NCBI RefSeq assembly: GCF_002750975.1
Contig: NZ_PEJS01000001.1
Span: 62,001 to 126,000, forward strand
Source: Stenotrophomonas indicatrix
Lineage (GTDB): Bacteria > Pseudomonadota > Gammaproteobacteria > Xanthomonadales > Xanthomonadaceae
Direction: 5' to 3'
Length of the DNA stretch: 64,000 bases
A program made the translations under genes and the position numbers. The notes under the pieces are model-generated. The model ran no database searches and was not told the DNA's origin. It saw only the letters and a program-made list of their open reading frames with translations. Positions 1-64,000 of the stretch are shown one piece after another (the stretch's first letter is position 1; every line of letters starts with the position of its first letter).

Positions 1-48
1 GCCCATCGACAGCAGCAGGGCGCAGCGCAGGCGATGCAGACGTTCCAT
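1..48 (-). CDS. N-terminus of an exported protein, cut by the window edge
   Basis: Only the first 16 codons are present. They begin at an ATG on the minus strand (complement of 46-48) and read a short basic start followed by a hydrophobic stretch (MERLHRLRCALLLSMG), which looks like the beginning of a signal peptide. The rest lies outside the window, so no function can be given. Confidence 0.5.
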   Translation of the reverse strand, partial: MERLHRLRCALLLSMG

Positions 49-128
49 GTAAACCGCTCCAGACGCGGGCAGGCCCGCGCGCCGATCATACCCGCATCGC
101 TGGAATCAGCGCTCCACGGGTGGGTGAG

Positions 129-204
129 GTAGTGCCGGCCGCTGGCCGGCATCCGCATATACGTCGCCGAAGATCATGAGTTGCCGGCCAGCGGCCGGCA
201 CTAC
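129..204. repeat. SMAG-type REP pair (GTAG palindromes, inverted)
   Basis: Two 23-nt copies of the GTAG palindrome face each other: forward at 129-151 and reverse at 182-204, with about 30 bp between. Each forms its own hairpin and the pair forms a larger cruciform. This matches the GTAG-starting REP family described in S. maltophilia. The reverse copy supplies the TAG stop of the neighbouring ELM1-like gene (201-203). Confidence 0.9.
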
Positions 205-1166
205 CGTGATGCCAGGCGTGCTTTGACCTCGGCGGCAATCCGCGTGGTTTCGCGCAGCGGTTCGATGCGGTCGTACTGCCAGTCCAGCCAACGCGGCTGC
301 AGGCGCCCGCGTTCGCGCAGCTGCTGCTGGAAGCGCGCCAACCGTCCCTGTGCGGTATCGGCCAGGGCCACCATCACCGGCATGCGGGTGGCACTGGCCT
401 CGGACAACAGGTTCACCGAATCGGGCGACACCACCACGCGGTTGGCCCAGCCGAGCAGGCCGGCATACGGGTTCACGCCATCGCCGCCATCGCCCCAGAT
501 CACATGCGGCAGATCGGCGAACTTCGCGCGCAGGATCTCGGCCAATGCCGGCGGCGTGCGCCGCGACGTCGTCGCCAGCAGGCTGCCGCCCTCGCTGCGG
601 ATCTGCTCGGCCAGCGCCTGGAATACATGCACCATCGCGGTTTCGTCCCACGGCGCCAGCGGCGTCGGGCCGCCCACCAGCAGCGCGGTGCGCGGGCCGG
701 GCAGGGTGCTGAAGCTGGCGAACGCCGCGCGGCCCCAGGCCAGCCAGTCATCGTCCACCGGGTTCAGGCTGCCGATCAGGGTCAGCACGTTGCTGCCGCG
801 CAGCGCGTCATGTTCGGGCACCACCACCACATCCCAGTGACGCGAGCCGATGCGCGGGTCGAGGATCTGCACCACCTGGCTGCCGCGCGCACGCAGTACG
901 CGCAGCGCGCCGGCGGCCTGGCGGCCACAGCCGATCGCCAGCGCGGGCGCATCGGCGGCGAGGGTTGCCAGGGCTTGGCCGTAGCCGTGCACATCACCGG
1001 GCAAGCGCCGCGGTGCCAGCCAGCGCCATGGCGCCCGGGGCTGCAGGATCAGGGGGCGGTGGGTGCCCTGGCGCAGCGCCGAGGCCAGCGCGACCGCCTG
1101 CCGGACATTACCGGCACGGCCGTCGGTGACCGTCCAAGGCGCGCTCGATCGTTTCACCATTGGCAT
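201..1166 (-). CDS. ELM1-like protein (COG3660 family)
   Basis: The 321-residue product resembles the bacterial 'mitochondrial fission ELM1' family, which has a glycosyltransferase-B-like fold of uncertain substrate. Visible family features are the N-terminal [10 protein letters not shown] stretch, a central LVGGPT strand-loop and a C-terminal [13 protein letters not shown] segment. There is no signal peptide or membrane helix, so it is probably cytosolic or peripheral to the membrane. In proteobacteria relatives lie near envelope-sugar genes, but no such neighbours are visible here. It diverges from the nitroreductase gene. The stop codon TAG is contributed by a SMAG repeat, so the exact C-terminus may vary between strains. 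An internal ATG at 1160 is an alternative start. Confidence 0.75.
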
Positions 1167-1282
1167 TAATTCGTTTCAGCCCTGCTGGGTGTTGCAACAG
1201 TCGCGACACTCTACACTGCGGATCGACGTTTCGCCCCGCGCCGCCCGCGGGCACAGACCTTAGCCGCCCTGGAGATCCACCG

Positions 1283-1873
1283 ATGTCCCACGCGCTCGAC
1301 GCTGCTGCACTGGACCAGTTGTTCCGCACTGCCCGTACCCAGAACGCCTTCCTCGACAAGCCGGTCGAAGACGCCCAGCTGCACGCCCTGTACGACCTGC
1401 TGAAGTGGGGCCCGACCGCCGCCAACGGCAGCCCGGCGCGCTTCGTGTTCGTGAAGTCGGCCGAAGCCAAGGCCAAGCTTGCCCCGGCCCTGTCCGAAGG
1501 CAACCACAACAAGACCCTGGCTGCCCCGGTCACCGTCATCGTGGCCTTCGACCAGGACTTCCACGAGAAGCTGCCGTACCTGTTCCCGCACACCGACGCC
1601 AAGGCCTGGTTCGACGGCCCGCGCGAAGGCCGCCATGAAGGCGCGTTCCGCAACGGCAGCCTGCAGGGCGCTTACCTGATCCTGGCCGCACGCGCGCTGG
1701 GCCTGGATGCCGGCCCGATGTCCGGCTTCGACAACGCCAAGGTCGACGAAGCCTTCTTCGCCGGCACCAGCATCAAGTCGAATTTCCTGGTCAACCTGGG
1801 GTACGGTGACGATTCGGGCCTGTTCCCCCGTCTGCCGCGTCTGTCCTTCGACGAAGCGGCGCGCATCGCGTAA
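1283..1873 (+). CDS. Malonic semialdehyde reductase/nitroreductase family (RutE/HadB-like)
   Basis: The 196-residue flavoprotein has the pattern of the RutE/HadB branch of nitroreductases: an N-terminal RTAR-QNAFLD segment, the FMN-contacting [11 protein letters not shown] motif at about residues 36-46, and a C-terminal NLGYGD...PRLPRLSF block. Such enzymes use FMN and NAD(P)H. RutE reduces malonic semialdehyde from pyrimidine breakdown, but no other rut genes are present, so the physiological substrate is open. The start at 1283 follows a GGAG Shine-Dalgarno at 1271. The longer upstream reading frame is not needed. It is transcribed away from the ELM1-like gene and towards the YceI gene, 85 bp downstream. 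Confidence 0.85.
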
Positions 1874-1958
1874 GTCGCTGTATCGGTTTCGGGCCCGCCC
1901 GCCGTGGCGGGCCATTGCTGCACTGTGTTCCCACCCTACGATCCGGAGAGTTCCTGAG

Positions 1959-2669
1959 ATGAGCGCCACCCGTAAACTGCTGCTGCCGCTGGCCCTGACC
2001 CTGGCCATCGCCGCCTGCTCCAAGCCGGCCGACACCGCCGCCCCGGCAGCCGATGCTGCTGCCCCGGCCGCCACCGAACAGGCTGCCACCACCCCGGCCG
2101 CCGATGCCGCTGCTGCCGCCCCGGCCGCTGCCGCCATCACCATCGCCTCGGGCACCTACAAGCTCGACCCGACCCACACCGACGTGCTGGCGCAGTGGAG
2201 CCACTTCGGCTTCTCCAACCCGAGCGCGCACTTCGGCAACGCCGAAGGCACCCTGGTGTACGACGCCACCGACGTCACCAAGTCCACCGTGGAAGTGAAG
2301 CTGCCGCTGAGCGGCCTGAACAGCTTCACCGCCAAGTTCGACGAGCACCTGAAGAGCGCCGATTTCTTCGACGCTGCCAAGTTCCCGGCTGCCAGCTTCA
2401 AGAGCACCAAGGTTGAATCGGCCGGCACCAACAAGCTGACCGTTACCGGCGACCTGACCATCAAGGACATCACCAAGCCGGTCACCTTGGACGTCACCGT
2501 CAACGGCGGCGGCGAGCACCCGATGGCCAAGGTTCCGGCCGCCGGCTTCGATGCCACCACCACGATCAAGCGCAGCGATTTCGGCGTCGGCGCCTACGCC
2601 CCGAACGTCAGCGATGAAGTGAAGATCCGTATCACCACCGAAGCCACCGGCGAGAAGCCGGCGGCTTGA
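1959..2669 (+). CDS. YceI-family lipoprotein
   Basis: The product is 236 residues. A signal peptide ends in a lipobox (LAIAAC, Cys at about 20), followed by an Ala/Pro-rich linker of about 40 residues and then a complete YceI beta-barrel domain beginning GTYKLDPTHT and closing with a DEVKIRI strand. YceI domains bind polyisoprenoid or other amphiphilic ligands in the periplasm; here the domain would be tethered to a membrane. The linker explains why it is longer than soluble YceI (about 190 residues). ATG 1959 follows GGAGAG at 1945. A strong rho-independent terminator lies 30 bp beyond the stop, so the gene is the end of its transcription unit. Confidence 0.9.
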   Translation: MSATRKLLLPLALTLAIAACSKPADTAAPAADAAAPAATEQAATTPAADAAAAAPAAAAITIASGTYKLDPTHTDVLAQWSHFGFSNPSAHFGNAEGTLVYDATDVTKSTVEVKLPLSGLNSFTAKFDEHLKSADFFDAAKFPAASFKSTKVESAGTNKLTVTGDLTIKDITKPVTLDVTVNGGGEHPMAKVPAAGFDATTTIKRSDFGVGAYAPNVSDEVKIRITTEATGEKPAA

Positions 2670-2700
2670 TCCCTCCCGCTCACTCGTCGTGAGAAGGCAG

Positions 2701-2731
2701 AAGGCCCGCTGAAAAGCGGGCCTTCTTTTTT
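2701..2731 (+). terminator. Rho-independent terminator after the yceI-like gene
   Basis: A GC-rich stem (AAGGCCCGCT / AGCGGGCCTT around a GAAA-type loop) is followed by a run of six T residues, 30 bp after the stop codon. Confidence 0.9.
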
Positions 2732-2804
2732 GGCGGCGTCCTGGACGGGTCGCTCGATTGCCTGATTGGCCGATTGCCGAATCACCCGGTGGCCCGATCG
2801 TCTG

Positions 2805-2877
2805 GTAGTGCCGGCCGCTGGCCGGCAACTGCATGCATCCAACTACACCGAGGTTGCCGGCCAGCGGCCGGCACTAC
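2805..2877. repeat. SMAG-type REP pair
   Basis: The forward GTAG palindrome at 2805-2827 and its reverse copy at 2855-2877 are separated by 27 bp. They are immediately followed (2878-2940) by two imperfect palindromes built on a GGTGCCAACC/GGTTGGC core, another dispersed palindrome type. Confidence 0.9.
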
Positions 2878-2954
2878 CCGGTAGGTGCCAACCTCGGTTG
2901 GCGCACGAGCACTCCGCAGGCCAACCAAGGGTGGCCACTACCGGGTACGCGCGC

Positions 2955-3356
2955 TCAGCGCAACGCGCCCAGCCACGCCGCCGACGCTTCGCTCGGGCTC
3001 TGCTTGGCCTTCACCGCCAACCCGCTCGCACGCACGAACGTCTGCGCCGCCTGCGCCACTACCTGGCGAGCGATCAGCGCGGCCTGCTTGGTCGTTGCCT
3101 GCTGCTTGCGCAGCTGCACGATATGCACCGACGGGCGACCCACCGGCGCGTACTTCTGGTCGCGGCGCAGGATGTCGGCCACCTGTGCCACTTCGTGTTC
3201 GGCCTGCAGGTAGCGGTGCTGTGCCTCGACCAGCTCACGCAGCGGTACGCGCGCCGCTGCCGGGTCGGCAAAGGCGGACAGCGCTGCATCGCAGGCGGCA
3301 TCATCAGTGAAGCGGGTACGCAGCGTGTCCACGCTGGCCAGGGTCAGTTTGGCCAT
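2955..3356 (-). CDS. Conserved-looking small protein of unknown function
   Basis: The 133-residue product is Ala-rich, largely helical and soluble, with no signal peptide. It opens MAKLTLASVDTLRTRF and contains charged central helices. I do not recognise the family. The ATG at 3356 is preferred over the upstream in-frame ATG at 3494 because the intervening 46 codons run through an intergenic tandem-repeat array and have the composition of repeat DNA. It stands alone between two repeat-rich intergenic regions. Confidence 0.6.
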   Translation of the reverse strand: MAKLTLASVDTLRTRFTDDAACDAALSAFADPAAARVPLRELVEAQHRYLQAEHEVAQVADILRRDQKYAPVGRPSVHIVQLRKQQATTKQAALIARQVVAQAAQTFVRASGLAVKAKQSPSEASAAWLGALR

Positions 3357-3409
3357 GTGGGCCTCGTTGCTGCAGGAAAGGAGTGCGATTGTCGCATTGC
3401 TTGCCGGGT

Positions 3410-3573
3410 CGTGCCGGCCGCTGGCGGGCGACTGCGTGGGGGCGTGCGGATCAACGGTCCGCACCCACCGGCTGTCCGACGGTCTAACACCCACCGGCTG
3501 TCCGAGGGTCTACACCCACCGGCTGGCCGAGGGTCCGCCCCCACAGGCTGTCCAACGGTCTGCACCCGCCGGC
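3410..3573. repeat. Degenerate SMAG element and a 25-bp tandem array
   Basis: A truncated SMAG element (3410-3429) is followed by a GTGCGGA...TCCGCAC palindrome near 3445-3465, and then by four complete and one partial copies of a 25-26 bp unit (starts at 3452, 3477, 3503, 3528 and 3553) built on CGAGGGTCTACACCCACCGG. The units differ by one to four bases. The array lies between genes. Although open reading frames run through it, nothing indicates translation. Confidence 0.8.
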
Positions 3574-3642
3574 CGCAGAGAGCAGCCGGGCATCGGGTCG
3601 CGGTTACCATGGCGGTCGCACTGAACCACGGAAGGCAACACC

Positions 3643-4476
3643 ATGCAGGAAGCGCAGTACTGGCTTGGCGAATTCTGGACCGGCCTGAGCGTGCTCGATC
3701 TGATCGGCGGCAGCGTGCTGGGCACGCTGTTGGGGCTGGTGCTGGGCATCTTCGCCTGGCGCGGGCTGCATCGACGCGGTTGGCTGCGGCGGCAGCGGCG
3801 TTGGCACCACGGGCTGCTGGCCTCGTATGTGGTGCTGCTGCCGTTGCTTGTCGCGTTCTTCGGCCTGCAACTGGGCTTCACCGCCGGCGCGCACCGCGCG
3901 CTGTTCAAGCAGCTCGACCACTTCCAGCCGCACCTGCAGACGATGGTGGAAGGGTGGAGCAGTGGCTTCACCGCCTCGCTGGAAGACGAACGCATGCGCG
4001 CCGCGCTGCAGAGCCAGGGCACGGTGGGTGACGTTGCCGATTCGCTTGCTGCGATCTACCTGCACGAGCATCCGCTGCCCGGCGTGGATCGTCTGGGTAA
4101 CGGTCCGATGGCGCGCGGCGTGGGCTGGGTGATCGGCAAGGTGCGCGCCGGGTTGCTGCGCGCGATGGTGGAAGACACGCTGATCGACAAGGCTGGCACT
4201 GTGGGCCTGGAGCCGAAGATGGTGCGTGAGGCGCTGACCATGCGCATGGATGAGCTGCTGCATACGCGCGGCGTGCTGCGGCTGGTGAAGGCGCAGATCA
4301 ACGGCATGATGCCGGGTGTGTACCTGGGGTTGCTGCTGCCGCTGGCGATCATCGCGCTGCTGCTGGCGCTGGAGATCTGGGCCGCGCATCGGTTCGGGTG
4401 GAAGGGTGGGGCTGCGCCCCGGTTGGTAGTGCCGGCCGCTGGCCGGCAGTTGCAGGATGCCGCCGAAGGGTCATGA
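3643..4476 (+). CDS. Membrane protein of unknown function with a REP-encoded tail
   Basis: The 277-residue product has an N-terminal transmembrane helix (about 17-40), a second (about 58-80), a polar domain of about 145 residues and a third helix (about 225-246). The central domain is probably on one face of the inner membrane. I do not recognise a family. The last 17 or so residues are translated from a SMAG palindrome (4426-4448) and the DNA after it, ending at the TGA before the second palindrome; the ancestral C-terminus was probably near the WAAHRFGWKGG segment. The start ATG 3643 follows a GGAAGG at 3630. Confidence 0.7.
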   Translation: MQEAQYWLGEFWTGLSVLDLIGGSVLGTLLGLVLGIFAWRGLHRRGWLRRQRRWHHGLLASYVVLLPLLVAFFGLQLGFTAGAHRALFKQLDHFQPHLQTMVEGWSSGFTASLEDERMRAALQSQGTVGDVADSLAAIYLHEHPLPGVDRLGNGPMARGVGWVIGKVRAGLLRAMVEDTLIDKAGTVGLEPKMVREALTMRMDELLHTRGVLRLVKAQINGMMPGVYLGLLLPLAIIALLLALEIWAAHRFGWKGGAAPRLVVPAAGRQLQDAAEGS

Positions 4477-4535
4477 GGTTGCCGGCCAGCGGCCGGCACT
4501 ACCCGTAGAAGAGCGTGCGGACCAACGGTCCGCAC
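4426..4535. repeat. SMAG pair and a GTGCGGACC palindrome
   Basis: SMAG copies lie at 4426-4448 (forward, inside the end of the membrane-protein frame) and 4480-4502 (reverse). A separate 21-bp palindrome, GTGCGGACC-AAC-GGTCCGCAC, follows at 4515-4535 and sits just after the end of the siderophore-interacting protein gene, where it could act as a convergent transcription stop. Confidence 0.85.
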
Positions 4536-4549
4536 CTACCGTTTTGCGG

Positions 4550-5347
4550 TCAATCGCCGTCTTGTTCGTCCGGGTGCGCCTTCCAGTAACCGGTCGAGCG
4601 GATCCAGTCGCGCGGCACGCCCAGGTGGCCTTCGATGAACTTGCGCATCATCCGCGCGCGGCGCGATTCGGTGGCGATCCAGTAGAACGTATCGCCCTCG
4701 GGCACCTCGAAGTCGGTCAGCATGTCTTCCAGCAGCGTGCTGCTGGCGGCCGGGAAGCCGTTGCGCTCCAGCCAGTGGATGCGCACGTTCTCGTACTGCG
4801 GCAGATCCTGGCGCTCGTCCTCGTCGGCCACTTCGATGTACGCCTGCACCTCCGCGCCTTCGGGCAGCACATCCAGCCAGCGGGCGATGGCCGGCAGCGC
4901 GGTCTCATCGCCAATCAGCACGTAGGCGTCATAGCTGTCGGCCACCACGAACGAGCCGCGTGGGCCGCCGATCACCAGCGTGTCGCCAGCCTGTGCGCGC
5001 TCGGCCCACGGCCCGGCAATGCCCTGGTCGTGCAGCACGAAGTCGATGGCCAGCTCACCGGTTTCGTGGTCCCACCAGCGCGGGGTGTAGTCGCGTGCGG
5101 GCGAAGGCTGCTTGCCCTCGGGGTAGCTGCGGCCCTCGGCAGTCAGCACCGGCAGCACCATCTCGCCGCTGGCGTTGGGGAAGAACAGCTTGATGTGGTC
5201 GTCGGCGCCGGGCGAATCGAAGCCGGCCAGGTCGTCGCCGCCCAGCACGATGCGGCGCATGTGCGGGGTAACAGTCTCGGTGCGCAGCACCGTCAGTTCA
5301 CGGAAGCGCACATCCAGGCGCAGGCGCGAGTTGTGATGTTCGGTCAT
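4550..5347 (-). CDS. Siderophore-interacting protein (ferric-siderophore reductase type)
   Basis: The 265-residue product has the layout of SIP-family flavoproteins: an N-terminal FAD-binding barrel with MRRIVLGGDDL and the RDYTPR flavin-binding motif (about residues 88-93), then a C-terminal NAD(P)H-binding half beginning around VIGGPRGSF and ending in TGYWKAHPDE, the usual close of the family. These cytosolic enzymes reduce Fe(III) in imported siderophores. ATG 5347 gives the expected family length; a much longer reading frame on the same strand is an artefact of high GC. The gene follows the padR gene with a 59-bp gap and is likely transcribed with it. Confidence 0.9.
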   Translation of the reverse strand: MTEHHNSRLRLDVRFRELTVLRTETVTPHMRRIVLGGDDLAGFDSPGADDHIKLFFPNASGEMVLPVLTAEGRSYPEGKQPSPARDYTPRWWDHETGELAIDFVLHDQGIAGPWAERAQAGDTLVIGGPRGSFVVADSYDAYVLIGDETALPAIARWLDVLPEGAEVQAYIEVADEDERQDLPQYENVRIHWLERNGFPAASSTLLEDMLTDFEVPEGDTFYWIATESRRARMMRKFIEGHLGVPRDWIRSTGYWKAHPDEQDGD

Positions 5348-5406
5348 GGGGGTACCAGTTGGAAGGTCGCGCGGGGGCGCGCGGCATGGGGGAGACCTGG
5401 CTGGAA

Positions 5407-5967
5407 TCAGTCTGGCTGGGTCGTTGAAAAGGGAGAAGGCGCGTTGTCGCCCTGGCCGTTGATCAGCGCCGAGGCACGCGACAGCAGGGCCGCCACCTGC
5501 TCGGCTTCGCCGTCGGCCCAGCGCCCGTGGTGGTGCACCAGCGCCCGCTTGAACTCGCGCAGCGCGGCGGCCAGCGGCGCCGGCAGCGAGGCCTTGGTGA
5601 TCTCGCGAGCGCGGTCGAATGCGCGCCGTTGTGCCAATCGCACCTGGCTGCGCTGCACCTTCAGCTCGAACTCGCCGGCGGCAGTGATGCGGAACACACG
5701 GCGGCCGTCCACCTCTTCCGACGCCACCCAGCCGGCCTGCTCGAAGCTGGCCAGCAGCGGGTACATGGTGCCGGCGCTGGGGGTATAGGCCTGCATGAAC
5801 ATGGTGCTGATGTGCTGCATCAACTCGTAGCCGTGGCGCGGCTGCTCGCCGATCAGCGCCAGCACCAACAGGCGCAGGTCGCCACGGCTGAGCACGCGCG
5901 GCTGGCCGTTGCGGCGGGGTACCGCGGCATCGTCGGTGCGGCTGCGAGGGGAGGGGGATCGGCCCAT
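5407..5967 (-). CDS. PadR-family transcriptional regulator
   Basis: The 186-residue protein has a PadR winged-helix domain: LRLLVLALIGEQPRHGYELMQ (split here by position, about residues 31-51), then SAGTMYPLLASFEQAGWV for the recognition helix and ITAAGEFEL for the wing, followed by a long dimerisation helix. PadR repressors usually control an adjacent gene and their own. Here the gene sits directly upstream of the siderophore-interacting protein on the same strand, a recurrent arrangement (PadR/YqjI-like with SIP/YqjH-like, which is iron/nickel responsive in E. coli). The start at 5967 is immediately downstream of a double palindrome that is a likely autoregulatory operator. Confidence 0.9.
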   Translation of the reverse strand: MGRSPSPRSRTDDAAVPRRNGQPRVLSRGDLRLLVLALIGEQPRHGYELMQHISTMFMQAYTPSAGTMYPLLASFEQAGWVASEEVDGRRVFRITAAGEFELKVQRSQVRLAQRRAFDRAREITKASLPAPLAAALREFKRALVHHHGRWADGEAEQVAALLSRASALINGQGDNAPSPFSTTQPD

Positions 5968-5968
5968 T

Positions 5969-6007
5969 TCGATATATCGGTAACGTGTATTGCAAACGAT
6001 ATATCGA
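5969..6007. promoter_or_regulatory. Double-palindrome operator upstream of padR
   Basis: Two identical self-complementary sites, each with the core CGATATATCG, lie at 5969-5979 and 5997-6007 and are inverted to each other, 28 bp centre to centre. The first begins two bases before the padR start codon. Such an AT-rich palindrome pair next to a PadR gene is best explained as the repressor's operator controlling padR and the downstream flavoprotein gene. Confidence 0.7.
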
Positions 6008-6530
6008 TAGGCCAAGCGCGGCAAGCAGGATTCCGGCCACAACGCTTGTCGGATCGGGCCACGCAGCCAGGCGGCACAAGGGCTCAGGGGGAAAGATGCG
6101 CGCGGCGCAAGCCACCGTTGCGCGGCCCGACATCCGTATCGGGCCACGCAACGGCACTGCGGGTTTCCGCCCCGGGCAGGGGCGCAGCAGACGAGCGGCG
6201 AACCGCGGGAAGGGGCCTGCTCGCGGCCAACCGTGCGCAGCTGCCTCGTCCGCGTCGAGAGGCGCGCGCGACACGTTGTCGCGGGTTCAGCGGCGCCCCG
6301 TCAGACAACGCCGACATGGCGCCCGCCTTGCCCCACAACGGTCATCCATGGCGGTAACACTGCGTCCTGCGCATGGGCGCAGCAGGCCGCAAGCGACAGC
6401 TGGCGCAGCCCTTGCAGGCAGCCACAGCGGCCTGCCGCAGCGCGTTGTCAGCGCTTTGTCCCGCGGGTGGACGTCCCGGGACAGGCCTTGCAGACATGGG
6501 TGGCCTGCATCCATACGCCAGCGTAGCCAA
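6008..6530. other. Long non-coding interval before aceE
   Basis: About 520 bp carries no reading frame with convincing protein features on either strand. It contains GC-rich self-complementary patches (for example around 6168-6186, CGCCCC/GGGGCG) and a pyruvate-dehydrogenase promoter region at its end. I see no tRNA or recognised regulatory RNA. Confidence 0.5.
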
Positions 6531-6558
6531 GTGACGAAAGCCCTTGGTGCGCTACACT
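6531..6558 (+). promoter_or_regulatory. Possible sigma-70 promoter of aceE
   Basis: A GTGACG hexamer (6531-6536) and a TACACT hexamer (6553-6558) are separated by 16 bp and lie 58 bp upstream of the aceE start. The match is moderate and untested. Confidence 0.3.
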
Positions 6559-6615
6559 TTGCGGTCTAGAAATCTATCAACAGTCGCGCGCGTGCGTGCG
6601 GTAATGGGAGCGCTA

Positions 6616-9303
6616 ATGAACTGGTTGAACGAGGTGCTGAACAACGACCCGAATCCTGTGGAAACCCAGGAGTGGATCGAGTCGTTGAAGGCCGTTATTG
6701 ATGTCGAGGGCCCCGAGCGCGCGCATCAGCTGCTGGAAGGCATGGTGGAACTGACCCGTCGTTCGGGTGCCTATCTGCCGTTCTCTCCCACTACCGAATA
6801 CGTCAACACCATCGAGCCGCAGCTGGAGGCCAAGAGCCCGGGCAACGCCGAACTGGAATGGCGCATCCGTTCGATCATCCGCTGGAACGCGATGGCCACG
6901 GTGGTGCGCGCCAACCGCAAGCCGGGTGACCTGGGCGGCCACATCGCCTCGTTCGCCTCCGGCGCAACGCTGTACGACGTGGGCTTCAACCACTTCTGGC
7001 GCGCCCCCAGCGAAAACCATCCGGGCGACCTGCTGTTCATCCAGGGCCACAGCGCCCCGGGCATCTACGCGCGTTCCTTCCTGGAAGGCCGCATCAGCGA
7101 AGAGCAGCTGGACAAGTTCCGCATGGAAGTGGACGGCGGCGGCCTGTCGTCGTACCCGCACCCGTGGCTGATGCCGGAGTACTGGCAGACCCCGACCGTG
7201 TCGATGGGCCTGGGCCCGCTGGCCGCCATCTACCAGGCGCAGTTCATGCGCTACCTGGAAAACCGTGGCCTGATCGAGAAGTCCGACCGCAAGGTGTGGT
7301 GCTTCATCGGCGACGGCGAGAGCGACGAGCCGGAAACCCTGGGTGCCATCGCGCTGGCCGGCCGTGAAGGCCTGGACAACCTGATCTTCGTGGTGAACTG
7401 CAACCTGCAGCGCCTGGACGGCCCGGTGCGCGGCAACGGCAAGATCATCCAGGAGCTGGAAGGCGTGTTCCGTGGTGGCGGCTGGAATGTCATCAAGCTG
7501 CTGTGGGGCGGTTACTGGGATGCCCTGCTGGCCAAGGACACCAATGGCGTCCTGAAGAAGCTGATGATGGAAACCGTCGACGGCGAATACCAGAACTGCA
7601 AGGCCTTCGGTGGCGCGTACACCCGCGAGCATTTCTTCGGCAAGTACCCGGAAACCGCTGCGATGGTGGCCGGTCTTTCCGACGACGACATCTGGCGCCT
7701 GAACCGTGGTGGCCACGACCCGCACAAGGTGTACGCCGCCTACCACCAGGCCGTGAACACCAAGGGCATGCCGACCGTCATCCTGGCCAAGACCGTGAAG
7801 GGTTACGGCATGGGCAGCGCCGGTGAGGCACTGAACCCGACCCACCAGACCAAGAAGCTGGACGACGAAGCGGTGCGCCACTTCCGCGACCGTTTCAACA
7901 TTCCGGTGACCGACGCGCAGCTGGCCGACGGCCAGGTGCCGTTCTACCACCCGGGCCCGGATTCGCCGGAAGTGCAGTACCTGCAGGAACGCCGTGCCGC
8001 GCTGGGCGGTTACCTGCCGCAGCGCCGCCGCAAGGCCGAAAAGAGCTTCAACGCACCGAAGCTGGAAAGCTACGAGCGCCTGCTCAAGAGCAGCGGCGAG
8101 CGCAGCTACTCCACCACCATGGCCTTCGTGCAGAGCCTGAACATCACCCTGCGCGACAAGGAACTGGGCCCGCACATCGTGCCGATCGTGGCCGACGAAG
8201 CCCGTACCTTCGGCATGGAAGGCCTGTTCCGCCAGATCGGCATCTACGCGCCGTTCGGCCAGAAGTACAAGCCGGTCGACGCCGACCAGCTGATGTTCTA
8301 CCGCGAAGACCAGAGCGGCCAGGTGCTGCAGCAGGGCATCAGCGAGCCGGGCGCGATCAGCTCGTGGATGGCCGCCGGTACCAGCTACTCGGTCAGCAAC
8401 GTGCCGATGCTGCCGTTCTACATCTACTACTCGATGTTCGGCTTCCAGCGCGTGGGCGACATCGCCTGGCAGGCAGCGGACATGCGTACCCGCGGCTTCC
8501 TGCTGGGTGGTACCGCCGGCCGCACCACGCTGAACGGTGAAGGCCTGCAGCACGAAGATGGCTTCAGCCATCTGGTGGCCGGTGGCATTCCGAACGTGCG
8601 CAGCTACGACCCGACCTTCGGCTTCGAAGTGACGGTGATCCTGCAGCACGGCACCAAGGCGATGATGGAAGATCAGATTGACGAGTACTACTACGTCACC
8701 CTGATGAACGAGAACTACACCCACCCGGAAATGCCGGAAGGTGCGGCCGAAGGCATCGTCAAGGGCATGTACCTGCTGACCGACGCCGGCAAGCCGAAGA
8801 AGGGCGAGCTGCGCGTGCAGCTGCTGGGTTCGGGCACCATCCTGCGCGAAGCCATTGCCGCGGCCGAGCTGCTGGACAAGGATTTCGGCGTGACCGCCGA
8901 CATCTGGAGCTGCCCGAGCTTCAACGAGCTGCGTCGCGATGGTTTCGACGTGGAGCGTGCCAACCGCCTGCATCCGGAAGGTGAGCAGCGCAAGGCCTAC
9001 GTGACCGAGCTGCTGGAAGGCCGCCAGGGCCCGGCGATTGCCGCCACCGACTACGTGCGTGCGTATGCGGACCAGATCCGCGCGTTCGTGCCGATGTCGT
9101 ACACCGTGCTGGGTACCGATGGCTTCGGCCGTTCGGATACGCGTGCGAACCTGCGTCGGTTCTTCGAGGTTGACCGGTACTACATCGCGCATGCCGCGAT
9201 TGCGGCGCTGGCGAAGGACGGGAAGATGACGGCTAAGGATGTGGCACGGGCGATCAAGCAGTACAAGATTGATCCGGAGAAGGCTAATCCTGTTGGGGTT
9301 TGA
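6616..9303 (+). CDS. aceE: Pyruvate dehydrogenase E1 component, homodimeric type
   Basis: The 895-residue length is that of gammaproteobacterial AceE. It decarboxylates pyruvate with thiamine diphosphate and acetylates the lipoyl domains of E2, linking glycolysis to the citrate cycle in the cytosol. The start MNWLNEVLNNDPNPVETQEW is the family start, preceded by GGGAG at 6606. The ThDP motif runs from GDGESDEPE at about residue 232 to NCNLQRLDGP at about 261. The E1-type transketolase central domain with FGMEGLFRQIGIY and the C-terminal domain are intact. aceF and lpd do not follow: the gene is ended by a strong terminator 25 bp downstream, and an AT-rich island begins there. Confidence 0.98.
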   Translation: MNWLNEVLNNDPNPVETQEWIESLKAVIDVEGPERAHQLLEGMVELTRRSGAYLPFSPTTEYVNTIEPQLEAKSPGNAELEWRIRSIIRWNAMATVVRANRKPGDLGGHIASFASGATLYDVGFNHFWRAPSENHPGDLLFIQGHSAPGIYARSFLEGRISEEQLDKFRMEVDGGGLSSYPHPWLMPEYWQTPTVSMGLGPLAAIYQAQFMRYLENRGLIEKSDRKVWCFIGDGESDEPETLGAIALAGREGLDNLIFVVNCNLQRLDGPVRGNGKIIQELEGVFRGGGWNVIKLLWGGYWDALLAKDTNGVLKKLMMETVDGEYQNCKAFGGAYTREHFFGKYPETAAMVAGLSDDDIWRLNRGGHDPHKVYAAYHQAVNTKGMPTVILAKTVKGYGMGSAGEALNPTHQTKKLDDEAVRHFRDRFNIPVTDAQLADGQVPFYHPGPDSPEVQYLQERRAALGGYLPQRRRKAEKSFNAPKLESYERLLKSSGERSYSTTMAFVQSLNITLRDKELGPHIVPIVADEARTFGMEGLFRQIGIYAPFGQKYKPVDADQLMFYREDQSGQVLQQGISEPGAISSWMAAGTSYSVSNVPMLPFYIYYSMFGFQRVGDIAWQAADMRTRGFLLGGTAGRTTLNGEGLQHEDGFSHLVAGGIPNVRSYDPTFGFEVTVILQHGTKAMMEDQIDEYYYVTLMNENYTHPEMPEGAAEGIVKGMYLLTDAGKPKKGELRVQLLGSGTILREAIAAAELLDKDFGVTADIWSCPSFNELRRDGFDVERANRLHPEGEQRKAYVTELLEGRQGPAIAATDYVRAYADQIRAFVPMSYTVLGTDGFGRSDTRANLRRFFEVDRYYIAHAAIAALAKDGKMTAKDVARAIKQYKIDPEKANPVGV

Positions 9304-9327
9304 TTTCGTCAATTAATTGACGTGAGA

Positions 9328-9354
9328 AAGGGCGGCCATTGGCCGCCCTTTTTT
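9328..9354 (+). terminator. Rho-independent terminator after aceE
   Basis: A perfect GGGCGGCCA/TGGCCGCCC stem-loop is followed by six T residues, about 25 bp after the aceE stop. It marks the left edge of the AT-richer defence island. Confidence 0.92.
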
Positions 9355-9448
9355 GTTGTATCAAGATGAGTATGCTAATGGTGGTTCGATGTGCTCCGAG
9401 CGATTGTGACTCGGAAGGAAGCAGAGCTTAGCCAACCTGGAGTGGTTC

Positions 9449-10357
9449 GTGTTCAAGACTGTTTTGAAAGAATCGGTGAACATAGCTGGATCGGGCGGAG
9501 ATCGACATTTCGTACTGAGCATCGCGAATGACTTTGAAGACTCAAAGTGGCGAGTGGCAAAATTCCATGAATTCGTGTGGAACAATATCGCTCAAACAGC
9601 TCTATCAGAGTCTGAGCGAAATGCGTTAATAGACAGCCCGCAAACCCTTATCAATAGAGCTGCTAGCAACCTTAGGCTCACCGACAGCGCGGAGGATATT
9701 GGATCAGGCAGCGAGCTTGCTGAGGCCATGTTATATGGGGTCATGAGAGCGTACTATGACGGTCTCCCCGTAGTTCCAAAGATATTCTATAAACAGAATG
9801 CCCAAGATAACGCGAAGGGTGCTGACAGCGTTCACGTGACCGTGGATGGCGACGAGTTTCACCTCTGGTTTGGTGAGTCTAAATTCTACTCAAACATCGA
9901 AGATGCTCGTATTGCCTCTATTGTGAAATCGGTGGGGGAGTCGCTAAGGGCAGATAAGCTTAAGAAAGAGAATGCAATAATCTGCAACGTGAGCGATCTC
10001 TCGGCCTGTGTAAAAAATGAGGTCGTTCTAGATAAGATAAAAAAAATGCTCTCCCAGGACGTCTCCCTGGATGAGCTCAAGCCTCACTTGTGCATCCCCA
10101 TACTTCTGCTTCACGAATGTGCGCTTACGTCGAGCGCCTCGATTTGGACCGATGAGTACGAGAAGTCCCTGATTGACCACCACCGAGAGCGAGCGGTGAC
10201 CTACTTTAGTCGGCAGCTCAGCCAGCTTTCGTCCACTGTATCTCAGTATGGTGACATCACGTTTCACGTGATTCTGTTCCCAGTCCCTGACAAGAAGAAG
10301 GTTGTAGAGAAGTTCCTCGCAACCGCGAAGTTCCACAAGGAGTGTGGTAATGACTGA
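9449..10357 (+). CDS. hamA: Hachiman anti-phage effector HamA (DUF1837 nuclease)
   Basis: The 302-residue protein fits the HamA C-terminal domain family (DUF1837). The diagnostic part is a PD-(D/E)xK-like core: D126 in a GADSVHV strand, then FGESKFY with E143 and K145 as the E-x-K pair, followed by a helix (DARIASIVKSVGESL). In studied Hachiman systems HamA is a DNA nuclease held inactive by HamB and released when HamB acts on DNA. The start is a GTG at 9449 with GGAG at 9439. Its stop overlaps the start of the helicase gene by 8 nt, so the two are translationally coupled. Codon use is markedly more AT-rich than in flanking genes, which indicates horizontal acquisition. Confidence 0.85.
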   Translation: MFKTVLKESVNIAGSGGDRHFVLSIANDFEDSKWRVAKFHEFVWNNIAQTALSESERNALIDSPQTLINRAASNLRLTDSAEDIGSGSELAEAMLYGVMRAYYDGLPVVPKIFYKQNAQDNAKGADSVHVTVDGDEFHLWFGESKFYSNIEDARIASIVKSVGESLRADKLKKENAIICNVSDLSACVKNEVVLDKIKKMLSQDVSLDELKPHLCIPILLLHECALTSSASIWTDEYEKSLIDHHRERAVTYFSRQLSQLSSTVSQYGDITFHVILFPVPDKKKVVEKFLATAKFHKECGND

Positions 10358-12458
10358 TTTTGAGGTGCTTTCTAGAATCAACGATATGATCGAGCTTGGA
10401 TGTGAGCAGGAGGCCCGAGCTTCATTGATTGAGCATCTCCATGGACGGTCACAATCAGAGGAGGCCTATACGCCCCTTCTGAATCATCTGTTACGTAGGG
10501 TCGGCCTCTATCCTTATCTTCAGCTTGATACAGCGATGTGGCAGGATCGCATCGTCGCAGACGTTTTTCGAGCAGACGTTGGACTACCAGAGTTTGCAAC
10601 TCTCCATCGCGACCAATCGTCCTTGCTTTCTAAGCTGTTGAAGGGGCAGAGCGTCGCAGTAAGCGCACCAACTAGCTTTGGCAAGAGCTTCGTTATTGAT
10701 GCTTTCATTTCGATAACTCGGCCAAAGTCAGTCCTCATCATCGTGCCTACGCTCGCGTTGATGGACGAGGTGAGGCGTCGACTTCATAGAAAATTTGGTG
10801 GCAGCTACTCAGTTGTGACGACGACTGAGGGGAATATCCCAGAGGGGTCGAAAATATTCGTATTTCCCCAAGAGCGAGCCATTACCTATGCGAACAGAAT
10901 TGAAAGTCTCGACTTGTTCATTGTGGATGAGTTCTACAAGGCAAGTGCTGCGTTCGATAAGGATAGGTCACCAACGCTAGTTCGTGCAATGATCAAGTTT
11001 TCGTCGATCGCCAAGCAGAGATATTTCCTGGCGCCCAACATATCATCGTTGAAGGAAAATCCTTTTACCAGGGGCATGGAGTTTGTTAAGACGGACTTTA
11101 ATACCGTTGTTCTAAAGACCTACGACCTTTCGGACTCGACTTCTGGTGATGTAGAGAAGAAGTCGGCTGCAGTGCGCAGAATTTGCCAGCCAGGCTCAAA
11201 AACTTTGCTTTATGCAGGATCTCATTCTCAGGTCAAGGTTGCATCGGATGCTGTCAAAATGTCGTGGCCATTGTCTAGTTCTGATCTCCTGCGCGACATA
11301 GGCAGATGGCTGGGAGATAACTATTCTGCAACCTGGGCTCTATCAACTCTTATTCAACATCGGATTGGGTTGCATAATGGCCAGATCCACCGGGCGATTG
11401 CTCAGATGCAGCTGCGGCTGTTTGAAATGGAACAGCATGGTCTGGATTTGATTGTATCTACGTCCTCGATTATTGAGGGCGTGAATACGTCAGCGCAACG
11501 TGTCGTGGTTTGGAGTAACAAGAATGGCAATCCGCGGCTTTCGAACTTCGACTACCGAAATTTAATTGGTCGTGGAGGAAGGATGTTCAGATACTTCGTT
11601 GGTGAAGTATATTTGCTGGAGAAAGCTCCTGCTGATTCTGAAACGCAGCTCACTCTAGAGTTGCCTGAATCGTTGCTTGGTGTTGCTGAAATTGACTCAG
11701 TGTCGGATTCGTTGAGCGAAGCGCAGCGGGACAAGGCCGAGGCTTTTGATAGAGATGTTTCGGCTATTCTTAACGTGACGTCTGTAGCTGCGCTGCAACG
11801 AGAAGGCAAGTTGCAATCGAGTGACGCAAATGTCATCTGGAAACTGGTGAATTCGATTTCAAATGAGCCGAGCAATTGGAGGGCTTTAGCGAATCTGAAT
11901 TCCTCGAATCGTGAGTCATGGGAATGGGTGCTCTTCAATGCAATCAACCTGAGCCCGGCCGGATGGGATGCTCCATACACCAAAGTTGTTGCATTCATCA
12001 AAGTCGTCGCAGACTCATGGACGTCTACAATTCCGGCAATGCTACGAAAACTTTCTAATCATTCGGTTACGGTTGAGGAGTTCTTTAAGCTTGAGAGGAC
12101 GGTTTCCTATAAAATGGCAGCGCTCCTCGGGGACATCAATACAATTCATGCCAGGGTTAGTCCAAATCGCGGATTCGATGTGTCGCCATTCATTTACAGG
12201 CTTTCCCACGCTTTTCTTCCGGCAACGGTTTATCAACTCGAAGAGTATGGCCTGCCAAGAATGCTTAGTCGCAGGATTCATTTGTCAGCGATTGTAGATT
12301 TTGAGAGGGCGGACTTGTCTCTTTCTGATGCGCTCGAGGCGCTGGAGACCCGTCGGTCGGAAGTCTATAAGCTGTTCGGCTCCCCCGCAGAGCACTTCAT
12401 GCTGGACCATTTCTATGCCGGCGTGACAGTGGATCAGGTCACTCGCCAAAGTACCTAG
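10350..12458 (+). CDS. hamB: Hachiman helicase HamB (SF2 DEAD/DEAH-like)
   Basis: The 702-residue SF2 helicase has Walker A APTSFGKS (about 106-113), motif Ia VPTLALMDE, a DEFY motif in place of DEAH (193-196), motif V STSSIIEGVNT (about 370) and motif VI IGRGGR (406-411), followed by an unrecognised C-terminal region of about 280 residues. In Hachiman it senses DNA ends or damage and controls HamA. Start ATG 10350 has AAGGAG at 10337; an in-frame GTG at 10344 is too close to that site. It partners the preceding gene through an 8-nt overlap. At about 700 residues it is at the short end for HamB. AT-rich composition is shared with hamA. Confidence 0.85.
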   Translation: MTDFEVLSRINDMIELGCEQEARASLIEHLHGRSQSEEAYTPLLNHLLRRVGLYPYLQLDTAMWQDRIVADVFRADVGLPEFATLHRDQSSLLSKLLKGQSVAVSAPTSFGKSFVIDAFISITRPKSVLIIVPTLALMDEVRRRLHRKFGGSYSVVTTTEGNIPEGSKIFVFPQERAITYANRIESLDLFIVDEFYKASAAFDKDRSPTLVRAMIKFSSIAKQRYFLAPNISSLKENPFTRGMEFVKTDFNTVVLKTYDLSDSTSGDVEKKSAAVRRICQPGSKTLLYAGSHSQVKVASDAVKMSWPLSSSDLLRDIGRWLGDNYSATWALSTLIQHRIGLHNGQIHRAIAQMQLRLFEMEQHGLDLIVSTSSIIEGVNTSAQRVVVWSNKNGNPRLSNFDYRNLIGRGGRMFRYFVGEVYLLEKAPADSETQLTLELPESLLGVAEIDSVSDSLSEAQRDKAEAFDRDVSAILNVTSVAALQREGKLQSSDANVIWKLVNSISNEPSNWRALANLNSSNRESWEWVLFNAINLSPAGWDAPYTKVVAFIKVVADSWTSTIPAMLRKLSNHSVTVEEFFKLERTVSYKMAALLGDINTIHARVSPNRGFDVSPFIYRLSHAFLPATVYQLEEYGLPRMLSRRIHLSAIVDFERADLSLSDALEALETRRSEVYKLFGSPAEHFMLDHFYAGVTVDQVTRQST

Positions 12459-12829
12459 TTCTTGTTTCAGCGGCACAGTCAGTGCTAGTGGTTAGGTTCC
12501 TTGCAGGTTTGACCGGTATCGCGCATTCAGTTCATATCCCTAGTTCGTTTCAAGCTATAGGCGTGCATTTCGGTAGAAGAAAATACTTTGACAGGGGCGC
12601 ATGGAAGTCTACGTGGTGCTCGACCGCTACAGATTTTTGCGCGTGGCCACTGATCAAGAGGAAGGGAGTTCTCTAAGTAATTCATCGAGGCACCGTGTAG
12701 AAGGGATGGCGCGTCCCTGACTGCCCCCCCCCCATCCAGCAGGTGCGTGCTGATTGCGACATCGAAAGGTACTATCCCGTCTCGGAGGCCAATAGGCCTC
12801 ATCAATTAGATGAGACAGGGGAAGCAGGG
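12459..12829. other. Gap inside the defence island with a C10 homopolymer
   Basis: About 370 bp of AT-rich DNA separates hamB from the HNH gene and holds no convincing gene. It contains a run of ten C residues at 12724-12733, about 97 bp upstream of the HNH start. An inverted AGGCCTAATAGGCCT-like stretch lies near 12786-12800. No terminator with a T-tract is obvious after hamB. Confidence 0.5.
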
Positions 12830-13732
12830 ATGGCGTACTGGTGGGTGAACCAGAAGCAGACGTTTGATCGGGCGGTTAAGGCTGGCTACTTGTGGTCGCC
12901 GAAGACCAATGTGGAAGGGAAGATAAATCCCTTCTATGAGCACATGACCCAGGTGCGTCCGGGTGATGTGGTCTTTGCGTTTGCCAACACTCGAATCAAG
13001 GCTGTCGCGATCGTCAATGGCGCTCACTATGCGAAAGCTCGCCCTGATGACTTCAAAAAGACGGACAACGAATGGCGCAGGGACGGCTGGGCAGTTCCGG
13101 TGGACTATCACCTGGTGGAAGCACCGCTAAAGGTGAGCGAGCACATGGCGAAGATTGGGCCGAGTCTTCCGAGGAAGTACTCGCCGCTAAAGCCGGATGG
13201 CAAGGCCAACCAGGCCTACCTGTTCCCGGTGCCCCAGGAGATGGCTGCCCAGCTACTGTCGCTGCTCAACGTTGACGTTGATGACCTAGTCGCTTGGCAA
13301 GACGAGGTACGAGTCAAGGAGATCAAGGAAGACAGCAATATTGGCGAAACGGTGAAGGCCCAGCTGATCAATGCCAGAGTGGGGCAGGGCATCTACCGAA
13401 AGAGCGTGAGCGACATCGAAAAGGTCTGCCGCGTTACCGGCACGAGCGAGCCAAAATTTCTTATCGCTAGCCACATCAAGCCCTGGGCGAAGAGCACCAA
13501 CTCTGAGCGCCTTGACGGAAGCAATGGGCTGATGTTGGCGCCCCATATCGATCGGCTATTCGACCGCGGATACATCTCGTTTGAAGATGACGGCCGCCTA
13601 ATTCTGAGCAAGCAGTTGCCGGAGGCGGTACGGTTGCAGTGGGAGGTGGATCAGAAGACTTCGCCCGTTCCGTTCTCGGCTGCCCAGGTCCAGTACCTGA
13701 ATTACCATCGGGCCGTACTGCTGCGTAAGTAG
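12830..13732 (+). CDS. EVE-like/HNH endonuclease, probable modification-dependent restriction enzyme
   Basis: The 300-residue protein has two parts. The N-terminal part (about 1-65) opens MAYWWVNQKQTF and continues with QVRPGDVVFAF and IKAVAIV strands, the pattern of EVE/PUA-like domains that read modified bases. The C-terminal part (about 178-255) is an HNH_2 nuclease: C200, SHIKPW (214-219), N232, H239 and D241, then LFDRGYISF. Fusions of base-reading domains to HNH nucleases cut DNA carrying modified bases, such as phage DNA. The start at 12830 gives the domain start exactly; the frame extends upstream without features. It lies next to Hachiman, supporting a defence role. Its GC content is between that of Hachiman and the core genes. 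Confidence 0.75.
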   Translation: MAYWWVNQKQTFDRAVKAGYLWSPKTNVEGKINPFYEHMTQVRPGDVVFAFANTRIKAVAIVNGAHYAKARPDDFKKTDNEWRRDGWAVPVDYHLVEAPLKVSEHMAKIGPSLPRKYSPLKPDGKANQAYLFPVPQEMAAQLLSLLNVDVDDLVAWQDEVRVKEIKEDSNIGETVKAQLINARVGQGIYRKSVSDIEKVCRVTGTSEPKFLIASHIKPWAKSTNSERLDGSNGLMLAPHIDRLFDRGYISFEDDGRLILSKQLPEAVRLQWEVDQKTSPVPFSAAQVQYLNYHRAVLLRK

Positions 13733-13750
13733 GAAATAATCACCGGAGGT

Positions 13751-13775
13751 AGGCATCTCCGAATCGGGGATGCCT
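13751..13775. terminator. Hairpin after the HNH gene
   Basis: AGGCATCTCC and GGGGATGCCT pair around a short loop 19 bp after the stop. There is no clear T-run, so termination is a guess. Confidence 0.4.
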
Positions 13776-13867
13776 GGTGGAACCCGCAAGGGTGACTTCC
13801 AACCGACGTCAGCCGATAGCACGTGGATGACCAGCAGTCACGCGACAGATGGCCAGGTCCAACTGGG

Positions 13868-14236
13868 CTATTCCCGCACCTGCAACCGCTCAGCAACCTG
13901 CGCAGTCAACGCCACACAAGCCATCTTCAACCCTTCCATCACCCGGTCCCCCAGGTACTCTTCGGGCGCGCCGTTCTGCCGCGTCCGCTCCGCAGCCAGC
14001 ATCAGCTCCGCCACCACGCGCAGACCGGCTAGCGCACAGTCCGCATCCGCCAGTTGAAGGCACCGCCCAGGCAGTTGATGACGCTCCGGCCAAGGCTGGC
14101 CATCTGAGGCCGCCCCCGTCCCGATACGTCGCAGCGTTGCGACAAAGGCGTTGGGATCGATGGGCGGCTCGCGCTCCGGCTCGGCGTTGGCGGGATCGTA
14201 CTGCGCGTGCAGGGAACGGAATTCCGATGCGTTCAT
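13868..14236 (-). CDS. Small protein of unknown function
   Basis: The 122-residue acidic, helical product opens MNASEFRSLHAQYDP and has a C-terminal helical half (about 60-120) with regularly spaced Leu, Val and Ala. It has no signal peptide. I do not recognise the family. The start at 14236 is preferred: the upstream extension reads through a structured inverted-repeat element (14294-14448) that is unlikely to be coding. The element therefore lies immediately 5' of the gene and may form part of its leader. Confidence 0.6.
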   Translation of the reverse strand: MNASEFRSLHAQYDPANAEPEREPPIDPNAFVATLRRIGTGAASDGQPWPERHQLPGRCLQLADADCALAGLRVVAELMLAAERTRQNGAPEEYLGDRVMEGLKMACVALTAQVAERLQVRE

Positions 14237-14293
14237 GGCAATGCTCCGTACAGGACAGACAGCAGCGCCACCAATAAGGGTGGCGGACGATGC

Positions 14294-14448
14294 GTGGCTC
14301 GAAAACCGGTCTGTAGCGAAGCCGGTGGGTCCGAAGACCCCCACGCACCGCCCGCCATGGAACGCGAACGGATTGCCAGCCGGCGCCACACAAAGGTGAC
14401 GCCGGCTGGCAAGCGTAAACACATCGCTACAGAACGGGTTTTCGACAC
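14294..14448 (-). other. Structured inverted-repeat element with two internal hairpins
   Basis: Outer imperfect inverted arms of about 25 bp (14294-14319 and 14424-14448), each carrying TCGAAAAC and TGTAGCGA blocks, enclose two hairpins: a perfect 13-bp stem at 14373-14412 (TTGCCAGCCGGCG and complement) and a shorter GTGGGTC/GACCCCCAC stem at 14325-14344. It precedes the small unknown gene ending at 13868 on the minus strand. It could be a leader RNA, a mobile MITE-like repeat or a small RNA. Confidence 0.65.
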
Positions 14449-14713
14449 CCGCGCCACCCTTTTTCGGTGGCATGCCAAGGTGTACCCGCACAGATGCCAA
14501 ATGCCAAGAAGTCGCAGGCTACTGAGGCTGCAAATGCTGACGCTTACGGCATTGTCGCATAGCACGGAAGCGGCACATCTCCTGCGGCGCAGGGCTTTCG
14601 AGCGATGTTAAGCCGCCACGCTTATGAGCATCACGCTGCACGGTTTCGGTGTGGTGCTGTCCCAATTGCGACAGCTCGCTATCGGGGCTGCGATGCAAAG
14701 AGTGGCGAATACG

Positions 14714-14935
14714 TCACCGCTCGATCTGAGGCGCCAATCCCGGCCGTGGCCACAGCGCATCGTCGCGCTCCAGGTCGTAGTCGCTGCCGAACGCCAGCGC
14801 CGCTTCGCGCGGCGGCAGGTCTGCGTAGCAGCCCAGCAGGTACTCATTCATGCCGGCATCGCGATGGTCGATGGCGAACAGGTGGAGGAGCTCTTTGTCG
14901 AATGCTTCCAGCCATTCGGCGTCGATCTTGGTCAT
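14714..14935 (-). CDS. Small protein of unknown function (73 aa)
   Basis: The product, starting MTKIDAEWLEAFDKELL, is acidic and amphipathic, with an aromatic C-terminal half and no signal peptide. The second of two close ATGs (14935) is chosen because the GGGAGG ribosome site abuts the first ATG and is correctly spaced only for the second. I do not recognise the family. The stretch 14449-14713 upstream of the next gene holds nothing else I can support. Confidence 0.55.
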   Translation of the reverse strand: MTKIDAEWLEAFDKELLHLFAIDHRDAGMNEYLLGCYADLPPREAALAFGSDYDLERDDALWPRPGLAPQIER

Positions 14936-14991
14936 GGTCATCCTCCCGAGGGCAGCAGAGGATGAACTTGGCGCATCTCATGGGGTGGCAA

Positions 14992-15450
14992 TCAACGATC
15001 GCGCATCTCAAATACCACTCGGACCCGCACACGTACCGCCACGGCTGACCCTTCGTACTCGGTAGGCGCGAAGCGCCACTGTCGGAGTGCATCCAGCGCC
15101 GCGCGATCAAGATCCCGCACACGCGTTGACGTCGCAACCATCACGTTGCGAACTTCCCCTTCCGCACCGACGTCCACTACCAGGATCATCTCCGCCGTTT
15201 CCAGCAGAGGCGCCGCATCTGCCGGAGCGCGCGGGGCAGGAGAGTTGAGCACACCCGGCGGAATGAGGGCTGGAAGCTCGGGGTTGTCATTCGGCTCGAT
15301 GAAAAGCGCGGTGGAGACGTGCGGCAGTCCCAACGACGTGGGTGCAGCGGAGGACTCGTGTGGCGACGAAGCGCAACCGGCCAAAGCAAGGGCGAGTGCT
15401 GCCATGACGACGCGAACGGCCATGATCGTGGATAGATGAGGGCTGGGCAT
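14992..15450 (-). CDS. Lipoprotein with a TonB-like C-terminal domain
   Basis: The 152-residue product has a signal peptide with lipobox (LALAGC, Cys at about 26 from this start), a short Pro-rich spacer and a C-terminal TonB_C-type fold recognised from VVDVGAEGEVRNVMV, then LDRAALDALRQWRFAPTEY (shown within 20 residues) and a final strand. The RQWRF element is typical of energy-transducer TonB C-termini. It lacks the N-terminal membrane anchor and X-Pro spacer of a true TonB, so it is likelier a periplasmic accessory lipoprotein than an energy transducer. An internal ATG at 15423 directly before the signal sequence is an equally good start. Confidence 0.7.
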   Translation of the reverse strand: MPSPHLSTIMAVRVVMAALALALAGCASSPHESSAAPTSLGLPHVSTALFIEPNDNPELPALIPPGVLNSPAPRAPADAAPLLETAEMILVVDVGAEGEVRNVMVATSTRVRDLDRAALDALRQWRFAPTEYEGSAVAVRVRVRVVFEMRDR

Positions 15451-15626
15451 CCGCCAAGCATAGTACCTGCACCATTGCGTGCTTCCTTCGTTCGGAACTG
15501 ACCCGTGCAATGTTCAACGGCAGGACTCCCCATCTCGCGCCGGGGTTATGTGAAGCCAGTTCAGGTCCTGCAGGCCGGTGCGGTGTATAAACTGCCGACA
15601 AGTGAGTGCCCGAATGTGAGGAACGG

Positions 15627-16250
15627 ATGCGACACCTACTGAGACCATGGATGGTACTGCTGCCCCTGCTTATGGGCGGCTGTGGCACCCAGGCACCCCA
15701 GATGTATGGCGATGGTTTCCCCGTCGCCAAGCCGATGGACCTTGTCCACGCAGGTGCAACGGTAGAGGCGCGTTTTGAACTGCCGCCGCCTTGGGAGAAG
15801 GATCCCAAACCTCGCACCTTCCTCATCGGCTTCCGTACCGGTGGGCCTGCCAAGCGCCCGGACATGAAACCGGGAGATGTCGACTTTCTTGAAGACGCCC
15901 GGATTCCCTTGAAGGTGCAGCTGTGGAAGCTGGATGGCGGCACCGAAACGCCCATCGCGCTACATGCATTGAATCGCGATCTGCCTGGCGTCTGGCAGGG
16001 CAGCCGATATCAACCGGCCAAGGGCGATGTATTCGAATACAGGAATGCCGTCGGCGCGGATTCGAACAGTCTGGTCAATGCAGGAAAGTACGACATGTCA
16101 CTGGCCTACAGGGAGTACGAGGTGGCCCGTGCCGATTCTGGAAATCTGACAGCCGGGAAGTACCGGCTGAAAGTGACCAACCTTCAGGGCAACCCAGAAG
16201 TTGCACATCTCAACATCGAGCTTCTCGTCGCCAACTACAACGTGAAATAA
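15627..16250 (+). CDS. Lipoprotein, probable immunity protein of a T4SS effector (X-Tfi)
   Basis: The 207-residue product has a signal peptide and lipobox (LMGGC, Cys19) followed by a beta-rich domain. Xanthomonadales T4SS killing systems pair each effector with an adjacent lipoprotein that neutralises it in the periplasm. This gene is 4 bp upstream of such an effector. Its sequence pattern (a beta-strand VEARFELP, an IGFR strand, an LVQLWKL-type strand and an AGKYDMSLAY...AGKYRLKV pair) recurs in the lipoproteins at 20531 and 23640, so the three look homologous. Start ATG 15627 follows GAGGAACGG at 15617. Confidence 0.75.
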   Translation: MRHLLRPWMVLLPLLMGGCGTQAPQMYGDGFPVAKPMDLVHAGATVEARFELPPPWEKDPKPRTFLIGFRTGGPAKRPDMKPGDVDFLEDARIPLKVQLWKLDGGTETPIALHALNRDLPGVWQGSRYQPAKGDVFEYRNAVGADSNSLVNAGKYDMSLAYREYEVARADSGNLTAGKYRLKVTNLQGNPEVAHLNIELLVANYNVK

Positions 16251-16254
16251 GACT

Positions 16255-17226
16255 ATGGACAGTCAATCGAACAGCGCCGCACCCCAAGACGTCAAGAAAG
16301 GACCTTACACCGTCACGGTCTACCTCGCTGCGCCGGGCACACCTGTCGCAGGCAAGGATGGCACGACCCACTCATCTTCAGCAGGCCATGCCTACTTCAT
16401 GGTTGCCGATGGAGACAAGAAAGACGGGTATGGGTTCTCACCGATAAAAACGGGGATCACCGGGCCTGGGCACGTGGTCAAGGGCGAATTCGAGACCTAC
16501 CAGAACCCTCGGTTTTCCTACACGCTCGAGATCACCAAGGATCAGTACGACAAATTGAAGGCGTACGGCGAGGCTGGCGTCAATCGCGATCAGGATCGTT
16601 TCAATCTCTACTACAACGGTTTGTCGAATAGCTGCGTCGATTACGTATGGACAGGCCTTGGCCAGGCCGGTCTGCGACCTAAGCTCGAAAAGCCCGATCC
16701 CGGCTTCGAAGGGACGATGAAGGTGCTTCCGAACATCGATGCGCTGAAAAGCATTCCCAAGCCGTTCCCCGACAGCAAGCTCAATTCCACACACGAGAAT
16801 CCGCTTCCCAAGAAGCAGAGCACGTTGCAGAAGCTCTTGACCGAAGTGGAGGGCGAACTACCGCCGCGCGAGCGATTGGCTGCACTGTCGCCGGAGTCGC
16901 AGCAACTGTTTGATCGCATGCGATCGGACTTGCCTGAGAAGGTGAGCGATGCGCAGGTGATGTCAGCGATGGTTGCTGCGCGGGAGAACGGCATTCACCA
17001 GCCGCAACAACTGCGCGATGTGGTGCTGCAGGAAGAGAAAATCTTCGTGATGGGCACGACGCCTGGCTTCAGGGCCATGGTGGATCTGAACCAGTCTCAA
17101 CAAAGCCTTGAGGAGGGGTTGGCCCGTAGTCAGCAGATCGACACGCGAGTGTCCGAGCAGGCCCGGCAAGAAACGCAGCAGCGTGAGGCGGCGGCGCAGA
17201 CGGCTGGCGGCATGCAGATGGGCTAG
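16255..17226 (+). CDS. XVIPCD-type T4SS effector, His...Cys hydrolase-like
   Basis: The 323-residue protein has an N-terminal domain with VYLAAPGTP (about 22-30), GHAYF (His45), YTLEITKDQY and SCVDYVW (Cys127), then an IPKPFPDSKLN linker and a C-terminal region (about 215-300) that looks like a diverged XVIPCD, the signal read by VirD4 of the Xanthomonadales T4SS, ending in a Gln/Ala-rich tail. The His-before-Cys order fits circularly permuted NlpC/P60 (papain-like) hydrolases such as peptidoglycan amidases; this is inferred from motif order only. It would be injected into rival bacteria. The lipoprotein 4 bp upstream is the probable immunity protein. Confidence 0.75.
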   Translation: MDSQSNSAAPQDVKKGPYTVTVYLAAPGTPVAGKDGTTHSSSAGHAYFMVADGDKKDGYGFSPIKTGITGPGHVVKGEFETYQNPRFSYTLEITKDQYDKLKAYGEAGVNRDQDRFNLYYNGLSNSCVDYVWTGLGQAGLRPKLEKPDPGFEGTMKVLPNIDALKSIPKPFPDSKLNSTHENPLPKKQSTLQKLLTEVEGELPPRERLAALSPESQQLFDRMRSDLPEKVSDAQVMSAMVAARENGIHQPQQLRDVVLQEEKIFVMGTTPGFRAMVDLNQSQQSLEEGLARSQQIDTRVSEQARQETQQREAAAQTAGGMQMG

Positions 17227-17262
17227 TGCCGGCACACAGAGGCATTCAGAGACAAGCGCGGG

Positions 17263-18684
17263 CTACATCGACGGCGCCGAAGCCCGCTGCTGCTCCTGCG
17301 CACGCTGCATCTCTGTCGCCTGCTCATGCGCCTGGCGCTGACCAATCGCCTCAACCTGGTTCAAGCTCTCCTGCACGGGCCGCTGCGCGGCTTCCGCCGT
17401 CGCTATATGCGTGCGCAGTGCCGCCGGATCGGACATCTCACCCTGCACGACAAAGATGTTCTGCGCTGCCGGCGAGTTCGCCGTCTGTCTGCTCAACACC
17501 ACATGATCGGCCCGGGTGATGCCTGCACCCTTGGCGCTTGCCAGCAGACTGGCGGACATGCGCTCGCTGGTCTCGTCAAAGGCGCGGCCGTTTGCTTTGT
17601 CCAGAGCCTCTACCTTGCCGCGGATCTGTTCCAGCAGAGCTTGATCGGCAGGATTGAGCGTGTGGGCCGGCGACGACTGCGTACCTGCAACGCCCTGCGC
17701 CGGTGGGGGCGTGGTAAGTGCACTACCCGTGTTCTTCAGTTCAACCCAGCCCAGCCCGTCCTTTCCAAAGTCGCCAATCGGAAGGACTTTGGCGCCGCCA
17801 AGGTTGAGGCCATTGCGCTCAAGCTGTTGGGGGTTCAAGCCCAGCTCGTGAAGATCGATGCGGATGGAAGGTGGTTGGCGGCCCTCTGCCAGGAAGGCGT
17901 GACTCGCCCCGATCACAGATAGCGGGTAGGTGCCGTAGTAGTTCCGATAGTCCGAATCGCCATGCCTTCCCAGCGTGCCGCTGCCATCGTAGAAGCACTG
18001 CTCGACGGCCTTCGTCAGTTGCACACCATCCTTGTTGGGGCGATGGGCGAGTGCTTCATACGAGATCCCTTCTGCAAGCCTCCCGTCGTCGGCGGCGCAG
18101 CGTGATCCAGAGCGATCCGCAAGCAGTGCCTCAAGCGCAGCCTCATCCAACGTCGGGTTCAAGTTTCTCAGACGACTGTCCAGCGCGCGCAGGCCGGAAA
18201 CCTCTGCCAGCGCCTCGTCCTGGCGGCCCTTGTCGAGATACTTCTTCACTGGATCGGTCAGGTTGACGGTGCCTGATCGAGAGGCGTGGGCAGCATCAAG
18301 CTCTGTAGCGTAGGAGCCCTTGAATTCCTCGAGTGCTGCTCCGCGTTCCTTTGCGAGGATGCCATGCATGGCCTCGTGCCCGAGTACTTCGGTCAGACGT
18401 TCTTCAAGTTCGACACCTAACGAATTCTTGAAATTCGACGCGCTGATGAAGATGGTCGGAGGACTTCCCGGGCTTGCGTCTTGGAAGTGACCTCCGTTGT
18501 GGTGGCCATAGGACACGGAGATCCGGCCGACCTGACCATCCTTGGCCGCGTTTGCCAAAAGATGGTTGAGATAGGGCGAATCGGCGATGGTGCGGCGAAT
18601 TGCTTCCTCTGCGCCTTCTGGCAGCCGCTTGTCAGCTTTCAAATCGCTCAGCAGCGGTTCGATACTTGCTTCGATTCCTTTCAC
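17263..18684 (-). CDS. XVIPCD-type T4SS effector with an HExxH zinc site
   Basis: The 473-residue protein has an N-terminal metallopeptidase-like region with EVLGHEAMHGIL (HEAMH at 103-107) and a downstream ELDAA segment whose Glu128 may be the third ligand. A middle region lacks recognised motifs. A classical XVIPCD (about residues 345-440) carries ALDKANGRAFDETSERM, ITRADHVVLS and NIFVVQGEM, followed by a Gln-rich tail. The target is unknown; peptidoglycan or protein cleavage in rivals is possible. Start GTG at 18684 has a strong AGGAGG site that lies inside the upstream lipoprotein gene, and its GTGA overlaps that gene's stop. Confidence 0.8.
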   Translation of the reverse strand: MKGIEASIEPLLSDLKADKRLPEGAEEAIRRTIADSPYLNHLLANAAKDGQVGRISVSYGHHNGGHFQDASPGSPPTIFISASNFKNSLGVELEERLTEVLGHEAMHGILAKERGAALEEFKGSYATELDAAHASRSGTVNLTDPVKKYLDKGRQDEALAEVSGLRALDSRLRNLNPTLDEAALEALLADRSGSRCAADDGRLAEGISYEALAHRPNKDGVQLTKAVEQCFYDGSGTLGRHGDSDYRNYYGTYPLSVIGASHAFLAEGRQPPSIRIDLHELGLNPQQLERNGLNLGGAKVLPIGDFGKDGLGWVELKNTGSALTTPPPAQGVAGTQSSPAHTLNPADQALLEQIRGKVEALDKANGRAFDETSERMSASLLASAKGAGITRADHVVLSRQTANSPAAQNIFVVQGEMSDPAALRTHIATAEAAQRPVQESLNQVEAIGQRQAHEQATEMQRAQEQQRASAPSM

Positions 18685-19319
18685 ATGTCACCTCCTGAAA
18701 ACCTGATCTCATACACACACGTTCGGAGTCCGGCACTGTCATTGATGCGGTATGTCAGAAGGCTGGTACTCATGCCTTTCTTGCCCGCGCCGATAGGACG
18801 CCAAAAATGCCTGATTCCGCCTCTCTTGAACGGCGATTCCCCAAGGCCCCTGTAGCCCAATCGTTTCAAGGCCTGCTCCGCGCTATCCGCATCCCAATAG
18901 CAAACGTCGCCAGGAGCTTCGGTTACTGAAGGTTTCCCAAGCTGGTAGAAGGCGACGGAATGCCGGGGGTAGTCACGCGGAGATTCAACAGAGAAGTATG
19001 AGGCTGCGTAATTGAAGCCTTCTGTTATCACCAGGTCTTTGGCGACGCTCCTGATGCTGACCTTCTCGTCCGGCACCAGGGATACACCGATTGCTGCGCC
19101 GAACTTCTCAGGGCTGATGTCAGCTCGCGACTTGAGCGAATCGGCGTAGGCGAGGAGTCTCCTCTGAAGCTCCGACATTGAGATATCGGCGGGGCGGCTC
19201 GCCGAAGCAGAGGGACGGGTCTCGCCAGCAGGCGTGTCTGATACGGGCGCGCATGCCGAGGATAGAGTGATCAATGCCAATGGCCCGACGGCTACCCCGG
19301 CTCGGGCCAGATACGACAT
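18681..19319 (-). CDS. Lipoprotein, probable immunity partner of the HExxH effector
   Basis: The 212-residue product has a hydrophobic signal segment and a lipobox (TLSSAC, Cys23), then a periplasmic domain of about 185 residues with two late Cys residues (in DVCYWDAD and LRTCVYEI) that may form a disulphide. It is unlike the other three immunity candidates, as expected for a partner of a different toxin. Its stop overlaps the effector's GTG start by 4 nt, the tight immunity-then-toxin order used throughout this locus. Start ATG 19319 is chosen for the signal peptide; the open frame extends much further upstream without features. Confidence 0.75.
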   Translation of the reverse strand: MSYLARAGVAVGPLALITLSSACAPVSDTPAGETRPSASASRPADISMSELQRRLLAYADSLKSRADISPEKFGAAIGVSLVPDEKVSIRSVAKDLVITEGFNYAASYFSVESPRDYPRHSVAFYQLGKPSVTEAPGDVCYWDADSAEQALKRLGYRGLGESPFKRGGIRHFWRPIGAGKKGMSTSLLTYRINDSAGLRTCVYEIRFSGGDM

Positions 19320-19604
19320 TAAACGCAGTCGGAGCGACCGATCCAGTGAGATAGGGGCCGGGCGCAATCGAGCCGAAGCGCCAGAGGTTGGGGTACCCAT
19401 CAGCAAATCCATTGCAGCGTTCCAGCCACTATACGGCGGCATCCCAACCCACTCCACCTGCGAGCTTCCGGGGCGCTGGTACTGCACGCTGGTTCACACA
19501 TTCAGCAAGCCACCGCCACCCCGGCCCGGGCTGTCCACCTGCCCGCGAACCCACCTATGCGATCATCCGGCCAGGACCGCAGTACCCAACAAGGCTGAGC
19601 AGGC

Positions 19605-20531
19605 ATGGAGCAAGCAACACGCTACACGGTAACCCTCTTTCTGGCCGCGCCCGGCACCCCGCTGAACAGCGGCGGCAGCTCGCCGCGCGGCCACATGTAT
19701 TTCCGGACCGCCGCCGGCGAGGAAGCACACAGCTACGGCTTCGCACCGCCGCGCCTGCCGACCGATGAGGCCGCTGCCGGTGTGCAGTACGCCGAGGTCG
19801 TACACGACGACGCCGACGAGCACCGCGACCCGTACTACAGCCGCACCCTTGAGATCAGCGAGGAGCACTACGGCTGCCTGCGCGATTTCGCCGAGGAGCC
19901 GGCCGAGTTCGGCTTCGATGTCGATCGCCCGGCCACCATCAACCGCTGCAGCGATTTCGTCTGGGCCGCGCTGCACTATGCTGGCCTGCATTCGCAGCCA
20001 GCACCGCTGGACGGCGGCAGCAACCTGGGCGAGTTTGCGGTGCTGTTCAACCTGCCGGAAATCCAGTGCATTGCGGCGCCATTCCCGGCCAGCGAGCTGA
20101 ATGGCGAACAGCACCACCCGATGCCCGAACGCGAGGCCGAGCTGCACCGCGAAGGCGGTCGCCCGAGCGACGAGCCGCCGCCCAGCCCGATGGAAGTGGC
20201 CGGCACGCTGCTGGACCCCTCGCACCCGGATCACCGGCTGTTCGCGCAGCTGATCCAGAAGGTGGCCGAGCTGGACGCCGCACACGGGCGCACCTTCGAC
20301 GACACCAGCCAGCGCATCAGCGCCAGCCTGCTGGTGTTGGCCAAGCAGAACAACCTCTCCCGCGTGGACCACGTGCTGCTCAGCCGGCCTACCAAGAGCA
20401 GCCACGAGGCCGAGAGCATCTTCATCGTGCAGGGCGACCGCGATGATCCGGGGCATCGCCGCGCGAGCATCGCTACCGAGGTGGCGGCACAGACCGATGT
20501 GGCGGATTCGCTGCGGTTGAAGGAGCAGTGA
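19605..20531 (+). CDS. XVIPCD-type T4SS effector, His...Cys hydrolase-like
   Basis: The 308-residue protein starts MEQATRYTVTLFLAAPGTP. The catalytic-type motifs are GHMYF (His30), YSRTLEISEEHY and NRCSDFVWAALHYAG (Cys115). A linker with PFPASELN follows, then a well-conserved XVIPCD (about 205-300: ELDAAHGRTFDDTSQRI, LSRVDHVLLS, SIFIVQGDR). It is the shortest of the four related effectors and lacks a Gln-rich tail. Unlike the others it has no lipoprotein gene directly upstream on its strand; the lipoprotein at 20531 overlaps its stop codon and is the only candidate protector. GC content is higher than in its paralogues. Confidence 0.8.
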   Translation: MEQATRYTVTLFLAAPGTPLNSGGSSPRGHMYFRTAAGEEAHSYGFAPPRLPTDEAAAGVQYAEVVHDDADEHRDPYYSRTLEISEEHYGCLRDFAEEPAEFGFDVDRPATINRCSDFVWAALHYAGLHSQPAPLDGGSNLGEFAVLFNLPEIQCIAAPFPASELNGEQHHPMPEREAELHREGGRPSDEPPPSPMEVAGTLLDPSHPDHRLFAQLIQKVAELDAAHGRTFDDTSQRISASLLVLAKQNNLSRVDHVLLSRPTKSSHEAESIFIVQGDRDDPGHRRASIATEVAAQTDVADSLRLKEQ

Positions 20532-21157
20532 TGCCGGCGGTGCGTGCGGTTGTTGCGTCGGTGGTACTCGCCTTGCTGGTGGGCTGCGGCAGTACTTCGT
20601 CACCTGAAGCCCCGAAGCTGTTGACCCGGGCGGAGGCTGATGCACGGACCGTGGTGCCGTTCACGCGAGACGTGCGGTTGGACAAGGCGAGGCGTATCGT
20701 GGACGTGACCTTTGACTTGCCGCCTGCAGTACCTCCCGCGATTCCAAGTCTGAAGATCGGGTTCCGCCTGCAAGCACAGGAGGTCAAGCCGCTGCTTGCC
20801 GAGGCCGAGCGGATAAGGGACGTCGGTGTCCCCGCGCGCGTTCGTCTGGAGCGCCTGGACGGCGACCACCCTACATCGGTGCGACTGATGACCACGGCCC
20901 CGGGAGGCCGCAGCATGGAGCCTCTTCCGCCTGACGGCCACGTCGGCAAGTTGGTTCAGGGGAAAGTTGAAAGCGGGATGCTGATTGAGGCTGGACTGTA
21001 CTCGCAGGATGTTTCCTACCACATGCTGCAACTGGCCGATGCGGGCCTGCTGGATGCCGGCAGATACCATTTGACCGTGGACCTGCTGGAGGATCGACCC
21101 CAGCTCAATGACATATCGGCCGAGCTTATTGTCGGCTTCCAACTACTGGGAAAATGA
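20531..21157 (+). CDS. Lipoprotein, probable T4SS-effector immunity protein
   Basis: The 208-residue product has a signal peptide and lipobox (LLVGC, Cys19), then a beta-rich domain sharing its strand pattern with the lipoproteins at 15627 and 23640 (VDVTFDLP, IGFRLQ, VRLERLDG, AGLYSQDVSY, AGRYHLTVDL). ATG 20531 overlaps the preceding effector's stop (TGATG) and has AGGAG at 20521; the next effector begins 3 bp after its stop. It is therefore sandwiched between two effectors and could protect against either or both. By the upstream-immunity rule of this locus its natural partner is the downstream one. Confidence 0.75.
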   Translation: MPAVRAVVASVVLALLVGCGSTSSPEAPKLLTRAEADARTVVPFTRDVRLDKARRIVDVTFDLPPAVPPAIPSLKIGFRLQAQEVKPLLAEAERIRDVGVPARVRLERLDGDHPTSVRLMTTAPGGRSMEPLPPDGHVGKLVQGKVESGMLIEAGLYSQDVSYHMLQLADAGLLDAGRYHLTVDLLEDRPQLNDISAELIVGFQLLGK

Positions 21158-21160
21158 GAG

Positions 21161-22168
21161 ATGCAGAAGGACACTGCAGAGCGTTTCACCGTCACGATCC
21201 ATGTGGCTGCTCCGGGAACGCCTCGCTGGGGCGAAAGGGATTCCGTGCCAGTACGGCTCGAGAACTCGTCCGTGGGGCACATGTTCCTCACGATCGATGA
21301 TGGCAGCGGACGCGATCCAAAAAGTTACGGATATACGCGCGCGCCCACGCCAACCAACCCGGACGCAGGTGAAGTTGATACCTACGACAATCTGGTCTAT
21401 AGAAATCCGCGCTACGAGCGCACGATCGAAATCAGCAGGGAACAGTACGACAAGATCATGGAGTTCGCTGAAGCCCCGGAAAAGCACGGCTTCGACAAGA
21501 ACAACTACAACCTGGTCACCAATGCCTGCACCGACTTCGCCTGGGGTGCGTTGAACCACGCTGGTCTGCGCCCGGTAGGACTGGCCGGTGAGATCAGGAA
21601 CTACGAAGGCTCGATCAAGGTGTTGGACAACATACCCGCGATCAACGCTATCCCACAGCAGGTCAAGGACAGCGAGCTGGACAAGGTGAAGTGGAATGAC
21701 ATGCCGACGCAGACCTTCGGTCAGTGGTGGATTTCGCAGAATGGCGAGCGGACGCAGGATGCCCATCCCTTGAGCGGAACCCCCGCCGATCCATCCCACG
21801 CCGATCACACTCGCCTCAATCAGCTTCACCAGCAGGTGGCCGACCTCGGAGCCTTCGGCGCCCAGAACGGCAACGTCAGCGCCAGCCTCCTGGCACTCTC
21901 CAAGGAGCAGCAGTTCACGCGCGTAGACGATGTGCTGCTCGGCGAGCGCCGTGGCGATGCCGCCCCCAACCTCTTCATCGTGCAGGGCGACCGCAGCGAC
22001 CCGGCGCATCAGCGCGCCAGTCTGCCGGCAGACGTCGCCGCGCAGACGCCGGTGGCCGCCTCGTTCGAGCGCATCGAGCAACTGGCGCAGGCACAGCCGC
22101 AGCGCGATGCCCAGCGTCAACAGGAAGAGCAGCAGCTGGCCCAGGCGCACGCCCCGCGCATGGTCTAG
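21161..22168 (+). CDS. XVIPCD-type T4SS effector, His...Cys hydrolase-like
   Basis: The 335-residue protein has IHVAAPGTP, GHMFL (His40), YERTIEISREQYDK and NACTDFAWGALNHAG (Cys123) in its N-terminal domain. A linker follows with INAIPQQVKDSELD, then an XVIPCD (about 215-310) with FTRVDDVLLGER and NLFIVQGDR, and a long Gln-rich tail ending HAPRMV. Role and fold are inferred as for its paralogues at 16255, 19605 and 24256. It is 3 bp downstream of a lipoprotein gene. A GC-rich hairpin follows the stop. Confidence 0.8.
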   Translation: MQKDTAERFTVTIHVAAPGTPRWGERDSVPVRLENSSVGHMFLTIDDGSGRDPKSYGYTRAPTPTNPDAGEVDTYDNLVYRNPRYERTIEISREQYDKIMEFAEAPEKHGFDKNNYNLVTNACTDFAWGALNHAGLRPVGLAGEIRNYEGSIKVLDNIPAINAIPQQVKDSELDKVKWNDMPTQTFGQWWISQNGERTQDAHPLSGTPADPSHADHTRLNQLHQQVADLGAFGAQNGNVSASLLALSKEQQFTRVDDVLLGERRGDAAPNLFIVQGDRSDPAHQRASLPADVAAQTPVAASFERIEQLAQAQPQRDAQRQQEEQQLAQAHAPRMV

Positions 22169-22187
22169 GCGCCCAACACCGAACAGC

Positions 22188-22216
22188 GCGTCCGCCATGC
22201 ATCCGCAGGCGGACGC
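22188..22216. terminator. Hairpin after the effector gene
   Basis: GCGTCCGCC and GGCGGACGC pair perfectly around an 11-nt loop, 20 bp after the stop at 22168. There is no T-run, so terminator function is uncertain. Confidence 0.45.
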
Positions 22217-22347
22217 CACGGCCCCTACCTGCTACCATTCCCGCGCTACCCAGCCAGCCCACCCCGCGCAGACAGATGCAGGGCCGGGCCGTCGAAGAAC
22301 GGCCCCGCGAGCCAGGACACCCTCCGTGCCCATTGAAGGACGCTCGC

Positions 22348-23496
22348 ATGATCCGCAATTCCCTTTTCCGTTCGGCCGCACTGGCCGTCGCCGTGTCGCT
22401 GAGCCTCGGTGCTCCGACCGCCTTCGCCGCTGAAGCAGCCGCCGCCACCAGCCCCGCCACCGCCGTGCAGCGCCAGGCCATCGCGCAGGGCCTGTACGAG
22501 CTGGCTTACAGCCCCAAGCAGAACGCCGTGTTCGTTGCCTCGTCCGGTGGCTTCGGTGACAACGCCGGCCCGGCCCAGGTGCTGCGCCTGAACCCGACCA
22601 CGTTGGCCGTGGAAACCCGCATCCCGCTGGAGCGCAAGGCGTTCGGCGTGGTGCTGGATGACGCCCACAACCGCCTGTACGTGGGCAACACCGTGGACCT
22701 GTCGGTAACCGTGGTCGACACCGCACAGAACAAGGCCATCGGCACCGTGCAGCTGATGGAGAAGAAGACCGGCAAGGACGGCAAGGCCGCCTACACCCAC
22801 GACCTGCGCGAGCTGGTGGTCGACAGCGCCGCCAACCGCCTGTACGTGACCGGCCACAGCAGCCAGCCCGATGTGAGCAGCGTGCTGTTCGTGATCGATA
22901 CCAACACCCTGAAGGTGCTCAACACCATTCCGGGCCTGGGCAATGCCAAGGCGCCGGGCCTGGCGTTGGATGCCGCCAACAAGCGCGTGTACACCAGCAA
23001 TCTGCTCGCCGATCTGGTGGTGGTCGGCACCGACTCCAACAAGGTGGAGGCCCAGCACAAAATTGCCGCCGAGCAGCCGATGAACATCGCGCTGGACCCA
23101 GCCGGCAAGCGCCTGTTCGTGACCGACCAGGGCTCGGAAATGCTGCGGGGTTACCAGGCCAAGAGCAGCGGGCTGGTCAGCAAGCACCCGGGCCAGCGCG
23201 TGCTGGTGCTCGACCGCAGCAATGGCAAGGAACTGGCCAGCATCCCGACCGACGCCGGCCCGCTGGGCATCCTGCTGGATGCACCGCGCAAGCGCCTGTA
23301 CGTGACCAACCGCGAAGCCGGGACGGTGACCGCGTACAACAGCGACAGCTACCAGAAGGTGGCGACCTACGCCGTGCCGACGCACCCGAACAGCCTGGCG
23401 CTGGATGCGAAGAACAACGTGCTGTACGTGAGCATCAAGAACGGCGAGAAGGATGCCAAGGGCTCGGACGAGAGCGTGGCGCGGATCCAGCTGTAA
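22348..23496 (+). CDS. Periplasmic YncE-like beta-propeller protein
   Basis: The 382-residue product has a signal peptide cleaved after AFA (about residue 27) and repeated propeller blades of the YVTN/YncE type, each with an NRLYV or KRLYV strand (for example HNRLYVGN, ANRLYVTG, NKRVYTSN, RKRLYVTN, NNVLYVSI). YncE-like proteins are soluble periplasmic seven-bladed propellers, some DNA-binding or iron-regulated, with no known catalysis. It interrupts the effector array but has core-genome composition and no XVIPCD, so it is probably a resident gene flanked by effector cassettes. It is followed by a strong terminator. Confidence 0.85.
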   Translation: MIRNSLFRSAALAVAVSLSLGAPTAFAAEAAAATSPATAVQRQAIAQGLYELAYSPKQNAVFVASSGGFGDNAGPAQVLRLNPTTLAVETRIPLERKAFGVVLDDAHNRLYVGNTVDLSVTVVDTAQNKAIGTVQLMEKKTGKDGKAAYTHDLRELVVDSAANRLYVTGHSSQPDVSSVLFVIDTNTLKVLNTIPGLGNAKAPGLALDAANKRVYTSNLLADLVVVGTDSNKVEAQHKIAAEQPMNIALDPAGKRLFVTDQGSEMLRGYQAKSSGLVSKHPGQRVLVLDRSNGKELASIPTDAGPLGILLDAPRKRLYVTNREAGTVTAYNSDSYQKVATYAVPTHPNSLALDAKNNVLYVSIKNGEKDAKGSDESVARIQL

Positions 23497-23539
23497 GGGA
23501 TGGTGCCGGGTCATGCCCGGCAGCTGGCTGCTGGAAAGG

Positions 23540-23565
23540 GGCAGGGCTTTTTGCCCTGCCTTTTT
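23540..23565 (+). terminator. Rho-independent terminator after the YncE-like gene
   Basis: GGCAGGGC and GCCCTGCC pair around a TTTTT-type loop and are followed by five T residues, 44 bp after the stop. Confidence 0.9.
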
Positions 23566-23639
23566 CTTTGCCCGGTTGCGGTCCCCACCGCCAACCCGCT
23601 AGGGTTGAAACCCATGGCAGGGAGCCAAAGGATCTGAAC

Positions 23640-24215
23640 ATGCTGGGTATCCACCGCTGGCTGCACGTCGGCCTGTTGATCATCTTGAGCACAGTGCTGG
23701 GTGCCTGTTCCAGCCGCATCCCGGAGCCACCCGAACCACTGGAACTGACGCAGCCGATTGCGGTGGATCAGCCCGGCCAGGAGGTGCGGTTCGAGTTCGA
23801 GACGAATGCGCGCAATTTCGATCCAGGCCGCACCTATGCGCTGGAGCTTGAGGTGCAGCGGCAAGGCGGGCGCGAGAACGGCGAACCGGACATGCGCAAG
23901 TTGAATCTTCCCTTTGAGGTGTCACTGCAGCGATGGGGCGCAGGTGCCTGGCAGGACGTTCCCACCCATGACAGCTACCAGGCACTCGCGCTCAACGCTG
24001 GGAAGCCGCTTCCTGCATGGCACGCATCCAATGCCTGGCGCTATGCAGCGTTGAGCGCGGGCAGCGGTGGCCAGTATCGATGGAGCATCGTTGCCCTGCC
24101 GTTGGATCTTGATGCCCGTTACCGGCTGGATGTGCGCACGGTTCAGCCCAGCGCCGAGTTGAAGCACTATTCGGCTCGTTTGAAGGTTCACGCCGCCCGC
24201 CCGGTTGGAAAGTAG
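23640..24215 (+). CDS. Lipoprotein, probable T4SS-effector immunity protein
   Basis: The 191-residue product has a signal peptide and lipobox (VLGAC, Cys23), then a beta-rich domain with VRFEFETN, YALELEVQRQ, FEVSLQRWG and YRLDVRTVQ strands, the same order as in the lipoproteins at 15627 and 20531. It lies 40 bp upstream of an effector gene on the same strand, again immunity first. Start ATG 23640 follows AAAGGATC at 23628. The periplasmic location fits protection against a peptidoglycan or lipid-directed toxin. Confidence 0.72.
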   Translation: MLGIHRWLHVGLLIILSTVLGACSSRIPEPPEPLELTQPIAVDQPGQEVRFEFETNARNFDPGRTYALELEVQRQGGRENGEPDMRKLNLPFEVSLQRWGAGAWQDVPTHDSYQALALNAGKPLPAWHASNAWRYAALSAGSGGQYRWSIVALPLDLDARYRLDVRTVQPSAELKHYSARLKVHAARPVGK

Positions 24216-24255
24216 TCAGCACCTCACCCTCGGAAGGAACTGAAGGAGCCACCTT

Positions 24256-25353
24256 ATGGATAAGCCGCGCTATACCGTAGAGATCGTCATCGCCGCACCT
24301 GGCACGCCTCTGATGGACCCGAAGACCGGTCGACAAGAGGTCCTTGACGGTGTTCCGCAGACATCCTCTCCAGGTCATATGTTTTATGTCCTGCATGCAT
24401 CAGGCGAGCCCGCGAAGAGTTTCGGGTTCGCGCCCAAGGTACACGGAAGCATCAACGGGCCCGGTGACATCATGCCGGATGACGCAGATGTCTATAAGGA
24501 CCCACGCTACACCCGCACCCTCGAGATAAGCGAAGAGCAATACAAGAAGCTTGAGGCCTTCGGCTCGGACCCGGAGAAATTCGGCTTCAGCAAGCACTAC
24601 GAGGACGTGCGCCACAACTGCGTGGACTTCACCTGGGAAGCGCTGAACCACGCTGGCATCGAGCGAAAGAGAAGCATCGACGTGAATGCTTTTGGAGGTC
24701 CCGCAGGGCAGCTCTTCCCGGATGTCCGCATTCCCCTGGACAGCAAGGGCGCGGGCAAGGACGGTTTTCGCCCGCTGCGCAACATCCACGGCGTGGACAG
24801 CATCGAGCCGCCGTTCCCGAACAGCGATCTCAATCGTACGAAGACCAACCCGATGCCCGAGCGCACGTGGAAGCATCGCTTGCTGAGCGAGAACGACGAC
24901 ATCGGTGAGCGCAGCGGTGAGCGGTTGGCCAACGACGCACGTGTGCCGGGTGACACATTGCATCCGCTGGACCAGCGGGTGCGTGCGGCGCTGGGGGACG
25001 CGGCCGAGCGCCAAGGGTTGCCGCCGGGACAGCAGCCCGAGCTGTTGGCGGGCCACCTGACGCGATTGGCGGTGCAGGGTGGCTACACCGAACGCGATAC
25101 CTTGCAGGTAGCCTTCAGCAGTGGCGGTGCGGTGGATTCGCCGGGCTATGTCTTCCTGCAGCGCACGGGCGACACCGCCTCACCGGACCCTGCAGCGAAC
25201 CGCCAGCGTCTTTCGCTGGCCGATGCCCAGCAGGGCACGGTGGAAGAGGTGTACCAGCAAGCCAGCGTGCAGCATCAGGGCCGCGAGGCCAGCCGCGTCG
25301 CGCAGGAAGATCAGCTGCAGCAGACGCAGCACGCTCAGCCCCGAATGGGCTGA
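24256..25353 (+). CDS. XVIPCD-type T4SS effector, His...Cys hydrolase-like (longest paralogue)
   Basis: The 365-residue protein has VIAAPGTP, GHMFY (His41), YTRTLEISEEQYKK and NCVDFTWEALNHAG (Cys122). The segment between Cys122 and the DSIEPPFPNSDLN linker is about 40 residues longer than in the paralogues. The C-terminal region (about 230-340) is a strongly diverged XVIPCD (LHPLDQRVRAAL, LQVAFSSGG, YVFLQRTGD) with a Gln-rich tail ending QPRMG. ATG 24256 follows AAGGAG at 24243. It converges on the stand-alone XVIPCD gene, from which it is separated by a perfect hairpin. Confidence 0.75.
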   Translation: MDKPRYTVEIVIAAPGTPLMDPKTGRQEVLDGVPQTSSPGHMFYVLHASGEPAKSFGFAPKVHGSINGPGDIMPDDADVYKDPRYTRTLEISEEQYKKLEAFGSDPEKFGFSKHYEDVRHNCVDFTWEALNHAGIERKRSIDVNAFGGPAGQLFPDVRIPLDSKGAGKDGFRPLRNIHGVDSIEPPFPNSDLNRTKTNPMPERTWKHRLLSENDDIGERSGERLANDARVPGDTLHPLDQRVRAALGDAAERQGLPPGQQPELLAGHLTRLAVQGGYTERDTLQVAFSSGGAVDSPGYVFLQRTGDTASPDPAANRQRLSLADAQQGTVEEVYQQASVQHQGREASRVAQEDQLQQTQHAQPRMG

Positions 25354-25368
25354 TACCGGCCCATGCGA

Positions 25369-25393
25369 CAGGCGTCGACAGCATCGACGCCTG
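25369..25393. terminator. Hairpin between convergent effector-locus genes
   Basis: CAGGCGTCGA and TCGACGCCTG form a perfect 10-bp stem with a 5-nt loop between the convergent genes ending at 25353 and 25401. It is placed to stop transcription both ways, although it has no T-run. Confidence 0.5.
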
Positions 25394-25400
25394 ACGGCAT

Positions 25401-25799
25401 TCACCCCATGCGATGCGCAGGGTTCTGCTGCTGATCCTGCGCCTGTGCATCCAGCGTCTGCTGCTCGGCCTGCACCGGCTGCTGTCCGCCCAGCCCCAGC
25501 TTCTGCAGTGACTGCTCGGCCGGCGTCTGCGCGGCCACGGCGGTCGGCAGCATCGCCCGCAGGTGCGCCGGATTGGCCGGGTCGCCCTGCACCACGAAGA
25601 TGTTGTGCCCGGCCGGGAGGTTGGCCGTGGCGTTGCTCACCACCACGTGGTCGGCGCGTTCCAGACCCTGTTCGCGGGCTTTGACGGCCAGGCTGGCGGC
25701 CACGTTCTCGCTGGTGGCGTCGAACGCACGGCCGTGCTTCTCGTCCAGTGCGGCTACGTTCTGGCGGATCTGCTGGTGCAGGGAATCATCAGGGGTCAT
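25401..25799 (-). CDS. Stand-alone XVIPCD protein
   Basis: The 132-residue product is almost entirely an XVIPCD: LHQQIRQNVAALDEKHGRAF, LERADHVVVS and NIFVVQGDP, then a Gln-rich tail ending AHRMG. No toxin domain precedes it. The start at 25799 has GGAG seven bases upstream; the alternative ATG at 25811 lacks a site. It could be a remnant of a decayed effector, a spare delivery tag for recombination, a carrier for a protein supplied in trans, or a competitor for the secretion coupling protein. No lipoprotein adjoins it. Confidence 0.75.
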   Translation of the reverse strand: MTPDDSLHQQIRQNVAALDEKHGRAFDATSENVAASLAVKAREQGLERADHVVVSNATANLPAGHNIFVVQGDPANPAHLRAMLPTAVAAQTPAEQSLQKLGLGGQQPVQAEQQTLDAQAQDQQQNPAHRMG

Positions 25800-25943
25800 T
25801 GGAGGCTCCATGTGGCCGCTACCGTGTGGCCGGATGTGGCCAGTGTAAAACGGTCGCGGGCTGCGCCGGTAACCGCTTTGTTGCTAGCCTGTGGCCCGGG
25901 GCGCAGGGGATGGCGCCCGGCTGCAATGGGATGGAGGGAGAAG

Positions 25944-26492
25944 GTGGTGCACGGGGAGACAAACCGGATACGGGGGCAGGCGGCTGCGCGGTTGCTGCTG
26001 GGCATGGGGCTGTGGGCCTGCGCAGGTATTGCGGTGGCTGACACGCCCGTGGCGGCGGACGATCCCGCTTGCCCTTCGCAGGACTTCACCCGTTTCCTGC
26101 AACGCTTCGCCGACCCGGCCGATGACCGGGTGCGCCTGCGTTACACCTCCGACCCACTGGAGTACGAGGTGCCGATGCACACCGTGCGCGATGACCACGA
26201 GGGGCTGGCGCCCACGCACGTCGTGCTGGAGCAGGGTGCCGCGCGGTTGAAACGTTTCAGCTACCGCTACCTGGCCGCGTTCAATCTGTTCGTGCCCTCG
26301 CCGGTCAGCCGCGATCCGGCCGCGCTGGAGCACATGCGCGCCGGCACCTACAACGCGCCCACACGCATCGAAGCGATCGATGGCAACGGGCAGCGCGTGA
26401 CCTTCGGCAGCGACGCCGAGCGCGATACCTACACCTTCGCGCGCCGCTACGGCTGTTGGATGCTGACGCGCGCCAGCAACCTGCGCGACTGA
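25944..26492 (+). CDS. Exported protein of unknown function
   Basis: The product is about 182 residues. It has a basic start, a hydrophobic segment (LLLGMGLWACAGIAVA) with predicted cleavage near ADT, and a soluble domain of about 150 residues with several aromatic and Arg-rich strands, ending YGCWMLTRASNLRD. I do not recognise the family. The GTG at 25944 (or the next codon) follows GGAGGGAG at 25933; an ATG at 25926 would add six residues. It diverges from the stand-alone XVIPCD gene but has core-like composition. Confidence 0.6.
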   Translation: MVHGETNRIRGQAAARLLLGMGLWACAGIAVADTPVAADDPACPSQDFTRFLQRFADPADDRVRLRYTSDPLEYEVPMHTVRDDHEGLAPTHVVLEQGAARLKRFSYRYLAAFNLFVPSPVSRDPAALEHMRAGTYNAPTRIEAIDGNGQRVTFGSDAERDTYTFARRYGCWMLTRASNLRD

Positions 26493-26514
26493 GCGGGCGC
26501 TGCGGTGGTGATAT

Positions 26515-27000
26515 TTATTTGTCTGCCGGGTGGTGGTCGTAACTGATCACCCGCTCGGCCTGCCATTGACCGTTCACGCGGCGCCAGACCTGGATGAAAC
26601 GGGCCTGGCCGGTCCAGCGTTCAACGCCATCGGCGCCGCGCTCATGGAAGCGGTGATCGCCCATTTCCAGGGCGCGATCGTCCTGCAGCGGGAAGACCTG
26701 CAGTGAGCTCTCCACCAGCTCGCGCCGCAGGTGCCAGCCTCCTTTGCGCGCGTTGTCGCACAGGGTGGCCACGCTGCGGCGGAAGTCCTCGCGGCTGTTG
26801 GCGGACTTGCCGTCCTTGTCATGGAAGAACTCCATGTCTTCGGTGGTCATCGCGGCGGCCCTGTCGGCATCGCAGGCATCGAAGGCCACGGCGAACAGCT
26901 GCGTGTCGGCCGTGCGGATCTGCTCGCGCAGGGTGTCGCTGGCGGGGGAGGTGTCGGCGACGGCGACGGCGGCGGCGAGCAGGGGCAGGGCGAGCAGCAT
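26515..27000 (-). CDS. Exported NTF2-like (SnoaL/DUF4440-type) protein
   Basis: The 161-residue protein has a cleavable signal peptide (to about AVADTSPA) followed by a cone-shaped NTF2-like domain: an N-terminal helix (LREQIRTADTQLFAVAF), MTTEDMEFFHDKDG, then FRRSV and the final sheet WRRVNGQWQAERVISYD. This pattern is common to DUF4440 proteins, which bind small ligands or serve as scaffolds. The predicted location is periplasmic. No catalytic residues can be assigned. It converges with the gene ending at 26492. Confidence 0.75.
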   Translation of the reverse strand: MLLALPLLAAAVAVADTSPASDTLREQIRTADTQLFAVAFDACDADRAAAMTTEDMEFFHDKDGKSANSREDFRRSVATLCDNARKGGWHLRRELVESSLQVFPLQDDRALEMGDHRFHERGADGVERWTGQARFIQVWRRVNGQWQAERVISYDHHPADK

Positions 27001-27229
27001 GGCGTGGCTCCATTGAGGACCGGCGCAGACTGGCATGGACGATGGCGCACGGTAACCGGGGCGTGACGAAACCGGCGCAGGGCCCGACCAAGGCCGTGCT
27101 GGCGGGTGCGAACCGATGTGCCGGCTGACCGGTGCCCGTGTACGCGATGTCATGGCCTGAGCCGGATCCGTCACGGGCGGCTCCGGTGCGATTGCCTAGG
27201 CTGGGCTCCTCTTTCCCCCGGGAGTTCCC

Positions 27230-28042
27230 ATGGCTACCTCCTCCGTCCGACTGCACATTGAAGACACCGGCGGCACCGGCCGCCCGGTCATCCTGATCCA
27301 TGGCTGGCCGCTGTCTGCCGAATCCTGGAAGGCGCAGGTGCCGCTGCTGCGTGATGCCGGTTACCGCGTGATCAGTTACGACCGTCGCGGCTTTGGCCGC
27401 TCGGACAAGCCAGCCGATGGCTACGAGTACGACACCCTGGCCGCTGACCTGGCCGGCCTGATCGACGAACGCGACCTGCGCGATGTCACCCTGGTCGGCT
27501 TCTCGATGGGCGGTGGCGAAGTGGCGCGCTACATCGCCAACCATGGTGAAGATCGCCTGCACAGCGTGGTGTTCGCTGCGGCCGTGCCGCCGTACCTGTT
27601 GAAGGGCGCGGACAATCCCGAAGGGCCGCTGACCCAGGAAAAGGCGGATGAGATGCGCCAGGGGCTGGAGAAGGACCGGGAGTCGTTCTTCGACGGCTTT
27701 ACCCGCGATTTCTTCAGTGCCGACGGCAAGCTGATGGTCACCGAGGACGAGCGCCAGGCCGCCATCGCGCTTGCCCATCAATCTGACCAGACCGCTGCGC
27801 TGGGGTGCATGAAGGCGTTCGCCACCACCGATTTCCGTGCGGACCTGAAGAAGGTGACCGTACCGACGCTGGTGCTGCACGGTGACAGCGATGCGACGGT
27901 GCCGTTCGAAGGTTCGGGCAAGCGCACGCACGCGGCCATCGCCGGCAGCGAGGTGGTGGTGCTGAAGAATGCACCGCATGGCTGCAATACCAGCCACGCA
28001 GATGACTTCAATCTGGCGTTGCTGGAATTCCTGAAGAAGTAA
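27230..28042 (+). CDS. Alpha/beta hydrolase (non-haem chloroperoxidase/esterase type)
   Basis: The 270-residue cytosolic protein has the oxyanion HGWPLS (about 24-29), the nucleophile elbow GFSMGG (Ser92), an LHGDSDATVP acid region and a catalytic APHG histidine (about 250). The overall pattern, with YDRRGFGRSDKP after the second strand, is that of cofactor-free haloperoxidases and arylesterases; the true substrate cannot be told from sequence. ATG 27230 follows a GGGAG site. It is complete and of normal length. Confidence 0.9.
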   Translation: MATSSVRLHIEDTGGTGRPVILIHGWPLSAESWKAQVPLLRDAGYRVISYDRRGFGRSDKPADGYEYDTLAADLAGLIDERDLRDVTLVGFSMGGGEVARYIANHGEDRLHSVVFAAAVPPYLLKGADNPEGPLTQEKADEMRQGLEKDRESFFDGFTRDFFSADGKLMVTEDERQAAIALAHQSDQTAALGCMKAFATTDFRADLKKVTVPTLVLHGDSDATVPFEGSGKRTHAAIAGSEVVVLKNAPHGCNTSHADDFNLALLEFLKK

Positions 28043-28066
28043 CACCTACTACGGCATCATCCGCAC

Positions 28067-28237
28067 ATGCCCACTGCCCGCACGCCGCCCTGGAAGAGGC
28101 CCAACCCGAAGGGCCAGAAGACGCAGCCGCTGACGGAAGCGCAGAAGGCGGCGGCGCGGCAGCGGGCAGAGGAGAACGGGCGCCGTTACCCGAACCTGGT
28201 GGACAACATGTGGGCGGCGAAACTGCCGCGCGGTTGA
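28067..28237 (+). CDS. Small basic protein (56 aa)
   Basis: A short gene 24 bp after the hydrolase encodes a 56-residue, Lys/Arg/Pro-rich protein that opens MPTARTPPWKRPNPKGQKT and ends YPNLVDNMWAAKLPRG. The coding bias is clear (GC-rich third positions) and the same PNLVDNM-ending small protein is, from memory, common in xanthomonads. It has no signal peptide. Function is unknown. Confidence 0.6.
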   Translation: MPTARTPPWKRPNPKGQKTQPLTEAQKAAARQRAEENGRRYPNLVDNMWAAKLPRG

Positions 28238-28241
28238 AGCC

Positions 28242-28931
28242 TTACTGGCTGTTGCGCCCCGGCCACGGCTGCCAACCCCATTCCCGCCATGGCGCGACGG
28301 TGCGCGGCTGTATCGTCAGCGTAACGTTGGACGATGCGCTGCACTGGTGCAGGGCATCGCGCAGCAGGGCCGCGTCCACCGGCTGCGCCGTGGCCACCTG
28401 CAGCAGCGTGCCCCGGTGCCGCACCTGCACTGGCAGTACCCCGTGCACCTCGACCGGATTGCCGGTGCGGGCTCTGCGGTAGCGCATGGTGATGGGGCGG
28501 ACAGTGCGGTGCAGCACAGGTGCGCAGGCGTCCAGCAGGTGCAACTGCTGCTGCATGGGCGCGCGGACCTCGATGACGGTGGAGGGATATCCCAAGGTGC
28601 TCTCGACCAGCACCTGGAAGCGGGGGCCATCGGGCATCAGGTAGACGGTCAGGCCCACCGTGCCGATGAACGCCATTGCCGCGAGCAGGACCCAGCTGCG
28701 CGGTACCTTGGGTGGCACGGTGAAGCTCTGCAGATGCGGTCTGCGCCGACGTAGGCGGCGATAGCGTCGCTGTGCGGCGGGTCTGGGCAGCAGGCTGTCA
28801 TCCGGCAGTGCAATCACGCGCGGCGGAAGGCGGGCCAGCCGCGCATTGATCACGCGTGCGCCAAGCATCGCAACCAACCCGCCAAGCAGAACCGGCAGCA
28901 GGGTACGCACGAGCAGATACAGCCCTACCAT
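28242..28931 (-). CDS. Membrane protein of unknown function
   Basis: The 229-residue product has an N-terminal transmembrane helix (LYLLVRTLLPVLLGGLVAML), an Arg-rich cytoplasmic stretch (RRYRRLRRRR), a second helix (VLLAAMAFIGTVGLTVYLM) and a C-terminal domain of about 125 residues, probably periplasmic. No family is recognised. The start at 28931 has an AGGAG eight bases upstream; an in-frame ATG at 28958 lacks one. It is convergent with the small gene ending at 28237, and its upstream region is shared with the divergent membrane-protein gene at 29051. Confidence 0.6.
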   Translation of the reverse strand: MVGLYLLVRTLLPVLLGGLVAMLGARVINARLARLPPRVIALPDDSLLPRPAAQRRYRRLRRRRPHLQSFTVPPKVPRSWVLLAAMAFIGTVGLTVYLMPDGPRFQVLVESTLGYPSTVIEVRAPMQQQLHLLDACAPVLHRTVRPITMRYRRARTGNPVEVHGVLPVQVRHRGTLLQVATAQPVDAALLRDALHQCSASSNVTLTIQPRTVAPWREWGWQPWPGRNSQ

Positions 28932-29050
28932 CGCCAGCTCTCCTGAAGGAGTGGACATGATCGCGCATCCTCCAGGGTCGTGTCGCATCTGCCAGCCGAC
29001 AGCGGCCGTTGGCTTGGCTAGCATGCGCGTCACTCGCTGGGACTACGTCG

Positions 29051-29695
29051 ATGACCGCCTTCACTGCCCGCCTCGGACGCTTCTTTGGCGCCGGCCTGAT
29101 GTTGTTGCTGCTGCAGGTGCTGGCGCTGCTGTCGGTGGGCTTGGCCGCAGGCCATTTCCACCAGCGCGTGGCCCTGCTGCTGGAGCCCCTGTCTTTGGCC
29201 TGCGGCGGTGCCGATCCTGCTGCCCGGATGCTGGTTGCCGAGCAGCTGTTGGCACGTGCCGGCGCGCTGGACGACTGGCAGCCGCTGTGCTGGCTGCCGA
29301 TGGCAACGCTGGTGCTGGCCCTGCTGGGTACGCTGCTGGTCTGCGTGCACTGGCTGCGCCATGTAGATGCACCGCTGCGCCGCAGCGCTTGGGGCCTGCT
29401 TGCCCTGCATGCGGCGGCGCTGCTGCTGGCGAGCGTGATGCTGCGACTGTATGAGCATGTGTGGGCAGGCATCACCACTGCGCTGCCTGCAGCATGCATG
29501 ACAGACCTGACACCAGACGGACATGCGCTCCCGTCCTCGACGCGGCGATGGCTGTTGCAGATCTTCGCCAGGGGCGACCTGATGCCGCCGCACGCACCTG
29601 ATGCGCTGGCCATCATCCTGTGCGGACTGCTGATGGCAGCGATGGTGGTCGGCCTGTGGCTGTGGCGCACTACCTCTCAGCTGAGCCGGTTCTGA
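29051..29695 (+). CDS. Multi-pass membrane protein of unknown function
   Basis: The 214-residue protein has about four transmembrane helices (about 12-35, 82-101, 112-130 and 188-205) separated by polar loops, the longest (about 135-185) carrying LPAACMTDLTP. I do not recognise a family. It diverges from the membrane protein at 28931, and the two may be functionally linked. The next gene, kptA, starts 50 bp downstream on the same strand. Confidence 0.6.
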   Translation: MTAFTARLGRFFGAGLMLLLLQVLALLSVGLAAGHFHQRVALLLEPLSLACGGADPAARMLVAEQLLARAGALDDWQPLCWLPMATLVLALLGTLLVCVHWLRHVDAPLRRSAWGLLALHAAALLLASVMLRLYEHVWAGITTALPAACMTDLTPDGHALPSSTRRWLLQIFARGDLMPPHAPDALAIILCGLLMAAMVVGLWLWRTTSQLSRF

Positions 29696-29745
29696 AGCTG
29701 GCGCGGGCCGCTTACTGGCACCAACTGGCGCTTTTGCGGCACGCT

Positions 29746-30297
29746 ATGCAGATGAATACGGAAACTTCATCCAAGCAGACCAGCAAGTTCCTCAGCCTGG
29801 TGCTGCGCCATGAACCCGGGAAAATCGGGTTGATCCTGGACGGCCAGGGCTGGGCCAACGTCGACGAACTGCTGCAGAAGCTGGCTGCACACGGGCACGC
29901 GCTCGACCGTGGCGGACTGCAGCACATCGTGGCGAGCTGCAACAAGCAACGCTTTGCACTGAGCGATGATGGCCAGCGTATCCGCGCAAACCAGGGGCAT
30001 TCGGTCGCGGTCGATCTTGGACTGCTGCCGGTGGCGCCGCCGCAGTGGCTGTACCACGGCACGGTGTCGCGCTTCGTCGGCTCGATCCGCGAGCAGGGCC
30101 TGCGTGCGGGCGAGCGCCATCACGTGCATCTGTCACTGGACCGGGAGACGGCCCGCCAGGTCGGCGCTCGCCGCGGTGCGCCGGTGATCCTCAGCGTGCA
30201 CGCAGGGCGCATGCATGCCGATGGGCACGTGTTCCACCGCTCGGCCAATGGTGTCTGGTTGACCGACCACGTGCCGCCGCAGTACATCGCCGACTGA
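29746..30297 (+). CDS. kptA: RNA 2'-phosphotransferase (Tpt1/KptA family)
   Basis: The 183-residue protein has the full KptA signature: SKFLSLVLRHEP (Arg21-His22), a wHTH-like N-terminal half, RIRANQGHS (78-86), LYHGT (102-106), VHLSLD and a final TDHVPPQYI. The enzyme transfers an internal 2'-phosphate from RNA to NAD+, giving ADP-ribose cyclic phosphate. In bacteria, where no tRNA-splicing phosphate exists, its role is unsettled and may concern RNA repair or 2'-phosphate damage. Start ATG 29746; a second at 29752 is possible. All catalytic positions appear intact. Confidence 0.92.
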   Translation: MQMNTETSSKQTSKFLSLVLRHEPGKIGLILDGQGWANVDELLQKLAAHGHALDRGGLQHIVASCNKQRFALSDDGQRIRANQGHSVAVDLGLLPVAPPQWLYHGTVSRFVGSIREQGLRAGERHHVHLSLDRETARQVGARRGAPVILSVHAGRMHADGHVFHRSANGVWLTDHVPPQYIAD

Positions 30298-30385
30298 CCC
30301 GCTCTGGCGCTGCGGCCGGGTCCACACTCGGCGGCAAGGCCCAATCGCGTTACAGTCGCTGCATCCTCGTCCCTTGGATGTACCG

Positions 30386-31354
30386 ATGCGTCTGCTCCTG
30401 CGTGCGTTGCCGTTGCTGTTGTTGTCATTGACTGTCCACGCTGCCGAAGTCGATCGGCGCATCGCGGTGACCATTGACGATCTGCCGTGGGCGCGCCTGG
30501 ATGAGATCGTGCCGGCCGATCTGCAGGCGCGCCATGCCGCACTGATGGCGCAGCTGCGCCAGGCCGATGTGCCAGTGGTGGGCTTCGTCAACGAAAACAA
30601 GCTGGAAGTGGATGGCCAGGTGCAGCCGGCGCGCGTGCAGATGCTGCGCGACTGGCTGGATGCCGGCTACGAACTCGGCAACCACACCTGGTCGCACATG
30701 GACCTCAACGCCAAAGGCGTAGCGGCATTCCAGCAGGACTTCCTGCGCGGCGAGCAGGTGCTGCGGCCGCTGCTGGCCGAGCGTGGGCAGACGCCGCAAT
30801 GGATGCGCCACCCTTACCTGCGTGCGGGCCGTACGCAGGAAGACCGCGTGGCGATGGACGTGTTCTTCAAGCAGCACGGCTACCGCGTTGCGCCGGTGAC
30901 GGTCGACAACGGTGAGTGGGTGTGGGCCTTCGCCTATGCCAACGTGATGAACGAGCAGCCCGATTCACCGCAGCGCGAGGCGACGCTGGCGGGCCTGCGC
31001 AAGGGCTATGTGCCGTACATGCTGAACAAGGTGGATTACTACGAGCAGCAGTCACAGGCGCTGCTGGGGTATGCGGTGCCGCAGGTGTGGCTGATGCATG
31101 CCAACGAGCTCAACGCGGCGACGTTCGCCGAGCTGGTGGCAGCCACCAAGCGCCGTGGCTATCGCTTCGTGTCGCTGGAAGAAGCCGTGCGCGACCCCGC
31201 CTACGCGCGCGGCGCCGAGGGCTACAGTGGTCGCTATGGGCCGAGCTGGCTGCACCGCTGGGCGATGGCCGAAAACAAGCCCAAGGCGTTCTACGCCGGC
31301 GAGCCGGAAGTGCCGAAGTGGGTGATGAAGCTGGCCAAGGTGGAAGGCGAGTGA
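30386..31354 (+). CDS. Exported polysaccharide deacetylase (NodB-type)
   Basis: The 322-residue protein has a signal peptide (cleavage after HAA) and a NodB deacetylase fold: TIDD (Asp31-Asp32) as the base/metal motif and NHTWSH (His100, His104) as zinc ligands, then RHPYLRAG as motif 3 and a C-terminal WLMHANELN region carrying the His of the last motif. It would remove N-acetyl groups from an envelope polysaccharide or peptidoglycan in the periplasm. The particular substrate is not evident from neighbours. ATG 30386 is preferred over an upstream ATG at 30374 because it begins the signal peptide. Confidence 0.88.
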   Translation: MRLLLRALPLLLLSLTVHAAEVDRRIAVTIDDLPWARLDEIVPADLQARHAALMAQLRQADVPVVGFVNENKLEVDGQVQPARVQMLRDWLDAGYELGNHTWSHMDLNAKGVAAFQQDFLRGEQVLRPLLAERGQTPQWMRHPYLRAGRTQEDRVAMDVFFKQHGYRVAPVTVDNGEWVWAFAYANVMNEQPDSPQREATLAGLRKGYVPYMLNKVDYYEQQSQALLGYAVPQVWLMHANELNAATFAELVAATKRRGYRFVSLEEAVRDPAYARGAEGYSGRYGPSWLHRWAMAENKPKAFYAGEPEVPKWVMKLAKVEGE

Positions 31355-31357
31355 GCC

Positions 31358-32233
31358 TCAGCGCTTGACGGCCAGTACGCCATCGAGCGCCAGCTCCGCC
31401 TTGAAGCCGGCCTTTTCCAGGCGCTTGGCCACTTCGCGTGGCACGTCGCGGCCGCTGGTCAGCTTGTTCGGCGCGCCGGTGTAGTGGAACAGGCGGCCGC
31501 CCTTGCGGATGACGCGGGCGAGATGGTCGTAGAACACCTGCGAGTACAGTTCGCCGGCAATGCCGAAGCGCGGCGGGTCGTGCAGGATCGCATCGACGCT
31601 GTTGCTGGCGACCTGTTCGATCTGCTGCGAGACGTCGCCGTGGCTGAAGTGCAGGCGGCCGCCCGCGGCGGCTGAGTCAGGATCGGGCGACCACGGATTG
31701 AGCGTGCGCAGCCACATCACGTCGGCGTTCTTTTCGAACGAGCGGATCTGGCCGACGCCGGCCTCCAGTGCGCAGGCGGCGAAGTAGCCGAGCCCACCGC
31801 AGGTATCGAGGAGGCTTTTGCCCGCCGGGGCGACCAGCTCGACCTTGCGGCGCGCGTCCTCGAACGGCGACAGCTTGGAGGTCGGCAGCATCTTGATGCC
31901 GTCGATCTCGAAGGTCGGTGCGCCCCACTCGGTCGGCACCAGCTTGATCAGCGAGCCGCTGAAGCGGGAGATGGAGCAGAACTCCTCGCCATCCCAGTAG
32001 TACAGCGTGCGGTCCTTCAGCTTGCCCGGCCACGGATAGTGCTGGCCGCGGAAGGTGAAACCCTCGGCATCCAGCTGTACCGCCGCTTCGCTGCGGCCCA
32101 GATCGAGCGAGCCCGACCACTCGGTGGCGCCCTTGTCATGGGCACGGCGCAGGGTGTCAGCGCTGTCGCGGGTCAGCAGGGGGCCGGAGTAGTGGGGCAC
32201 GGCGGGTAGGGTAGGTGGCTCGGGGGAGGGCAT
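31358..32233 (-). CDS. Class I SAM-dependent methyltransferase
   Basis: The 291-residue cytosolic protein has a substrate-recognition N-terminal half (with FTFRGQHYPWPG) and a Rossmann methyltransferase half: motif I LLDTCGGLGYFA (about 139-150), motif II acid in SFEKN, and a DAILHDPPRFG motif IV-like block, followed by LFHYTGAPN. DPPR/DPPY-type motifs are common in enzymes that modify nitrogen atoms or RNA bases, but the substrate is not known. It ends 4 bp after the stop of the convergent deacetylase gene (31354), so transcription from the two strands meets here. Confidence 0.8.
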   Translation of the reverse strand: MPSPEPPTLPAVPHYSGPLLTRDSADTLRRAHDKGATEWSGSLDLGRSEAAVQLDAEGFTFRGQHYPWPGKLKDRTLYYWDGEEFCSISRFSGSLIKLVPTEWGAPTFEIDGIKMLPTSKLSPFEDARRKVELVAPAGKSLLDTCGGLGYFAACALEAGVGQIRSFEKNADVMWLRTLNPWSPDPDSAAAGGRLHFSHGDVSQQIEQVASNSVDAILHDPPRFGIAGELYSQVFYDHLARVIRKGGRLFHYTGAPNKLTSGRDVPREVAKRLEKAGFKAELALDGVLAVKR

Positions 32234-32277
32234 GGTACCGCAGGCGCCGTGCAGCCGAGCCGGACATGGGCGCGGCG

Positions 32278-32601
32278 CTACCGCAGGTCGGTGCAGCTGA
32301 ATCCGTGGATGGTTCCCTCTCCTGAGATCATGTTGATGCCTCGCGAGGGGCGCATTCCCCGCAACGCGCACGAACGGCGATGGACATCCTGGGTGGCGGC
32401 TGGTTGCCGGTCGAAGTCGTAGCGCATGCTGCCGTCTTCCTGCAGCAGCCAGTGCACGGTTACGCGTTCGGCGCGTTGCCCTTCGATCTCCCAGTCGAAG
32501 GTACGCATCACCACGATCTCGCCATCAGCGGTCTCACGCAACTCGTCGTAAGCACCCTGGGTCTTTGCAACGATTGCGGCCAGCAGGAGAAGAACGGTCA
32601 T
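32278..32601 (-). CDS. Small exported protein of unknown function
   Basis: The 107-residue product has a short N-terminal hydrophobic signal (MTVLLLLAAIVAKTQG) and a polar domain with RTFDWEIEGQ and VHWLLQEDGSMRYDF strands and two Cys residues. I do not recognise the family. Transcribed towards the methyltransferase gene, 44 bp away. Confidence 0.5.
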   Translation of the reverse strand: MTVLLLLAAIVAKTQGAYDELRETADGEIVVMRTFDWEIEGQRAERVTVHWLLQEDGSMRYDFDRQPAATQDVHRRSCALRGMRPSRGINMISGEGTIHGFSCTDLR

Positions 32602-32676
32602 CGGAATTCCTCCTCGAAACCGGCAGCGTGTGCCAGCGGCATCGCTGAGGCCATGGGAAGAATTGCAATGTGGCCG

Positions 32677-33093
32677 CTACTGGCACTTCACCGCATACAC
32701 CGGTCCGGCGCCGATCAGCAGCAGCGCCATGTAGTCGCTGTCGCGTGCCCGGGCCTTCAGCGTGGCGCCGTCCTTGACGCGGAAGATGCCGAAGCCGCCG
32801 GCCATCCGGATCAGTGCGCTGTCGATCTGGTCGGCGTCGTCGCGGAAGTACTGCTGGATGTCGCTGCGGCTGGCTTTGTACAGCGCATTGGGTTCGCGCT
32901 GCCAGTGGCCATCGCGTTCGAACGAGACGAAGTACTGGCTTGCTTCCTTTTCGATGCGGAACTCGGCGGACTTGCGCGGGCTGGTGGCAAAGCAGCCGAG
33001 CATCGGGTCGGAGGAGAACGGCAGCTGGGTATCGCCGGAACAGGCCACCAGCAGCAGGAGGGCACCGGGCAGCAGCAGGCGGAGCGTGCGCAT
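32677..33093 (-). CDS. Lipoprotein of unknown function
   Basis: The 138-residue product has a signal peptide and lipobox (LLVAC, Cys18) and a compact domain with FRIEKEASQYFVSFERDG, YKASRSDIQQYF and a C-terminal LLLIGAGPVYAVKCQ containing a second Cys that could pair with the one in DPMLGCFAT. Likely anchored to the outer membrane. The family is not recognised. The start at 33093 is chosen for the signal peptide. Confidence 0.65.
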   Translation of the reverse strand: MRTLRLLLPGALLLLVACSGDTQLPFSSDPMLGCFATSPRKSAEFRIEKEASQYFVSFERDGHWQREPNALYKASRSDIQQYFRDDADQIDSALIRMAGGFGIFRVKDGATLKARARDSDYMALLLIGAGPVYAVKCQ

Positions 33094-33185
33094 GGGATGT
33101 CCCGACGGGGCAGGTGCGGCCAGTGTAGGCAGCACGCAGCCGTGGCCGGTACAGATTTTCGGCAAGAACCGTCGCCCTGCTGGCG

Positions 33186-34163
33186 TCACGGGCTGCGGTG
33201 GATCTCCACGGTGACATGCACCAGTTCCTCGTGGATCGCCAGCGCCTGGCGCACGGTATCCGGATCGAGCGTGGCATCACTGGTGACCACGCTGGCGGCG
33301 ACGGCGTACTTGCCGCGCCCCACCTGCCACACGTGCAGGTCGGCCAGGCGTGCCGGCCACGGACCCTGCTCGATCACTTCGCGTACCTCGGCCACCACCG
33401 GCGCATCCATCTGCGCGTCGAGCAGGATGCGGCCGCTGTCGCGCAGCAGGCCGATTGCCCAGACGGTGACCAGCACCGCGCCGACCAGGCCCATCACCGG
33501 ATCCAGCCAGGTCAGGCCGAGCAGCTTGCCGCCCAGCAGGGCGACGATGGCCAGCACCGAGGTGGCGGCGTCGGCCAGCACGTGCACGTAGGCCGACCGC
33601 AGGTTGAGGTCGTGGCCGTGGGAATGGTCGTGGTCGTGATCGTGGTGATGACCATGATGATGGCCATGGTCGTGCCCGTGTCCATGGTGGTGATGGGCGT
33701 GGCCCGGACTGTCATGCAGCCACCATGCGCACAGCAGGTTCACACCCAGGCCGACCGCGGCGATGGCGATGGCTTCGTTGTAGTGGATGGGCGCGGGCAC
33801 CCACAGGCGTTCCAGCGATTGCACGGCCATCAGCGCGGCGACGCCGAGCAGGGCGATGGCGCTGGTATAGCCGGCCAGGATCTCGATCTTCCAGGTGCCG
33901 AAGGCGAAGCGCGGATCGTGCGCGTAGCGCCGTGCGCAGCGGTAGGCGAACACCGACAGGCCCAGTGCCAGCGCGTGCGAGCTCATGTGCCAGCCGTCGG
34001 CCAGCACGGCCATGGAGTTGAACCACCAGCCACCGACGATCTCCACCAGCATCATGCTGACGGTGAGCCACATCGCGCGGCGGGTGTTGCGTTCGGCCAG
34101 CGGATTGCCGTGGTCGAAGCGGTGCTCGTGGCGGCGGGCGGCGGCGAGGGCGTCCAGGTGCAT
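33186..34163 (-). CDS. dmeF: Cation diffusion facilitator, DmeF-like Co/Ni exporter
   Basis: The 325-residue inner-membrane protein has six predicted helices, the CDF metal-site helices (ADGWHM around residue 56, and HVLADAATS with His194/Asp198) and a very His-rich loop (about 150-185, alternating HG, HD and HH) between helices 4 and 5. It exports divalent metal by proton antiport. The long His loop and the divergent RcnR/CsoR-family repressor match DmeF systems for cobalt and nickel. The start at 34163 excludes an upstream extension that crosses the neighbouring gene. Expression is probably controlled at the palindrome at 34186. Confidence 0.85.
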   Translation of the reverse strand: MHLDALAAARRHEHRFDHGNPLAERNTRRAMWLTVSMMLVEIVGGWWFNSMAVLADGWHMSSHALALGLSVFAYRCARRYAHDPRFAFGTWKIEILAGYTSAIALLGVAALMAVQSLERLWVPAPIHYNEAIAIAAVGLGVNLLCAWWLHDSPGHAHHHHGHGHDHGHHHGHHHDHDHDHSHGHDLNLRSAYVHVLADAATSVLAIVALLGGKLLGLTWLDPVMGLVGAVLVTVWAIGLLRDSGRILLDAQMDAPVVAEVREVIEQGPWPARLADLHVWQVGRGKYAVAASVVTSDATLDPDTVRQALAIHEELVHVTVEIHRSP

Positions 34164-34185
34164 GGCGGCGGTCAGGCTTGGGTGG

Positions 34186-34202
34186 ATACCCCCATAGGGT
34201 AT
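34186..34202. promoter_or_regulatory. Probable DmeR/RcnR-type operator
   Basis: A palindrome ATACCCCCATAGGGTAT with a C/G tract flanked by AT-rich ends lies between the divergent exporter and repressor genes, 12 bp before the repressor start. RcnR/CsoR-family proteins bind such C/G-tract dyads. It probably controls both genes. Confidence 0.65.
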
Positions 34203-34213
34203 ATGATCCCGCA

Positions 34214-34498
34214 ATGGCCCATGTACACAGAAATCGAAAGCAGCTGCTGACCCGGGTGCGCCGCATCGGCGGGCAGGTGGCGGCGCTGGAACAGGCATTG
34301 AACACGCCCGAGGGCGAGGCAGGCGACTGCGCCGATGTGCTGGTGCAGGTGGCGGCCGTGCGTGGCGCTGCCCACAGCCTGCTGATGGAACTGCTGCACG
34401 AGCATCTGCAGGAACACGTGGTGGGTGCGGACGACCCGGCGCAGCGGGCGGCCGAAGCCGAGGTACTGGTGGCACTGCTGCGGCGTTACGGCAAATAG
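34214..34498 (+). CDS. dmeR: Metal-sensing repressor, RcnR/CsoR family (DmeR-like)
   Basis: The 94-residue, all-helical protein opens [20 protein letters not shown]. Its metal-binding fingerprint is that of the Ni/Co sensors: N-terminal His3/His5, Cys39, His64 and His68, matching RcnR His3-Cys35-His60-His64 with a four-residue shift. Without metal it would repress the divergent dmeF-like exporter; Co(II) or Ni(II) would release it. The start at 34214 removes a 12-codon extension that overlaps the operator. The gene ends just before a SMAG pair. Confidence 0.85.
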
Positions 34499-34502
34499 CT
34501 GG

Positions 34503-34578
34503 GTAGTGCCGGCCGCTGGCCGGCAACCTCATGACCTGCGGACGATGCCTGCAGTTGTCGGCCAGCGGCCGGCACTAG
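34503..34578. repeat. SMAG-type REP pair
   Basis: The forward copy is at 34503-34525, the slightly diverged reverse copy at 34556-34578. They lie between the convergent dmeR-like and MerC-like genes, and the second copy supplies the TAG stop of the MerC-like gene. Confidence 0.88.
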
Positions 34579-34952
34579 CTTCTGCGGTGCCGGTGCTGCG
34601 CGTTCCACAGGTGCGTGGCGGCCAGCAGCAGGCTGCCGGTGACCGTCAGCGGAGTCTCCCAGGCGTGCGAGGGCAGTGCCAGCGCCCCGGCCATCAACAG
34701 CGCCAAGCCCATGCCCGCGCTCAGCCATGCCAGCGCAGGCAGCGGCTGGCGGCGTTCGGCGCGCCACAGGGCAAAGCCGGTCATCGGCAGCGCGATGGCG
34801 ACGAAGACCAGGTGCACCCACTCCGCTTCGGCCCAGACGCCGAACAGCGGCAGCGCGGCCGCCAGCAGGGGCAGTGCCAGGCAATGCAGCAGGCACAGGC
34901 TGGACAGGGCGACGGCGCCGGCATCAAGCAGGGCGGCAGAGGGCGACTTCAT
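34575..34952 (-). CDS. MerC-domain membrane protein
   Basis: The 125-residue protein has four transmembrane helices in the MerC arrangement, starting [20 protein letters not shown] with the paired Cys residues of the first helix (CLLHC), then further helices around [27 protein letters not shown] and the C-terminal third. MerC proteins transport Hg(II), but chromosomal MerC-like proteins next to zinc genes are not proven mercury carriers. It diverges from the COG0523 GTPase gene over a Zur-like box, so zinc limitation is the likelier signal and zinc the likelier cargo. The TAG stop lies within a SMAG palindrome. Confidence 0.8.
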
Positions 34953-34974
34953 GCGGGGAGATTCCTTGCGCGAC

Positions 34975-34995
34975 AATTGTTATACAGTAACATTT
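34975..34995. promoter_or_regulatory. Zur-like operator
   Basis: An AT-rich dyad (AATGTTACTGTATAACAATT on the minus strand) lies between the divergent MerC-like and COG0523 genes, 27 bp before the latter. It resembles the GTTATNNNATAAC core bound by the zinc repressor Zur. Confidence 0.6.
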
Positions 34996-35021
34996 CCATT
35001 CCGCAGCCAGCCCGCTCCGAC

Positions 35022-36347
35022 ATGAACACTGTTTCCCGCGCCGACCGCCGCCTTCCGGTCACCGTGCTTTCCGGCTTCCTCGGTGCCGGCAAGACCACCC
35101 TGCTCAACCAGATCCTGCGCAACCGCGATGGCCTGCGGGTGGCGGTGATCGTCAACGACATGAGCGAGGTCAACATCGATGCGCAGCTGGTGCGCGATGG
35201 CGGCGCCGAACTGCGTCGCACCGAAGAGACGCTGGTGGAGTTCAGCAACGGCTGCATCTGCTGCACGCTGCGCGACGATCTGCTGCAGGAGGTGCGGCGC
35301 CTGGCCGACAGCGGCCGCTACGACTACCTGCTGATCGAATCGACCGGGATCGGCGAGCCGATGCCGGTGGCGGCCACCTTCGCGGTGCGCGACGAACACG
35401 GCTTCAGCCTGAGCGATATCGCGCGGCTGGACACGATGGTGACGGTGGTGGATGGCAGTGCCTTCCTGGCCGATTTCGGTTCGACACTGCGCCTGGCCGA
35501 GCGTGGCCAGCAGGCGGGGCCGGATGATGATCGTGGCGTGGTCGACCTGCTGTGCGAGCAGGTGGAATTCGCCGATGTGATCGTGGTCAGCAAGGTGGAC
35601 CAGGTGGACGACGAAGTGCTGCAGGACACGCTGGCCGTGCTGCGCGGCTTGAACCGCGACGCGAAGCTGCTGCTGTCCAGTTTCGGCGACGTGCCGCTTG
35701 CCGAGCTGCTGGATACCGGCCGCTTCGATTTCGAGCGCGCGCAGCAGGCCCCCGGTTGGGTGAAGGAACTGCGTGGCGAGCACACGCCGGAAACCGAGGA
35801 GTACGGCATCGGCAGCTTCGTCTATCGCTCACGGCGGCCGTTCCATCCCGCTCGCTTCGCGCGCACATTGCAGCACGGCATGCCCGGGGTGATTCGCAGC
35901 AAGGGTTGGTTCTGGCTGGCCAACCGCATGGACTGGGTGGGTGAGTTGAACAGTGTGGGCGCGGCCACACGCACCCAGGCGGCGGGCTTCTGGTATGCGG
36001 CGCGCGAGCGGGTGCGCGCCGGCCAGGAGGACACCACGCCGCTGCTGCCGCCAACGCCGCTGCCTTACAGCGATCTGGGCTGGGCCCGGCAGCAGGCCGA
36101 CTGCTGGAGCGCGCCGCTGCCGGACGTACGGGAATTCCCGGACGCGGCCGCGCACTCGGCGATGGCACGCCTGTGGCATCCGCTGTGGGGTGACCGCCGG
36201 CAGGAGCTGGTGGTGATCGGCGTGCACATGGACGAGCGTGTGGTGCGGTCGGCCCTGGATGCGTGCCTGCTCAACGACACCGAGCTGCAGGCCGGGCCCT
36301 TGCTGTGGCAGCAGATGCCGCAGGCGTTCCCGGTGTGGAAGCGTTGA
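35022..36347 (+). CDS. zigA: COG0523 GTPase, zinc metallochaperone (ZigA/YciC-like)
   Basis: The 441-residue G3E-family GTPase has Walker A GFLGAGKT (18-25), the COG0523 metal motif GCICC (Cys78-Ile-Cys80-Cys81), a Walker B region near LLIESTG, an SKVDQVD guanine-specificity motif and a CobW C-terminal domain. Zinc-responsive members deliver metal to essential enzymes when zinc is scarce. The Zur-like box in the divergent promoter supports this over the CobW or NHase roles. The start at 35022 gives the normal N-terminus. The gene is followed by a 35-bp tandem array. Confidence 0.85.
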
Positions 36348-36356
36348 TGCGTCTGC

Positions 36357-36477
36357 GCCATGCGTGGATGAGAGGCTGGCAGTAGATCCACGCCACGCGT
36401 GGATGAGAGGCTGGTAGTAGATCCACGCCATGCGTGGATGAAAGGCTGGTAGTAGATCCACGCCATGCGTGGATGAA
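36357..36477. repeat. 35-bp tandem array with an embedded palindrome
   Basis: Three full units (36357-36391, 36392-36426, 36427-36461) and a 16-bp partial unit follow each other exactly. Each unit contains ATCCACGCCATGCGTGGAT, so every unit boundary forms a hairpin. The units differ by one or two bases. The same palindrome occurs singly at 45239-45257. Confidence 0.9.
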
Positions 36478-36507
36478 TGCCTGCAGGAGCCGAGCACGTG
36501 CTCGGCC

Positions 36508-38115
36508 CTACAACGCATCGCGCCACCGCCAACCTGCATCACCGACCTGCAGCACCTGCGTTGGCCGCAGCGCCTGCAGCAGGTGGGTGTCATGGCTGAC
36601 CATCAGCAACGCGCCCGGCCACGCCGCCAGCAGTTCTTCCAGCGCCTGCAGCGCGGCAAGGTCCAGCGCGTTGCCCGGCTCGTCCAGCAACAGCAGTTGC
36701 GGGGCAGGATCGGCGTACAGCACGCTGGCCAGCGCACCCTTCACCCGCTCGCCATCGCTGAGGCTGCTGGCCGGGCGTTGGACGCGCTGCGCATCCAGGC
36801 CCAGCAGGGCAAGACGCGTACGCAGTTCACCCGCATCGGCCGCGGGATTCGCAGCGCGCACGGCATCGAGGATGCTCAGCTCACCTGCAAGCCCCAGCAG
36901 TTGCTGGTCGAGCAGGGCCAGCGGCGCATGCCGCTGCACCTGACCGCTGCGCGCCGCCAGCTGCCCGGCCAGTACGCGCAGCAGGGTCGACTTGCCGCTG
37001 CCGTTGTCGCCCACGACGGCGATGCGCTGGCCGCGCCTGATCTCCAGCTGCAGCGCCGCGTTGCAGCCATGCGGCAGCACCAGATCGTGCGCCTGCAGCA
37101 GGCGGCCCTGGCCACGCTCGCCTTCGCCACTGAACAACGCCAGTTCTGGCGTCACGTGCACCGCCGCAGCGGCGGCGCGCACCTGCGCTGCGCTGGCCTG
37201 CAGGCGATCACTCTGGATCTGCTGCGCACGGCCGTGGCTGGCTTCGGCGCGCTGCTTCTGCCGACCGAGCAGGATCGGTGCCTGGTTGGCCTCGCGCGCT
37301 TCGCGGTTGCCACGTGCCTGCCGCTGCTGCTGGCGCTCGTTCTGTTCGCGCGCGCTGCGTTGCTGCTGTCGGTGCTGGGCACGGGCATGCTCCAGCTGCG
37401 CGGCGGCGGCCTCGCGTTCGGCGGCGCGTGTGTCGGCATAGTGCTGCCACGGTCCGCCGTAACGATGCAGGCCGTGCGCGTCCAGTTCGACGATCTGCGC
37501 CATCTGCGCGAGCAGGCCACGGTCGTGGCTGATGGCCAGCAGGCCGCCCTGCCACTGCTGCAGCTGTGCGTACAGCTGGTGGCGATGACGGGCGTCGAGA
37601 TGATTGCTCGGCTCGTCGAGGATCAGCCAGTCCGCGCCGCTGGCCCACGCACCGGACAGCGCCACCTGCATCGCCTGGCCGCCACTGAGCCGGGAGGCGG
37701 GCTGCGCCGGATCAAGGCCGGCCGGCAGCTGCATCGCCTGCCACTGCTGCTGCAGGCGTTCGCGCAGGTCCCAGTGGTCGCCCACGCAGGCGAAATCGGC
37801 TTCATCGATGCTGCCTGCTTCGATGCGCGCCAGTGCCGCCAGTTCGGCGCCGACGCCGGCCAGTTCACCCACCGTGCCACGTGGCGGATAGCCCGGCGTA
37901 GGCAACAGGAACACCTGGCCACTGCGGTGCACGCGGCCATCGTCGGGCGACAGCTGGCCGGCGAGCAGGCGCGCGAGCACGCTCTTGCCGGCGCCATTGG
38001 CGCCGACCAGCCCGGTGGCCACCGGTTCGAAGGAAAAGGACAGATCGGAAAACAACGGACGGCCATCGGCCAACCGATACGACACGCGATCGAGCGTGAG
38101 GGAATGCGAAGTCAT
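36508..38115 (-). CDS. ABC-F family ATPase
   Basis: The 535-residue protein consists of two ABC ATPase domains without membrane segments. Domain 1 has Walker A GANGAGKS and LSGGQ at about 143, with the LILDEPSNHLD Walker B; domain 2 has GDNGSGKS, LSDGE in place of LSGGE, and LLLLDEPGNALD. An Arg/Gln-rich helical linker (about 230-300) joins them, as in ABC-F proteins that act on ribosomes or antibiotic targets. The SDGE signature and DEPGNALD set it apart from Uup/EttA; it is nearer to YheS/YbiT-like minor groups. The start at 38115 gives MTSHSLTLDRVSYRL. It lies downstream of, and on the same strand as, the LysR gene. Confidence 0.85.
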   Translation of the reverse strand: MTSHSLTLDRVSYRLADGRPLFSDLSFSFEPVATGLVGANGAGKSVLARLLAGQLSPDDGRVHRSGQVFLLPTPGYPPRGTVGELAGVGAELAALARIEAGSIDEADFACVGDHWDLRERLQQQWQAMQLPAGLDPAQPASRLSGGQAMQVALSGAWASGADWLILDEPSNHLDARHRHQLYAQLQQWQGGLLAISHDRGLLAQMAQIVELDAHGLHRYGGPWQHYADTRAAEREAAAAQLEHARAQHRQQQRSAREQNERQQQRQARGNREAREANQAPILLGRQKQRAEASHGRAQQIQSDRLQASAAQVRAAAAAVHVTPELALFSGEGERGQGRLLQAHDLVLPHGCNAALQLEIRRGQRIAVVGDNGSGKSTLLRVLAGQLAARSGQVQRHAPLALLDQQLLGLAGELSILDAVRAANPAADAGELRTRLALLGLDAQRVQRPASSLSDGERVKGALASVLYADPAPQLLLLDEPGNALDLAALQALEELLAAWPGALLMVSHDTHLLQALRPTQVLQVGDAGWRWRDAL

Positions 38116-38281
38116 GCGACCTCCATGGATGCCTGGTTCTCCCCTGCGCGCAGGGGCGGGAAGAGTCGGGCCGTCTAGTGCGAAGACGGCGGCATCACTG
38201 GCGCATTGGTCGCGAGCCTCGGTGGGGAATGAGCGTTCAGTATAGCGCCGCGAGCTGAATGGTCGCGGCCGTGGCGCGGGG

Positions 38282-39181
38282 TCAGGGCACCGTATCCAGC
38301 CGCGCGCCGACGAATTCGATGAATACCCGCAGCTTCGGCAGCACGTGGCGGCCGGAGGGCCACAGCAGGTGGAAGATGCCGCAGGAATGCACGTGCTCTT
38401 CAAGCACGGTGACCAGCCGGCCATCGGCCAGTGCATCGCGCACCGAATGCACCGGCACGAACGCCAGGCCCCCGTCGCGCAGCGCCAGTGCCACCCGCGC
38501 TTCGATGGTGTTGGCGACCAGGTGCACCGGCAGATCCTGTGCCGTTTCGCCTTCGGGCCAGAGGATCGGCCATGGCTCGAGCTTGCCGGTGCTGGGGAAG
38601 CGGTAGTGCAGCAGGCGGTGCTGCAGCAGGTCGGCCGGCGTGCGTGGAACGCCGTGCCGTTGCAGGTACGCCGGCGATGCAACCACGCGGCGTGGGAACA
38701 CCCCGAGGCGGCGTGCGGTGAGGCGTGAATCGCTGGGCTCGCCAACGCGCAGCACGGCGTCGAAGCCTTCCTCGATGACATCGACCAGGCGATCGCAGAA
38801 ATCCAGCTCCAGCCGGATGTCCGGGTAGGCCGCCATGAATTCGGCCATCAGCGGCAGGGTCAGGTCGCCCACCAGCGGCAGGCTGATGCGCAGGGTGCCG
38901 CTGGGGGTTGCATGTTGCTGGGCCAGTTCGGTGCGTGCGGCATCGCGTTCGTCGAGGATGCGGCGGCAGCGTGCCAGGAACAGCTGGCCCTCGGCCGTGA
39001 GGGTGATGCTGCGCGTGCTGCGATGGAACAGGCGCACGCCGAGTGCGTGTTCAAGCCGGGCCACGCACTTGCCGGCGGCCGAGGCGGAGATGCCCTGCAC
39101 GCGGCCGGTGTCGACGAAGCTGCGGGTGTCCGCGGCGTGGACGAAGGTCTGCAGGTTGGCCAGGTTGTCGAGGACGGACAT
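38282..39181 (-). CDS. LysR-family transcriptional regulator
   Basis: The 299-residue protein has an N-terminal winged helix (LQTFVHAADTRSFVDTGRV ... SAAGKCVARLEHALGVRLFH) and a two-lobed effector domain starting GTLRISLPL. Members with this N-terminus (LANLQTFVHAAD) often regulate a divergent efflux or oxidoreductase gene. Here the divergent neighbours are the serine hydrolase and the MFS pump, which are likely targets. An upstream in-frame extension to 39253 is not needed. The ligand is unknown. Confidence 0.9.
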   Translation of the reverse strand: MSVLDNLANLQTFVHAADTRSFVDTGRVQGISASAAGKCVARLEHALGVRLFHRSTRSITLTAEGQLFLARCRRILDERDAARTELAQQHATPSGTLRISLPLVGDLTLPLMAEFMAAYPDIRLELDFCDRLVDVIEEGFDAVLRVGEPSDSRLTARRLGVFPRRVVASPAYLQRHGVPRTPADLLQHRLLHYRFPSTGKLEPWPILWPEGETAQDLPVHLVANTIEARVALALRDGGLAFVPVHSVRDALADGRLVTVLEEHVHSCGIFHLLWPSGRHVLPKLRVFIEFVGARLDTVP

Positions 39182-39409
39182 GGGGAAGGTCGCTGCGAAA
39201 GTGGGCAGGGTAGGGCGCGGCAGTCCGGCCCGCTGACGTGGCCCGCGCAACACTGCGGTGCGCGGGCCTGGCGGGGCGGTGCGGCCCAGTGGTTCCGGGC
39301 ATCATGCCGATTGCGGACCTTGCGGTCCATGATGCACGGAGCCCCGCCCCGCTTTTTGCCGGCGCCGGAGCTGCCTACCGTGGCGGGCCTCTCCCCACGG
39401 ATCACCCCG

Positions 39410-40588
39410 ATGACACTCGCCCTTCCTGTTGATACCGCACCGGCACTGCCCGCGGTGAGCGCGCTGCTGCGGGCCGTGCATCCGCAGCGCCTGGTCGGTG
39501 CGGTGGTACTGGTACGCGAGCACGGCGTGCTGCGCCACGCCAGCGCCAGTGGCCTGGCCGACCGTGAATCGAACACGCCGATGCGCCGCGACCACCTGTT
39601 CCGGCTGGCCTCGGTGAGCAAACCGCTGCTGACCACGGTGATCCTGCGCCTGGTAGCCGAGGGGGTGCTGGACCTGGACGCGCCGGTGCAGCGCTGGTTG
39701 CCGGCGTTCCGCCCGGCACTGGCCGATGGCAGCCGCCCGCCGATCAGCCTGCGCCAGCTGCTCAGCCACAGCAGTGGGCTGGGCTACCGCTTTCTGGAGG
39801 CCGATGCCGAGGGGCCCTATGCCCAGGCGGGTGTGAGCGACGGCATGGACGCGAACCCGGTGACGCTGCAGCAGAACGTGCAGCGTATCGCGCAGGCGCC
39901 GCTGTTGTTCGCGCCGGGCAGCCAGTGGCTGTACTCGCTGGGCGTGGATGTGGCGGGCGCCGTGGCTGAAGCGGCCACCGGCGAAAGGTTGCAGGTGTTG
40001 TTCGACCGGCTGCTGGCGCAGCCGCTGGGCCTGCGCGACACCGCGTTCGCCACCGCCGAGGGTAGTCGTCTGGCCACGCCGTATGTCAGTGACCTGCCGC
40101 AGCCGCATCGGTTGCGGGAGGGCGAGGTGGTGCCTGCGTTCGAGGGCTCGGTGGGCATCGAATACAGCGTGGCGCGGGCGACCGATCCACACCGCTATCC
40201 GTCGGCAGGCGCGGGGCTGGTGGGCAGTGCCGATGAGGTAATGGCCGTGCTGGAAGCGTTGCGCGATGTGCGCGCCTCGCAGCTGCTGCCGGACAGCGTG
40301 GTTGCACAGATGGGAACCCCGCAGGTCGGCGAGCTGGGACCGGTTGATCCGCCGGGTTGGGGCTTCGGCCTCGGCTTTGCGGTGCTGCGTGATGCAGCGG
40401 CCAGCGGCACACCGCAGACCGCAGGGACATGGCGTTGGGGCGGTGCTTACGGCCACAGCTGGTTCGTGGACCCGGCGCGTGGCCTGAGCGTGGTCGCGCT
40501 GACCAACACGCTGTACGAAGGCATGCATGGCGCGTTTGTCGATGAACTGCGCGATGCGGTGTACGCCGATCTGGAGACGGTGCGATGA
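39410..40588 (+). CDS. Serine hydrolase, beta-lactamase/esterase-like (class C fold)
   Basis: The 392-residue protein has the penicillin-binding-protein/class C fold: S-x-x-K as SVSK (Ser68-Lys71), a Tyr motif LYSLGVD in the YxN position (the Asn is replaced by Leu) and a C-terminal GGAYGHSWF strand replacing KTG. The missing Asn and KTG argue against beta-lactam hydrolysis and for esterase or peptidase activity. There is no signal peptide, so it is probably cytosolic. ATG 39410 lies within a much longer frame that has no features upstream. Its stop overlaps the pump gene start by ATGA, so the two are coupled. Confidence 0.85.
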   Translation: MTLALPVDTAPALPAVSALLRAVHPQRLVGAVVLVREHGVLRHASASGLADRESNTPMRRDHLFRLASVSKPLLTTVILRLVAEGVLDLDAPVQRWLPAFRPALADGSRPPISLRQLLSHSSGLGYRFLEADAEGPYAQAGVSDGMDANPVTLQQNVQRIAQAPLLFAPGSQWLYSLGVDVAGAVAEAATGERLQVLFDRLLAQPLGLRDTAFATAEGSRLATPYVSDLPQPHRLREGEVVPAFEGSVGIEYSVARATDPHRYPSAGAGLVGSADEVMAVLEALRDVRASQLLPDSVVAQMGTPQVGELGPVDPPGWGFGLGFAVLRDAAASGTPQTAGTWRWGGAYGHSWFVDPARGLSVVALTNTLYEGMHGAFVDELRDAVYADLETVR

Positions 40589-41769
40589 GCGGCCACGCAA
40601 TTGATGCAGGGGCTCCGGCGGGTGAAGCAACGCGCCTGCCGTGGCGCGGGCTGCTGGCACTGGCCGGTGGTGGCTTCATCACTCTGCTGACCGAAACGCT
40701 GCCAGCGGGCGTGCTGCGGCCGATGGGCGAGAGCCTCGGCGTCAGCGACGCGGCCGCAGGGCAGCTGGTGAGCGTGTATGCACTGGGCTCGGTGCTGGCT
40801 GCGTTGCCGATGACTGCGCTGACCCAGCGCCTGCCACGTCGTCCGCTGCTGCTGGCGGCGATTGCCGGCTTCATGGTGGTCAACACCGTGACCGCGCTGA
40901 GCCACGACTACGTGCTGACCCTGGTGGCGCGCTTCCTGGCGGGTGTGGGCGCGGGCCTGCTGTGGTCGCTGGTGGCCGGCTATGCCGCGCGCATGGTGGT
41001 GCCGGAACTGCAGGGAAGGGCGATCGCGGTAGCGATGATCGGCTCGCCGCTGGCGCTGTCGCTGGGGGTGCCGGCCGGCACCTTGCTGGGCCAGCAGATC
41101 GGGTGGCGCTGGGCGTTCGCGTTGATGAGCGTGCTGGCGGTGCTGCTGCTCGGCTACGCCCGATGGGCGCTGCCCGCGTTGCCGGCGGCCGGTGCAGGCC
41201 GGCGCATGTCGCTGGGTTCGGTCTGGCGCATGCCCGGCATCCGCAGCACGCTGCTGGTGATGGTGCTGTACGTGCTGGCGCACAACGTGCTGTACACCTA
41301 CATCGAGCCGTTGGCAGTGCAGGCCGGCGCCGGGGCGTGGCTGGACCGGCTGCTGCTGGCATTCGGCATCGCCGCGATCGTGGGTATCGCCATCGCCGGC
41401 TGGGGCGTGGACCGCCACCTGCGCGCGCTGGTGTGGGCCAGCGTGATCGGCTTCGTGATGGCGGTGGCTTCGCTGCTGCTGTGGCCAGGCGTGCCGGGCG
41501 TGCTGCTGCTGGTGACGATCCTGTGGGGCGTCGCGTTCGGTGCGGTACCCACCCTGTTCCAGACCGCCCTGGCGCGCCGCGCCGGTGCCGCCGCCGACCT
41601 GGCGCAGTCGATGCTGGTGACCGGCTGGAACCTGGCCATCGCCGCCGGCGGCGTCGGCGGCGGCCTGATGCTGCAGGCCAGCGGCGCCCAGCACCTGGCC
41701 TGGCTGCCGTTGCTGCTGCTGGTGGTGTGCGGCCTGTGGGTCTGGGCGCGGCCGAAGGCCTGGGCGTAG
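40585..41769 (+). CDS. MFS drug/sugar efflux transporter (AraJ/YdhP-like)
   Basis: The 394-residue protein has twelve predicted helices, motif A-like GSVLAALPMTALTQRLPRR (around helices 2-3) and the GLLWSLVAGYAARM motif C-like region. It is of the DHA1/AraJ group of proton-driven exporters. The 4-bp overlap with the serine hydrolase gene and the divergent LysR gene suggest a regulated export operon. The exported compound is unknown. A SMAG element follows the stop by 23 bp. Confidence 0.9.
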   Translation: MSGHAIDAGAPAGEATRLPWRGLLALAGGGFITLLTETLPAGVLRPMGESLGVSDAAAGQLVSVYALGSVLAALPMTALTQRLPRRPLLLAAIAGFMVVNTVTALSHDYVLTLVARFLAGVGAGLLWSLVAGYAARMVVPELQGRAIAVAMIGSPLALSLGVPAGTLLGQQIGWRWAFALMSVLAVLLLGYARWALPALPAAGAGRRMSLGSVWRMPGIRSTLLVMVLYVLAHNVLYTYIEPLAVQAGAGAWLDRLLLAFGIAAIVGIAIAGWGVDRHLRALVWASVIGFVMAVASLLLWPGVPGVLLLVTILWGVAFGAVPTLFQTALARRAGAAADLAQSMLVTGWNLAIAAGGVGGGLMLQASGAQHLAWLPLLLLVVCGLWVWARPKAWA

Positions 41770-41792
41770 GCGTCGATCGAGGATGACGGGGT

Positions 41793-41815
41793 TGCCGGCC
41801 AGCGGCCGGCACTAC
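41793..41815. repeat. Single SMAG element
   Basis: One reverse GTAG palindrome (TGCCGGCCAGCGGCCGGCACTAC read on the plus strand) lies 23 bp after the MFS gene. Confidence 0.85.
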
Positions 41816-41971
41816 CCCAGCCGAAGCTCAACAGCGCGCGCGAGCGCAGCGACCCGCTGTTGCTTTTCTCTTCTCTATTTACGTGGTGGAACGCCGCAGA
41901 GATCTGTACCACCCGGCCAACCCACGAACAGCTTTATGCGACCCACCACGAGGGGCGTCGCCGTTCGCCGG
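41816..41971. repeat. Probable hairpin-less copy of the large hairpin element family
   Basis: This intergenic stretch has the flanks of the large-hairpin family seen at 50736 and 51004: an ACGTGGTGGAACGCCGCAG segment near 41880, AGATCTGT, then CCCGGCCAACCCAC and ACCCACCACGAGGGG, but the arms and core between them are missing. It abuts the end of the EAL gene. Confidence 0.5.
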
Positions 41972-43591
41972 CTACTCCCCCGCCTGCTCGCGCTCGAACG
42001 GCACGCTGCGCGGATTCTGCATGTGCTCCCGCGCTGCGCCGTACTGCTGCTGGCGCTTGCGGTGGAAGGCGATGAACTCATCGCGCGGCAACGGCCGCGA
42101 GAACAGCCAGCCCTGGCCGAACTGCACGTGCTGGCTGTGCAGGTAGGCCAGCTGCGCTTCGGTTTCCACACCTTCGGCCACCACCCACAGGCCCAGCTCG
42201 CGGGCCATGCCGATGATGTGCGGCGTGACCGGGCTGGTCGCGCTTTCGGTGCCGATCGCATCGACGAAGGACTTGTCGATCTTCAGTGCATCCAGCGGCA
42301 GCTGCTGCAGGTACTGCAGGCTGGAATAGCCGACGCCGAAATCATCGATGGCCACGCTGTGGCCGGCGCGCCGCGCCGCAGCCAGCATGGTGCGTGCACG
42401 GTCGATGTCGAGGAAGCCATGTTCGGTGGCCTCCAACCAGATCTGCTGCGGCAGGATGCCGCTGCCGGCCATGCGCTGCGAGATCACCTTCAGCGCACGT
42501 CCGCTGCTGATGTCCTCGGCCGCCAGGTTGATCGCGATGTGTGCACTGCGATCCTCGGCCAGCAGCTCACGCATGTCGGCAACCACGTTCTCGATCACCA
42601 GGTCGGTGATGGCGGCGATCATCCCGGCTTCTTCGGCCAACGGAATGAACAGGTCCGGACGCACCTGCGTGCCGTCGGGGCGCTGCCAGCGCACCAGCGC
42701 CTCGGCGCCGACGCAGATGCCGGTGTCCAGTTCGATGATGGGCTGGTAGTGCAGGTAGAGTTCGCGGCGGCGGATGGCGATGCCCAGTTCGCCGCGCATC
42801 GACAGCCGTCGTCGCGACAGCCAGATCACCAGGCCGGCACCGGCGGCGGCCATCAGCAGGCCCAAGGGCACGAACAGCCACGCCTGCTGCCGGAACGTGG
42901 CCGCCAGCGCAGTGCGTGGCGCCGTGGCGATCGCCAGCCATTCACCGCTGCGCGCGCTGGCATACAGGGTGTCGCGGTCCAGGCCCTCGCCGGGCTCACG
43001 CAGCAGGCGCTGCAGCAGGGCGGGGTCCATGCCGTCCTGCTGGGTCAGCAGCCTTCCATCCGGACTTGCCAGGGCCAGCCGCACGTCCGGATCGACGATG
43101 ACGTCGACGAAGCGCCGAGGGTCGACCAGCACGTCGTAGGACCCGTACATCATGGACAGCATCGGCCGCCGGCCAGCCGCCTCGGGGCGCACGTTGACGG
43201 TGATGCCGGCACCATCGCTGGTGACGTGGTCCGGCGTAGGCTGGTCCACAACCTGCTGGAACGGCCCCCACGACGTGCAGCGCAGCTTGCCGCCCTCGAA
43301 GTAGCCCATCTGGTCCGACGACGGCGTGGTCATCACCAGGGTCTGCATGCGCTGGATGTGTTCGGCCCCGCAGGGCGGCAGCACGGTGGCCTCGGCCGAC
43401 TTCAATGCCGCCAGTGCTTCCTGGTAGGACACTTCGGTACGCCGCAGGCTGCGCTCGGCGATGGCATGCAGCCGCTGCTGTTCGACACTTACGGCACGGT
43501 CCCAGGTGGCATAGACCATGACCGCGATCGGCACTGCCGCGGCCAGCACGGCCAGGACGGTGCCGCCGATGATGACCCGCAGTCGGCTCAT
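41972..43591 (-). CDS. CSS-motif cyclic-di-GMP phosphodiesterase (EAL domain)
   Basis: The 539-residue inner-membrane protein has helix 1 (about 7-28), a periplasmic CSS domain (about 30-235) with Cys74 and Cys105 in a CTSWG motif, helix 2 (about 238-258) and a cytoplasmic EAL domain. EAL residues for metal and catalysis are in place: Glu297 (EAL), Asn355, Glu387, Asp416-Asp417 (DDFGVGYS) and Lys437, so it should hydrolyse c-di-GMP. In E. coli, CSS domains sense periplasmic thiol redox state through the Cys pair. The start at 43591 gives the short cytoplasmic N-terminus normal for the family. Confidence 0.92.
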   Translation of the reverse strand: MSRLRVIIGGTVLAVLAAAVPIAVMVYATWDRAVSVEQQRLHAIAERSLRRTEVSYQEALAALKSAEATVLPPCGAEHIQRMQTLVMTTPSSDQMGYFEGGKLRCTSWGPFQQVVDQPTPDHVTSDGAGITVNVRPEAAGRRPMLSMMYGSYDVLVDPRRFVDVIVDPDVRLALASPDGRLLTQQDGMDPALLQRLLREPGEGLDRDTLYASARSGEWLAIATAPRTALAATFRQQAWLFVPLGLLMAAAGAGLVIWLSRRRLSMRGELGIAIRRRELYLHYQPIIELDTGICVGAEALVRWQRPDGTQVRPDLFIPLAEEAGMIAAITDLVIENVVADMRELLAEDRSAHIAINLAAEDISSGRALKVISQRMAGSGILPQQIWLEATEHGFLDIDRARTMLAAARRAGHSVAIDDFGVGYSSLQYLQQLPLDALKIDKSFVDAIGTESATSPVTPHIIGMARELGLWVVAEGVETEAQLAYLHSQHVQFGQGWLFSRPLPRDEFIAFHRKRQQQYGAAREHMQNPRSVPFEREQAGE

Positions 43592-43819
43592 GACCGGGGC
43601 TCCAGAGAGGTGTGCAGGGCTGGGCACATGGGCGGGGCCGGTCCTTGGGCGATGGCGGTATATGAACACGGCGCAGGGCTGGGCGGAATGGGACAAAGGC
43701 GGTAACGGGTCACATTGTGGTGAAAGTGACACTTGCTGACGGCCCTGGGCCGTCCGGCGCTGGCGTTGTGGCAGCGGGAGGACTACCGTCGAACGCTTCA
43801 CCCGCCCCTTCCCGCGCCC

Positions 43820-45193
43820 ATGACCGAGCCCGCCACGCCCCCCGAGCACCTGCGCCGCAGCCTGTCCAACCGCCACCTGCAACTGATCGCCATCGGCGGT
43901 GCCATCGGCACCGGCCTGTTCATGGGTTCGGGCAAGACCATCAGCCTGGCCGGCCCGTCCATCGTATTGGTCTACCTGATCATCGGCGCGATGCTGTTCT
44001 TCGTGATGCGGGCGATGGGCGAGTTGCTGCTGTCCAACCTGCAGTACAAATCCTTCATCGATTTCTCCACCGATCTGCTCGGGCCGTGGGCCGGGTTCTT
44101 CTGCGGGTGGACGTACTGGTTCTGCTGGATCGTCACCGCCATCGCCGACGTGATCGCCATCGCCGCCTATGCGCAGTTCTGGTTCCCGGGACTGGAAGCG
44201 TGGAAACCGGCGCTGGCCTGCGTGATGCTGCTGCTGTCGTTGAACCTGGTGACGGTGAAGCTGTTCGGCGAAATGGAGTTCTGGTTCGCGCTGATCAAGA
44301 TCGTGGCGATCTGCGCGCTGATCATCACCGGTGCTGGACTGGTGGCCTGGGGCTTCACTTCGCCCAGCGGCCACACCGCATCGCTGTCGAACCTGTGGAA
44401 TGACGGCGGCATGTTCCCGATGGGCCTGGTGGGTTTCTTCGCCGGTTTCCAGATCGCGGTGTTCGCCTTCGTCGGCATCGAGCTGGTGGGCACCACCGCT
44501 GCGGAAACGGCTGACCCCGAGCGCAACCTGCCCAAGGCGATCAACTCGATCCCCGTGCGCATCATCATCTTCTACGTGCTGGCGCTGATCGCGATCATGG
44601 CGGTGACTCCATGGCGCCAGGTGGTGCCGGACAAGAGCCCGTTCGTGCAGCTGTTCGTGCTGGCCGGCATTCCCGCCGCCGCCAGCCTGATCAACTTCGT
44701 GGTGCTGACCTCGGCCACGTCCTCGGCCAACAGCGGCATCTTCTCCACCAGCCGCATGCTGTATGGCCTGGCCGAGGAAGGCCACGCGCCACGTGGCCTG
44801 TCCAAGCTCTCGCGCGCTGCAGTGCCGGCACGGGGCCTGCTGTTTTCCTGCCTGTGCCTGCTGGGCGGCACCCTGCTGATCTACCTGATCCCCAACCTGG
44901 TGACCGCCTTCACCCTGGTGACGACCCTGGCGACGGTGTTGTTCATCTTCGTCTGGTCGCTGATCCTGGTGGCCTACATGGTCTACCGCCGCCGCTATCC
45001 CGAGCGCCACGCGGCCTCGATCTTCAAGATGCCCGGTGGCGTGGCGATGTGCTGGGCCTGCCTGGTCTTCTTTGCTGCGGTACTGGTGCTGCTGAGCCTG
45101 CAGGCCGACACCCGCCAGGCGCTGATCGCCAGCCCAGCGTGGTTCGTGCTGCTGGGCGCTGGTTATTGGCTGCGGCGGAAGATGGCGAGATAG
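43820..45193 (+). CDS. cycA: D-serine/D-alanine/glycine permease (CycA-like)
   Basis: The 457-residue APC-superfamily transporter has twelve helices; the first carries the substrate-binding GGAIGTGLFMGSG. The sequence QYKSFIDFSTDLLGPWAGFF and the IELVGTTAAETADPERNLPK stretch are typical of CycA. It imports D-serine, D-alanine, glycine and the drug D-cycloserine by proton symport. An upstream extension to 43733 is in frame but the family starts at MTEPA. It diverges from the phosphodiesterase gene, with about 230 bp between. Confidence 0.9.
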   Translation: MTEPATPPEHLRRSLSNRHLQLIAIGGAIGTGLFMGSGKTISLAGPSIVLVYLIIGAMLFFVMRAMGELLLSNLQYKSFIDFSTDLLGPWAGFFCGWTYWFCWIVTAIADVIAIAAYAQFWFPGLEAWKPALACVMLLLSLNLVTVKLFGEMEFWFALIKIVAICALIITGAGLVAWGFTSPSGHTASLSNLWNDGGMFPMGLVGFFAGFQIAVFAFVGIELVGTTAAETADPERNLPKAINSIPVRIIIFYVLALIAIMAVTPWRQVVPDKSPFVQLFVLAGIPAAASLINFVVLTSATSSANSGIFSTSRMLYGLAEEGHAPRGLSKLSRAAVPARGLLFSCLCLLGGTLLIYLIPNLVTAFTLVTTLATVLFIFVWSLILVAYMVYRRRYPERHAASIFKMPGGVAMCWACLVFFAAVLVLLSLQADTRQALIASPAWFVLLGAGYWLRRKMAR

Positions 45194-45238
45194 TCAGGAA
45201 GACCCTCGCCAACAGATCGAGCGGCCTCGGCGAGTCCC

Positions 45239-45283
45239 ATCCACGCATGGCGTGGATCTACACGTGTCGACCAAGGTCGACAC
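45239..45283. repeat. Two dispersed palindromes (ATCCACGC type and GTGTCGACC type)
   Basis: ATCCACGC-ATG-GCGTGGAT at 45239-45257 is a single copy of the palindrome tandemly repeated at 36357. GTGTCGACC-AA-GGTCGACAC at 45264-45283 is a second type that recurs at 59249-59268. Both follow the cycA-like gene. Confidence 0.8.
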
Positions 45284-45359
45284 CCACCAGAAGCCGCGTG
45301 GTCGACACCCATCAACAGCCGCACAGAACACCGTTCCCAGATCGCGGAAATCTGTCGAA

Positions 45360-45461
45360 GGCGGGGTGGGTCCGGTTGCGGGGGTGTCCGCGGCATGGAT
45401 GCCGCGGCCAAGCCCCCAGGGATGGGTTTACGGCGTCCCCCGCAACCGGACCCACCCCGCC
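45360..45461 (+). repeat. Large hairpin element, copy A
   Basis: Perfect 25-bp inverted arms at 45360-45384 and 45437-45461 enclose a 52-nt conserved core that itself contains the small palindrome CCGCGGCATGGATGCCGCGG. The arms differ in sequence from those of copies B, C and D, but the core is nearly identical. An AATCTGTC block immediately precedes the element, as in copies C and D. Confidence 0.85.
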
Positions 45462-45480
45462 ATCCCACGGATAGCCCGCT

Positions 45481-45535
45481 GTTGCTGTTGCCGTTGCCAT
45501 TGCCGTTGCCATTGCCGTTGCCATTGCCGTTGCTG
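45481..45535. repeat. Hexamer/dodecamer microsatellite
   Basis: About four rounds of CCGTTGCCATTG and variants (TTGCCG/TTGCCA) lie between hairpin copy A and the lytic transglycosylase gene. It is outside coding sequence. Confidence 0.85.
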
Positions 45536-45624
45536 CGGCCGTTGCTTCTGCGGGTGCCGGGCGCCACCCGGCCGAACCCCCATTCACTCAGTGTTAGCGG
45601 CCGCAGCCGGATCATCCCGCCGCC

Positions 45625-46401
45625 ATGTCCCTCCGTCCCGCCCTCGTCGCGCTGTTGCTGCTGTCTGGCCTGTGGCCAGGGCTGGCCGCTGCGCGCACGG
45701 TCTACCGCTGCGTGCAGGGCAACACCGTCAGCCTGGCCACCGCACCGGAACCCGGCTCGCGCTGCACGCCGAAGGAGATCGAGGACAGCGCCGTGCAGAC
45801 CCCCAACCTGTGGGGCAACATGGGCGTGTTCAGTGGCGTGCTGTACGAGCGCGAGCAGGACGGCAAGCTTGTCTACTCCACCCGCAACCTGCCCGGCTCA
45901 AGGGTGTTCCTGAAGTTCACCGTAGCCACACCGCCGGGCGAACCGGCGCACGAAGGCCTGGGCAAGGTCGGCAAGCCCCAGCTGGCCCAGCACGCAAAAC
46001 AGTTCAAGGCGGCGGCCAAGGCCACCGGCGTGGACGATGCCTGGTTGCGGGCGATCGCCCACGCCGAAAGCAATTTCGACGCGCTGGCGGTGTCCAGCAA
46101 GGGCGCGCAGGGCGTGATGCAGCTCATGCCGGACACCGCGCTGGAATACGGCGTGCGCGACCCGTTCTCGCCGCAGCAGTCCATCGACGGCGGCGCCCGC
46201 TATATGCGCGCGCTGCTGCGTCGCTACAACGGCGACCGTCCGCTGGCAGCGGCGGCCTACAACGCCGGCATCGGTGCGGTGGCGCGCTACAAGGGCGTGC
46301 CACCGTATGCCGAAACCCTGGCCTACGTGGACAAGGTGATGGCCCTGTATACACGCTACCGCGAAGCGATGGGCATCCGTATCGAAGTGCCGGCGAAATG
46401 A
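45625..46401 (+). CDS. Lytic transglycosylase (SLT domain)
   Basis: The 258-residue protein has a signal peptide (cleavage after LAAA), a DUF4124-like N-terminal segment (RTVYRCVQGNTVSLATAPEPG) with two Cys residues, and a C-terminal SLT domain with the catalytic Glu in AHAESNFDA (about 148), SSKGAQGVMQLMP and AAAYNAG. It cuts the MurNAc-GlcNAc bond of peptidoglycan, giving anhydro ends, in the periplasm. Length and motifs are complete. No secretion or conjugation cluster adjoins, so a general cell-wall role is likely. Confidence 0.9.
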   Translation: MSLRPALVALLLLSGLWPGLAAARTVYRCVQGNTVSLATAPEPGSRCTPKEIEDSAVQTPNLWGNMGVFSGVLYEREQDGKLVYSTRNLPGSRVFLKFTVATPPGEPAHEGLGKVGKPQLAQHAKQFKAAAKATGVDDAWLRAIAHAESNFDALAVSSKGAQGVMQLMPDTALEYGVRDPFSPQQSIDGGARYMRALLRRYNGDRPLAAAAYNAGIGAVARYKGVPPYAETLAYVDKVMALYTRYREAMGIRIEVPAK

Positions 46402-46408
46402 CCGGCGA

Positions 46409-47932
46409 TCAGCGCGATGTGGAAATGCTGTAGAGAGGGTAGCGCTCAATCCGGCCGACGCGGTTGATCGCGGCACGCACATCGGCACGCTGTTTCAGTT
46501 CGCGCCAGCGTTCGTCGGCCACCCGCTCCGCCGGCAGCGAGGGATACACGCGCATGTCCTGCAGGCTGAGCAGTGCGTCGGTGCGATCCTCTGCGGATTC
46601 CAGTTGGCTTATCAGCGCGGCTGCGGCGGCCTCCATGTCGCCTTCTTCAATCAGCAGCTCCATATGGATCTGGGGTGCGTCCTTGCGGTGGCTGACGATT
46701 TCCGCGCGCGCGGCCGCCGCTGCCGCCGGATCGTTGTTCTCGCGCGCATGCACGAAGGTCAGGTAGGCGCGCGCCGCCAGCCCGAAGGGCGACAGCCCGT
46801 CCATGCCGGCAAGCAGGGTGTCGCTCTCGCGTTCGTGGCCAGTGGCAGACAGCATGAAGGCCAGGTTCATGCGGTGCTCGGCCGCGTCCGGGCCAAGAGC
46901 ACCGACCGCATCGGTCAGTCGTGCGGCCGCCACCGAGTCGTCGATGCGATCCAGCCGGCGCAGTGCCAGCGTGCGGTAGTCCAGCAGCCACGCCAGCCAG
47001 GTTGCCTCCTCACCCGCAGGACGCTGGCCGGCACTGACCATCCGCGCAATGTCATCGGTGAACTGCACGATCTGCTCGTTCTCGCCCACCATCAGCTGGA
47101 TGAAGCCGAACGCAGCCAGCTTGGCATTCAAGCGGCGATCGAGCAGGCCAGACACGCGCAGGTCATCCAGCTTGCGCTGTGCCACCTGCTGCGGATCGAA
47201 CCGCGGATCGCGGCGATCGACGTAGCGGTCGAAGCGCTTGTCGCTGCGCAATGCGATCACCTCCAACGGTGTATCGATGCGGGCAATCGTGGCAGCTGCC
47301 TCTGCGCTGCGGCCGTGCTCGACCTGCAATGTCGCCAGCACCAGCCAGAGGCCGGTGGGTTCAACGCCATCCCCCGTCCACTGGTTGTCGAACAGGCTCT
47401 TCAGCAGGGCCATGCGTTGAGCCGGCTGCGCACGCAGCGTGTACTGCAGGTAGCTGACGGTCTGCGTATCAACCTGCACGGGGGCATCTGCATGGGTGGC
47501 CGCTTGCAGCAGGTGAAGGGTTGCGGCGGCGGTGTTGTCCTCGGCCAGTTCCACCGATACCAGGGTGGCCAGCGTGGCCGGGTCGTTCGGCAGCGCGGTC
47601 AGTGCCTGCTGCAGGTAGCGGCGGGCAACGCCGGGGGCATCCTGCATCAACGCGGTGGCACCGGCGATCTGCGCGTTGCGCCCACGCACGGCGGGCTCGA
47701 GACGGGCGAACAACGGATCGTCCATCAGCCGTTCGAACGCGATCATGGCACCCAGCATGTTGCCGCTGCCGGCCATCATCAACGCCGACTCCCACCGTTG
47801 CTGGTAGGCGGAAAAGGGGGTATCCGCGATCTCCTGCGCTGGCGCCTCGGGATGGGGCTCGACGGCGTGTGCAGATGCTGCCGCCAGCACGGTGAGCAGC
47901 AGCGCGGCGAGAGGCAGGGTAGGTCGGGACAT
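46409..47932 (-). CDS. Exported TPR-like helical protein of unknown function
   Basis: The 507-residue product has a signal peptide (cleavage after AHA) and then about 480 residues of helical hairpins with TPR-like spacing (for example GNMLGAMIAFERLMDDP, GVARRYLQQALTALPNDPAT). No enzyme motif is visible. Periplasmic TPR proteins usually scaffold envelope complexes. The start at 47932 has AAGGAT nine bases upstream; an in-frame ATG at 47944 is too close to it. It converges with the lytic transglycosylase, 7 bp apart. Two 17-bp direct repeats lie upstream. Confidence 0.7.
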   Translation of the reverse strand: MSRPTLPLAALLLTVLAAASAHAVEPHPEAPAQEIADTPFSAYQQRWESALMMAGSGNMLGAMIAFERLMDDPLFARLEPAVRGRNAQIAGATALMQDAPGVARRYLQQALTALPNDPATLATLVSVELAEDNTAAATLHLLQAATHADAPVQVDTQTVSYLQYTLRAQPAQRMALLKSLFDNQWTGDGVEPTGLWLVLATLQVEHGRSAEAAATIARIDTPLEVIALRSDKRFDRYVDRRDPRFDPQQVAQRKLDDLRVSGLLDRRLNAKLAAFGFIQLMVGENEQIVQFTDDIARMVSAGQRPAGEEATWLAWLLDYRTLALRRLDRIDDSVAAARLTDAVGALGPDAAEHRMNLAFMLSATGHERESDTLLAGMDGLSPFGLAARAYLTFVHARENNDPAAAAAARAEIVSHRKDAPQIHMELLIEEGDMEAAAAALISQLESAEDRTDALLSLQDMRVYPSLPAERVADERWRELKQRADVRAAINRVGRIERYPLYSISTSR

Positions 47933-47951
47933 GACGGCATCCATCCTTGGA

Positions 47952-47989
47952 AAGTGCGTTGATTTGAATGCGAAGTGCGTTGATTTGAA
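47952..47989. repeat. Paired 17-bp direct repeats upstream of the TPR gene
   Basis: AAGTGCGTTGATTTGAA occurs exactly at 47952-47968 and 47973-47989 (21-bp period, two helical turns), just upstream of the TPR-like gene. The spacing would suit a dimeric DNA-binding protein. Confidence 0.6.
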
Positions 47990-48106
47990 CCCGCAAAGGG
48001 CTGCCACCACAAGCACCCCCGCATTTGCAGCGGCGTGGCCTTGGCAGCCGGGAGTGCAGCGACTATCGTCTGACCCTCTTCACGGTCTGGCAGGCGAACA
48101 GGAACG

Positions 48107-50188
48107 ATGGCACGGCGGCATTGGATGGCGGCAGGCGTAGTGGTGGCAACAGCGGTGGCGCTGGCGGCAACCTGGTGGGAGTTCCCGGCATCGGGCCCGA
48201 CAGTAGCGAGCGGCCCGGCCGCCACGCCGCTGGGCTGGACCGCACAGATCGAGCTGCTGGCCGGCGACGGTCATCCGGGTAATCGCGATGGCGCCTCGGC
48301 GCAGGCACGCTTTGCCGACCCCTACGCGCTGCTGGCCAGTGCCGATGGCAGCGTCTACTTCACCGATGCCGGTGACAACAACCGTATTCGCCGCCGCCTG
48401 GCCGATGGCCGTATTGAAACGGTAGCGGGGCAGGGCGAGGGTCGTGTTGATGGGCCTGCCCTGCAGGCAAGTTTCAACACGCCTTCGGGTATTGCCGCCG
48501 ATGCGCAGGGCAACCTGTATGTGGCCGACACCGGCAATCATGCGATCCGGCGCGTCAGTACCGATGGACAGGTGACGACGCTGGCCGGTGGCCAGCAAGG
48601 CTTCGCCGATGGTCCTGCCGCGCAGGCGCGCTTCGATGGGCCGATGGGCATCGCCGTGGATGCGCAGGGACAGGTCTATGTGGCTGATACCTGGAATGAC
48701 CGCATCCGGGTGATCGGTACCGATGGCAACGTGCGTACGTTGGCCGGCGGCGACCGCCCGGGCTTCGCCGATGCGGTCGGCGCTGACGCTCGTTTCGATA
48801 CACCGGTGGCGCTGGCCTTCGATGCGCACGGCGCACTGCTGGTGGCCGATCTGTTCAACAACGCAGTGCGTCGCGTCGGCACCGATGGCATGGTCAGCAC
48901 CGTCGTTGGCCGCGGGGAGGTCATCAATGGCCCGCTGTCACTGGCCACCACGCATGACGGCGTGCTGTACGTGGGTGACCTGGATGGACGCATCGTGCAG
49001 GTGACCCCGCAGGGACATCAGCTGGCACTGCTGGGCAATGACCGCCTGCCACGCCTGGCGCGCCCCAGCGGTCTGGCGGTAGAGGCCGACGGCACCCTGC
49101 TGGTGGCCGATTCCGCGGCTTATCGCCTGCATCGCCTGCGCCCGTTGCCGGTGGGTGAACTGCCCGCACCGGCGCTGGTGGGCCCGGCCTCGGATGCGGC
49201 GCTGCCGGACAGTGGCGGACGCTGGCCACTGGCACCGCAGGATGGCTGGCACGAAGTGGTCGGCACACTCGGCGAGGTGCGCGGCACCTTCCAGGGTGAG
49301 AGCCGCCACCACCTGCACGGCGGCTTCGATGTGCGCGGCGATGTCGGCCAGACCGTACTGGCGATCGCCGAGGGCAAGATCAGCAGCCCGATTGCCGCCT
49401 GGAGCCTGGGCGGACAGGCCGAAGGCCTGGCCGTGGACCGGTTGAAGTACATCCACATGCGCGTCGGTCGTACGCCACGCGGCGAACCGTTCGACGCGCG
49501 CTGGCAGCCGCTGTACGCCGAAGACGGCACGCTGGAGCGGATCCGCGTGCGCCGTGGTACACGCATCCACGTCGGCGACCGCCTGGGCAGCATCAACAAC
49601 CAGGCGCACGTGCACCTGGCCGTGGGCAATGGCGGTTTCGAGACTAATGCGGTGGCGCTGGGGTTCAAGGGCTATGCCGACCACTTCGCGCCGCGCATCA
49701 CCGATGTGGCGCTGCTGGACGATAACGACCAGCCACTGGCCGCCGGCAGCGATGGCGTGGTGATGCTGGCCCGGCAGGGACGCGGCGTGCAGATCGTGGT
49801 GGAGGCCTGGGACCAGGTGGACAACAACCTGCCGCGTCGTCGGCTGGGGCCGTACCAGGTGGGCTACCAGATCCTCGATGCCGCCGGGCAGCCACTGCAG
49901 GGCTACGAGCAGCCGCGCTGGAACATCGTCTTCAACCGCATGCCACCGCAGAAGCAGGCGGTGAAAGTGGCTTACGCACCCGACAGCGGCATCACCGTGC
50001 ATGGTAGCGCGGTCACCCGCTTCCGTTATCTGGTGACCAACACCGTGCGCGATGGGCTGATGGAAACCGGGCGCTGGCAGCCGGCGGCGTTGCCGCCGGG
50101 CGAGTACATCGTGCGTGCCAGTGCGCGCGACTACAGCGGCAACGAAGGCGTGGGCCCGCGCGACATCAGGGTACGGCTGCTGCCATAG
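48107..50188 (+). CDS. NHL-propeller/M23 peptidase fusion protein
   Basis: The 693-residue exported protein has an N-terminal hydrophobic segment (about 7-25), then five or six NHL repeats (about 45-350: each NLYVADTGNHAIRRV-like), then an M23 (LytM) domain with HGGFD (His404, Asp408) and HVH (His501, His503), which are the zinc-site motifs HxGxD and HxH. A C-terminal beta domain (about 530-690) follows. M23 enzymes cut peptidoglycan cross-bridges. Joining a propeller to an M23 domain is unusual. Its last 23 bp overlap the convergent DGPF gene. Confidence 0.8.
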   Translation: MARRHWMAAGVVVATAVALAATWWEFPASGPTVASGPAATPLGWTAQIELLAGDGHPGNRDGASAQARFADPYALLASADGSVYFTDAGDNNRIRRRLADGRIETVAGQGEGRVDGPALQASFNTPSGIAADAQGNLYVADTGNHAIRRVSTDGQVTTLAGGQQGFADGPAAQARFDGPMGIAVDAQGQVYVADTWNDRIRVIGTDGNVRTLAGGDRPGFADAVGADARFDTPVALAFDAHGALLVADLFNNAVRRVGTDGMVSTVVGRGEVINGPLSLATTHDGVLYVGDLDGRIVQVTPQGHQLALLGNDRLPRLARPSGLAVEADGTLLVADSAAYRLHRLRPLPVGELPAPALVGPASDAALPDSGGRWPLAPQDGWHEVVGTLGEVRGTFQGESRHHLHGGFDVRGDVGQTVLAIAEGKISSPIAAWSLGGQAEGLAVDRLKYIHMRVGRTPRGEPFDARWQPLYAEDGTLERIRVRRGTRIHVGDRLGSINNQAHVHLAVGNGGFETNAVALGFKGYADHFAPRITDVALLDDNDQPLAAGSDGVVMLARQGRGVQIVVEAWDQVDNNLPRRRLGPYQVGYQILDAAGQPLQGYEQPRWNIVFNRMPPQKQAVKVAYAPDSGITVHGSAVTRFRYLVTNTVRDGLMETGRWQPAALPPGEYIVRASARDYSGNEGVGPRDIRVRLLP

Positions 50189-50573
50189 CCGCGGCCGGGG
50201 CGCCGCAGCGTTCGCGCTCGGCGTCCATGTCTTCCAGCGGCCGCACCTCGATGCTGCCGAAGCGGGCCCACGGGAAGCCCTGGGCGATACGCATGGCCTC
50301 ATCGCGGTCACGGGCGACGATCAGGTTGAAGCCGGCCAGCAGTTCGCGGGTTTCGGCGAAGGGGCCATCGAGTACCCGGCTGTGGCCATCGCGCACGCGC
50401 AGGGTCTGCGCCGATTCGATCGGCTGCAGTTTCTGCGCGGCCAGCAACGTGCCTTCGGCCTGCAGTTTGTCGGCATGGGCGAGGCAGTCGCGCATCAACG
50501 TATTGAAGTCGTCGATGGGCAGTGTGCGCAGCAGTGACGGGTCAATGTAGATCAGAAGCAGGTACTGCTGCAT
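50166..50573 (-). CDS. YCII/DGPF-domain protein
   Basis: The 135-residue protein has a ferredoxin-like YCII fold with the LDGPFAETRELLAGF signature (about 70-84). DGPF proteins cluster with ECF42 sigma factors, as here, but their reaction is unknown. The 3' end overlaps the convergent propeller/M23 gene by 23 bp. ATG 50573 is chosen as the first Met of the YCII fold (MQQYLLLIYID). Its upstream region holds the head-to-head hairpin copies B and C shared with the divergent DGPF gene at 51293. Confidence 0.85.
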   Translation of the reverse strand: MQQYLLLIYIDPSLLRTLPIDDFNTLMRDCLAHADKLQAEGTLLAAQKLQPIESAQTLRVRDGHSRVLDGPFAETRELLAGFNLIVARDRDEAMRIAQGFPWARFGSIEVRPLEDMDAERERCGAPAAAMAAAVP

Positions 50574-50735
50574 GGCGGAGTCCTGGCGGCGGCGGGGGAC
50601 CATGATCGCGCAGGTTTGCGCGGGGGCATGCTGCACTGCGAAAGGCAGAGCGGGAAGCGCGCCTTCGGCGGGGATCGGCGAACGGCGGGGCCCCTCCGTG
50701 GTGGAAGCACAAGCACAAGCATGAGCCATGGGATT

Positions 50736-50839
50736 GGCCGGGTGGGTAGGCGGGTCGGGGGACGCCGTGAACCCATCCCTGGGGGCTTGGCCGCGGCATC
50801 CATGCCGCGGACACCCCCGCCCCGCCTACCCACCCGGCC
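50736..50839 (-). repeat. Large hairpin element, copy B
   Basis: Inverted 25-bp arms at 50736-50760 and 50815-50839 with one mismatch enclose the same core as copy A, read on the minus strand. The arm sequence differs from those of A, C and D. The preceding flank (CGCAGGAAACTGTCC on the minus strand) matches the family. Confidence 0.85.
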
Positions 50840-51003
50840 CTGGACAGTTTCCTGCGGCGTCCACCACGGAAAATCACAAACAAAGGCAAAAAGCGGGTCG
50901 CTTCGCTCGCAAAGCCGAGGCCGCCAGCCAACCGCCTTTGCTGTTGCTTCTGCCTTTTTTTCCTGATCTTCCCGTGGTGGATCGGAGGCAGGAATCTGTC
51001 CGT

Positions 51004-51107
51004 GGCCGGGCGGGTGGGTTGCGCAGGGGCGTAAGCGCCATGGATGGCGCGCCCGAGCCTACAGGGACGTATTCACGGCGTCCCCTGCGCAGCCCACCCG
51101 CCCGGCC
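51004..51107 (+). repeat. Large hairpin element, copy C
   Basis: Inverted 26-bp arms at 51004-51029 and 51082-51107 have one mismatch, which would be a G-U pair in RNA. The core is a diverged version of that in A and B (GCGCCATGGATGGCGC palindrome, then TTCACGGCGT). The 5' flank is GGCAGGAATCTGTCC. Confidence 0.85.
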
Positions 51108-51292
51108 AACCCACAGAGATGCAGCTCTTCACGACAAACCACCCCCACCACGGAGGGGCCCCGCCGTTCGCCGATCCCCGCCGAAGGCGCGCTCTCCGCA
51201 GGAAAAATAATTCGCACGACGGTGTCGATCCTCGCGCCCCTGGTTCGTTGTAAGAGGGAAGGGCACGCACCCGCAGCCCAGCGGAGACCGCA

Positions 51293-51709
51293 ATGAAAGT
51301 GATGGTGATCGTCAAAGCCAACGCCGATTCCGAAGCCGGGCGCATGCCCAGCGAACAGGAACTGGCCGCCATGGGCGCCTACAACGAACAACTGGTGGCC
51401 GCCGGCATCATGCTCGCCGGGGAAGGCCTGCATGCCACCCAGCGTGGCCGCCGCATTCATTTCGGCAGCGGCGCGCCGCAGGTCGAGACCGGCCCGTTCG
51501 GCCCGGCTGGCGAGCAGATCGCTGGGTTCTGGCTGTGGGAGGTGCGCTCGCTGGACGAGGCCACCGAATGGGCCAGCCGTGCGCCCTTCGGCGCGGGCGG
51601 TGCCCTCGAACTGCGCCCGCTGATCTCGGCCGAAGACTTCGGTGAAGCCTTCACCCCTGAATTACAGCAGCAGGAACAGCGTCTGCGTGAGCAGCTCGAC
51701 CGTGCCTGA
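51293..51709 (+). CDS. YCII/DGPF-domain protein
   Basis: The 138-residue protein starts MKVMVIVKANADSE and carries the DGPF-equivalent motif VETGPFGPAGEQIAGF. It is the first gene of a same-strand run (51293-54308) of DGPF, two VOC, DUF1428 and ECF sigma genes with short gaps. Such YCII-VOC-DUF1428 sets accompany ECF42 sigma factors in many bacteria; they may handle reactive or toxic small molecules. ATG 51293 follows GGAGACC at 51284. Confidence 0.88.
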   Translation: MKVMVIVKANADSEAGRMPSEQELAAMGAYNEQLVAAGIMLAGEGLHATQRGRRIHFGSGAPQVETGPFGPAGEQIAGFWLWEVRSLDEATEWASRAPFGAGGALELRPLISAEDFGEAFTPELQQQEQRLREQLDRA

Positions 51710-51748
51710 GCACGGCCGCGCATTCATCCCATCCTACGGAGCATTCCC

Positions 51749-52171
51749 ATGAAACTGATTCCCTTCCTCGGCTTCAGCGGCCAGGCCCACGACGCAATGG
51801 CGTTCTACGCCAAGGCGCTTGGCGGCCAGGTCACGTCGGAGATGAAGTACCGCGACATGCCGCCGTCCGACGGCTCGCCGGGCTGCAATGAGATGCCGGC
51901 CGACACCCTCGACCATGTGGCCCACAGCCAGCTGGAGATCGGCGCGGCGATCCTGATGGCAGCCGATGGTCCCGGCGGCGGCGAGGGCGGTTCGACCACC
52001 ATCAACGTCGACGTGGACAGCATCGAAGAAGCCGAGCGCGTTTTCGCGGCGCTGGCCGAGGGTGGCCAGGTGCAGATGCCGATCGCCGAAACCTTCTGGG
52101 CCCACCGCTGGGGCATGTTGACCGACCGCTACGGCAAGCCGTGGATGGTCAACTGCATGAAGCAGCCCTGA
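51749..52171 (+). CDS. VOC-superfamily protein (PhnB/DUF1338-like)
   Basis: The 140-residue protein has the two beta-alpha-beta-beta-beta modules of the VOC fold in the PhnB-like version: LIPFLGFSGQAHDAMAFYAK, ALGGQV, then STTINVDVDSIEEAERVF and WGMLTDRYGKPWMVN. Metal or ligand residues cannot be assigned with confidence. The 39-bp gap after the DGPF gene and a GGAG site support an operon. Confidence 0.85.
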   Translation: MKLIPFLGFSGQAHDAMAFYAKALGGQVTSEMKYRDMPPSDGSPGCNEMPADTLDHVAHSQLEIGAAILMAADGPGGGEGGSTTINVDVDSIEEAERVFAALAEGGQVQMPIAETFWAHRWGMLTDRYGKPWMVNCMKQP

Positions 52172-52208
52172 TTTTCCTTTTCTCCATCCATCGCAGGGAA
52201 CCGCACCG

Positions 52209-52619
52209 ATGAGTACACCGCAACCGCAGATGATCTTCGTCAACCTGCCCGTGCAGGATCTGGAAAAAGCCAAGGCGTTCTTCGCCGCGTTGGGCTACAG
52301 CTTCAACCCGGCCTTCACCGACGAGAACGCCGCCTGCATGGTGGTCAGCGAGAGCATCTTCGTGATGCTGCTGGTCAAGCCGTTCTTCCAGCAGTTCACC
52401 ACCAAGTGCATCGCCGATGCGCATGCGCAGACCGAGGTGATCACCTGCCTGTCGGCTGACAGCCGCAAGGCGGTGGACGCCATGGTGGACAAGGCGCTGG
52501 CCGCCGGTGCCAGCGAACCGCAGCCGGCGCGCGACTACGGCTTCATGTACCAGCGCGGCTTCCAGGACCTGGATGGGCATCTCTGGGAAATCGCACACAT
52601 GGACGGCGAGCCGGGCTGA
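52209..52619 (+). CDS. VOC-family (glyoxalase-like) protein
   Basis: The 136-residue protein opens MIFVNLPVQDLEKAKAFFAA and closes with GFQDLDGHLWEIAHMD, a usual VOC end with the second-module Glu as metal ligand. It is probably cytosolic and a dimer. Its substrate is unknown; position in the DGPF/ECF42 cluster suggests detoxification or antibiotic-like ligand binding. 37 bp separate it from the previous gene. Confidence 0.85.
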   Translation: MSTPQPQMIFVNLPVQDLEKAKAFFAALGYSFNPAFTDENAACMVVSESIFVMLLVKPFFQQFTTKCIADAHAQTEVITCLSADSRKAVDAMVDKALAAGASEPQPARDYGFMYQRGFQDLDGHLWEIAHMDGEPG

Positions 52620-52643
52620 GCGGCCGCCGCAGGGAGAATCCCG

Positions 52644-53000
52644 ATGGCTTACGTGGATGCTTACGTATTGCCGTGCCCGCAGGACAAGGTGGCGGCCTAT
52701 CGCCGCCTTGCCCGCCAGGCCGGCGCAGTGTGGAAGGACCATGGCGCGCTGCAGTACATGGAATGCGTGGCCGATGACGTGCAACCCGGCAAATCGACCT
52801 CATTCCCGCAGGCGGTGAAGCTCAAGCCGGGCGAAACGGTGATCGTGGCCTTCGTGGTGTTCCGCACGCGTGCCGCGCGCGACCGCATCAACAAGAAGGT
52901 GATGGCCGACCCGCGGCTGGCGCATATCGGCCCGAAGGACATGCCGTTCGATACCAAGCGCATGTTCTGGGGCGGCTTCAAGCCGATCGTGGAAGCGTGA
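52644..53000 (+). CDS. DUF1428 protein
   Basis: The 118-residue protein opens MAYVDAYVLPCPQDKVAAYR and contains GALQYMECVADDV, VIVAFVVFRTRAARDRIN and MPFDTKRMFWGGF, the pattern of DUF1428, a dimeric ferredoxin-like fold. It is 24 bp after the VOC gene with a GGGAG site. The function of the family is not known; association with DGPF and ECF42 genes is common. Confidence 0.9.
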   Translation: MAYVDAYVLPCPQDKVAAYRRLARQAGAVWKDHGALQYMECVADDVQPGKSTSFPQAVKLKPGETVIVAFVVFRTRAARDRINKKVMADPRLAHIGPKDMPFDTKRMFWGGFKPIVEA

Positions 53001-53045
53001 ACGCCGGCGCTTGTGCGGGCCGGGCCCGCATGCTGTGATCGGCGC

Positions 53046-54308
53046 ATGCACGAGCCCGCCCTGAGCCAGCGCCTGGACACCCTCTGGCGGATGGAATCGC
53101 CAGTGTTGATCGCGCGCCTGGCGCGCCTGCTCGGCGGCGATGTCGGTCGTGCCGAAGAGCTGGCCCAGGACACCTGGCTGGCCGCGCTGGAGCGTTGGCC
53201 GGTGCAGGGCATCCCGGACAATCCTGGAGCCTGGCTGATGACCACCGCGCGCAACCGTGCCATCGATGTGCTGCGCCAGCACCGTCGGGTGGCGCAGCAG
53301 CATGCGCAATGGGGAGAGGAACTGCATCCGGCCGCATTGCCCTCGCCGGACGACAGCCAGGCGCTGGAAGACGACATCGGCGATGACCTGCTGCGGCTGA
53401 TGTTCGTGGCCTGCCATCCAGTCCTGCCTGCCGACGCGCGGGTAGCGCTGAGCCTGCGCCTGCTGGGCGGGCTGACCACGACCGAGATCGCCCGCGCGTT
53501 CCTGCAGCCGGAGCCGACCATCGCCCAGCGCATCGTGCGTGCCAAGCGCACGTTGGCGCAGAAGCAGATCCCCTACGAAGTGCCGCGTGCCGATGCATTG
53601 CCGGAGCGACTGGCCTCGGTGCTGGAGGCGATCTACCTGGTGTTCAACGAAGGCTATGCAGCCAGTGCAGGCGACGACTGGATGCGACCGGCGCTGTGCG
53701 CCGAGGCGCTGCGGCTGGCGCGCATCCTCGCCCATCGCATGCCGGTGCCGCCGGTACTGGGTCTGTTGGCGCTGATGGAACTGCAGGCTTCGCGCGCGGC
53801 GGCACGGGTGGATGCGCAGGGTGCGCCGATCCTGCTGGACCAGCAGAACCGGGCACGCTGGGATTGGCTGCAGATCGAACGCGGCCAGCAGGCACTGGCG
53901 CGTGCGGTGTCGGCGGGTGGCGGCGATGACCCCTATGTGCTGCAGGCGCGGATCGCTTTCTGCCATGCCAGTGCGCGGCGTGCCGAAGACACCGACTGGG
54001 CACGCATCGCTGCGCTGTATGCGCAGCTGCTGCAGGTAATGCCATCGCCGGTGGTGGCATTGAACCGGGTGGTGGCGGTGTCGCGCAGCGAAGGCGCGTT
54101 CGCGGCATGGGCACTGTTGCAGCCGCTGCTGGATGAGCCACGCCTGCAGGGCTACGCACCGCTGATGGTGGTGCGGGGCGAACTGCTGCAGCAGCTGGGG
54201 CGGGAGCAGGACGCGCGTGACGCATTCGCCTCGGCAGCGGCGTTGAGCCAGAACCAGGCAGAGCGGACCCTGCTGCGGCAACGGGCCGGCCTGCCGCAGG
54301 AAAATTGA
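53046..54308 (+). CDS. ECF42-type sigma factor with C-terminal TPR extension
   Basis: The 420-residue protein has sigma region 2 (RAEELAQDTWLAALERWP, then PGAWLMTTARNRAIDVLR), region 4 (LTTTEIARAFLQPEPTIAQR) and a C-terminal extension of about 230 residues with helical TPR-like repeats, for example YAASAGDDWM and ALNRVVAVS. ECF42 sigma factors lack an anti-sigma partner; the extension controls activity, and DGPF genes are their usual targets and neighbours, as here. The start at 53046 excludes an 11-codon extension. No conserved promoter was identified upstream of 51293. Confidence 0.9.
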   Translation: MHEPALSQRLDTLWRMESPVLIARLARLLGGDVGRAEELAQDTWLAALERWPVQGIPDNPGAWLMTTARNRAIDVLRQHRRVAQQHAQWGEELHPAALPSPDDSQALEDDIGDDLLRLMFVACHPVLPADARVALSLRLLGGLTTTEIARAFLQPEPTIAQRIVRAKRTLAQKQIPYEVPRADALPERLASVLEAIYLVFNEGYAASAGDDWMRPALCAEALRLARILAHRMPVPPVLGLLALMELQASRAAARVDAQGAPILLDQQNRARWDWLQIERGQQALARAVSAGGGDDPYVLQARIAFCHASARRAEDTDWARIAALYAQLLQVMPSPVVALNRVVAVSRSEGAFAAWALLQPLLDEPRLQGYAPLMVVRGELLQQLGREQDARDAFASAAALSQNQAERTLLRQRAGLPQEN

Positions 54309-54415
54309 AGCCGACAAGGTCAGCACTTGTCGGTTTGCCCCGGAGCGGCTATGTTTCGCGCCCAGCGGGCGTGTTCGCGCCTGTCATTCGTGTGTCGTGA
54401 CCGAGGAGCGGTTGG

Positions 54416-55612
54416 ATGTTTTCAAGGACGAAGAGCGCACCGCGCGCTTTTGCGCGCCTGCTTGCCTATGCCCTGTGCCTGGCCGTATGGCCGTTGGCCA
54501 GCCAGGCCGCAGACAAATCGCAGCAGGCCTACTGGGCCGGCTTTGCCTATACCGCTGACGCCGCCGCCGTACAGGCGACCACCCCGCATGCGCATGCCGT
54601 GCTGGAAAAACGTGGCCTGATTCCGCTCAACCAGACCCTGGCACAGGCGCTCAAGCGCCGCGCACCGGCCAACCTGGAACTGATCGACCAGCCGGTGGCG
54701 ATGCTCGACGGCACCACCAGCGCCGTGGTGCTGGCCGCTGCGCTGGACCGCGAGCTGGTATCGGTCGAACCGATCGGCGACCAGTACAAGGTGCTGGTGG
54801 AAGTGGCACTGCAGGCGCTGTTCTTCGATTTCCGCGAGCGCCAGGTGATCGCCTCCTATCCGCTTACCCTGCAGCGCATCGACGTGCAGGAGTACCGCCC
54901 GGACAGCGACGATATCGATGCGATCGTCGCCGATCTGCTGTACGGCGGTGCCGATACCAGCCTGTCGCAGGTGCTGGCCACCACCCTGGCCCAGGCCAAG
55001 CTGCCTGAAGCGGCCACGCGTCGCCTGCAGGTGGGTGCGGTGACCTTGTCCGACGCCACGCTGGCCAAGCTGCCCGACCCGAAGTGGGCCGGGCCGCTGC
55101 GCGCCACGCTGGCCCATGAGCTGTCCAAGACGCTGTCGTCCAATACCGGTGTCGGCCTGCTGCCGCCGGCCTCGGGCCAGGCGATCGGCGGTGCCATGGC
55201 CGCGCGCTTTGCCGACGGCAAGGTCTACCAGCTGAAGATTCCCGAGGCCGACTACGTCATCAGCCTGCAGGTGGATGCGCTGAAGAACGGCGTCATCAGT
55301 GAAACGCCGGCGATGAAGACGATGCTGTTCGGCGCGTTCTTCACCGCCAAGGTCACCGAGCCGTTCTCCGGCAAGGTGTACTTCGAACAACCACTGCGCA
55401 AGGGCGCCACCAAGGTGGTGCCGGTCACGCAGTGGCAGGTCGACCAGTGGTCGGCCAGCTACGAAACCCTGCTGGCCGGCTTCGATGCCTTCGCCGGCGC
55501 CGCCGCCAAGCGCGCCGATTCGCGCGCCTGGCTGGACGAGCAGAAGCCCGGCGGACGCCCGCTGCAGCAACAGACCCAAGCCCTCCAGGAGTTGATCAAA
55601 TCATGTCGTTGA
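54416..55612 (+). CDS. Exported protein, first gene of a CsgG-like operon
   Basis: The 398-residue product has a signal peptide (cleavage after SQA) and a long soluble domain without recognised motif, perhaps periplasmic. The strand content is high in the C-terminal half (VISLQVDALKNG, TAKVTEPFSGKVYFE). The gene overlaps the next by 10 nt (55603) and is followed at short distance by two further exported proteins and the CsgG-like lipoprotein, so all four probably act together at the outer membrane. Confidence 0.7.
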   Translation: MFSRTKSAPRAFARLLAYALCLAVWPLASQAADKSQQAYWAGFAYTADAAAVQATTPHAHAVLEKRGLIPLNQTLAQALKRRAPANLELIDQPVAMLDGTTSAVVLAAALDRELVSVEPIGDQYKVLVEVALQALFFDFRERQVIASYPLTLQRIDVQEYRPDSDDIDAIVADLLYGGADTSLSQVLATTLAQAKLPEAATRRLQVGAVTLSDATLAKLPDPKWAGPLRATLAHELSKTLSSNTGVGLLPPASGQAIGGAMAARFADGKVYQLKIPEADYVISLQVDALKNGVISETPAMKTMLFGAFFTAKVTEPFSGKVYFEQPLRKGATKVVPVTQWQVDQWSASYETLLAGFDAFAGAAAKRADSRAWLDEQKPGGRPLQQQTQALQELIKSCR

Positions 55613-56703
55613 TGCGTACCATCCTGCTCATCCTCATCGCCCTGGCGGTGGCCTCGCCGGTCGCCGCGCAGACCGCCAGCTCGCGCGGTACCGGTTCGGC
55701 CAGCTACAGCCTGCGCCTGAGTGCCGATACCCGTGCGCAGGCCCTGAACAAGGCCAAGGCCAATGCACTGGAGGCGTACATCGCCGAATCCGGTGCGGCC
55801 AAGCTGCGCCTGTTCGAATCGCGTCGCGCCGAGTTCCTCGGTGAAATCGACCGCTACGTGCTCAGCGCCGTGCAGCTGTCGGACAACGAAGACAAGAAGG
55901 CCAAGACCTACAGCGTCACCGTCCGCGCCGAAATCAACACCACCCTGCTGCAGACCAAGCTGGACGCCGGTTCGGCCGTGGCCGGTGCCACCGCCGCACA
56001 GCGTTCGCTGCTGACCTTCCTGTTCATGGCGCGCTCGCAGGACACCGTGCAGTCGTTCCAGGACAAGGAATACCGCCGCGTCGACGCCAGCAGCAGCTAC
56101 AGCGAGAACACCCGTGAGGGCGACAGCTTCCGCGGCAACTCGGTCAGCACCAACGGCAGCATCAACCAGAACGGCTCGGTGTCGGTCACCAGCGGCGGCA
56201 GCACCACCGCCCGCAGCGACAACATCAGCTGGAAGGTGGCCAACGCCGCCGAAGTCAACACGGCCATGACCGGTGCCTTCAGCGCCGCCGGCTACGAAGT
56301 GGTTGAAGCCGAATACGTGGAAGGCGAGTCGCGCGGCCTGCTCAGCATCGAGCGCATCCGCAAGGACTTCAGCACCGGCAACGATCTCTCCGCGGCCACC
56401 CTGCGCGATACCGCCAACGGCATCCGTGCGGCGAACATCCCGTACATCGCTGTCGGTACCCTCGACGTCGGCATGCGCGACCGTGATCCGGCCAGCGGCA
56501 ACACCCGCGTGTTCGTCACTGTCACCGGCAAGGTGCTGGACGTGACCGGTCGCTTCCCGCGCACCGTGTCGTCGGTGGGCCCGGTGCAGTTCTCCGGTAC
56601 CGGCCCGAACGAAACGGTCGCCCGCACCAATGCACTGCAGCTGGCTGCCGAAAAGGCCGCCCAGCAGATGATCAACGAACTGAACGTCAAGGCGGTCCGC
56701 TGA
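55603..56703 (+). CDS. Exported protein of the CsgG-like operon
   Basis: The 366-residue product has a signal peptide (cleavage after VAAQ) and a domain beginning SYSLRLSADTRAQALNKAKA that resembles the LPP20/flagellar-assembly T-type lead-in often paired with CsgG-like proteins. A Ser/Gly/Asn-rich low-complexity segment (about 175-205) follows, then a domain with VVEAEYVEGES and VTGKVLDVTGRFP. No catalytic motif. It starts 10 nt inside the preceding gene, indicating coupling. Confidence 0.7.
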   Translation: MSLMRTILLILIALAVASPVAAQTASSRGTGSASYSLRLSADTRAQALNKAKANALEAYIAESGAAKLRLFESRRAEFLGEIDRYVLSAVQLSDNEDKKAKTYSVTVRAEINTTLLQTKLDAGSAVAGATAAQRSLLTFLFMARSQDTVQSFQDKEYRRVDASSSYSENTREGDSFRGNSVSTNGSINQNGSVSVTSGGSTTARSDNISWKVANAAEVNTAMTGAFSAAGYEVVEAEYVEGESRGLLSIERIRKDFSTGNDLSAATLRDTANGIRAANIPYIAVGTLDVGMRDRDPASGNTRVFVTVTGKVLDVTGRFPRTVSSVGPVQFSGTGPNETVARTNALQLAAEKAAQQMINELNVKAVR

Positions 56704-56837
56704 CGTTACCGCTGCGATCGCCGGGCATGGCCCGGCGCTACCGGCTCTGGTGGGTGCCGAGCGTGCTCGGCACCCACCCGCTGCTATCCCCGATCCCGCG
56801 CGCCGCATTGCGGCCGTCTCTCCCAAAGGACTCTTCC

Positions 56838-57512
56838 ATGATCCGTAATACCGCTCTCGTCGTGGCCATCGCGGCCGCCACCCTGTCGATGCCGGCCCAC
56901 GCCCAGTTCGGCAAGCTGAAGGACCTGGCCGGCGGCGCCACCGGCAGCTCCAGCAGCAGCGCCAGCGCTGCCGCCCCGGACGAAGCCGCGCAGGAAGCGC
57001 TGGTCCGTCGTTTCGTCAGCTCGCAGTCGCACTCGCTGCAGGCACAGACCTCCTTCGCCCGTGCCTTCGGCCTGGCCGAGCAGGTGCAGCTGCTGGAAGC
57101 CGAGCGCCAGGCGCTGTCGTCTGGTTCGGTGAACGTCGATGCGATGAAGAAGTCGGTGTCGGTCAGCGAAGCCGCCCAGGCCGCCATCGACGAGCGCCAG
57201 GCCGCACAGCCGGAACTGAACGCTGAATCCAAGCAGCACTACGCCGAAGGCCTGGTCTCGCTGCTGGCCTCGGCTGCCGAAGCACAGAAGCTGAGCGGCG
57301 AAGCCAGCGGCTTTGCGGCCGGCATGAAGAACCTGGGCGCCACCCAGATGGCCACCGTTGGCCGCAAGCTGGCCGCCGGTGCCTGGGTTGCCAAGGAATC
57401 GCCGGGCTTCATCAAGGGCCTGTACGGCTCGACCAAGTCGGCTGTGACCTTCGCCAAGAAGAGCAAGGTGAAGGTGCCGTCCAACGCCGATTCGATGCTG
57501 GATTCGCTCTGA
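56838..57512 (+). CDS. Exported helical protein of the CsgG-like operon
   Basis: The 224-residue product has a signal peptide (after AHAQ), a Gly/Ser-rich linker (GGATGSSSSSASAA) and a mostly alpha-helical body with many Ala, Gln and Glu residues. The 134-bp gap before it holds a GGGTGCCGAGC...GCTCGGCACCC palindrome (56751-56775), another intergenic hairpin. The next gene starts 17 bp downstream. Function is unknown beyond its place in the operon. Confidence 0.65.
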   Translation: MIRNTALVVAIAAATLSMPAHAQFGKLKDLAGGATGSSSSSASAAAPDEAAQEALVRRFVSSQSHSLQAQTSFARAFGLAEQVQLLEAERQALSSGSVNVDAMKKSVSVSEAAQAAIDERQAAQPELNAESKQHYAEGLVSLLASAAEAQKLSGEASGFAAGMKNLGATQMATVGRKLAAGAWVAKESPGFIKGLYGSTKSAVTFAKKSKVKVPSNADSMLDSL

Positions 57513-57528
57513 TACGAGGCAGCTCCGC

Positions 57529-59175
57529 ATGCGTACGACGACTCGATTGATCGGCCTGGGCCTGGCAGCGGCCCTGCTGGCAGCCTGCGGCAAGCAGGAT
57601 GCACCGGCAGAAACCGCTCCGGCCAAGGACAAGGCTGCCAGTGCGCTGGCCAGCAATGCGCCGGTGCAGGAAGCGCCCCTGCGTGGCACGCCGGATTTCG
57701 GCGGCACCACCCAGGTCGCGCGTGAAGCCGACGGTATCGGCAGCACCCGGGAACTGGCGGTGCTGGCGGCATTGCAGTCGGCCGTGGCCCAGGTCAACGG
57801 CGTACGCGTGGCCAGCCAGATGCAGAGCCTGCGCGCAGGCCTGCATGTGGACGTGGACGGTGAACACGTCGGCGATATCCGCGCCGACGCGTTCTCCCAG
57901 CAGATGATTGCCGGCTCGCAGGGCGCGGTGCTGGGCTATGAAATCCTCTCGCAGGATGAAGTGAGCCAGCTCGACGAAGAAACCATCGCCCGCGTGCGCG
58001 CCAGCGACGAAGGCTGGAGCTTCAAGGGGTCGGCCTCGGCCAGCGCTTCCGGCGAAGCCTCCGCCAAGGGCGGCTCGGCGTCGGCCAGCGTCAAGGAAAA
58101 CTACGAAGAACAGGTCAAGGTAGACGCCAAGCGCGGTGCCAGCTCCTTCGATTCGGATGTCACCCGGCGCAGCATGCGCAGCTACTGGAAGGTGCGTGTC
58201 CGCGCGCAGATTGCCCAGTACCGCGCACCGGACGAAGAAGGCAAGCCGAAGATCGTGGTGGCTCTGCCGCGCACCAAGTCGGGCAGCTATGCCGTTGGCG
58301 ATGGCCGGGTGAACGCCGACGAGGTCGCCCAGGCGATCCGCGCGCGGCTGTCCGACACGCTTACCCAGACCCAGCGCTTCATCGTGCTGGACCGCGAGTT
58401 CGGCGACGAACTGCAGGCCGAGATCGACCACATCAACAGTGGCAACGTGCGCCTGCAGGACACCGCGCGCGTTGGCCAGCAGCTGGCGACCGACCTGATC
58501 CTGATTCCGACCATCGAGCGGTTCGAGTACCCGCGCAGCGTGCGCAACCTGCGCATGTCCGATCGCCAGGTGACCTCGTATTCCGGTGGCGGCCGCATCA
58601 CCCTGCGCCTGGTCAACGCCACCACCGGCCAGGTGGTGATGTCCGACAGCTTCGACCATCAGTTGGCCTCGACCGGCCCCAGCACGCTGCCGCGCGTGGT
58701 CAATGGCCGCAGCATGGCCGCCTCGATGATGGACTCGCTGTCCGGGCAGATCGGCAGCACGATCGTCACCACGCTGTTCCCGGTGTCGGTGGTGTCCGTC
58801 GATGGCGACCAGGTGGTGCTGAGCCAGGGCGGTGACACCGTGCAGGTCGGCCAGCGCTGGCAGGCCGTGCGCCTGGGCGAAGAGCTGAAGGACCCGCAGA
58901 CCGGCCGTTCGCTCGGCCGCAGCGAGCATCCGTGCTGCACCATCCGCATCGACCGCGTTGCCGCGCAGACGTCCTACGGCACCCTGGAAGAGGGCGTCGA
59001 CGCGATGCGCGGTGGTTTCCGCCCCGGCCAGATCGAACTGCGCCAGAAGCTGGGCAGCAAGCCCAAGGCCGCCGCCGGCGCAACCGCATCGGCCGCCCCG
59101 GCCGCCGCAGCGCGCCCGGCCAGCAAGCCCAAGCCCAAGCCCGCCGCCGCCCCGGCCGAAGACCCGAACTGGTAA
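57529..59175 (+). CDS. CsgG-like outer-membrane lipoprotein
   Basis: The 548-residue protein has a signal peptide and lipobox (LLAAC, Cys20). A CsgG/HfaB-like domain lies in the middle (about 250-410), recognised from TQRFIVLDREFGDELQAEI, then LILIPTIERFEY and GGRITLRLVNATTGQVV. CsgG forms the pore that exports curli fibre subunits. Here no csgA/B genes occur, and the protein is about twice CsgG length, with an N-terminal repeat region and an Ala/Pro/Lys-rich C-terminal tail. It may form or organise a pore for an unknown surface product. Confidence 0.78.
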   Translation: MRTTTRLIGLGLAAALLAACGKQDAPAETAPAKDKAASALASNAPVQEAPLRGTPDFGGTTQVAREADGIGSTRELAVLAALQSAVAQVNGVRVASQMQSLRAGLHVDVDGEHVGDIRADAFSQQMIAGSQGAVLGYEILSQDEVSQLDEETIARVRASDEGWSFKGSASASASGEASAKGGSASASVKENYEEQVKVDAKRGASSFDSDVTRRSMRSYWKVRVRAQIAQYRAPDEEGKPKIVVALPRTKSGSYAVGDGRVNADEVAQAIRARLSDTLTQTQRFIVLDREFGDELQAEIDHINSGNVRLQDTARVGQQLATDLILIPTIERFEYPRSVRNLRMSDRQVTSYSGGGRITLRLVNATTGQVVMSDSFDHQLASTGPSTLPRVVNGRSMAASMMDSLSGQIGSTIVTTLFPVSVVSVDGDQVVLSQGGDTVQVGQRWQAVRLGEELKDPQTGRSLGRSEHPCCTIRIDRVAAQTSYGTLEEGVDAMRGGFRPGQIELRQKLGSKPKAAAGATASAAPAAAARPASKPKPKPAAAPAEDPNW

Positions 59176-59197
59176 GACACCTCGGTAATGCACAGAT

Positions 59198-59246
59198 GGG
59201 GTCAGAGCTCTTTCCCACCGGGAAAGGGATCTGACCCCTTCTTGTT
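59198..59246 (+). terminator. Terminator-like hairpin of the GGGGTCAGA family
   Basis: GGGGTCAGA at 59198-59206 pairs with TCTGACCCC at 59230-59238, with an inner CTTTCCC/GGGAAAG stem, then a CTTCTTGTT tract. It is 22 bp after the CsgG-like gene and probably ends that operon. Confidence 0.75.
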
Positions 59247-59248
59247 GC

Positions 59249-59268
59249 GTGTCGACCAAGGTCGATAC
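59249..59268. repeat. GTGTCGACC palindrome, second copy
   Basis: GTGTCGACC-AA-GGTCGATAC differs by one base from the palindrome at 45264-45283. Both are followed within 120 bp by a large hairpin element. Confidence 0.75.
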
Positions 59269-59321
59269 CTACCAACAGCATCACAGAACGCCGTTCCGAC
59301 AGATCGCAGAAATCTGTCCAA

Positions 59322-59425
59322 GGCGGGGAGGGTCTGGTTGCGGGGGTGTCCGCTGCATGGATGCCGCGGCCAAGCCCCCAAGGATGGGTTTACGGCCTCC
59401 CCCGCAGCCGGACGCTCAGCGCCAT
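59322..59425 (+). repeat. Large hairpin element, copy D (decayed)
   Basis: The left arm (59322-59346) and core match copy A closely. The right arm is damaged at several positions, so the stem is incomplete. The preceding flank again contains AATCTGTC. Confidence 0.75.
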
Positions 59426-59461
59426 CCCACGGAATGCAGCTTCTGCTGTTGCTGTTGAGGT

Positions 59462-59484
59462 TGCCGGCCAGCGGCCGGCACTAC
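59462..59484. repeat. Single SMAG element
   Basis: A reverse GTAG palindrome lies between hairpin copy D and the M28 peptidase gene, 83 bp before the latter. Confidence 0.85.
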
Positions 59485-59566
59485 CGCGGCTGCCGGGTGC
59501 AGGGCGCAGCCCTGCCGAACCTCTTACCCCTTACACTCCAGAACGATTTCCCTGCTGGAGAGAGCA

Positions 59567-61216
59567 ATGAAGCGAGTAGTACTGGGCGTGCTGGCCCTGT
59601 CGGTGTCGAGCGCACTGATGGCGGCCACCCCGAAATTCGATGGCGCGCGGATCTCCGCCGACGTCAAGGAACTGGCCTCCGACGCCTACGAAGGCCGCTC
59701 CCCGGCCACCGCCGGCGAACAGAAGACCATCGCCTTCCTCAGCAAGCAGTTCGCCGACGCCGGCCTGCAGCCCGGCGGCGACCTGAAGGACGGCAAGCGC
59801 CTGTGGACCCAGGCCGTGCCGCTGCGCAAGGGCGACATCGTCGGCACCCCGCAGCTGTCGCTGCAGCAGGGCGGCAAGACCATCGCGCTGGAGCAGGGCA
59901 AGCAGATCGCCGTGCGTGCAGCCATGAACGGCGCCACCAACGTGGATATCAGCAAGGCACCGCTGGTGTTCCTTGGCTATGGCGTAAAGGCGCCGGAGCG
60001 CAACTGGGACGACTTCAAGGGCGTGGACCTGAAGGGCAAGATCGCCGTCGTGCTGATCAACGACCCGGACTTCGAAACCGGCAAGGGCGACTTCGACGGC
60101 AAGGGCATGACCTGGTATGGCCGTTGGCCGTACAAGTACGAAGAAGGCGCACGCCAGGGCGCACTCGGCGTGCTGATCGTGCATGAGACCGCCCCGGCGT
60201 CGTATGGCTGGGCCACGGTGGCCGGCTCCAACACCAACACCATGTTCGACGTGGTGCGCGACAATCCGGCTGACAGCCATCCGCTGCTGGAAGGCTGGAT
60301 CCAGCGCGATCTGGCGGTCGAACTGTTCCGCTCGGCCGGGCAGGATTTCGAGGCGCTGAAGAAGAAGGCGCAGCAGCGCGACTTCACCCCGGTGCCGCTG
60401 ACCGGCGCCAGCCTGGATGCGAAGTACGCGGTGAAGACCGAAGTGATCACCTCGCACAACGTGGCCGCGCGCCTGGAAGGCAGCACGCATCCGGACGAGA
60501 CCCTCATCTACAGCGCGCACTGGGACCACATCGGCGTGGGCGAGCCCGACGCACGCGGCGACCGCATCTTCAACGGCGCGCTGGACAACGCCAGCGGCAC
60601 CGCCTCGCTGATCGAACTGGCGCGTGGCTTCGCCAAGGCACCGCGTCCGCAGCGTTCGGTCGTGTTCCTGGCGGTAACCGCCGAGGAGAAGGGCCTGCTG
60701 GGTTCGGAGTACTACGCAACGCACCCGCTGTACCCGCTGGAAAAGACCGTGGCGATGATCAACATGGACGGCATGGCGCCGTTTGGCCCGTCGCGCGATT
60801 TCGGCATCTACGGCGCGGCGCGCTTCGAGCTGCTGGACCAGTTGAAGGACGTGGCCAAGGGCTGGGACATCCGCTACACGCCGGACCCGAAGCCGGAGGC
60901 CGGCCTGTTCTTCCGCTCCGACCACTTCCCGTTCGCCAAGCGTGGCGTGCCCGCGCTGTCCTGGTCGGCAGGGCAGGACTGGGTGGACGGTGGCGTCGCG
61001 GCGGGCAAGAAGGCGTCCGAGGACTACACCGCCAAGCGGTACCACCAGCAGGGCGACGAGTGGCAGCCGGACTGGGTGTTCGCTGGCGCCGCCCGCGACC
61101 TGGAAGTGCTGTACACCCTGGGCAACCAGTTGGCCAACTCGCGCAGCTGGCCGAACTGGAGCAAGGACGAGGCGTTCCGCGCCGTGCGTGACGCCAGCGC
61201 CGACCAGCGCAGATAA
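59567..61216 (+). CDS. Exported M28 zinc peptidase with PA domain
   Basis: The 549-residue protein has a signal peptide (after LMA), a protease-associated insert (about 100-250) and an M28 catalytic domain with all five ligand motifs: SAHWDHIG (His and Asp region), GALDNASGTA (bridging Asp), TAEEKGLLGS (Glu pair), INMDGM (Asp) and a final RSDHFPF (His). It would remove N-terminal residues from peptides in the periplasm or outside. ATG 59567 follows GGAGAG. It is a single gene, followed by SMAG repeats. Confidence 0.92.
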   Translation: MKRVVLGVLALSVSSALMAATPKFDGARISADVKELASDAYEGRSPATAGEQKTIAFLSKQFADAGLQPGGDLKDGKRLWTQAVPLRKGDIVGTPQLSLQQGGKTIALEQGKQIAVRAAMNGATNVDISKAPLVFLGYGVKAPERNWDDFKGVDLKGKIAVVLINDPDFETGKGDFDGKGMTWYGRWPYKYEEGARQGALGVLIVHETAPASYGWATVAGSNTNTMFDVVRDNPADSHPLLEGWIQRDLAVELFRSAGQDFEALKKKAQQRDFTPVPLTGASLDAKYAVKTEVITSHNVAARLEGSTHPDETLIYSAHWDHIGVGEPDARGDRIFNGALDNASGTASLIELARGFAKAPRPQRSVVFLAVTAEEKGLLGSEYYATHPLYPLEKTVAMINMDGMAPFGPSRDFGIYGAARFELLDQLKDVAKGWDIRYTPDPKPEAGLFFRSDHFPFAKRGVPALSWSAGQDWVDGGVAAGKKASEDYTAKRYHQQGDEWQPDWVFAGAARDLEVLYTLGNQLANSRSWPNWSKDEAFRAVRDASADQRR

Positions 61217-61250
61217 GGGAATGCGCCGGGCTCACCCGGCGCCTCCCCGG

Positions 61251-61360
61251 TTGCCGGCCGCTGGCCGGCAATCGTGTGATGTCTGGTAGTGCCGGCCGCT
61301 GGCCGGCAACCCGGTGATGCTTCCGGAAGCGATGGGGAGCCGGCCAGCGGCCGGCACTAC
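61251..61360. repeat. Cluster of three SMAG elements
   Basis: A first degenerate copy (61251-61270, GTAG lost) precedes a forward copy at 61286-61308 and a reverse copy at 61338-61360. They lie between the M28 peptidase and the histidine kinase genes. Confidence 0.85.
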
Positions 61361-61463
61361 CAGAACCGGTTCCATCCACCCTTTCCCGGTCTTCGTCGCA
61401 CATCGCTTGTTTGCCCGAAGGGCCGCTCTATGCTCGGCTCACCCCTTCCACCAAGGCGCCGCC

Positions 61464-62723
61464 GTGATCGCCAGCTTCTCCCTCATCATCCGTCATCTGC
61501 TGGCCTGGGCCGCGGCGCTGTTCGTTGCCGGCATGGTCTGGAGTGGCATCTTCAGCGGCATGAACGACGGCCCTGGCTGGGTGTTCGGGCTGCTGGTGAT
61601 GTTCCTGATGATCTCCGCGCTGGGCAGCGCGATCACCCACGTGCGCCGGGTCTGGCTGGTGGCCGGTCGCCTCGATGGCGCCACGTTGTCGGGCCGCCAG
61701 CGCCGGCAGATCGAACTGCCGATGGATGCCGGCCAGGCCTTCGCAGTGGTCGAGGCTGCCGTCGGCGAACTGCCGCGGGTGGAAGAGGTGGAGAGCTCTG
61801 CCGGCAGTCTGCAGGTGCGTGCCTATGTGCGGCGCGTCGATCTGTGGAACGGCCGGCAACCGTCGCGCTGGAACCTGCCGGCGCGGCTGGCGATCAAACG
61901 CAACAGCGTGCTGGCCACGGTAACGCCGGGGCAGGGCACCAGCACGGTGACCCTGCTGTTCGAACCGGACGCCGGCTGGTGGGCCGATCTGCTGGCACTG
62001 GATGAAGGCAGCAACTATGAGAACGCCGAAGCGGTGACCCGAGCGATCAGCCGCCGCGTGGCTGACCAGCGCCGCGACGAGCAGGCCGCTGCCGAACAGA
62101 CCCAGGTGGAAAAGGAACTGTCGGTCGCGCGCTTGAACCTGCTGCACGCGCAGGTCGAGCCGCACTTCCTGTACAACTCGCTGGCCAATGCACAGGTGCT
62201 GACCCGCACCGACCCGGCGCGCGCCGAGCAGATGCTCGGCCACCTGATCCAGTACCTGCGCAGTTCGCTGCCGCAGGTGGACGAATCGGTTTCCACGCTG
62301 GGCGTGGAGCTGGAACGCACCCGCGCCTATCTGGAAATCCTGCGTATCCGCATGGGCGCACGGCTGGCGGTGGAAGTGCAGGTGCCCACCGAGCTGCACG
62401 AAGTGAAGATGCCGGCGATGGCGCTGCAGACCCTGGTCGAGAATGCGATCAAGCACGGCCTGGAGCCCAAGCCCGGCGGCGGCACGATCTGGATCCTCGC
62501 GCGTGGTTTCGATGACCATGTCACCGTGACGGTCGCCGACGATGGGCTCGGTTTCGGACAGGGCACCAGCGGCACCGGCATCGGCCTGAAGAACCTGCGC
62601 GAGCGCCTGCGGCTGACCTGCGGCGAGCAGGCCGGAGTGGCAATCGTGGCCAATTTCCCCAGTGGTGTAGCCGCTACCATGACCCTGCCGCAGTCGGCCA
62701 AGGAGCCCAGCCATGCCGCTTGA
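61464..62723 (+). CDS. LytS/AlgZ-type sensor histidine kinase
   Basis: The 419-residue kinase has two N-terminal helices (about 6-26, 35-55), a soluble region, a coiled-coil region around QAAAEQTQVEKELS, the His_kinase block with QVEPHFLYNSLANAQ and an ATPase domain with LVENAIKHGL (N box) and GTGIGLKNLRERL (G box). It would autophosphorylate the His in EPHFLYN and pass phosphate to the LytTR regulator encoded next. The start is a GTG at 61464, because the frame upstream runs back through SMAG repeats. The stop overlaps the regulator gene by 11 nt. Confidence 0.9.
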   Translation: MIASFSLIIRHLLAWAAALFVAGMVWSGIFSGMNDGPGWVFGLLVMFLMISALGSAITHVRRVWLVAGRLDGATLSGRQRRQIELPMDAGQAFAVVEAAVGELPRVEEVESSAGSLQVRAYVRRVDLWNGRQPSRWNLPARLAIKRNSVLATVTPGQGTSTVTLLFEPDAGWWADLLALDEGSNYENAEAVTRAISRRVADQRRDEQAAAEQTQVEKELSVARLNLLHAQVEPHFLYNSLANAQVLTRTDPARAEQMLGHLIQYLRSSLPQVDESVSTLGVELERTRAYLEILRIRMGARLAVEVQVPTELHEVKMPAMALQTLVENAIKHGLEPKPGGGTIWILARGFDDHVTVTVADDGLGFGQGTSGTGIGLKNLRERLRLTCGEQAGVAIVANFPSGVAATMTLPQSAKEPSHAA

Positions 62724-63483
62724 AGCGCTGATCGCCGAAGACGAGGAGCTGCTGCGGCACTCGCTGGTCGAGCAGCTCGGGCGGCTGTGGCCGGAGCTGA
62801 AGCTGGTGGCCGAATGCGAGGACGGTGCCAGTGCGCTGGAACAGCTGGCCGAGAAGCAGCCGGACATCGCCTTCCTCGACATCCGCATGCCCGGCATCAG
62901 CGGCATCGAAGTGGCGCGGTCATTGGCCGAACTGAGCCCGCGCACGCAGGTGGTGTTCGTCACCGCCTACGACCAGTACGCCATCGATGCCTTCGAGCAG
63001 GGCGCGATGGATTACCTGCTCAAGCCGGTCAGTGACGAACGGCTGCTGGCCACGCGCGACCGCATTCTTTCGCGGCTGCCATCCACGCGCCAGGACGATG
63101 CGGTGCTGGAGCGCCTGCTGCAGCGCCTGGGTGCAGGCCCGGCCGCCAACGACCGGCCGCCCTTGGCCTGGATCACCGCCAGCAATGGCCGCGATACGCA
63201 GCTGATCATGCTCGACGATGTGATCTATTTCCGCGCTGACAACAAGTACACCACGGTGGTCACTGCCGCCGGCGAAAGCCTGCTGCGCACACCACTGCGC
63301 GAGCTGCTGGAAGTGCTCGATCCGCTGCACTTCCGCCAGGTACATCGCTCCACCATCGTCAACATGAAGGCGGTGGCAGCCGTCAGCCGCGACGATACCG
63401 GCCGTGGCGTGCTGCGCCTGCGCCAGCGTGCCGAAACCCTGGTGGTCAGCCAGCCGTTCATGAGCCTGTTCCGCGGCATGTAG
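62713..63483 (+). CDS. LytTR-family response regulator
   Basis: The 256-residue protein has a receiver domain with Asp56 in AFLDIRMP as the phosphoacceptor, Thr/Ser in FVTAYD and Lys in LKPVS, and a C-terminal LytTR DNA-binding domain (about 150-250) with VIYFRADNKYTTV and HFRQVHRSTIVNM. It is the partner of the preceding kinase: the genes overlap by 11 nt. In Xanthomonadaceae such pairs often control motility or adhesion genes, but targets cannot be told here. Confidence 0.92.
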   Translation: MPLEALIAEDEELLRHSLVEQLGRLWPELKLVAECEDGASALEQLAEKQPDIAFLDIRMPGISGIEVARSLAELSPRTQVVFVTAYDQYAIDAFEQGAMDYLLKPVSDERLLATRDRILSRLPSTRQDDAVLERLLQRLGAGPAANDRPPLAWITASNGRDTQLIMLDDVIYFRADNKYTTVVTAAGESLLRTPLRELLEVLDPLHFRQVHRSTIVNMKAVAAVSRDDTGRGVLRLRQRAETLVVSQPFMSLFRGM

Positions 63484-63515
63484 CCGCAGCCATTGCCATC
63501 CACCGAGGAACGAAC

Positions 63516-63860
63516 ATGCGCCGTATCCTGCTTGTAGGTGTCGCCGTGCTGGCCATCGCCGGCTGCGAAAAGTCCAGCAACACGTCGATCACCCGCACCA
63601 ATGCCAATGGCGTGGACACGCTGTACAGCAAGAGCACGGTGGTCGATGGCGTGGCGCGTTTCGAATGCATCGCCAGCAGCAGTGGCCAATGCCATTACCT
63701 GGTGCTGGCGCCGGGCTGCAGCACCGACCCCGCTTGCGCGACGCCGCCGCTGCGCCGGTTCGCGGTGGCCGCAGGCAAGACCGAGCAGGTCAGTGGCCTG
63801 CCGAAGGACTTCCGCCAGTGCGTCAGCGACGTGCAGAAAGAACAATGCCACCGTGACTGA
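63516..63860 (+). CDS. Small lipoprotein of unknown function
   Basis: The 114-residue product has a signal peptide with lipobox (AIAGC, Cys17) and a domain with five further Cys residues (for example FECIASSSGQC, APGCSTDPAC), which suggests disulphide bonds in the periplasm. It lies 32 bp after the regulator gene and may be its target or operon member. No family is recognised. Confidence 0.65.
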   Translation: MRRILLVGVAVLAIAGCEKSSNTSITRTNANGVDTLYSKSTVVDGVARFECIASSSGQCHYLVLAPGCSTDPACATPPLRRFAVAAGKTEQVSGLPKDFRQCVSDVQKEQCHRD

Positions 63861-63873
63861 GCACGGTGGCATT
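63845..63873 (-). terminator. Hairpin between convergent genes
   Basis: AATGCCACCGTG and CACGGTGGCATT pair perfectly around a 6-nt loop. It overlaps the end of the lipoprotein gene and is followed on the minus strand by a T-rich tract (TTGTTCTTT), so it best fits termination of the minus-strand gene coming from the right. Confidence 0.7.
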
Positions 63874-63899
63874 GTGGCTCCCCCCGGATTGCGTTCGGC

Positions 63900-64000
63900 T
63901 CAGTAAGCCGGCTGCAGCGTCATGTCGTGATGGTGTTCGGTTTCACCGACATGATTCAGGCGACCCACCAGTTCGGAGTGCTGCTTCATGCGCCCGATCT
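63900..64000 (-). CDS. C-terminal end of a gene cut by the window edge
   Basis: An open minus-strand frame enters from the right edge and ends at a TGA (complement of 63900-63902). The last 32 residues include RMKQHSELVGRLNH and end EHHHDMTLQPAY. The His cluster is notable but no family can be named from this fragment. Confidence 0.5.
   Translation of the reverse strand, partial: IGRMKQHSELVGRLNHVGETEHHHDMTLQPAY

Follow-up and report, generated by a model that had tools for sequence, protein, structure and literature searches.

The window analysed here, a stretch of 64,000 nucleotides of Stenotrophomonas indicatrix (contig NZ_PEJS01000001.1, positions 62,001 to 126,000), contains four copies, A to D, of an element of about 104 nt in which arms of 25-26 bp close a three-way junction that carries two hairpins (Table 1). 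A sequence-only reading of the window had described these copies as a hairpin family with a conserved core and diverging arms, and a model search recovers all four where that reading had placed them, with 145.1 bits for A and the scores given in Table 1 for the rest; only the end of D lies slightly off, closer to 59423 than to the proposed 59425.

Table 1. Positions of the four copies, their parts and the B-C module in the window
Feature	Positions	Strand	Basis
Copy A, 5' arm, 25 nt	45360..45384	+	25/25 pairs
Copy A, hairpin 1, loop C-AUGGAU-G	45388..45407	+	predicted fold
Copy A, hairpin 2, loop C-AGGGAU-G, UUUAC bulge	45412..45434	+	fold and covariation
Copy A, 3' arm	45437..45461	+	arm alignment
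Left outer inverted repeat of B-C module	50657..50704	+	similar in orthologous loci
Copy B, whole element	50736..50839	-	25/26 pairs; 138.5 bits
Copy B, 3' arm	50736..50761	-	
Copy B, hairpin 2	50764..50786	-	
Copy B, hairpin 1	50791..50810	-	
Copy B, 5' arm	50814..50839	-	
B-C head-to-head spacer; includes the inner half of each outer stem (CCGTGGTGG/CCACCACGG)	50840..51003		
Copy C, whole element	51004..51107	+	26/26 pairs, one G.U; 137.0 bits
Copy C, 5' arm	51004..51029	+	
Copy C, hairpin 1	51035..51050	+	
Copy C, hairpin 2	51057..51079	+	
Copy C, 3' arm	51082..51107	+	
Right outer inverted repeat of B-C module	51145..51192	-	similar in orthologous loci
Copy D, whole element, 3' arm decayed	59322..59423	+	22/25 pairs; 116.2 bits

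Architecture and covariation

The nested palindrome noticed earlier, CATGGATG, is the hexaloop of hairpin 1 together with its closing pairs. Hairpin 2, which the sequence-only reading did not describe, follows the pattern GCC-YYC-AGGGAY-GRR-UUYAC-GGC, and its stem covaries as well (CCC/GGG, UCC/GGA, UAC/GUA). In the 26-column alignment of the arms, copy A is fully paired, as had been claimed for its 25-bp arms, and the right arm of D is indeed damaged; the single mismatch attributed to each of B and C is present in B, whereas the one in C is a G.U pair.

The variation of the arm sequences among copies, with pairing retained and the core conserved, holds genome-wide and across genomes. Among 149 distinct rows from this genome, 97.3% of cells keep their pairing, where shuffles keep 76.2%; two-sided changes number 1163, compared to 348 in the shuffles, and a smaller alignment of 28 copies yields 203 two-sided cells against 54. 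The complementarity of the copies is far above that of shuffles and slides, and the arms are not copies of one another, 86 of 126 left arms being distinct. Perfect arms occur in 72 of 127 copies from the same genome. The predicted fold of A has z = -7.64, and that of its complement z = -9.60. Covariation in the arms, combined with the conserved core, supports the earlier view that the folded form matters.

Copy number, genomic setting and distribution

The genome holds at least 160 copies, of which A to D are four. An exact search of it with the core pattern gives 27 matches, and the reversed pattern, used as a control, gives none. Close pairs are arranged head-to-head in 53 of 54 cases, with SMAG repetitive extragenic palindromes (REPs) in the pair spacers. 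By the gene calls made here, all 160 copies lie entirely outside genes. Short single copies lie in gaps between convergent genes in 20 of 49 cases, compared to 4 of 95 element-free gaps longer than 100 bp (p = 7e-8). Relative to codirectional genes, single copies show no orientation bias (11 vs 16), which makes a fixed role in mRNA unlikely; an mRNA 3'UTR element of fixed orientation was rejected on this ground. A scan of the B-C module for promoters of the sigma70 type gave 0 sites, with 0.0 expected by chance.

Of 274 gammaproteobacterial genomes, 47 contain model matches, and copies are present or absent depending on the species. The "empty" A sites of relatives hold other hairpins or repeats. 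Searches with the 58-nt core in phages and plasmids, and with a short core in E. coli genomes, gave no match.

Loops of the CsrA/RsmA type and related RNA families

Both loops have the form C-ANGGAN-G, which is the published hairpin site of CsrA/RsmA, presented in PMC7652899 as RUACARGGAUGU with an ANGGAN hexaloop. The SELEX hairpins covered in that source have mostly weak stems, so the stem of hairpin 1, which reaches 8 bp, counts against recognition by CsrA. Loop 1 contains GGA in 127 of 127 copies from this genome, in 23 of 25 copies from the class and in all 90 copies from named genomes, where the search pattern left loop 1 unfixed and 79 of the 90 are strictly CANGGANG (all 119 stretches of the named set were used, 77 of which yielded the parsed copies and 42 none); all four bases occur at its second position. 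Loop 2 contains GGA in 142 of 144 short rows from this genome, with U, G, A or C at N. The 15 long insertion variants fall into a hairpin-1 type (7 copies), with extra hairpins that bear CAGGA in their loops, and a hairpin-2 type (8 copies), in which loop 2 lacks GGA. Except for the latter, nearly all of these RNAs would display at least two GGA motifs in single-stranded hairpin loops, as do sRNAs that sequester CsrA/RsmA.

As read by eye, the host genome encodes a CsrA with L4 and R44, and csrA is present in 43 of the 47 element-positive and 192 of the 227 element-negative genomes (Fisher p = 0.26); in one element-positive genome, rated 98% complete, no csrA was seen. The RsmZ and RsmY models gave nothing above the cut-off in this genome.

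The closest relative among known RNAs is TwoAYGGAY (RF01731), with which the element shares a long, poorly conserved outer stem that encloses two hairpins with ANGGAN loops, here of the CANGGANG type in both hairpins. TwoAYGGAY is likewise multi-copy, in several genomes, and carries the same Rfam clan tag as RsmY (CL00106). The present family is unlike it in the short hairpin 2 with a UUYAC bulge, the roughly 160 copies, the head-to-head pairs and the multi-hairpin insertion variants. The TwoAYGGAY model aligns over its full length to one member of the family (35.3 bits), and our model R1 scores 3 of 12 loci fetched as RF01731 matches, at 69.6, 69.5 and 58 bits; these three also pass the RF01731 gathering threshold of 43 bits, so that the two models match mutually. 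None of the window copies reaches that threshold, and RF01731 has no match in this genome at E 0.001 under stricter filters. Judged by these models, the element family grades into TwoAYGGAY, an RNA predicted to bind CsrA (PMC4333381).

The whole model of the Yersinia sRNA Ysr224 (RF02770) aligns to A, B and C at 28.9, 35.9 and 26.8 bits; the best scores, 35.9 bits in the window and 38.0 in other genomes, stay below its gathering score of 70. In Rfam, Ysr224 is placed on the opposite strand, where the loops read UCC rather than GGA. It is described as transcribed and multi-copy in Yersinia ruckeri.

GGA motifs that are proposed or shown to bind CsrA/RsmA are also found in CsrB, CsrC, RsmX/Y/Z and the Xanthomonas RsmU. 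Antagonists of the CsrB/CsrC/RsmX/Y/Z type are encoded by one to few RNA genes per genome, and the known CsrA/RsmA-sequestering sRNAs have their own, Gac-dependent promoters. RsmU is a 3'UTR-derived RNA which, according to its authors, was found only in Xanthomonas (PMC7694677).

Nature of the folded form and its likely role

The sequence-only reading left the choice between an RNA and a cruciform. The non-Watson-Crick positions of the arms, read on one strand, bear on this choice: the G.U to A.C ratio is 41:4 in this genome, 9:2 in the class copies and 70:16 in the named-genome copies, that is, 79:18 for the last two sets joined and 120:22 for all three. In a control of 79 distinct GTAG REP hairpins, 36 of them perfect, the ratio is 14:9, a small sample that does not differ from 1:1; it does differ from this genome (p = 0.007) and from the joined class and named sets (p = 0.05). 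Such an excess of G.U over A.C on one strand favours a single-strand fold, and a cruciform read alike on both strands was rejected because of it. Together with the CANGGANG loops, it favours a single-stranded RNA fold read by a CsrA-type protein; the folded form could possibly be single-stranded DNA instead.

A rather unlikely alternative is a REP- or MITE-like mobile hairpin, in which a transposase recognises the folded single strand, covariation preserves mobility and the loops are protein contacts. The SMAG and GTAG REPs of Stenotrophomonas are described as dispersed intergenic palindromes, often in inverted dimers (PMC3733652, PMC2613905), and the element resembles them in all these respects, including the head-to-head dimers and the SMAG REPs in its spacers; its high copy number, avoidance of genes and patchy presence among species fit as well. 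However, these REPs are palindromes of 20-40 bp with a GTAG tag, and no GTAG/CGTC tag is present at the arm ends of the window copies. None of the four Y1 transposase genes of this genome has an element within 1.5 kb on either side: GTAG palindromes lie alongside them instead, and the one match in their flanks, 17.9 bits at a single locus, is far below element scores; RAYT/REP transposition as the defining feature was therefore rejected. A transposase gene between paired elements was rejected too: the open reading frames inside two wide pairs look like housekeeping genes, apparently AroA and Eda. The absence of the 58-nt core from the phages and plasmids searched also argues against mobile DNA, as does the N of the two ANGGAN loops, which is free to vary as in the CsrA site.

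A transcription terminator or a stabiliser of mRNA 3' ends, for which any strong hairpin suffices, appears improbable. The enrichment between convergent genes fits such a role, as does the finding that several relatives have a different hairpin at the A site, but this role would not conserve the loop sequences or the bulge, nor does it agree with the unbiased orientation relative to codirectional genes. An intrinsic terminator was rejected: by sight, the stems of the four window copies are not followed by a U-run, and the four terminator-like matches of the B-C module all lie elsewhere than in the element. Least credible is the absence of selection, with template-switch (quasipalindrome) correction maintaining complementarity. 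The high perfection of the arms fits it, but a DNA-level process should produce G.U and A.C equally, against the 120:22 observed, and the covariation extends to both hairpins, whose loops stay fixed.

In our assessment, the copies probably represent a CsrA/RsmA-binding, TwoAYGGAY-like RNA with long arms and a very high copy number. On the strand reading CAUGGAUG...CAGGGAYG, each copy would encode a structured RNA module. The long stem, free to drift in sequence as long as it remains paired, would hold the three-way junction, and the junction would set the two C-ANGGAN-G hexaloop hairpins side by side, in a geometry that would suit one CsrA/RsmA homodimer. The family would most likely titrate CsrA/RsmA or be regulated by it. 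We infer, in this scheme, transcription of the copies in this genome, their binding by CsrA, a sponge effect and the mode of spread. More tentatively, the family might be a self-spreading CsrA/RsmA bait RNA of Stenotrophomonas and many other Gammaproteobacteria, acting as a sponge or a local landing site and possibly standing in for RsmY/RsmZ.

If the copies do bind CsrA/RsmA, about 160 mostly two-site modules would alter how many binding sites for this protein the cell has to offer, the group would gain a candidate RsmA antagonist, and repeats that resemble structural DNA would prove to be RNA. The family also connects two Rfam entries, TwoAYGGAY and Ysr224, and one may ask if the strand assigned to the latter is the wrong one.

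Fold of the element and covariation of its arms

The positions of the four family members in the window (copies A to D; see the table) were read correctly from the sequence alone. The overall architecture of the element is a three-way junction closed by a long stem, the 25-26 bp arms, in which a second hairpin (GCC-YYC-AGGGAY-GRR-UUYAC-GGC) accompanies the nested CATGGATG hairpin. The sequence-only reading had described perfect arms in A, one mismatch each in B and C, and a damaged right arm in D; the descriptions of A, B and D stand, and the mismatch of C is a G.U pair, so that its arms pair throughout.

Coordinates of the elements and other features in the window (R1, covariance model of the element, trained on 28 copies with A-D among them)
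Feature	Position	Strand	Details
Copy A	45360-45461	+	R1 145.1 bits; arms 25/25 paired
Copy B	50736-50839	-	R1 138.5 bits; arms 25/26 paired
Copy C	51004-51107	+	R1 137.0 bits; arms 26/26 paired
Copy D	59322-59423	+	R1 116.2 bits; 22/25 arm columns paired
GTTGCT/GTTGCC-like tandem run	45475-45540
C4 antisense RNA (RF01695)	14276-14362	-	Rfam match, 75.4 bits; typical of P1/P7- and P4-like elements
Inverted SMAG (GTAGTGCCGGCCGCTGGCCGGCA) dimers	111-219, 2787-2892, 4414-4517, 34489-34594, 61265-61375		~105-nt hairpins
GGGGTCAG...CTGACCCC hairpin	59198-59239		also in several spacers, e.g. L096, L183

The proposal that the arms differ between copies yet stay paired is upheld genome-wide and across genomes, far above shuffles. 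When 28 copies are aligned with MAFFT, 97.6% of the cells are paired (77.2% when shuffled), with two-sided changes at 31 of the 40 pairs and 203 two-sided cells compared to 54 in shuffles. A model-fitted alignment of 149 distinct rows, which is biased towards the structure, yields 97.3% paired cells vs 76.2% and 1163 two-sided cells vs 348, and the pairing signal is lost when the partner is slid by 1-3 columns. Hairpin 2 shows the swaps CCC/GGG, UCC/GGA and UAC/GUA. Left arms are distinct in 86 of 126 cases in this genome, and among 75 single-copy loci of other genomes, arm identity is 34% (28% expected from composition) and 3' core identity 77%. In other Gammaproteobacteria (L260, L269/L267 and further class loci), the arms extend to some 30 perfect pairs or beyond, and copies show no likeness to one another.

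Copies, sites and carrier genomes

Exact matches to the core pattern number 27 genome-wide vs none for a reversed-pattern control, and the covariance-model search returns at least 150. We count at least 160 copies in 100/101 sites, 145 of them short and 15 lengthened by an insertion of ~72-80 nt; opposite-strand matches overlapping a better sense match and matches below 45 bits, such as one in L121 (30.2 bits), are left out, and the true number may exceed 160.

None of the 160 overlaps a gene under the simple gene calls made in this analysis. At two-element sites (gap <500 bp), the order is minus-then-plus with facing 5' ends in 53 of 54 cases and plus-then-minus in 0 of 54, whatever the gene orientation; in the class set of Gammaproteobacteria plus 80 of the 119 named stretches, six of the seven close pairs parsed are minus-plus, one of the six in Stenotrophomonas. 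Short single copies (n=49) lie in 20 convergent, 27 codirectional (11 sense, 16 antisense) and 2 divergent gaps, compared to 4, 51 and 40, respectively, for element-free gaps >100 bp (n=95). Outer stems with 9 or more exact pairs are present in 19 of 127 copies vs 5 expected, a few of them as simple-repeat matches. Tandem GTTGCT/GTTGCC-like runs lie 3' of the 3' arms of many elements.

The B-C site is occupied by both elements in seven species, S. indicatrix included; the arms vary between several of these and mostly still pair, with non-matching arms in one right-hand copy (G008). Five other species of the genus lack the module, the site measuring only 160-215 nt. The outer inverted repeats of the module are 48 bp long. 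Between the B and C slots (window 50736-51107; L188, L189, L192), arm types look swapped in two species, as if the module had been inverted. At the A site, relatives carry a hairpin of the GGGGTCAG...CTGACCCC kind, a family that fits the motif GGGGWSAS given for repeats associated with TIRYTs (PMC3733652).

At E 0.001, R1 has matches in 32 of the 41 genomes searched in the genus, in 47 of 274 genomes (42 of 221 genera) of the class and in 19 of 299 genomes of a phylum draw, whose listing does not give the share from other classes, all 19 being this genome or of the same genus or class; unrelated long hairpins (e.g., SMAG dimers) reach ~25-35 bits with R1, so the weakest positive genomes may be without the element. 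The best E exceeds 1e-9 in 1/32, 4/47 and 4/19 positives, respectively. Named carriers among the matches listed include Marinobacter, Microbulbifer, Halopseudomonas, Luteimonas, Rheinheimera and Stenotrophomonas.

The strand predicted to fold

RNA pairing tolerates G.U and not A.C; on double-stranded DNA, each is the mirror image of the other. In a stem alignment scoring both equally, the ratio G.U:A.C is 41:4 (127 own copies; p 9e-9), 9:2 (25 class copies; p 0.07) and 70:16 (90 named copies; p 3e-9), p-values that overstate independence, given the kinship among own copies and the origin of some named copies in a single genome. Parsing required GGA in the second hairpin, 5 bp or more in the first and a stem scoring 12 or higher; of the 160 own copies, 33 gave no parse, and likewise 42 of the 119 named stretches, a set to which Stenotrophomonas itself contributes 3. 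GTAG REPs (short palindromic repeats) at the same 100 loci, a small control, give 14:9 in 79 distinct hairpins (p 0.40) and differ from own copies (p 0.007) as well as from the class and named copies combined (p 0.05). The G.U excess supports folding of the strand reading CAUGGAUG; a single-stranded DNA fold would fit it as well. Together with the covariation, it bears out the suggestion that the folded form matters, and on one strand.

Loops, relatives and the predicted reader

Hairpin 1 carries GGA in 127/127 own, 23/25 class and 90/90 parsed named copies, 79 of the latter strictly CANGGANG; the scan that yielded the named set had hairpin 2 fixed but left hairpin 1 free, so that this conservation is unforced. 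Hairpin 2 carries GGA in 142 of 144 short rows of own copies in the model alignment, with U, G, A or C as the second loop base and, in nearly all, U or C as the sixth. A review (PMC7652899) gives the CsrA SELEX consensus RUACARGGAUGU, six-base loops with AC/GU closure and the RsmE ANGGAN hexaloop, the site type to which the C-ANGGAN-G loops of the element belong. CsrA is encoded by this genome, with L4 and R44, residues marked in a figure legend there, both present.

In 7 of the 15 long copies, the insertion in hairpin 1 forms two added hairpins with loops containing CAGGA; in the other 8, it lies in hairpin 2, where GGA is lost, and this class counts against a strict two-site rule. Multi-hairpin loop insertions of both types occur in several species: hairpin 1 loops hold ones of ~70-100 nt at L148, L153, L139, L095, L166, L097, L108 and the B/C orthologues L191 and L194, and hairpin 2 loops hold a different insertion at L092, L212 and L218. 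The 5' flank contains GGA in 111 and TCC in 28 of 127 own copies, an excess absent from other genomes (24 vs 18 of 83).

Within the window, the element has no gathering-level Rfam match. Ysr224 (RF02770) matches A, B and C below threshold on the opposite strand; TwoAYGGAY (RF01731) aligns over its full model to one family member at 35.3 bits (cut-off 43). The window copies score too low to belong to RF01731 as curated. Strong R1 matches lie at 3 of 12 loci taken as TwoAYGGAY matches, and TwoAYGGAY shares a clan tag with RsmY. The RMfam paper already proposes CsrA binding of TwoAYGGAY (PMC4333381), and Ysr224 of Y. ruckeri is described as multi-copy and transcribed (PMC12112432). The accessible open-licence literature yielded no description of the family in Stenotrophomonas; PMC3733652 mentions two families of TIR repeats in S. 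maltophilia K279a, one of which is self-complementary and occurs in clusters, and either of the two may be the element. None of the four Y1 transposase genes found in this genome carries the element.

From the loops, CsrA/RsmA is predicted as the most likely reader, and we consider it fairly probable that the element works like a TwoAYGGAY/CsrA-binding RNA. The gene csrA was found in 43 of 47 genomes with the element and in 192 of 227 without it (p 0.26; counts made by eye), which neither supports nor refutes this reading. In its net effect, the element may act as a sponge or as a local landing site for CsrA, or may be a by-product of the spread of a repeat.
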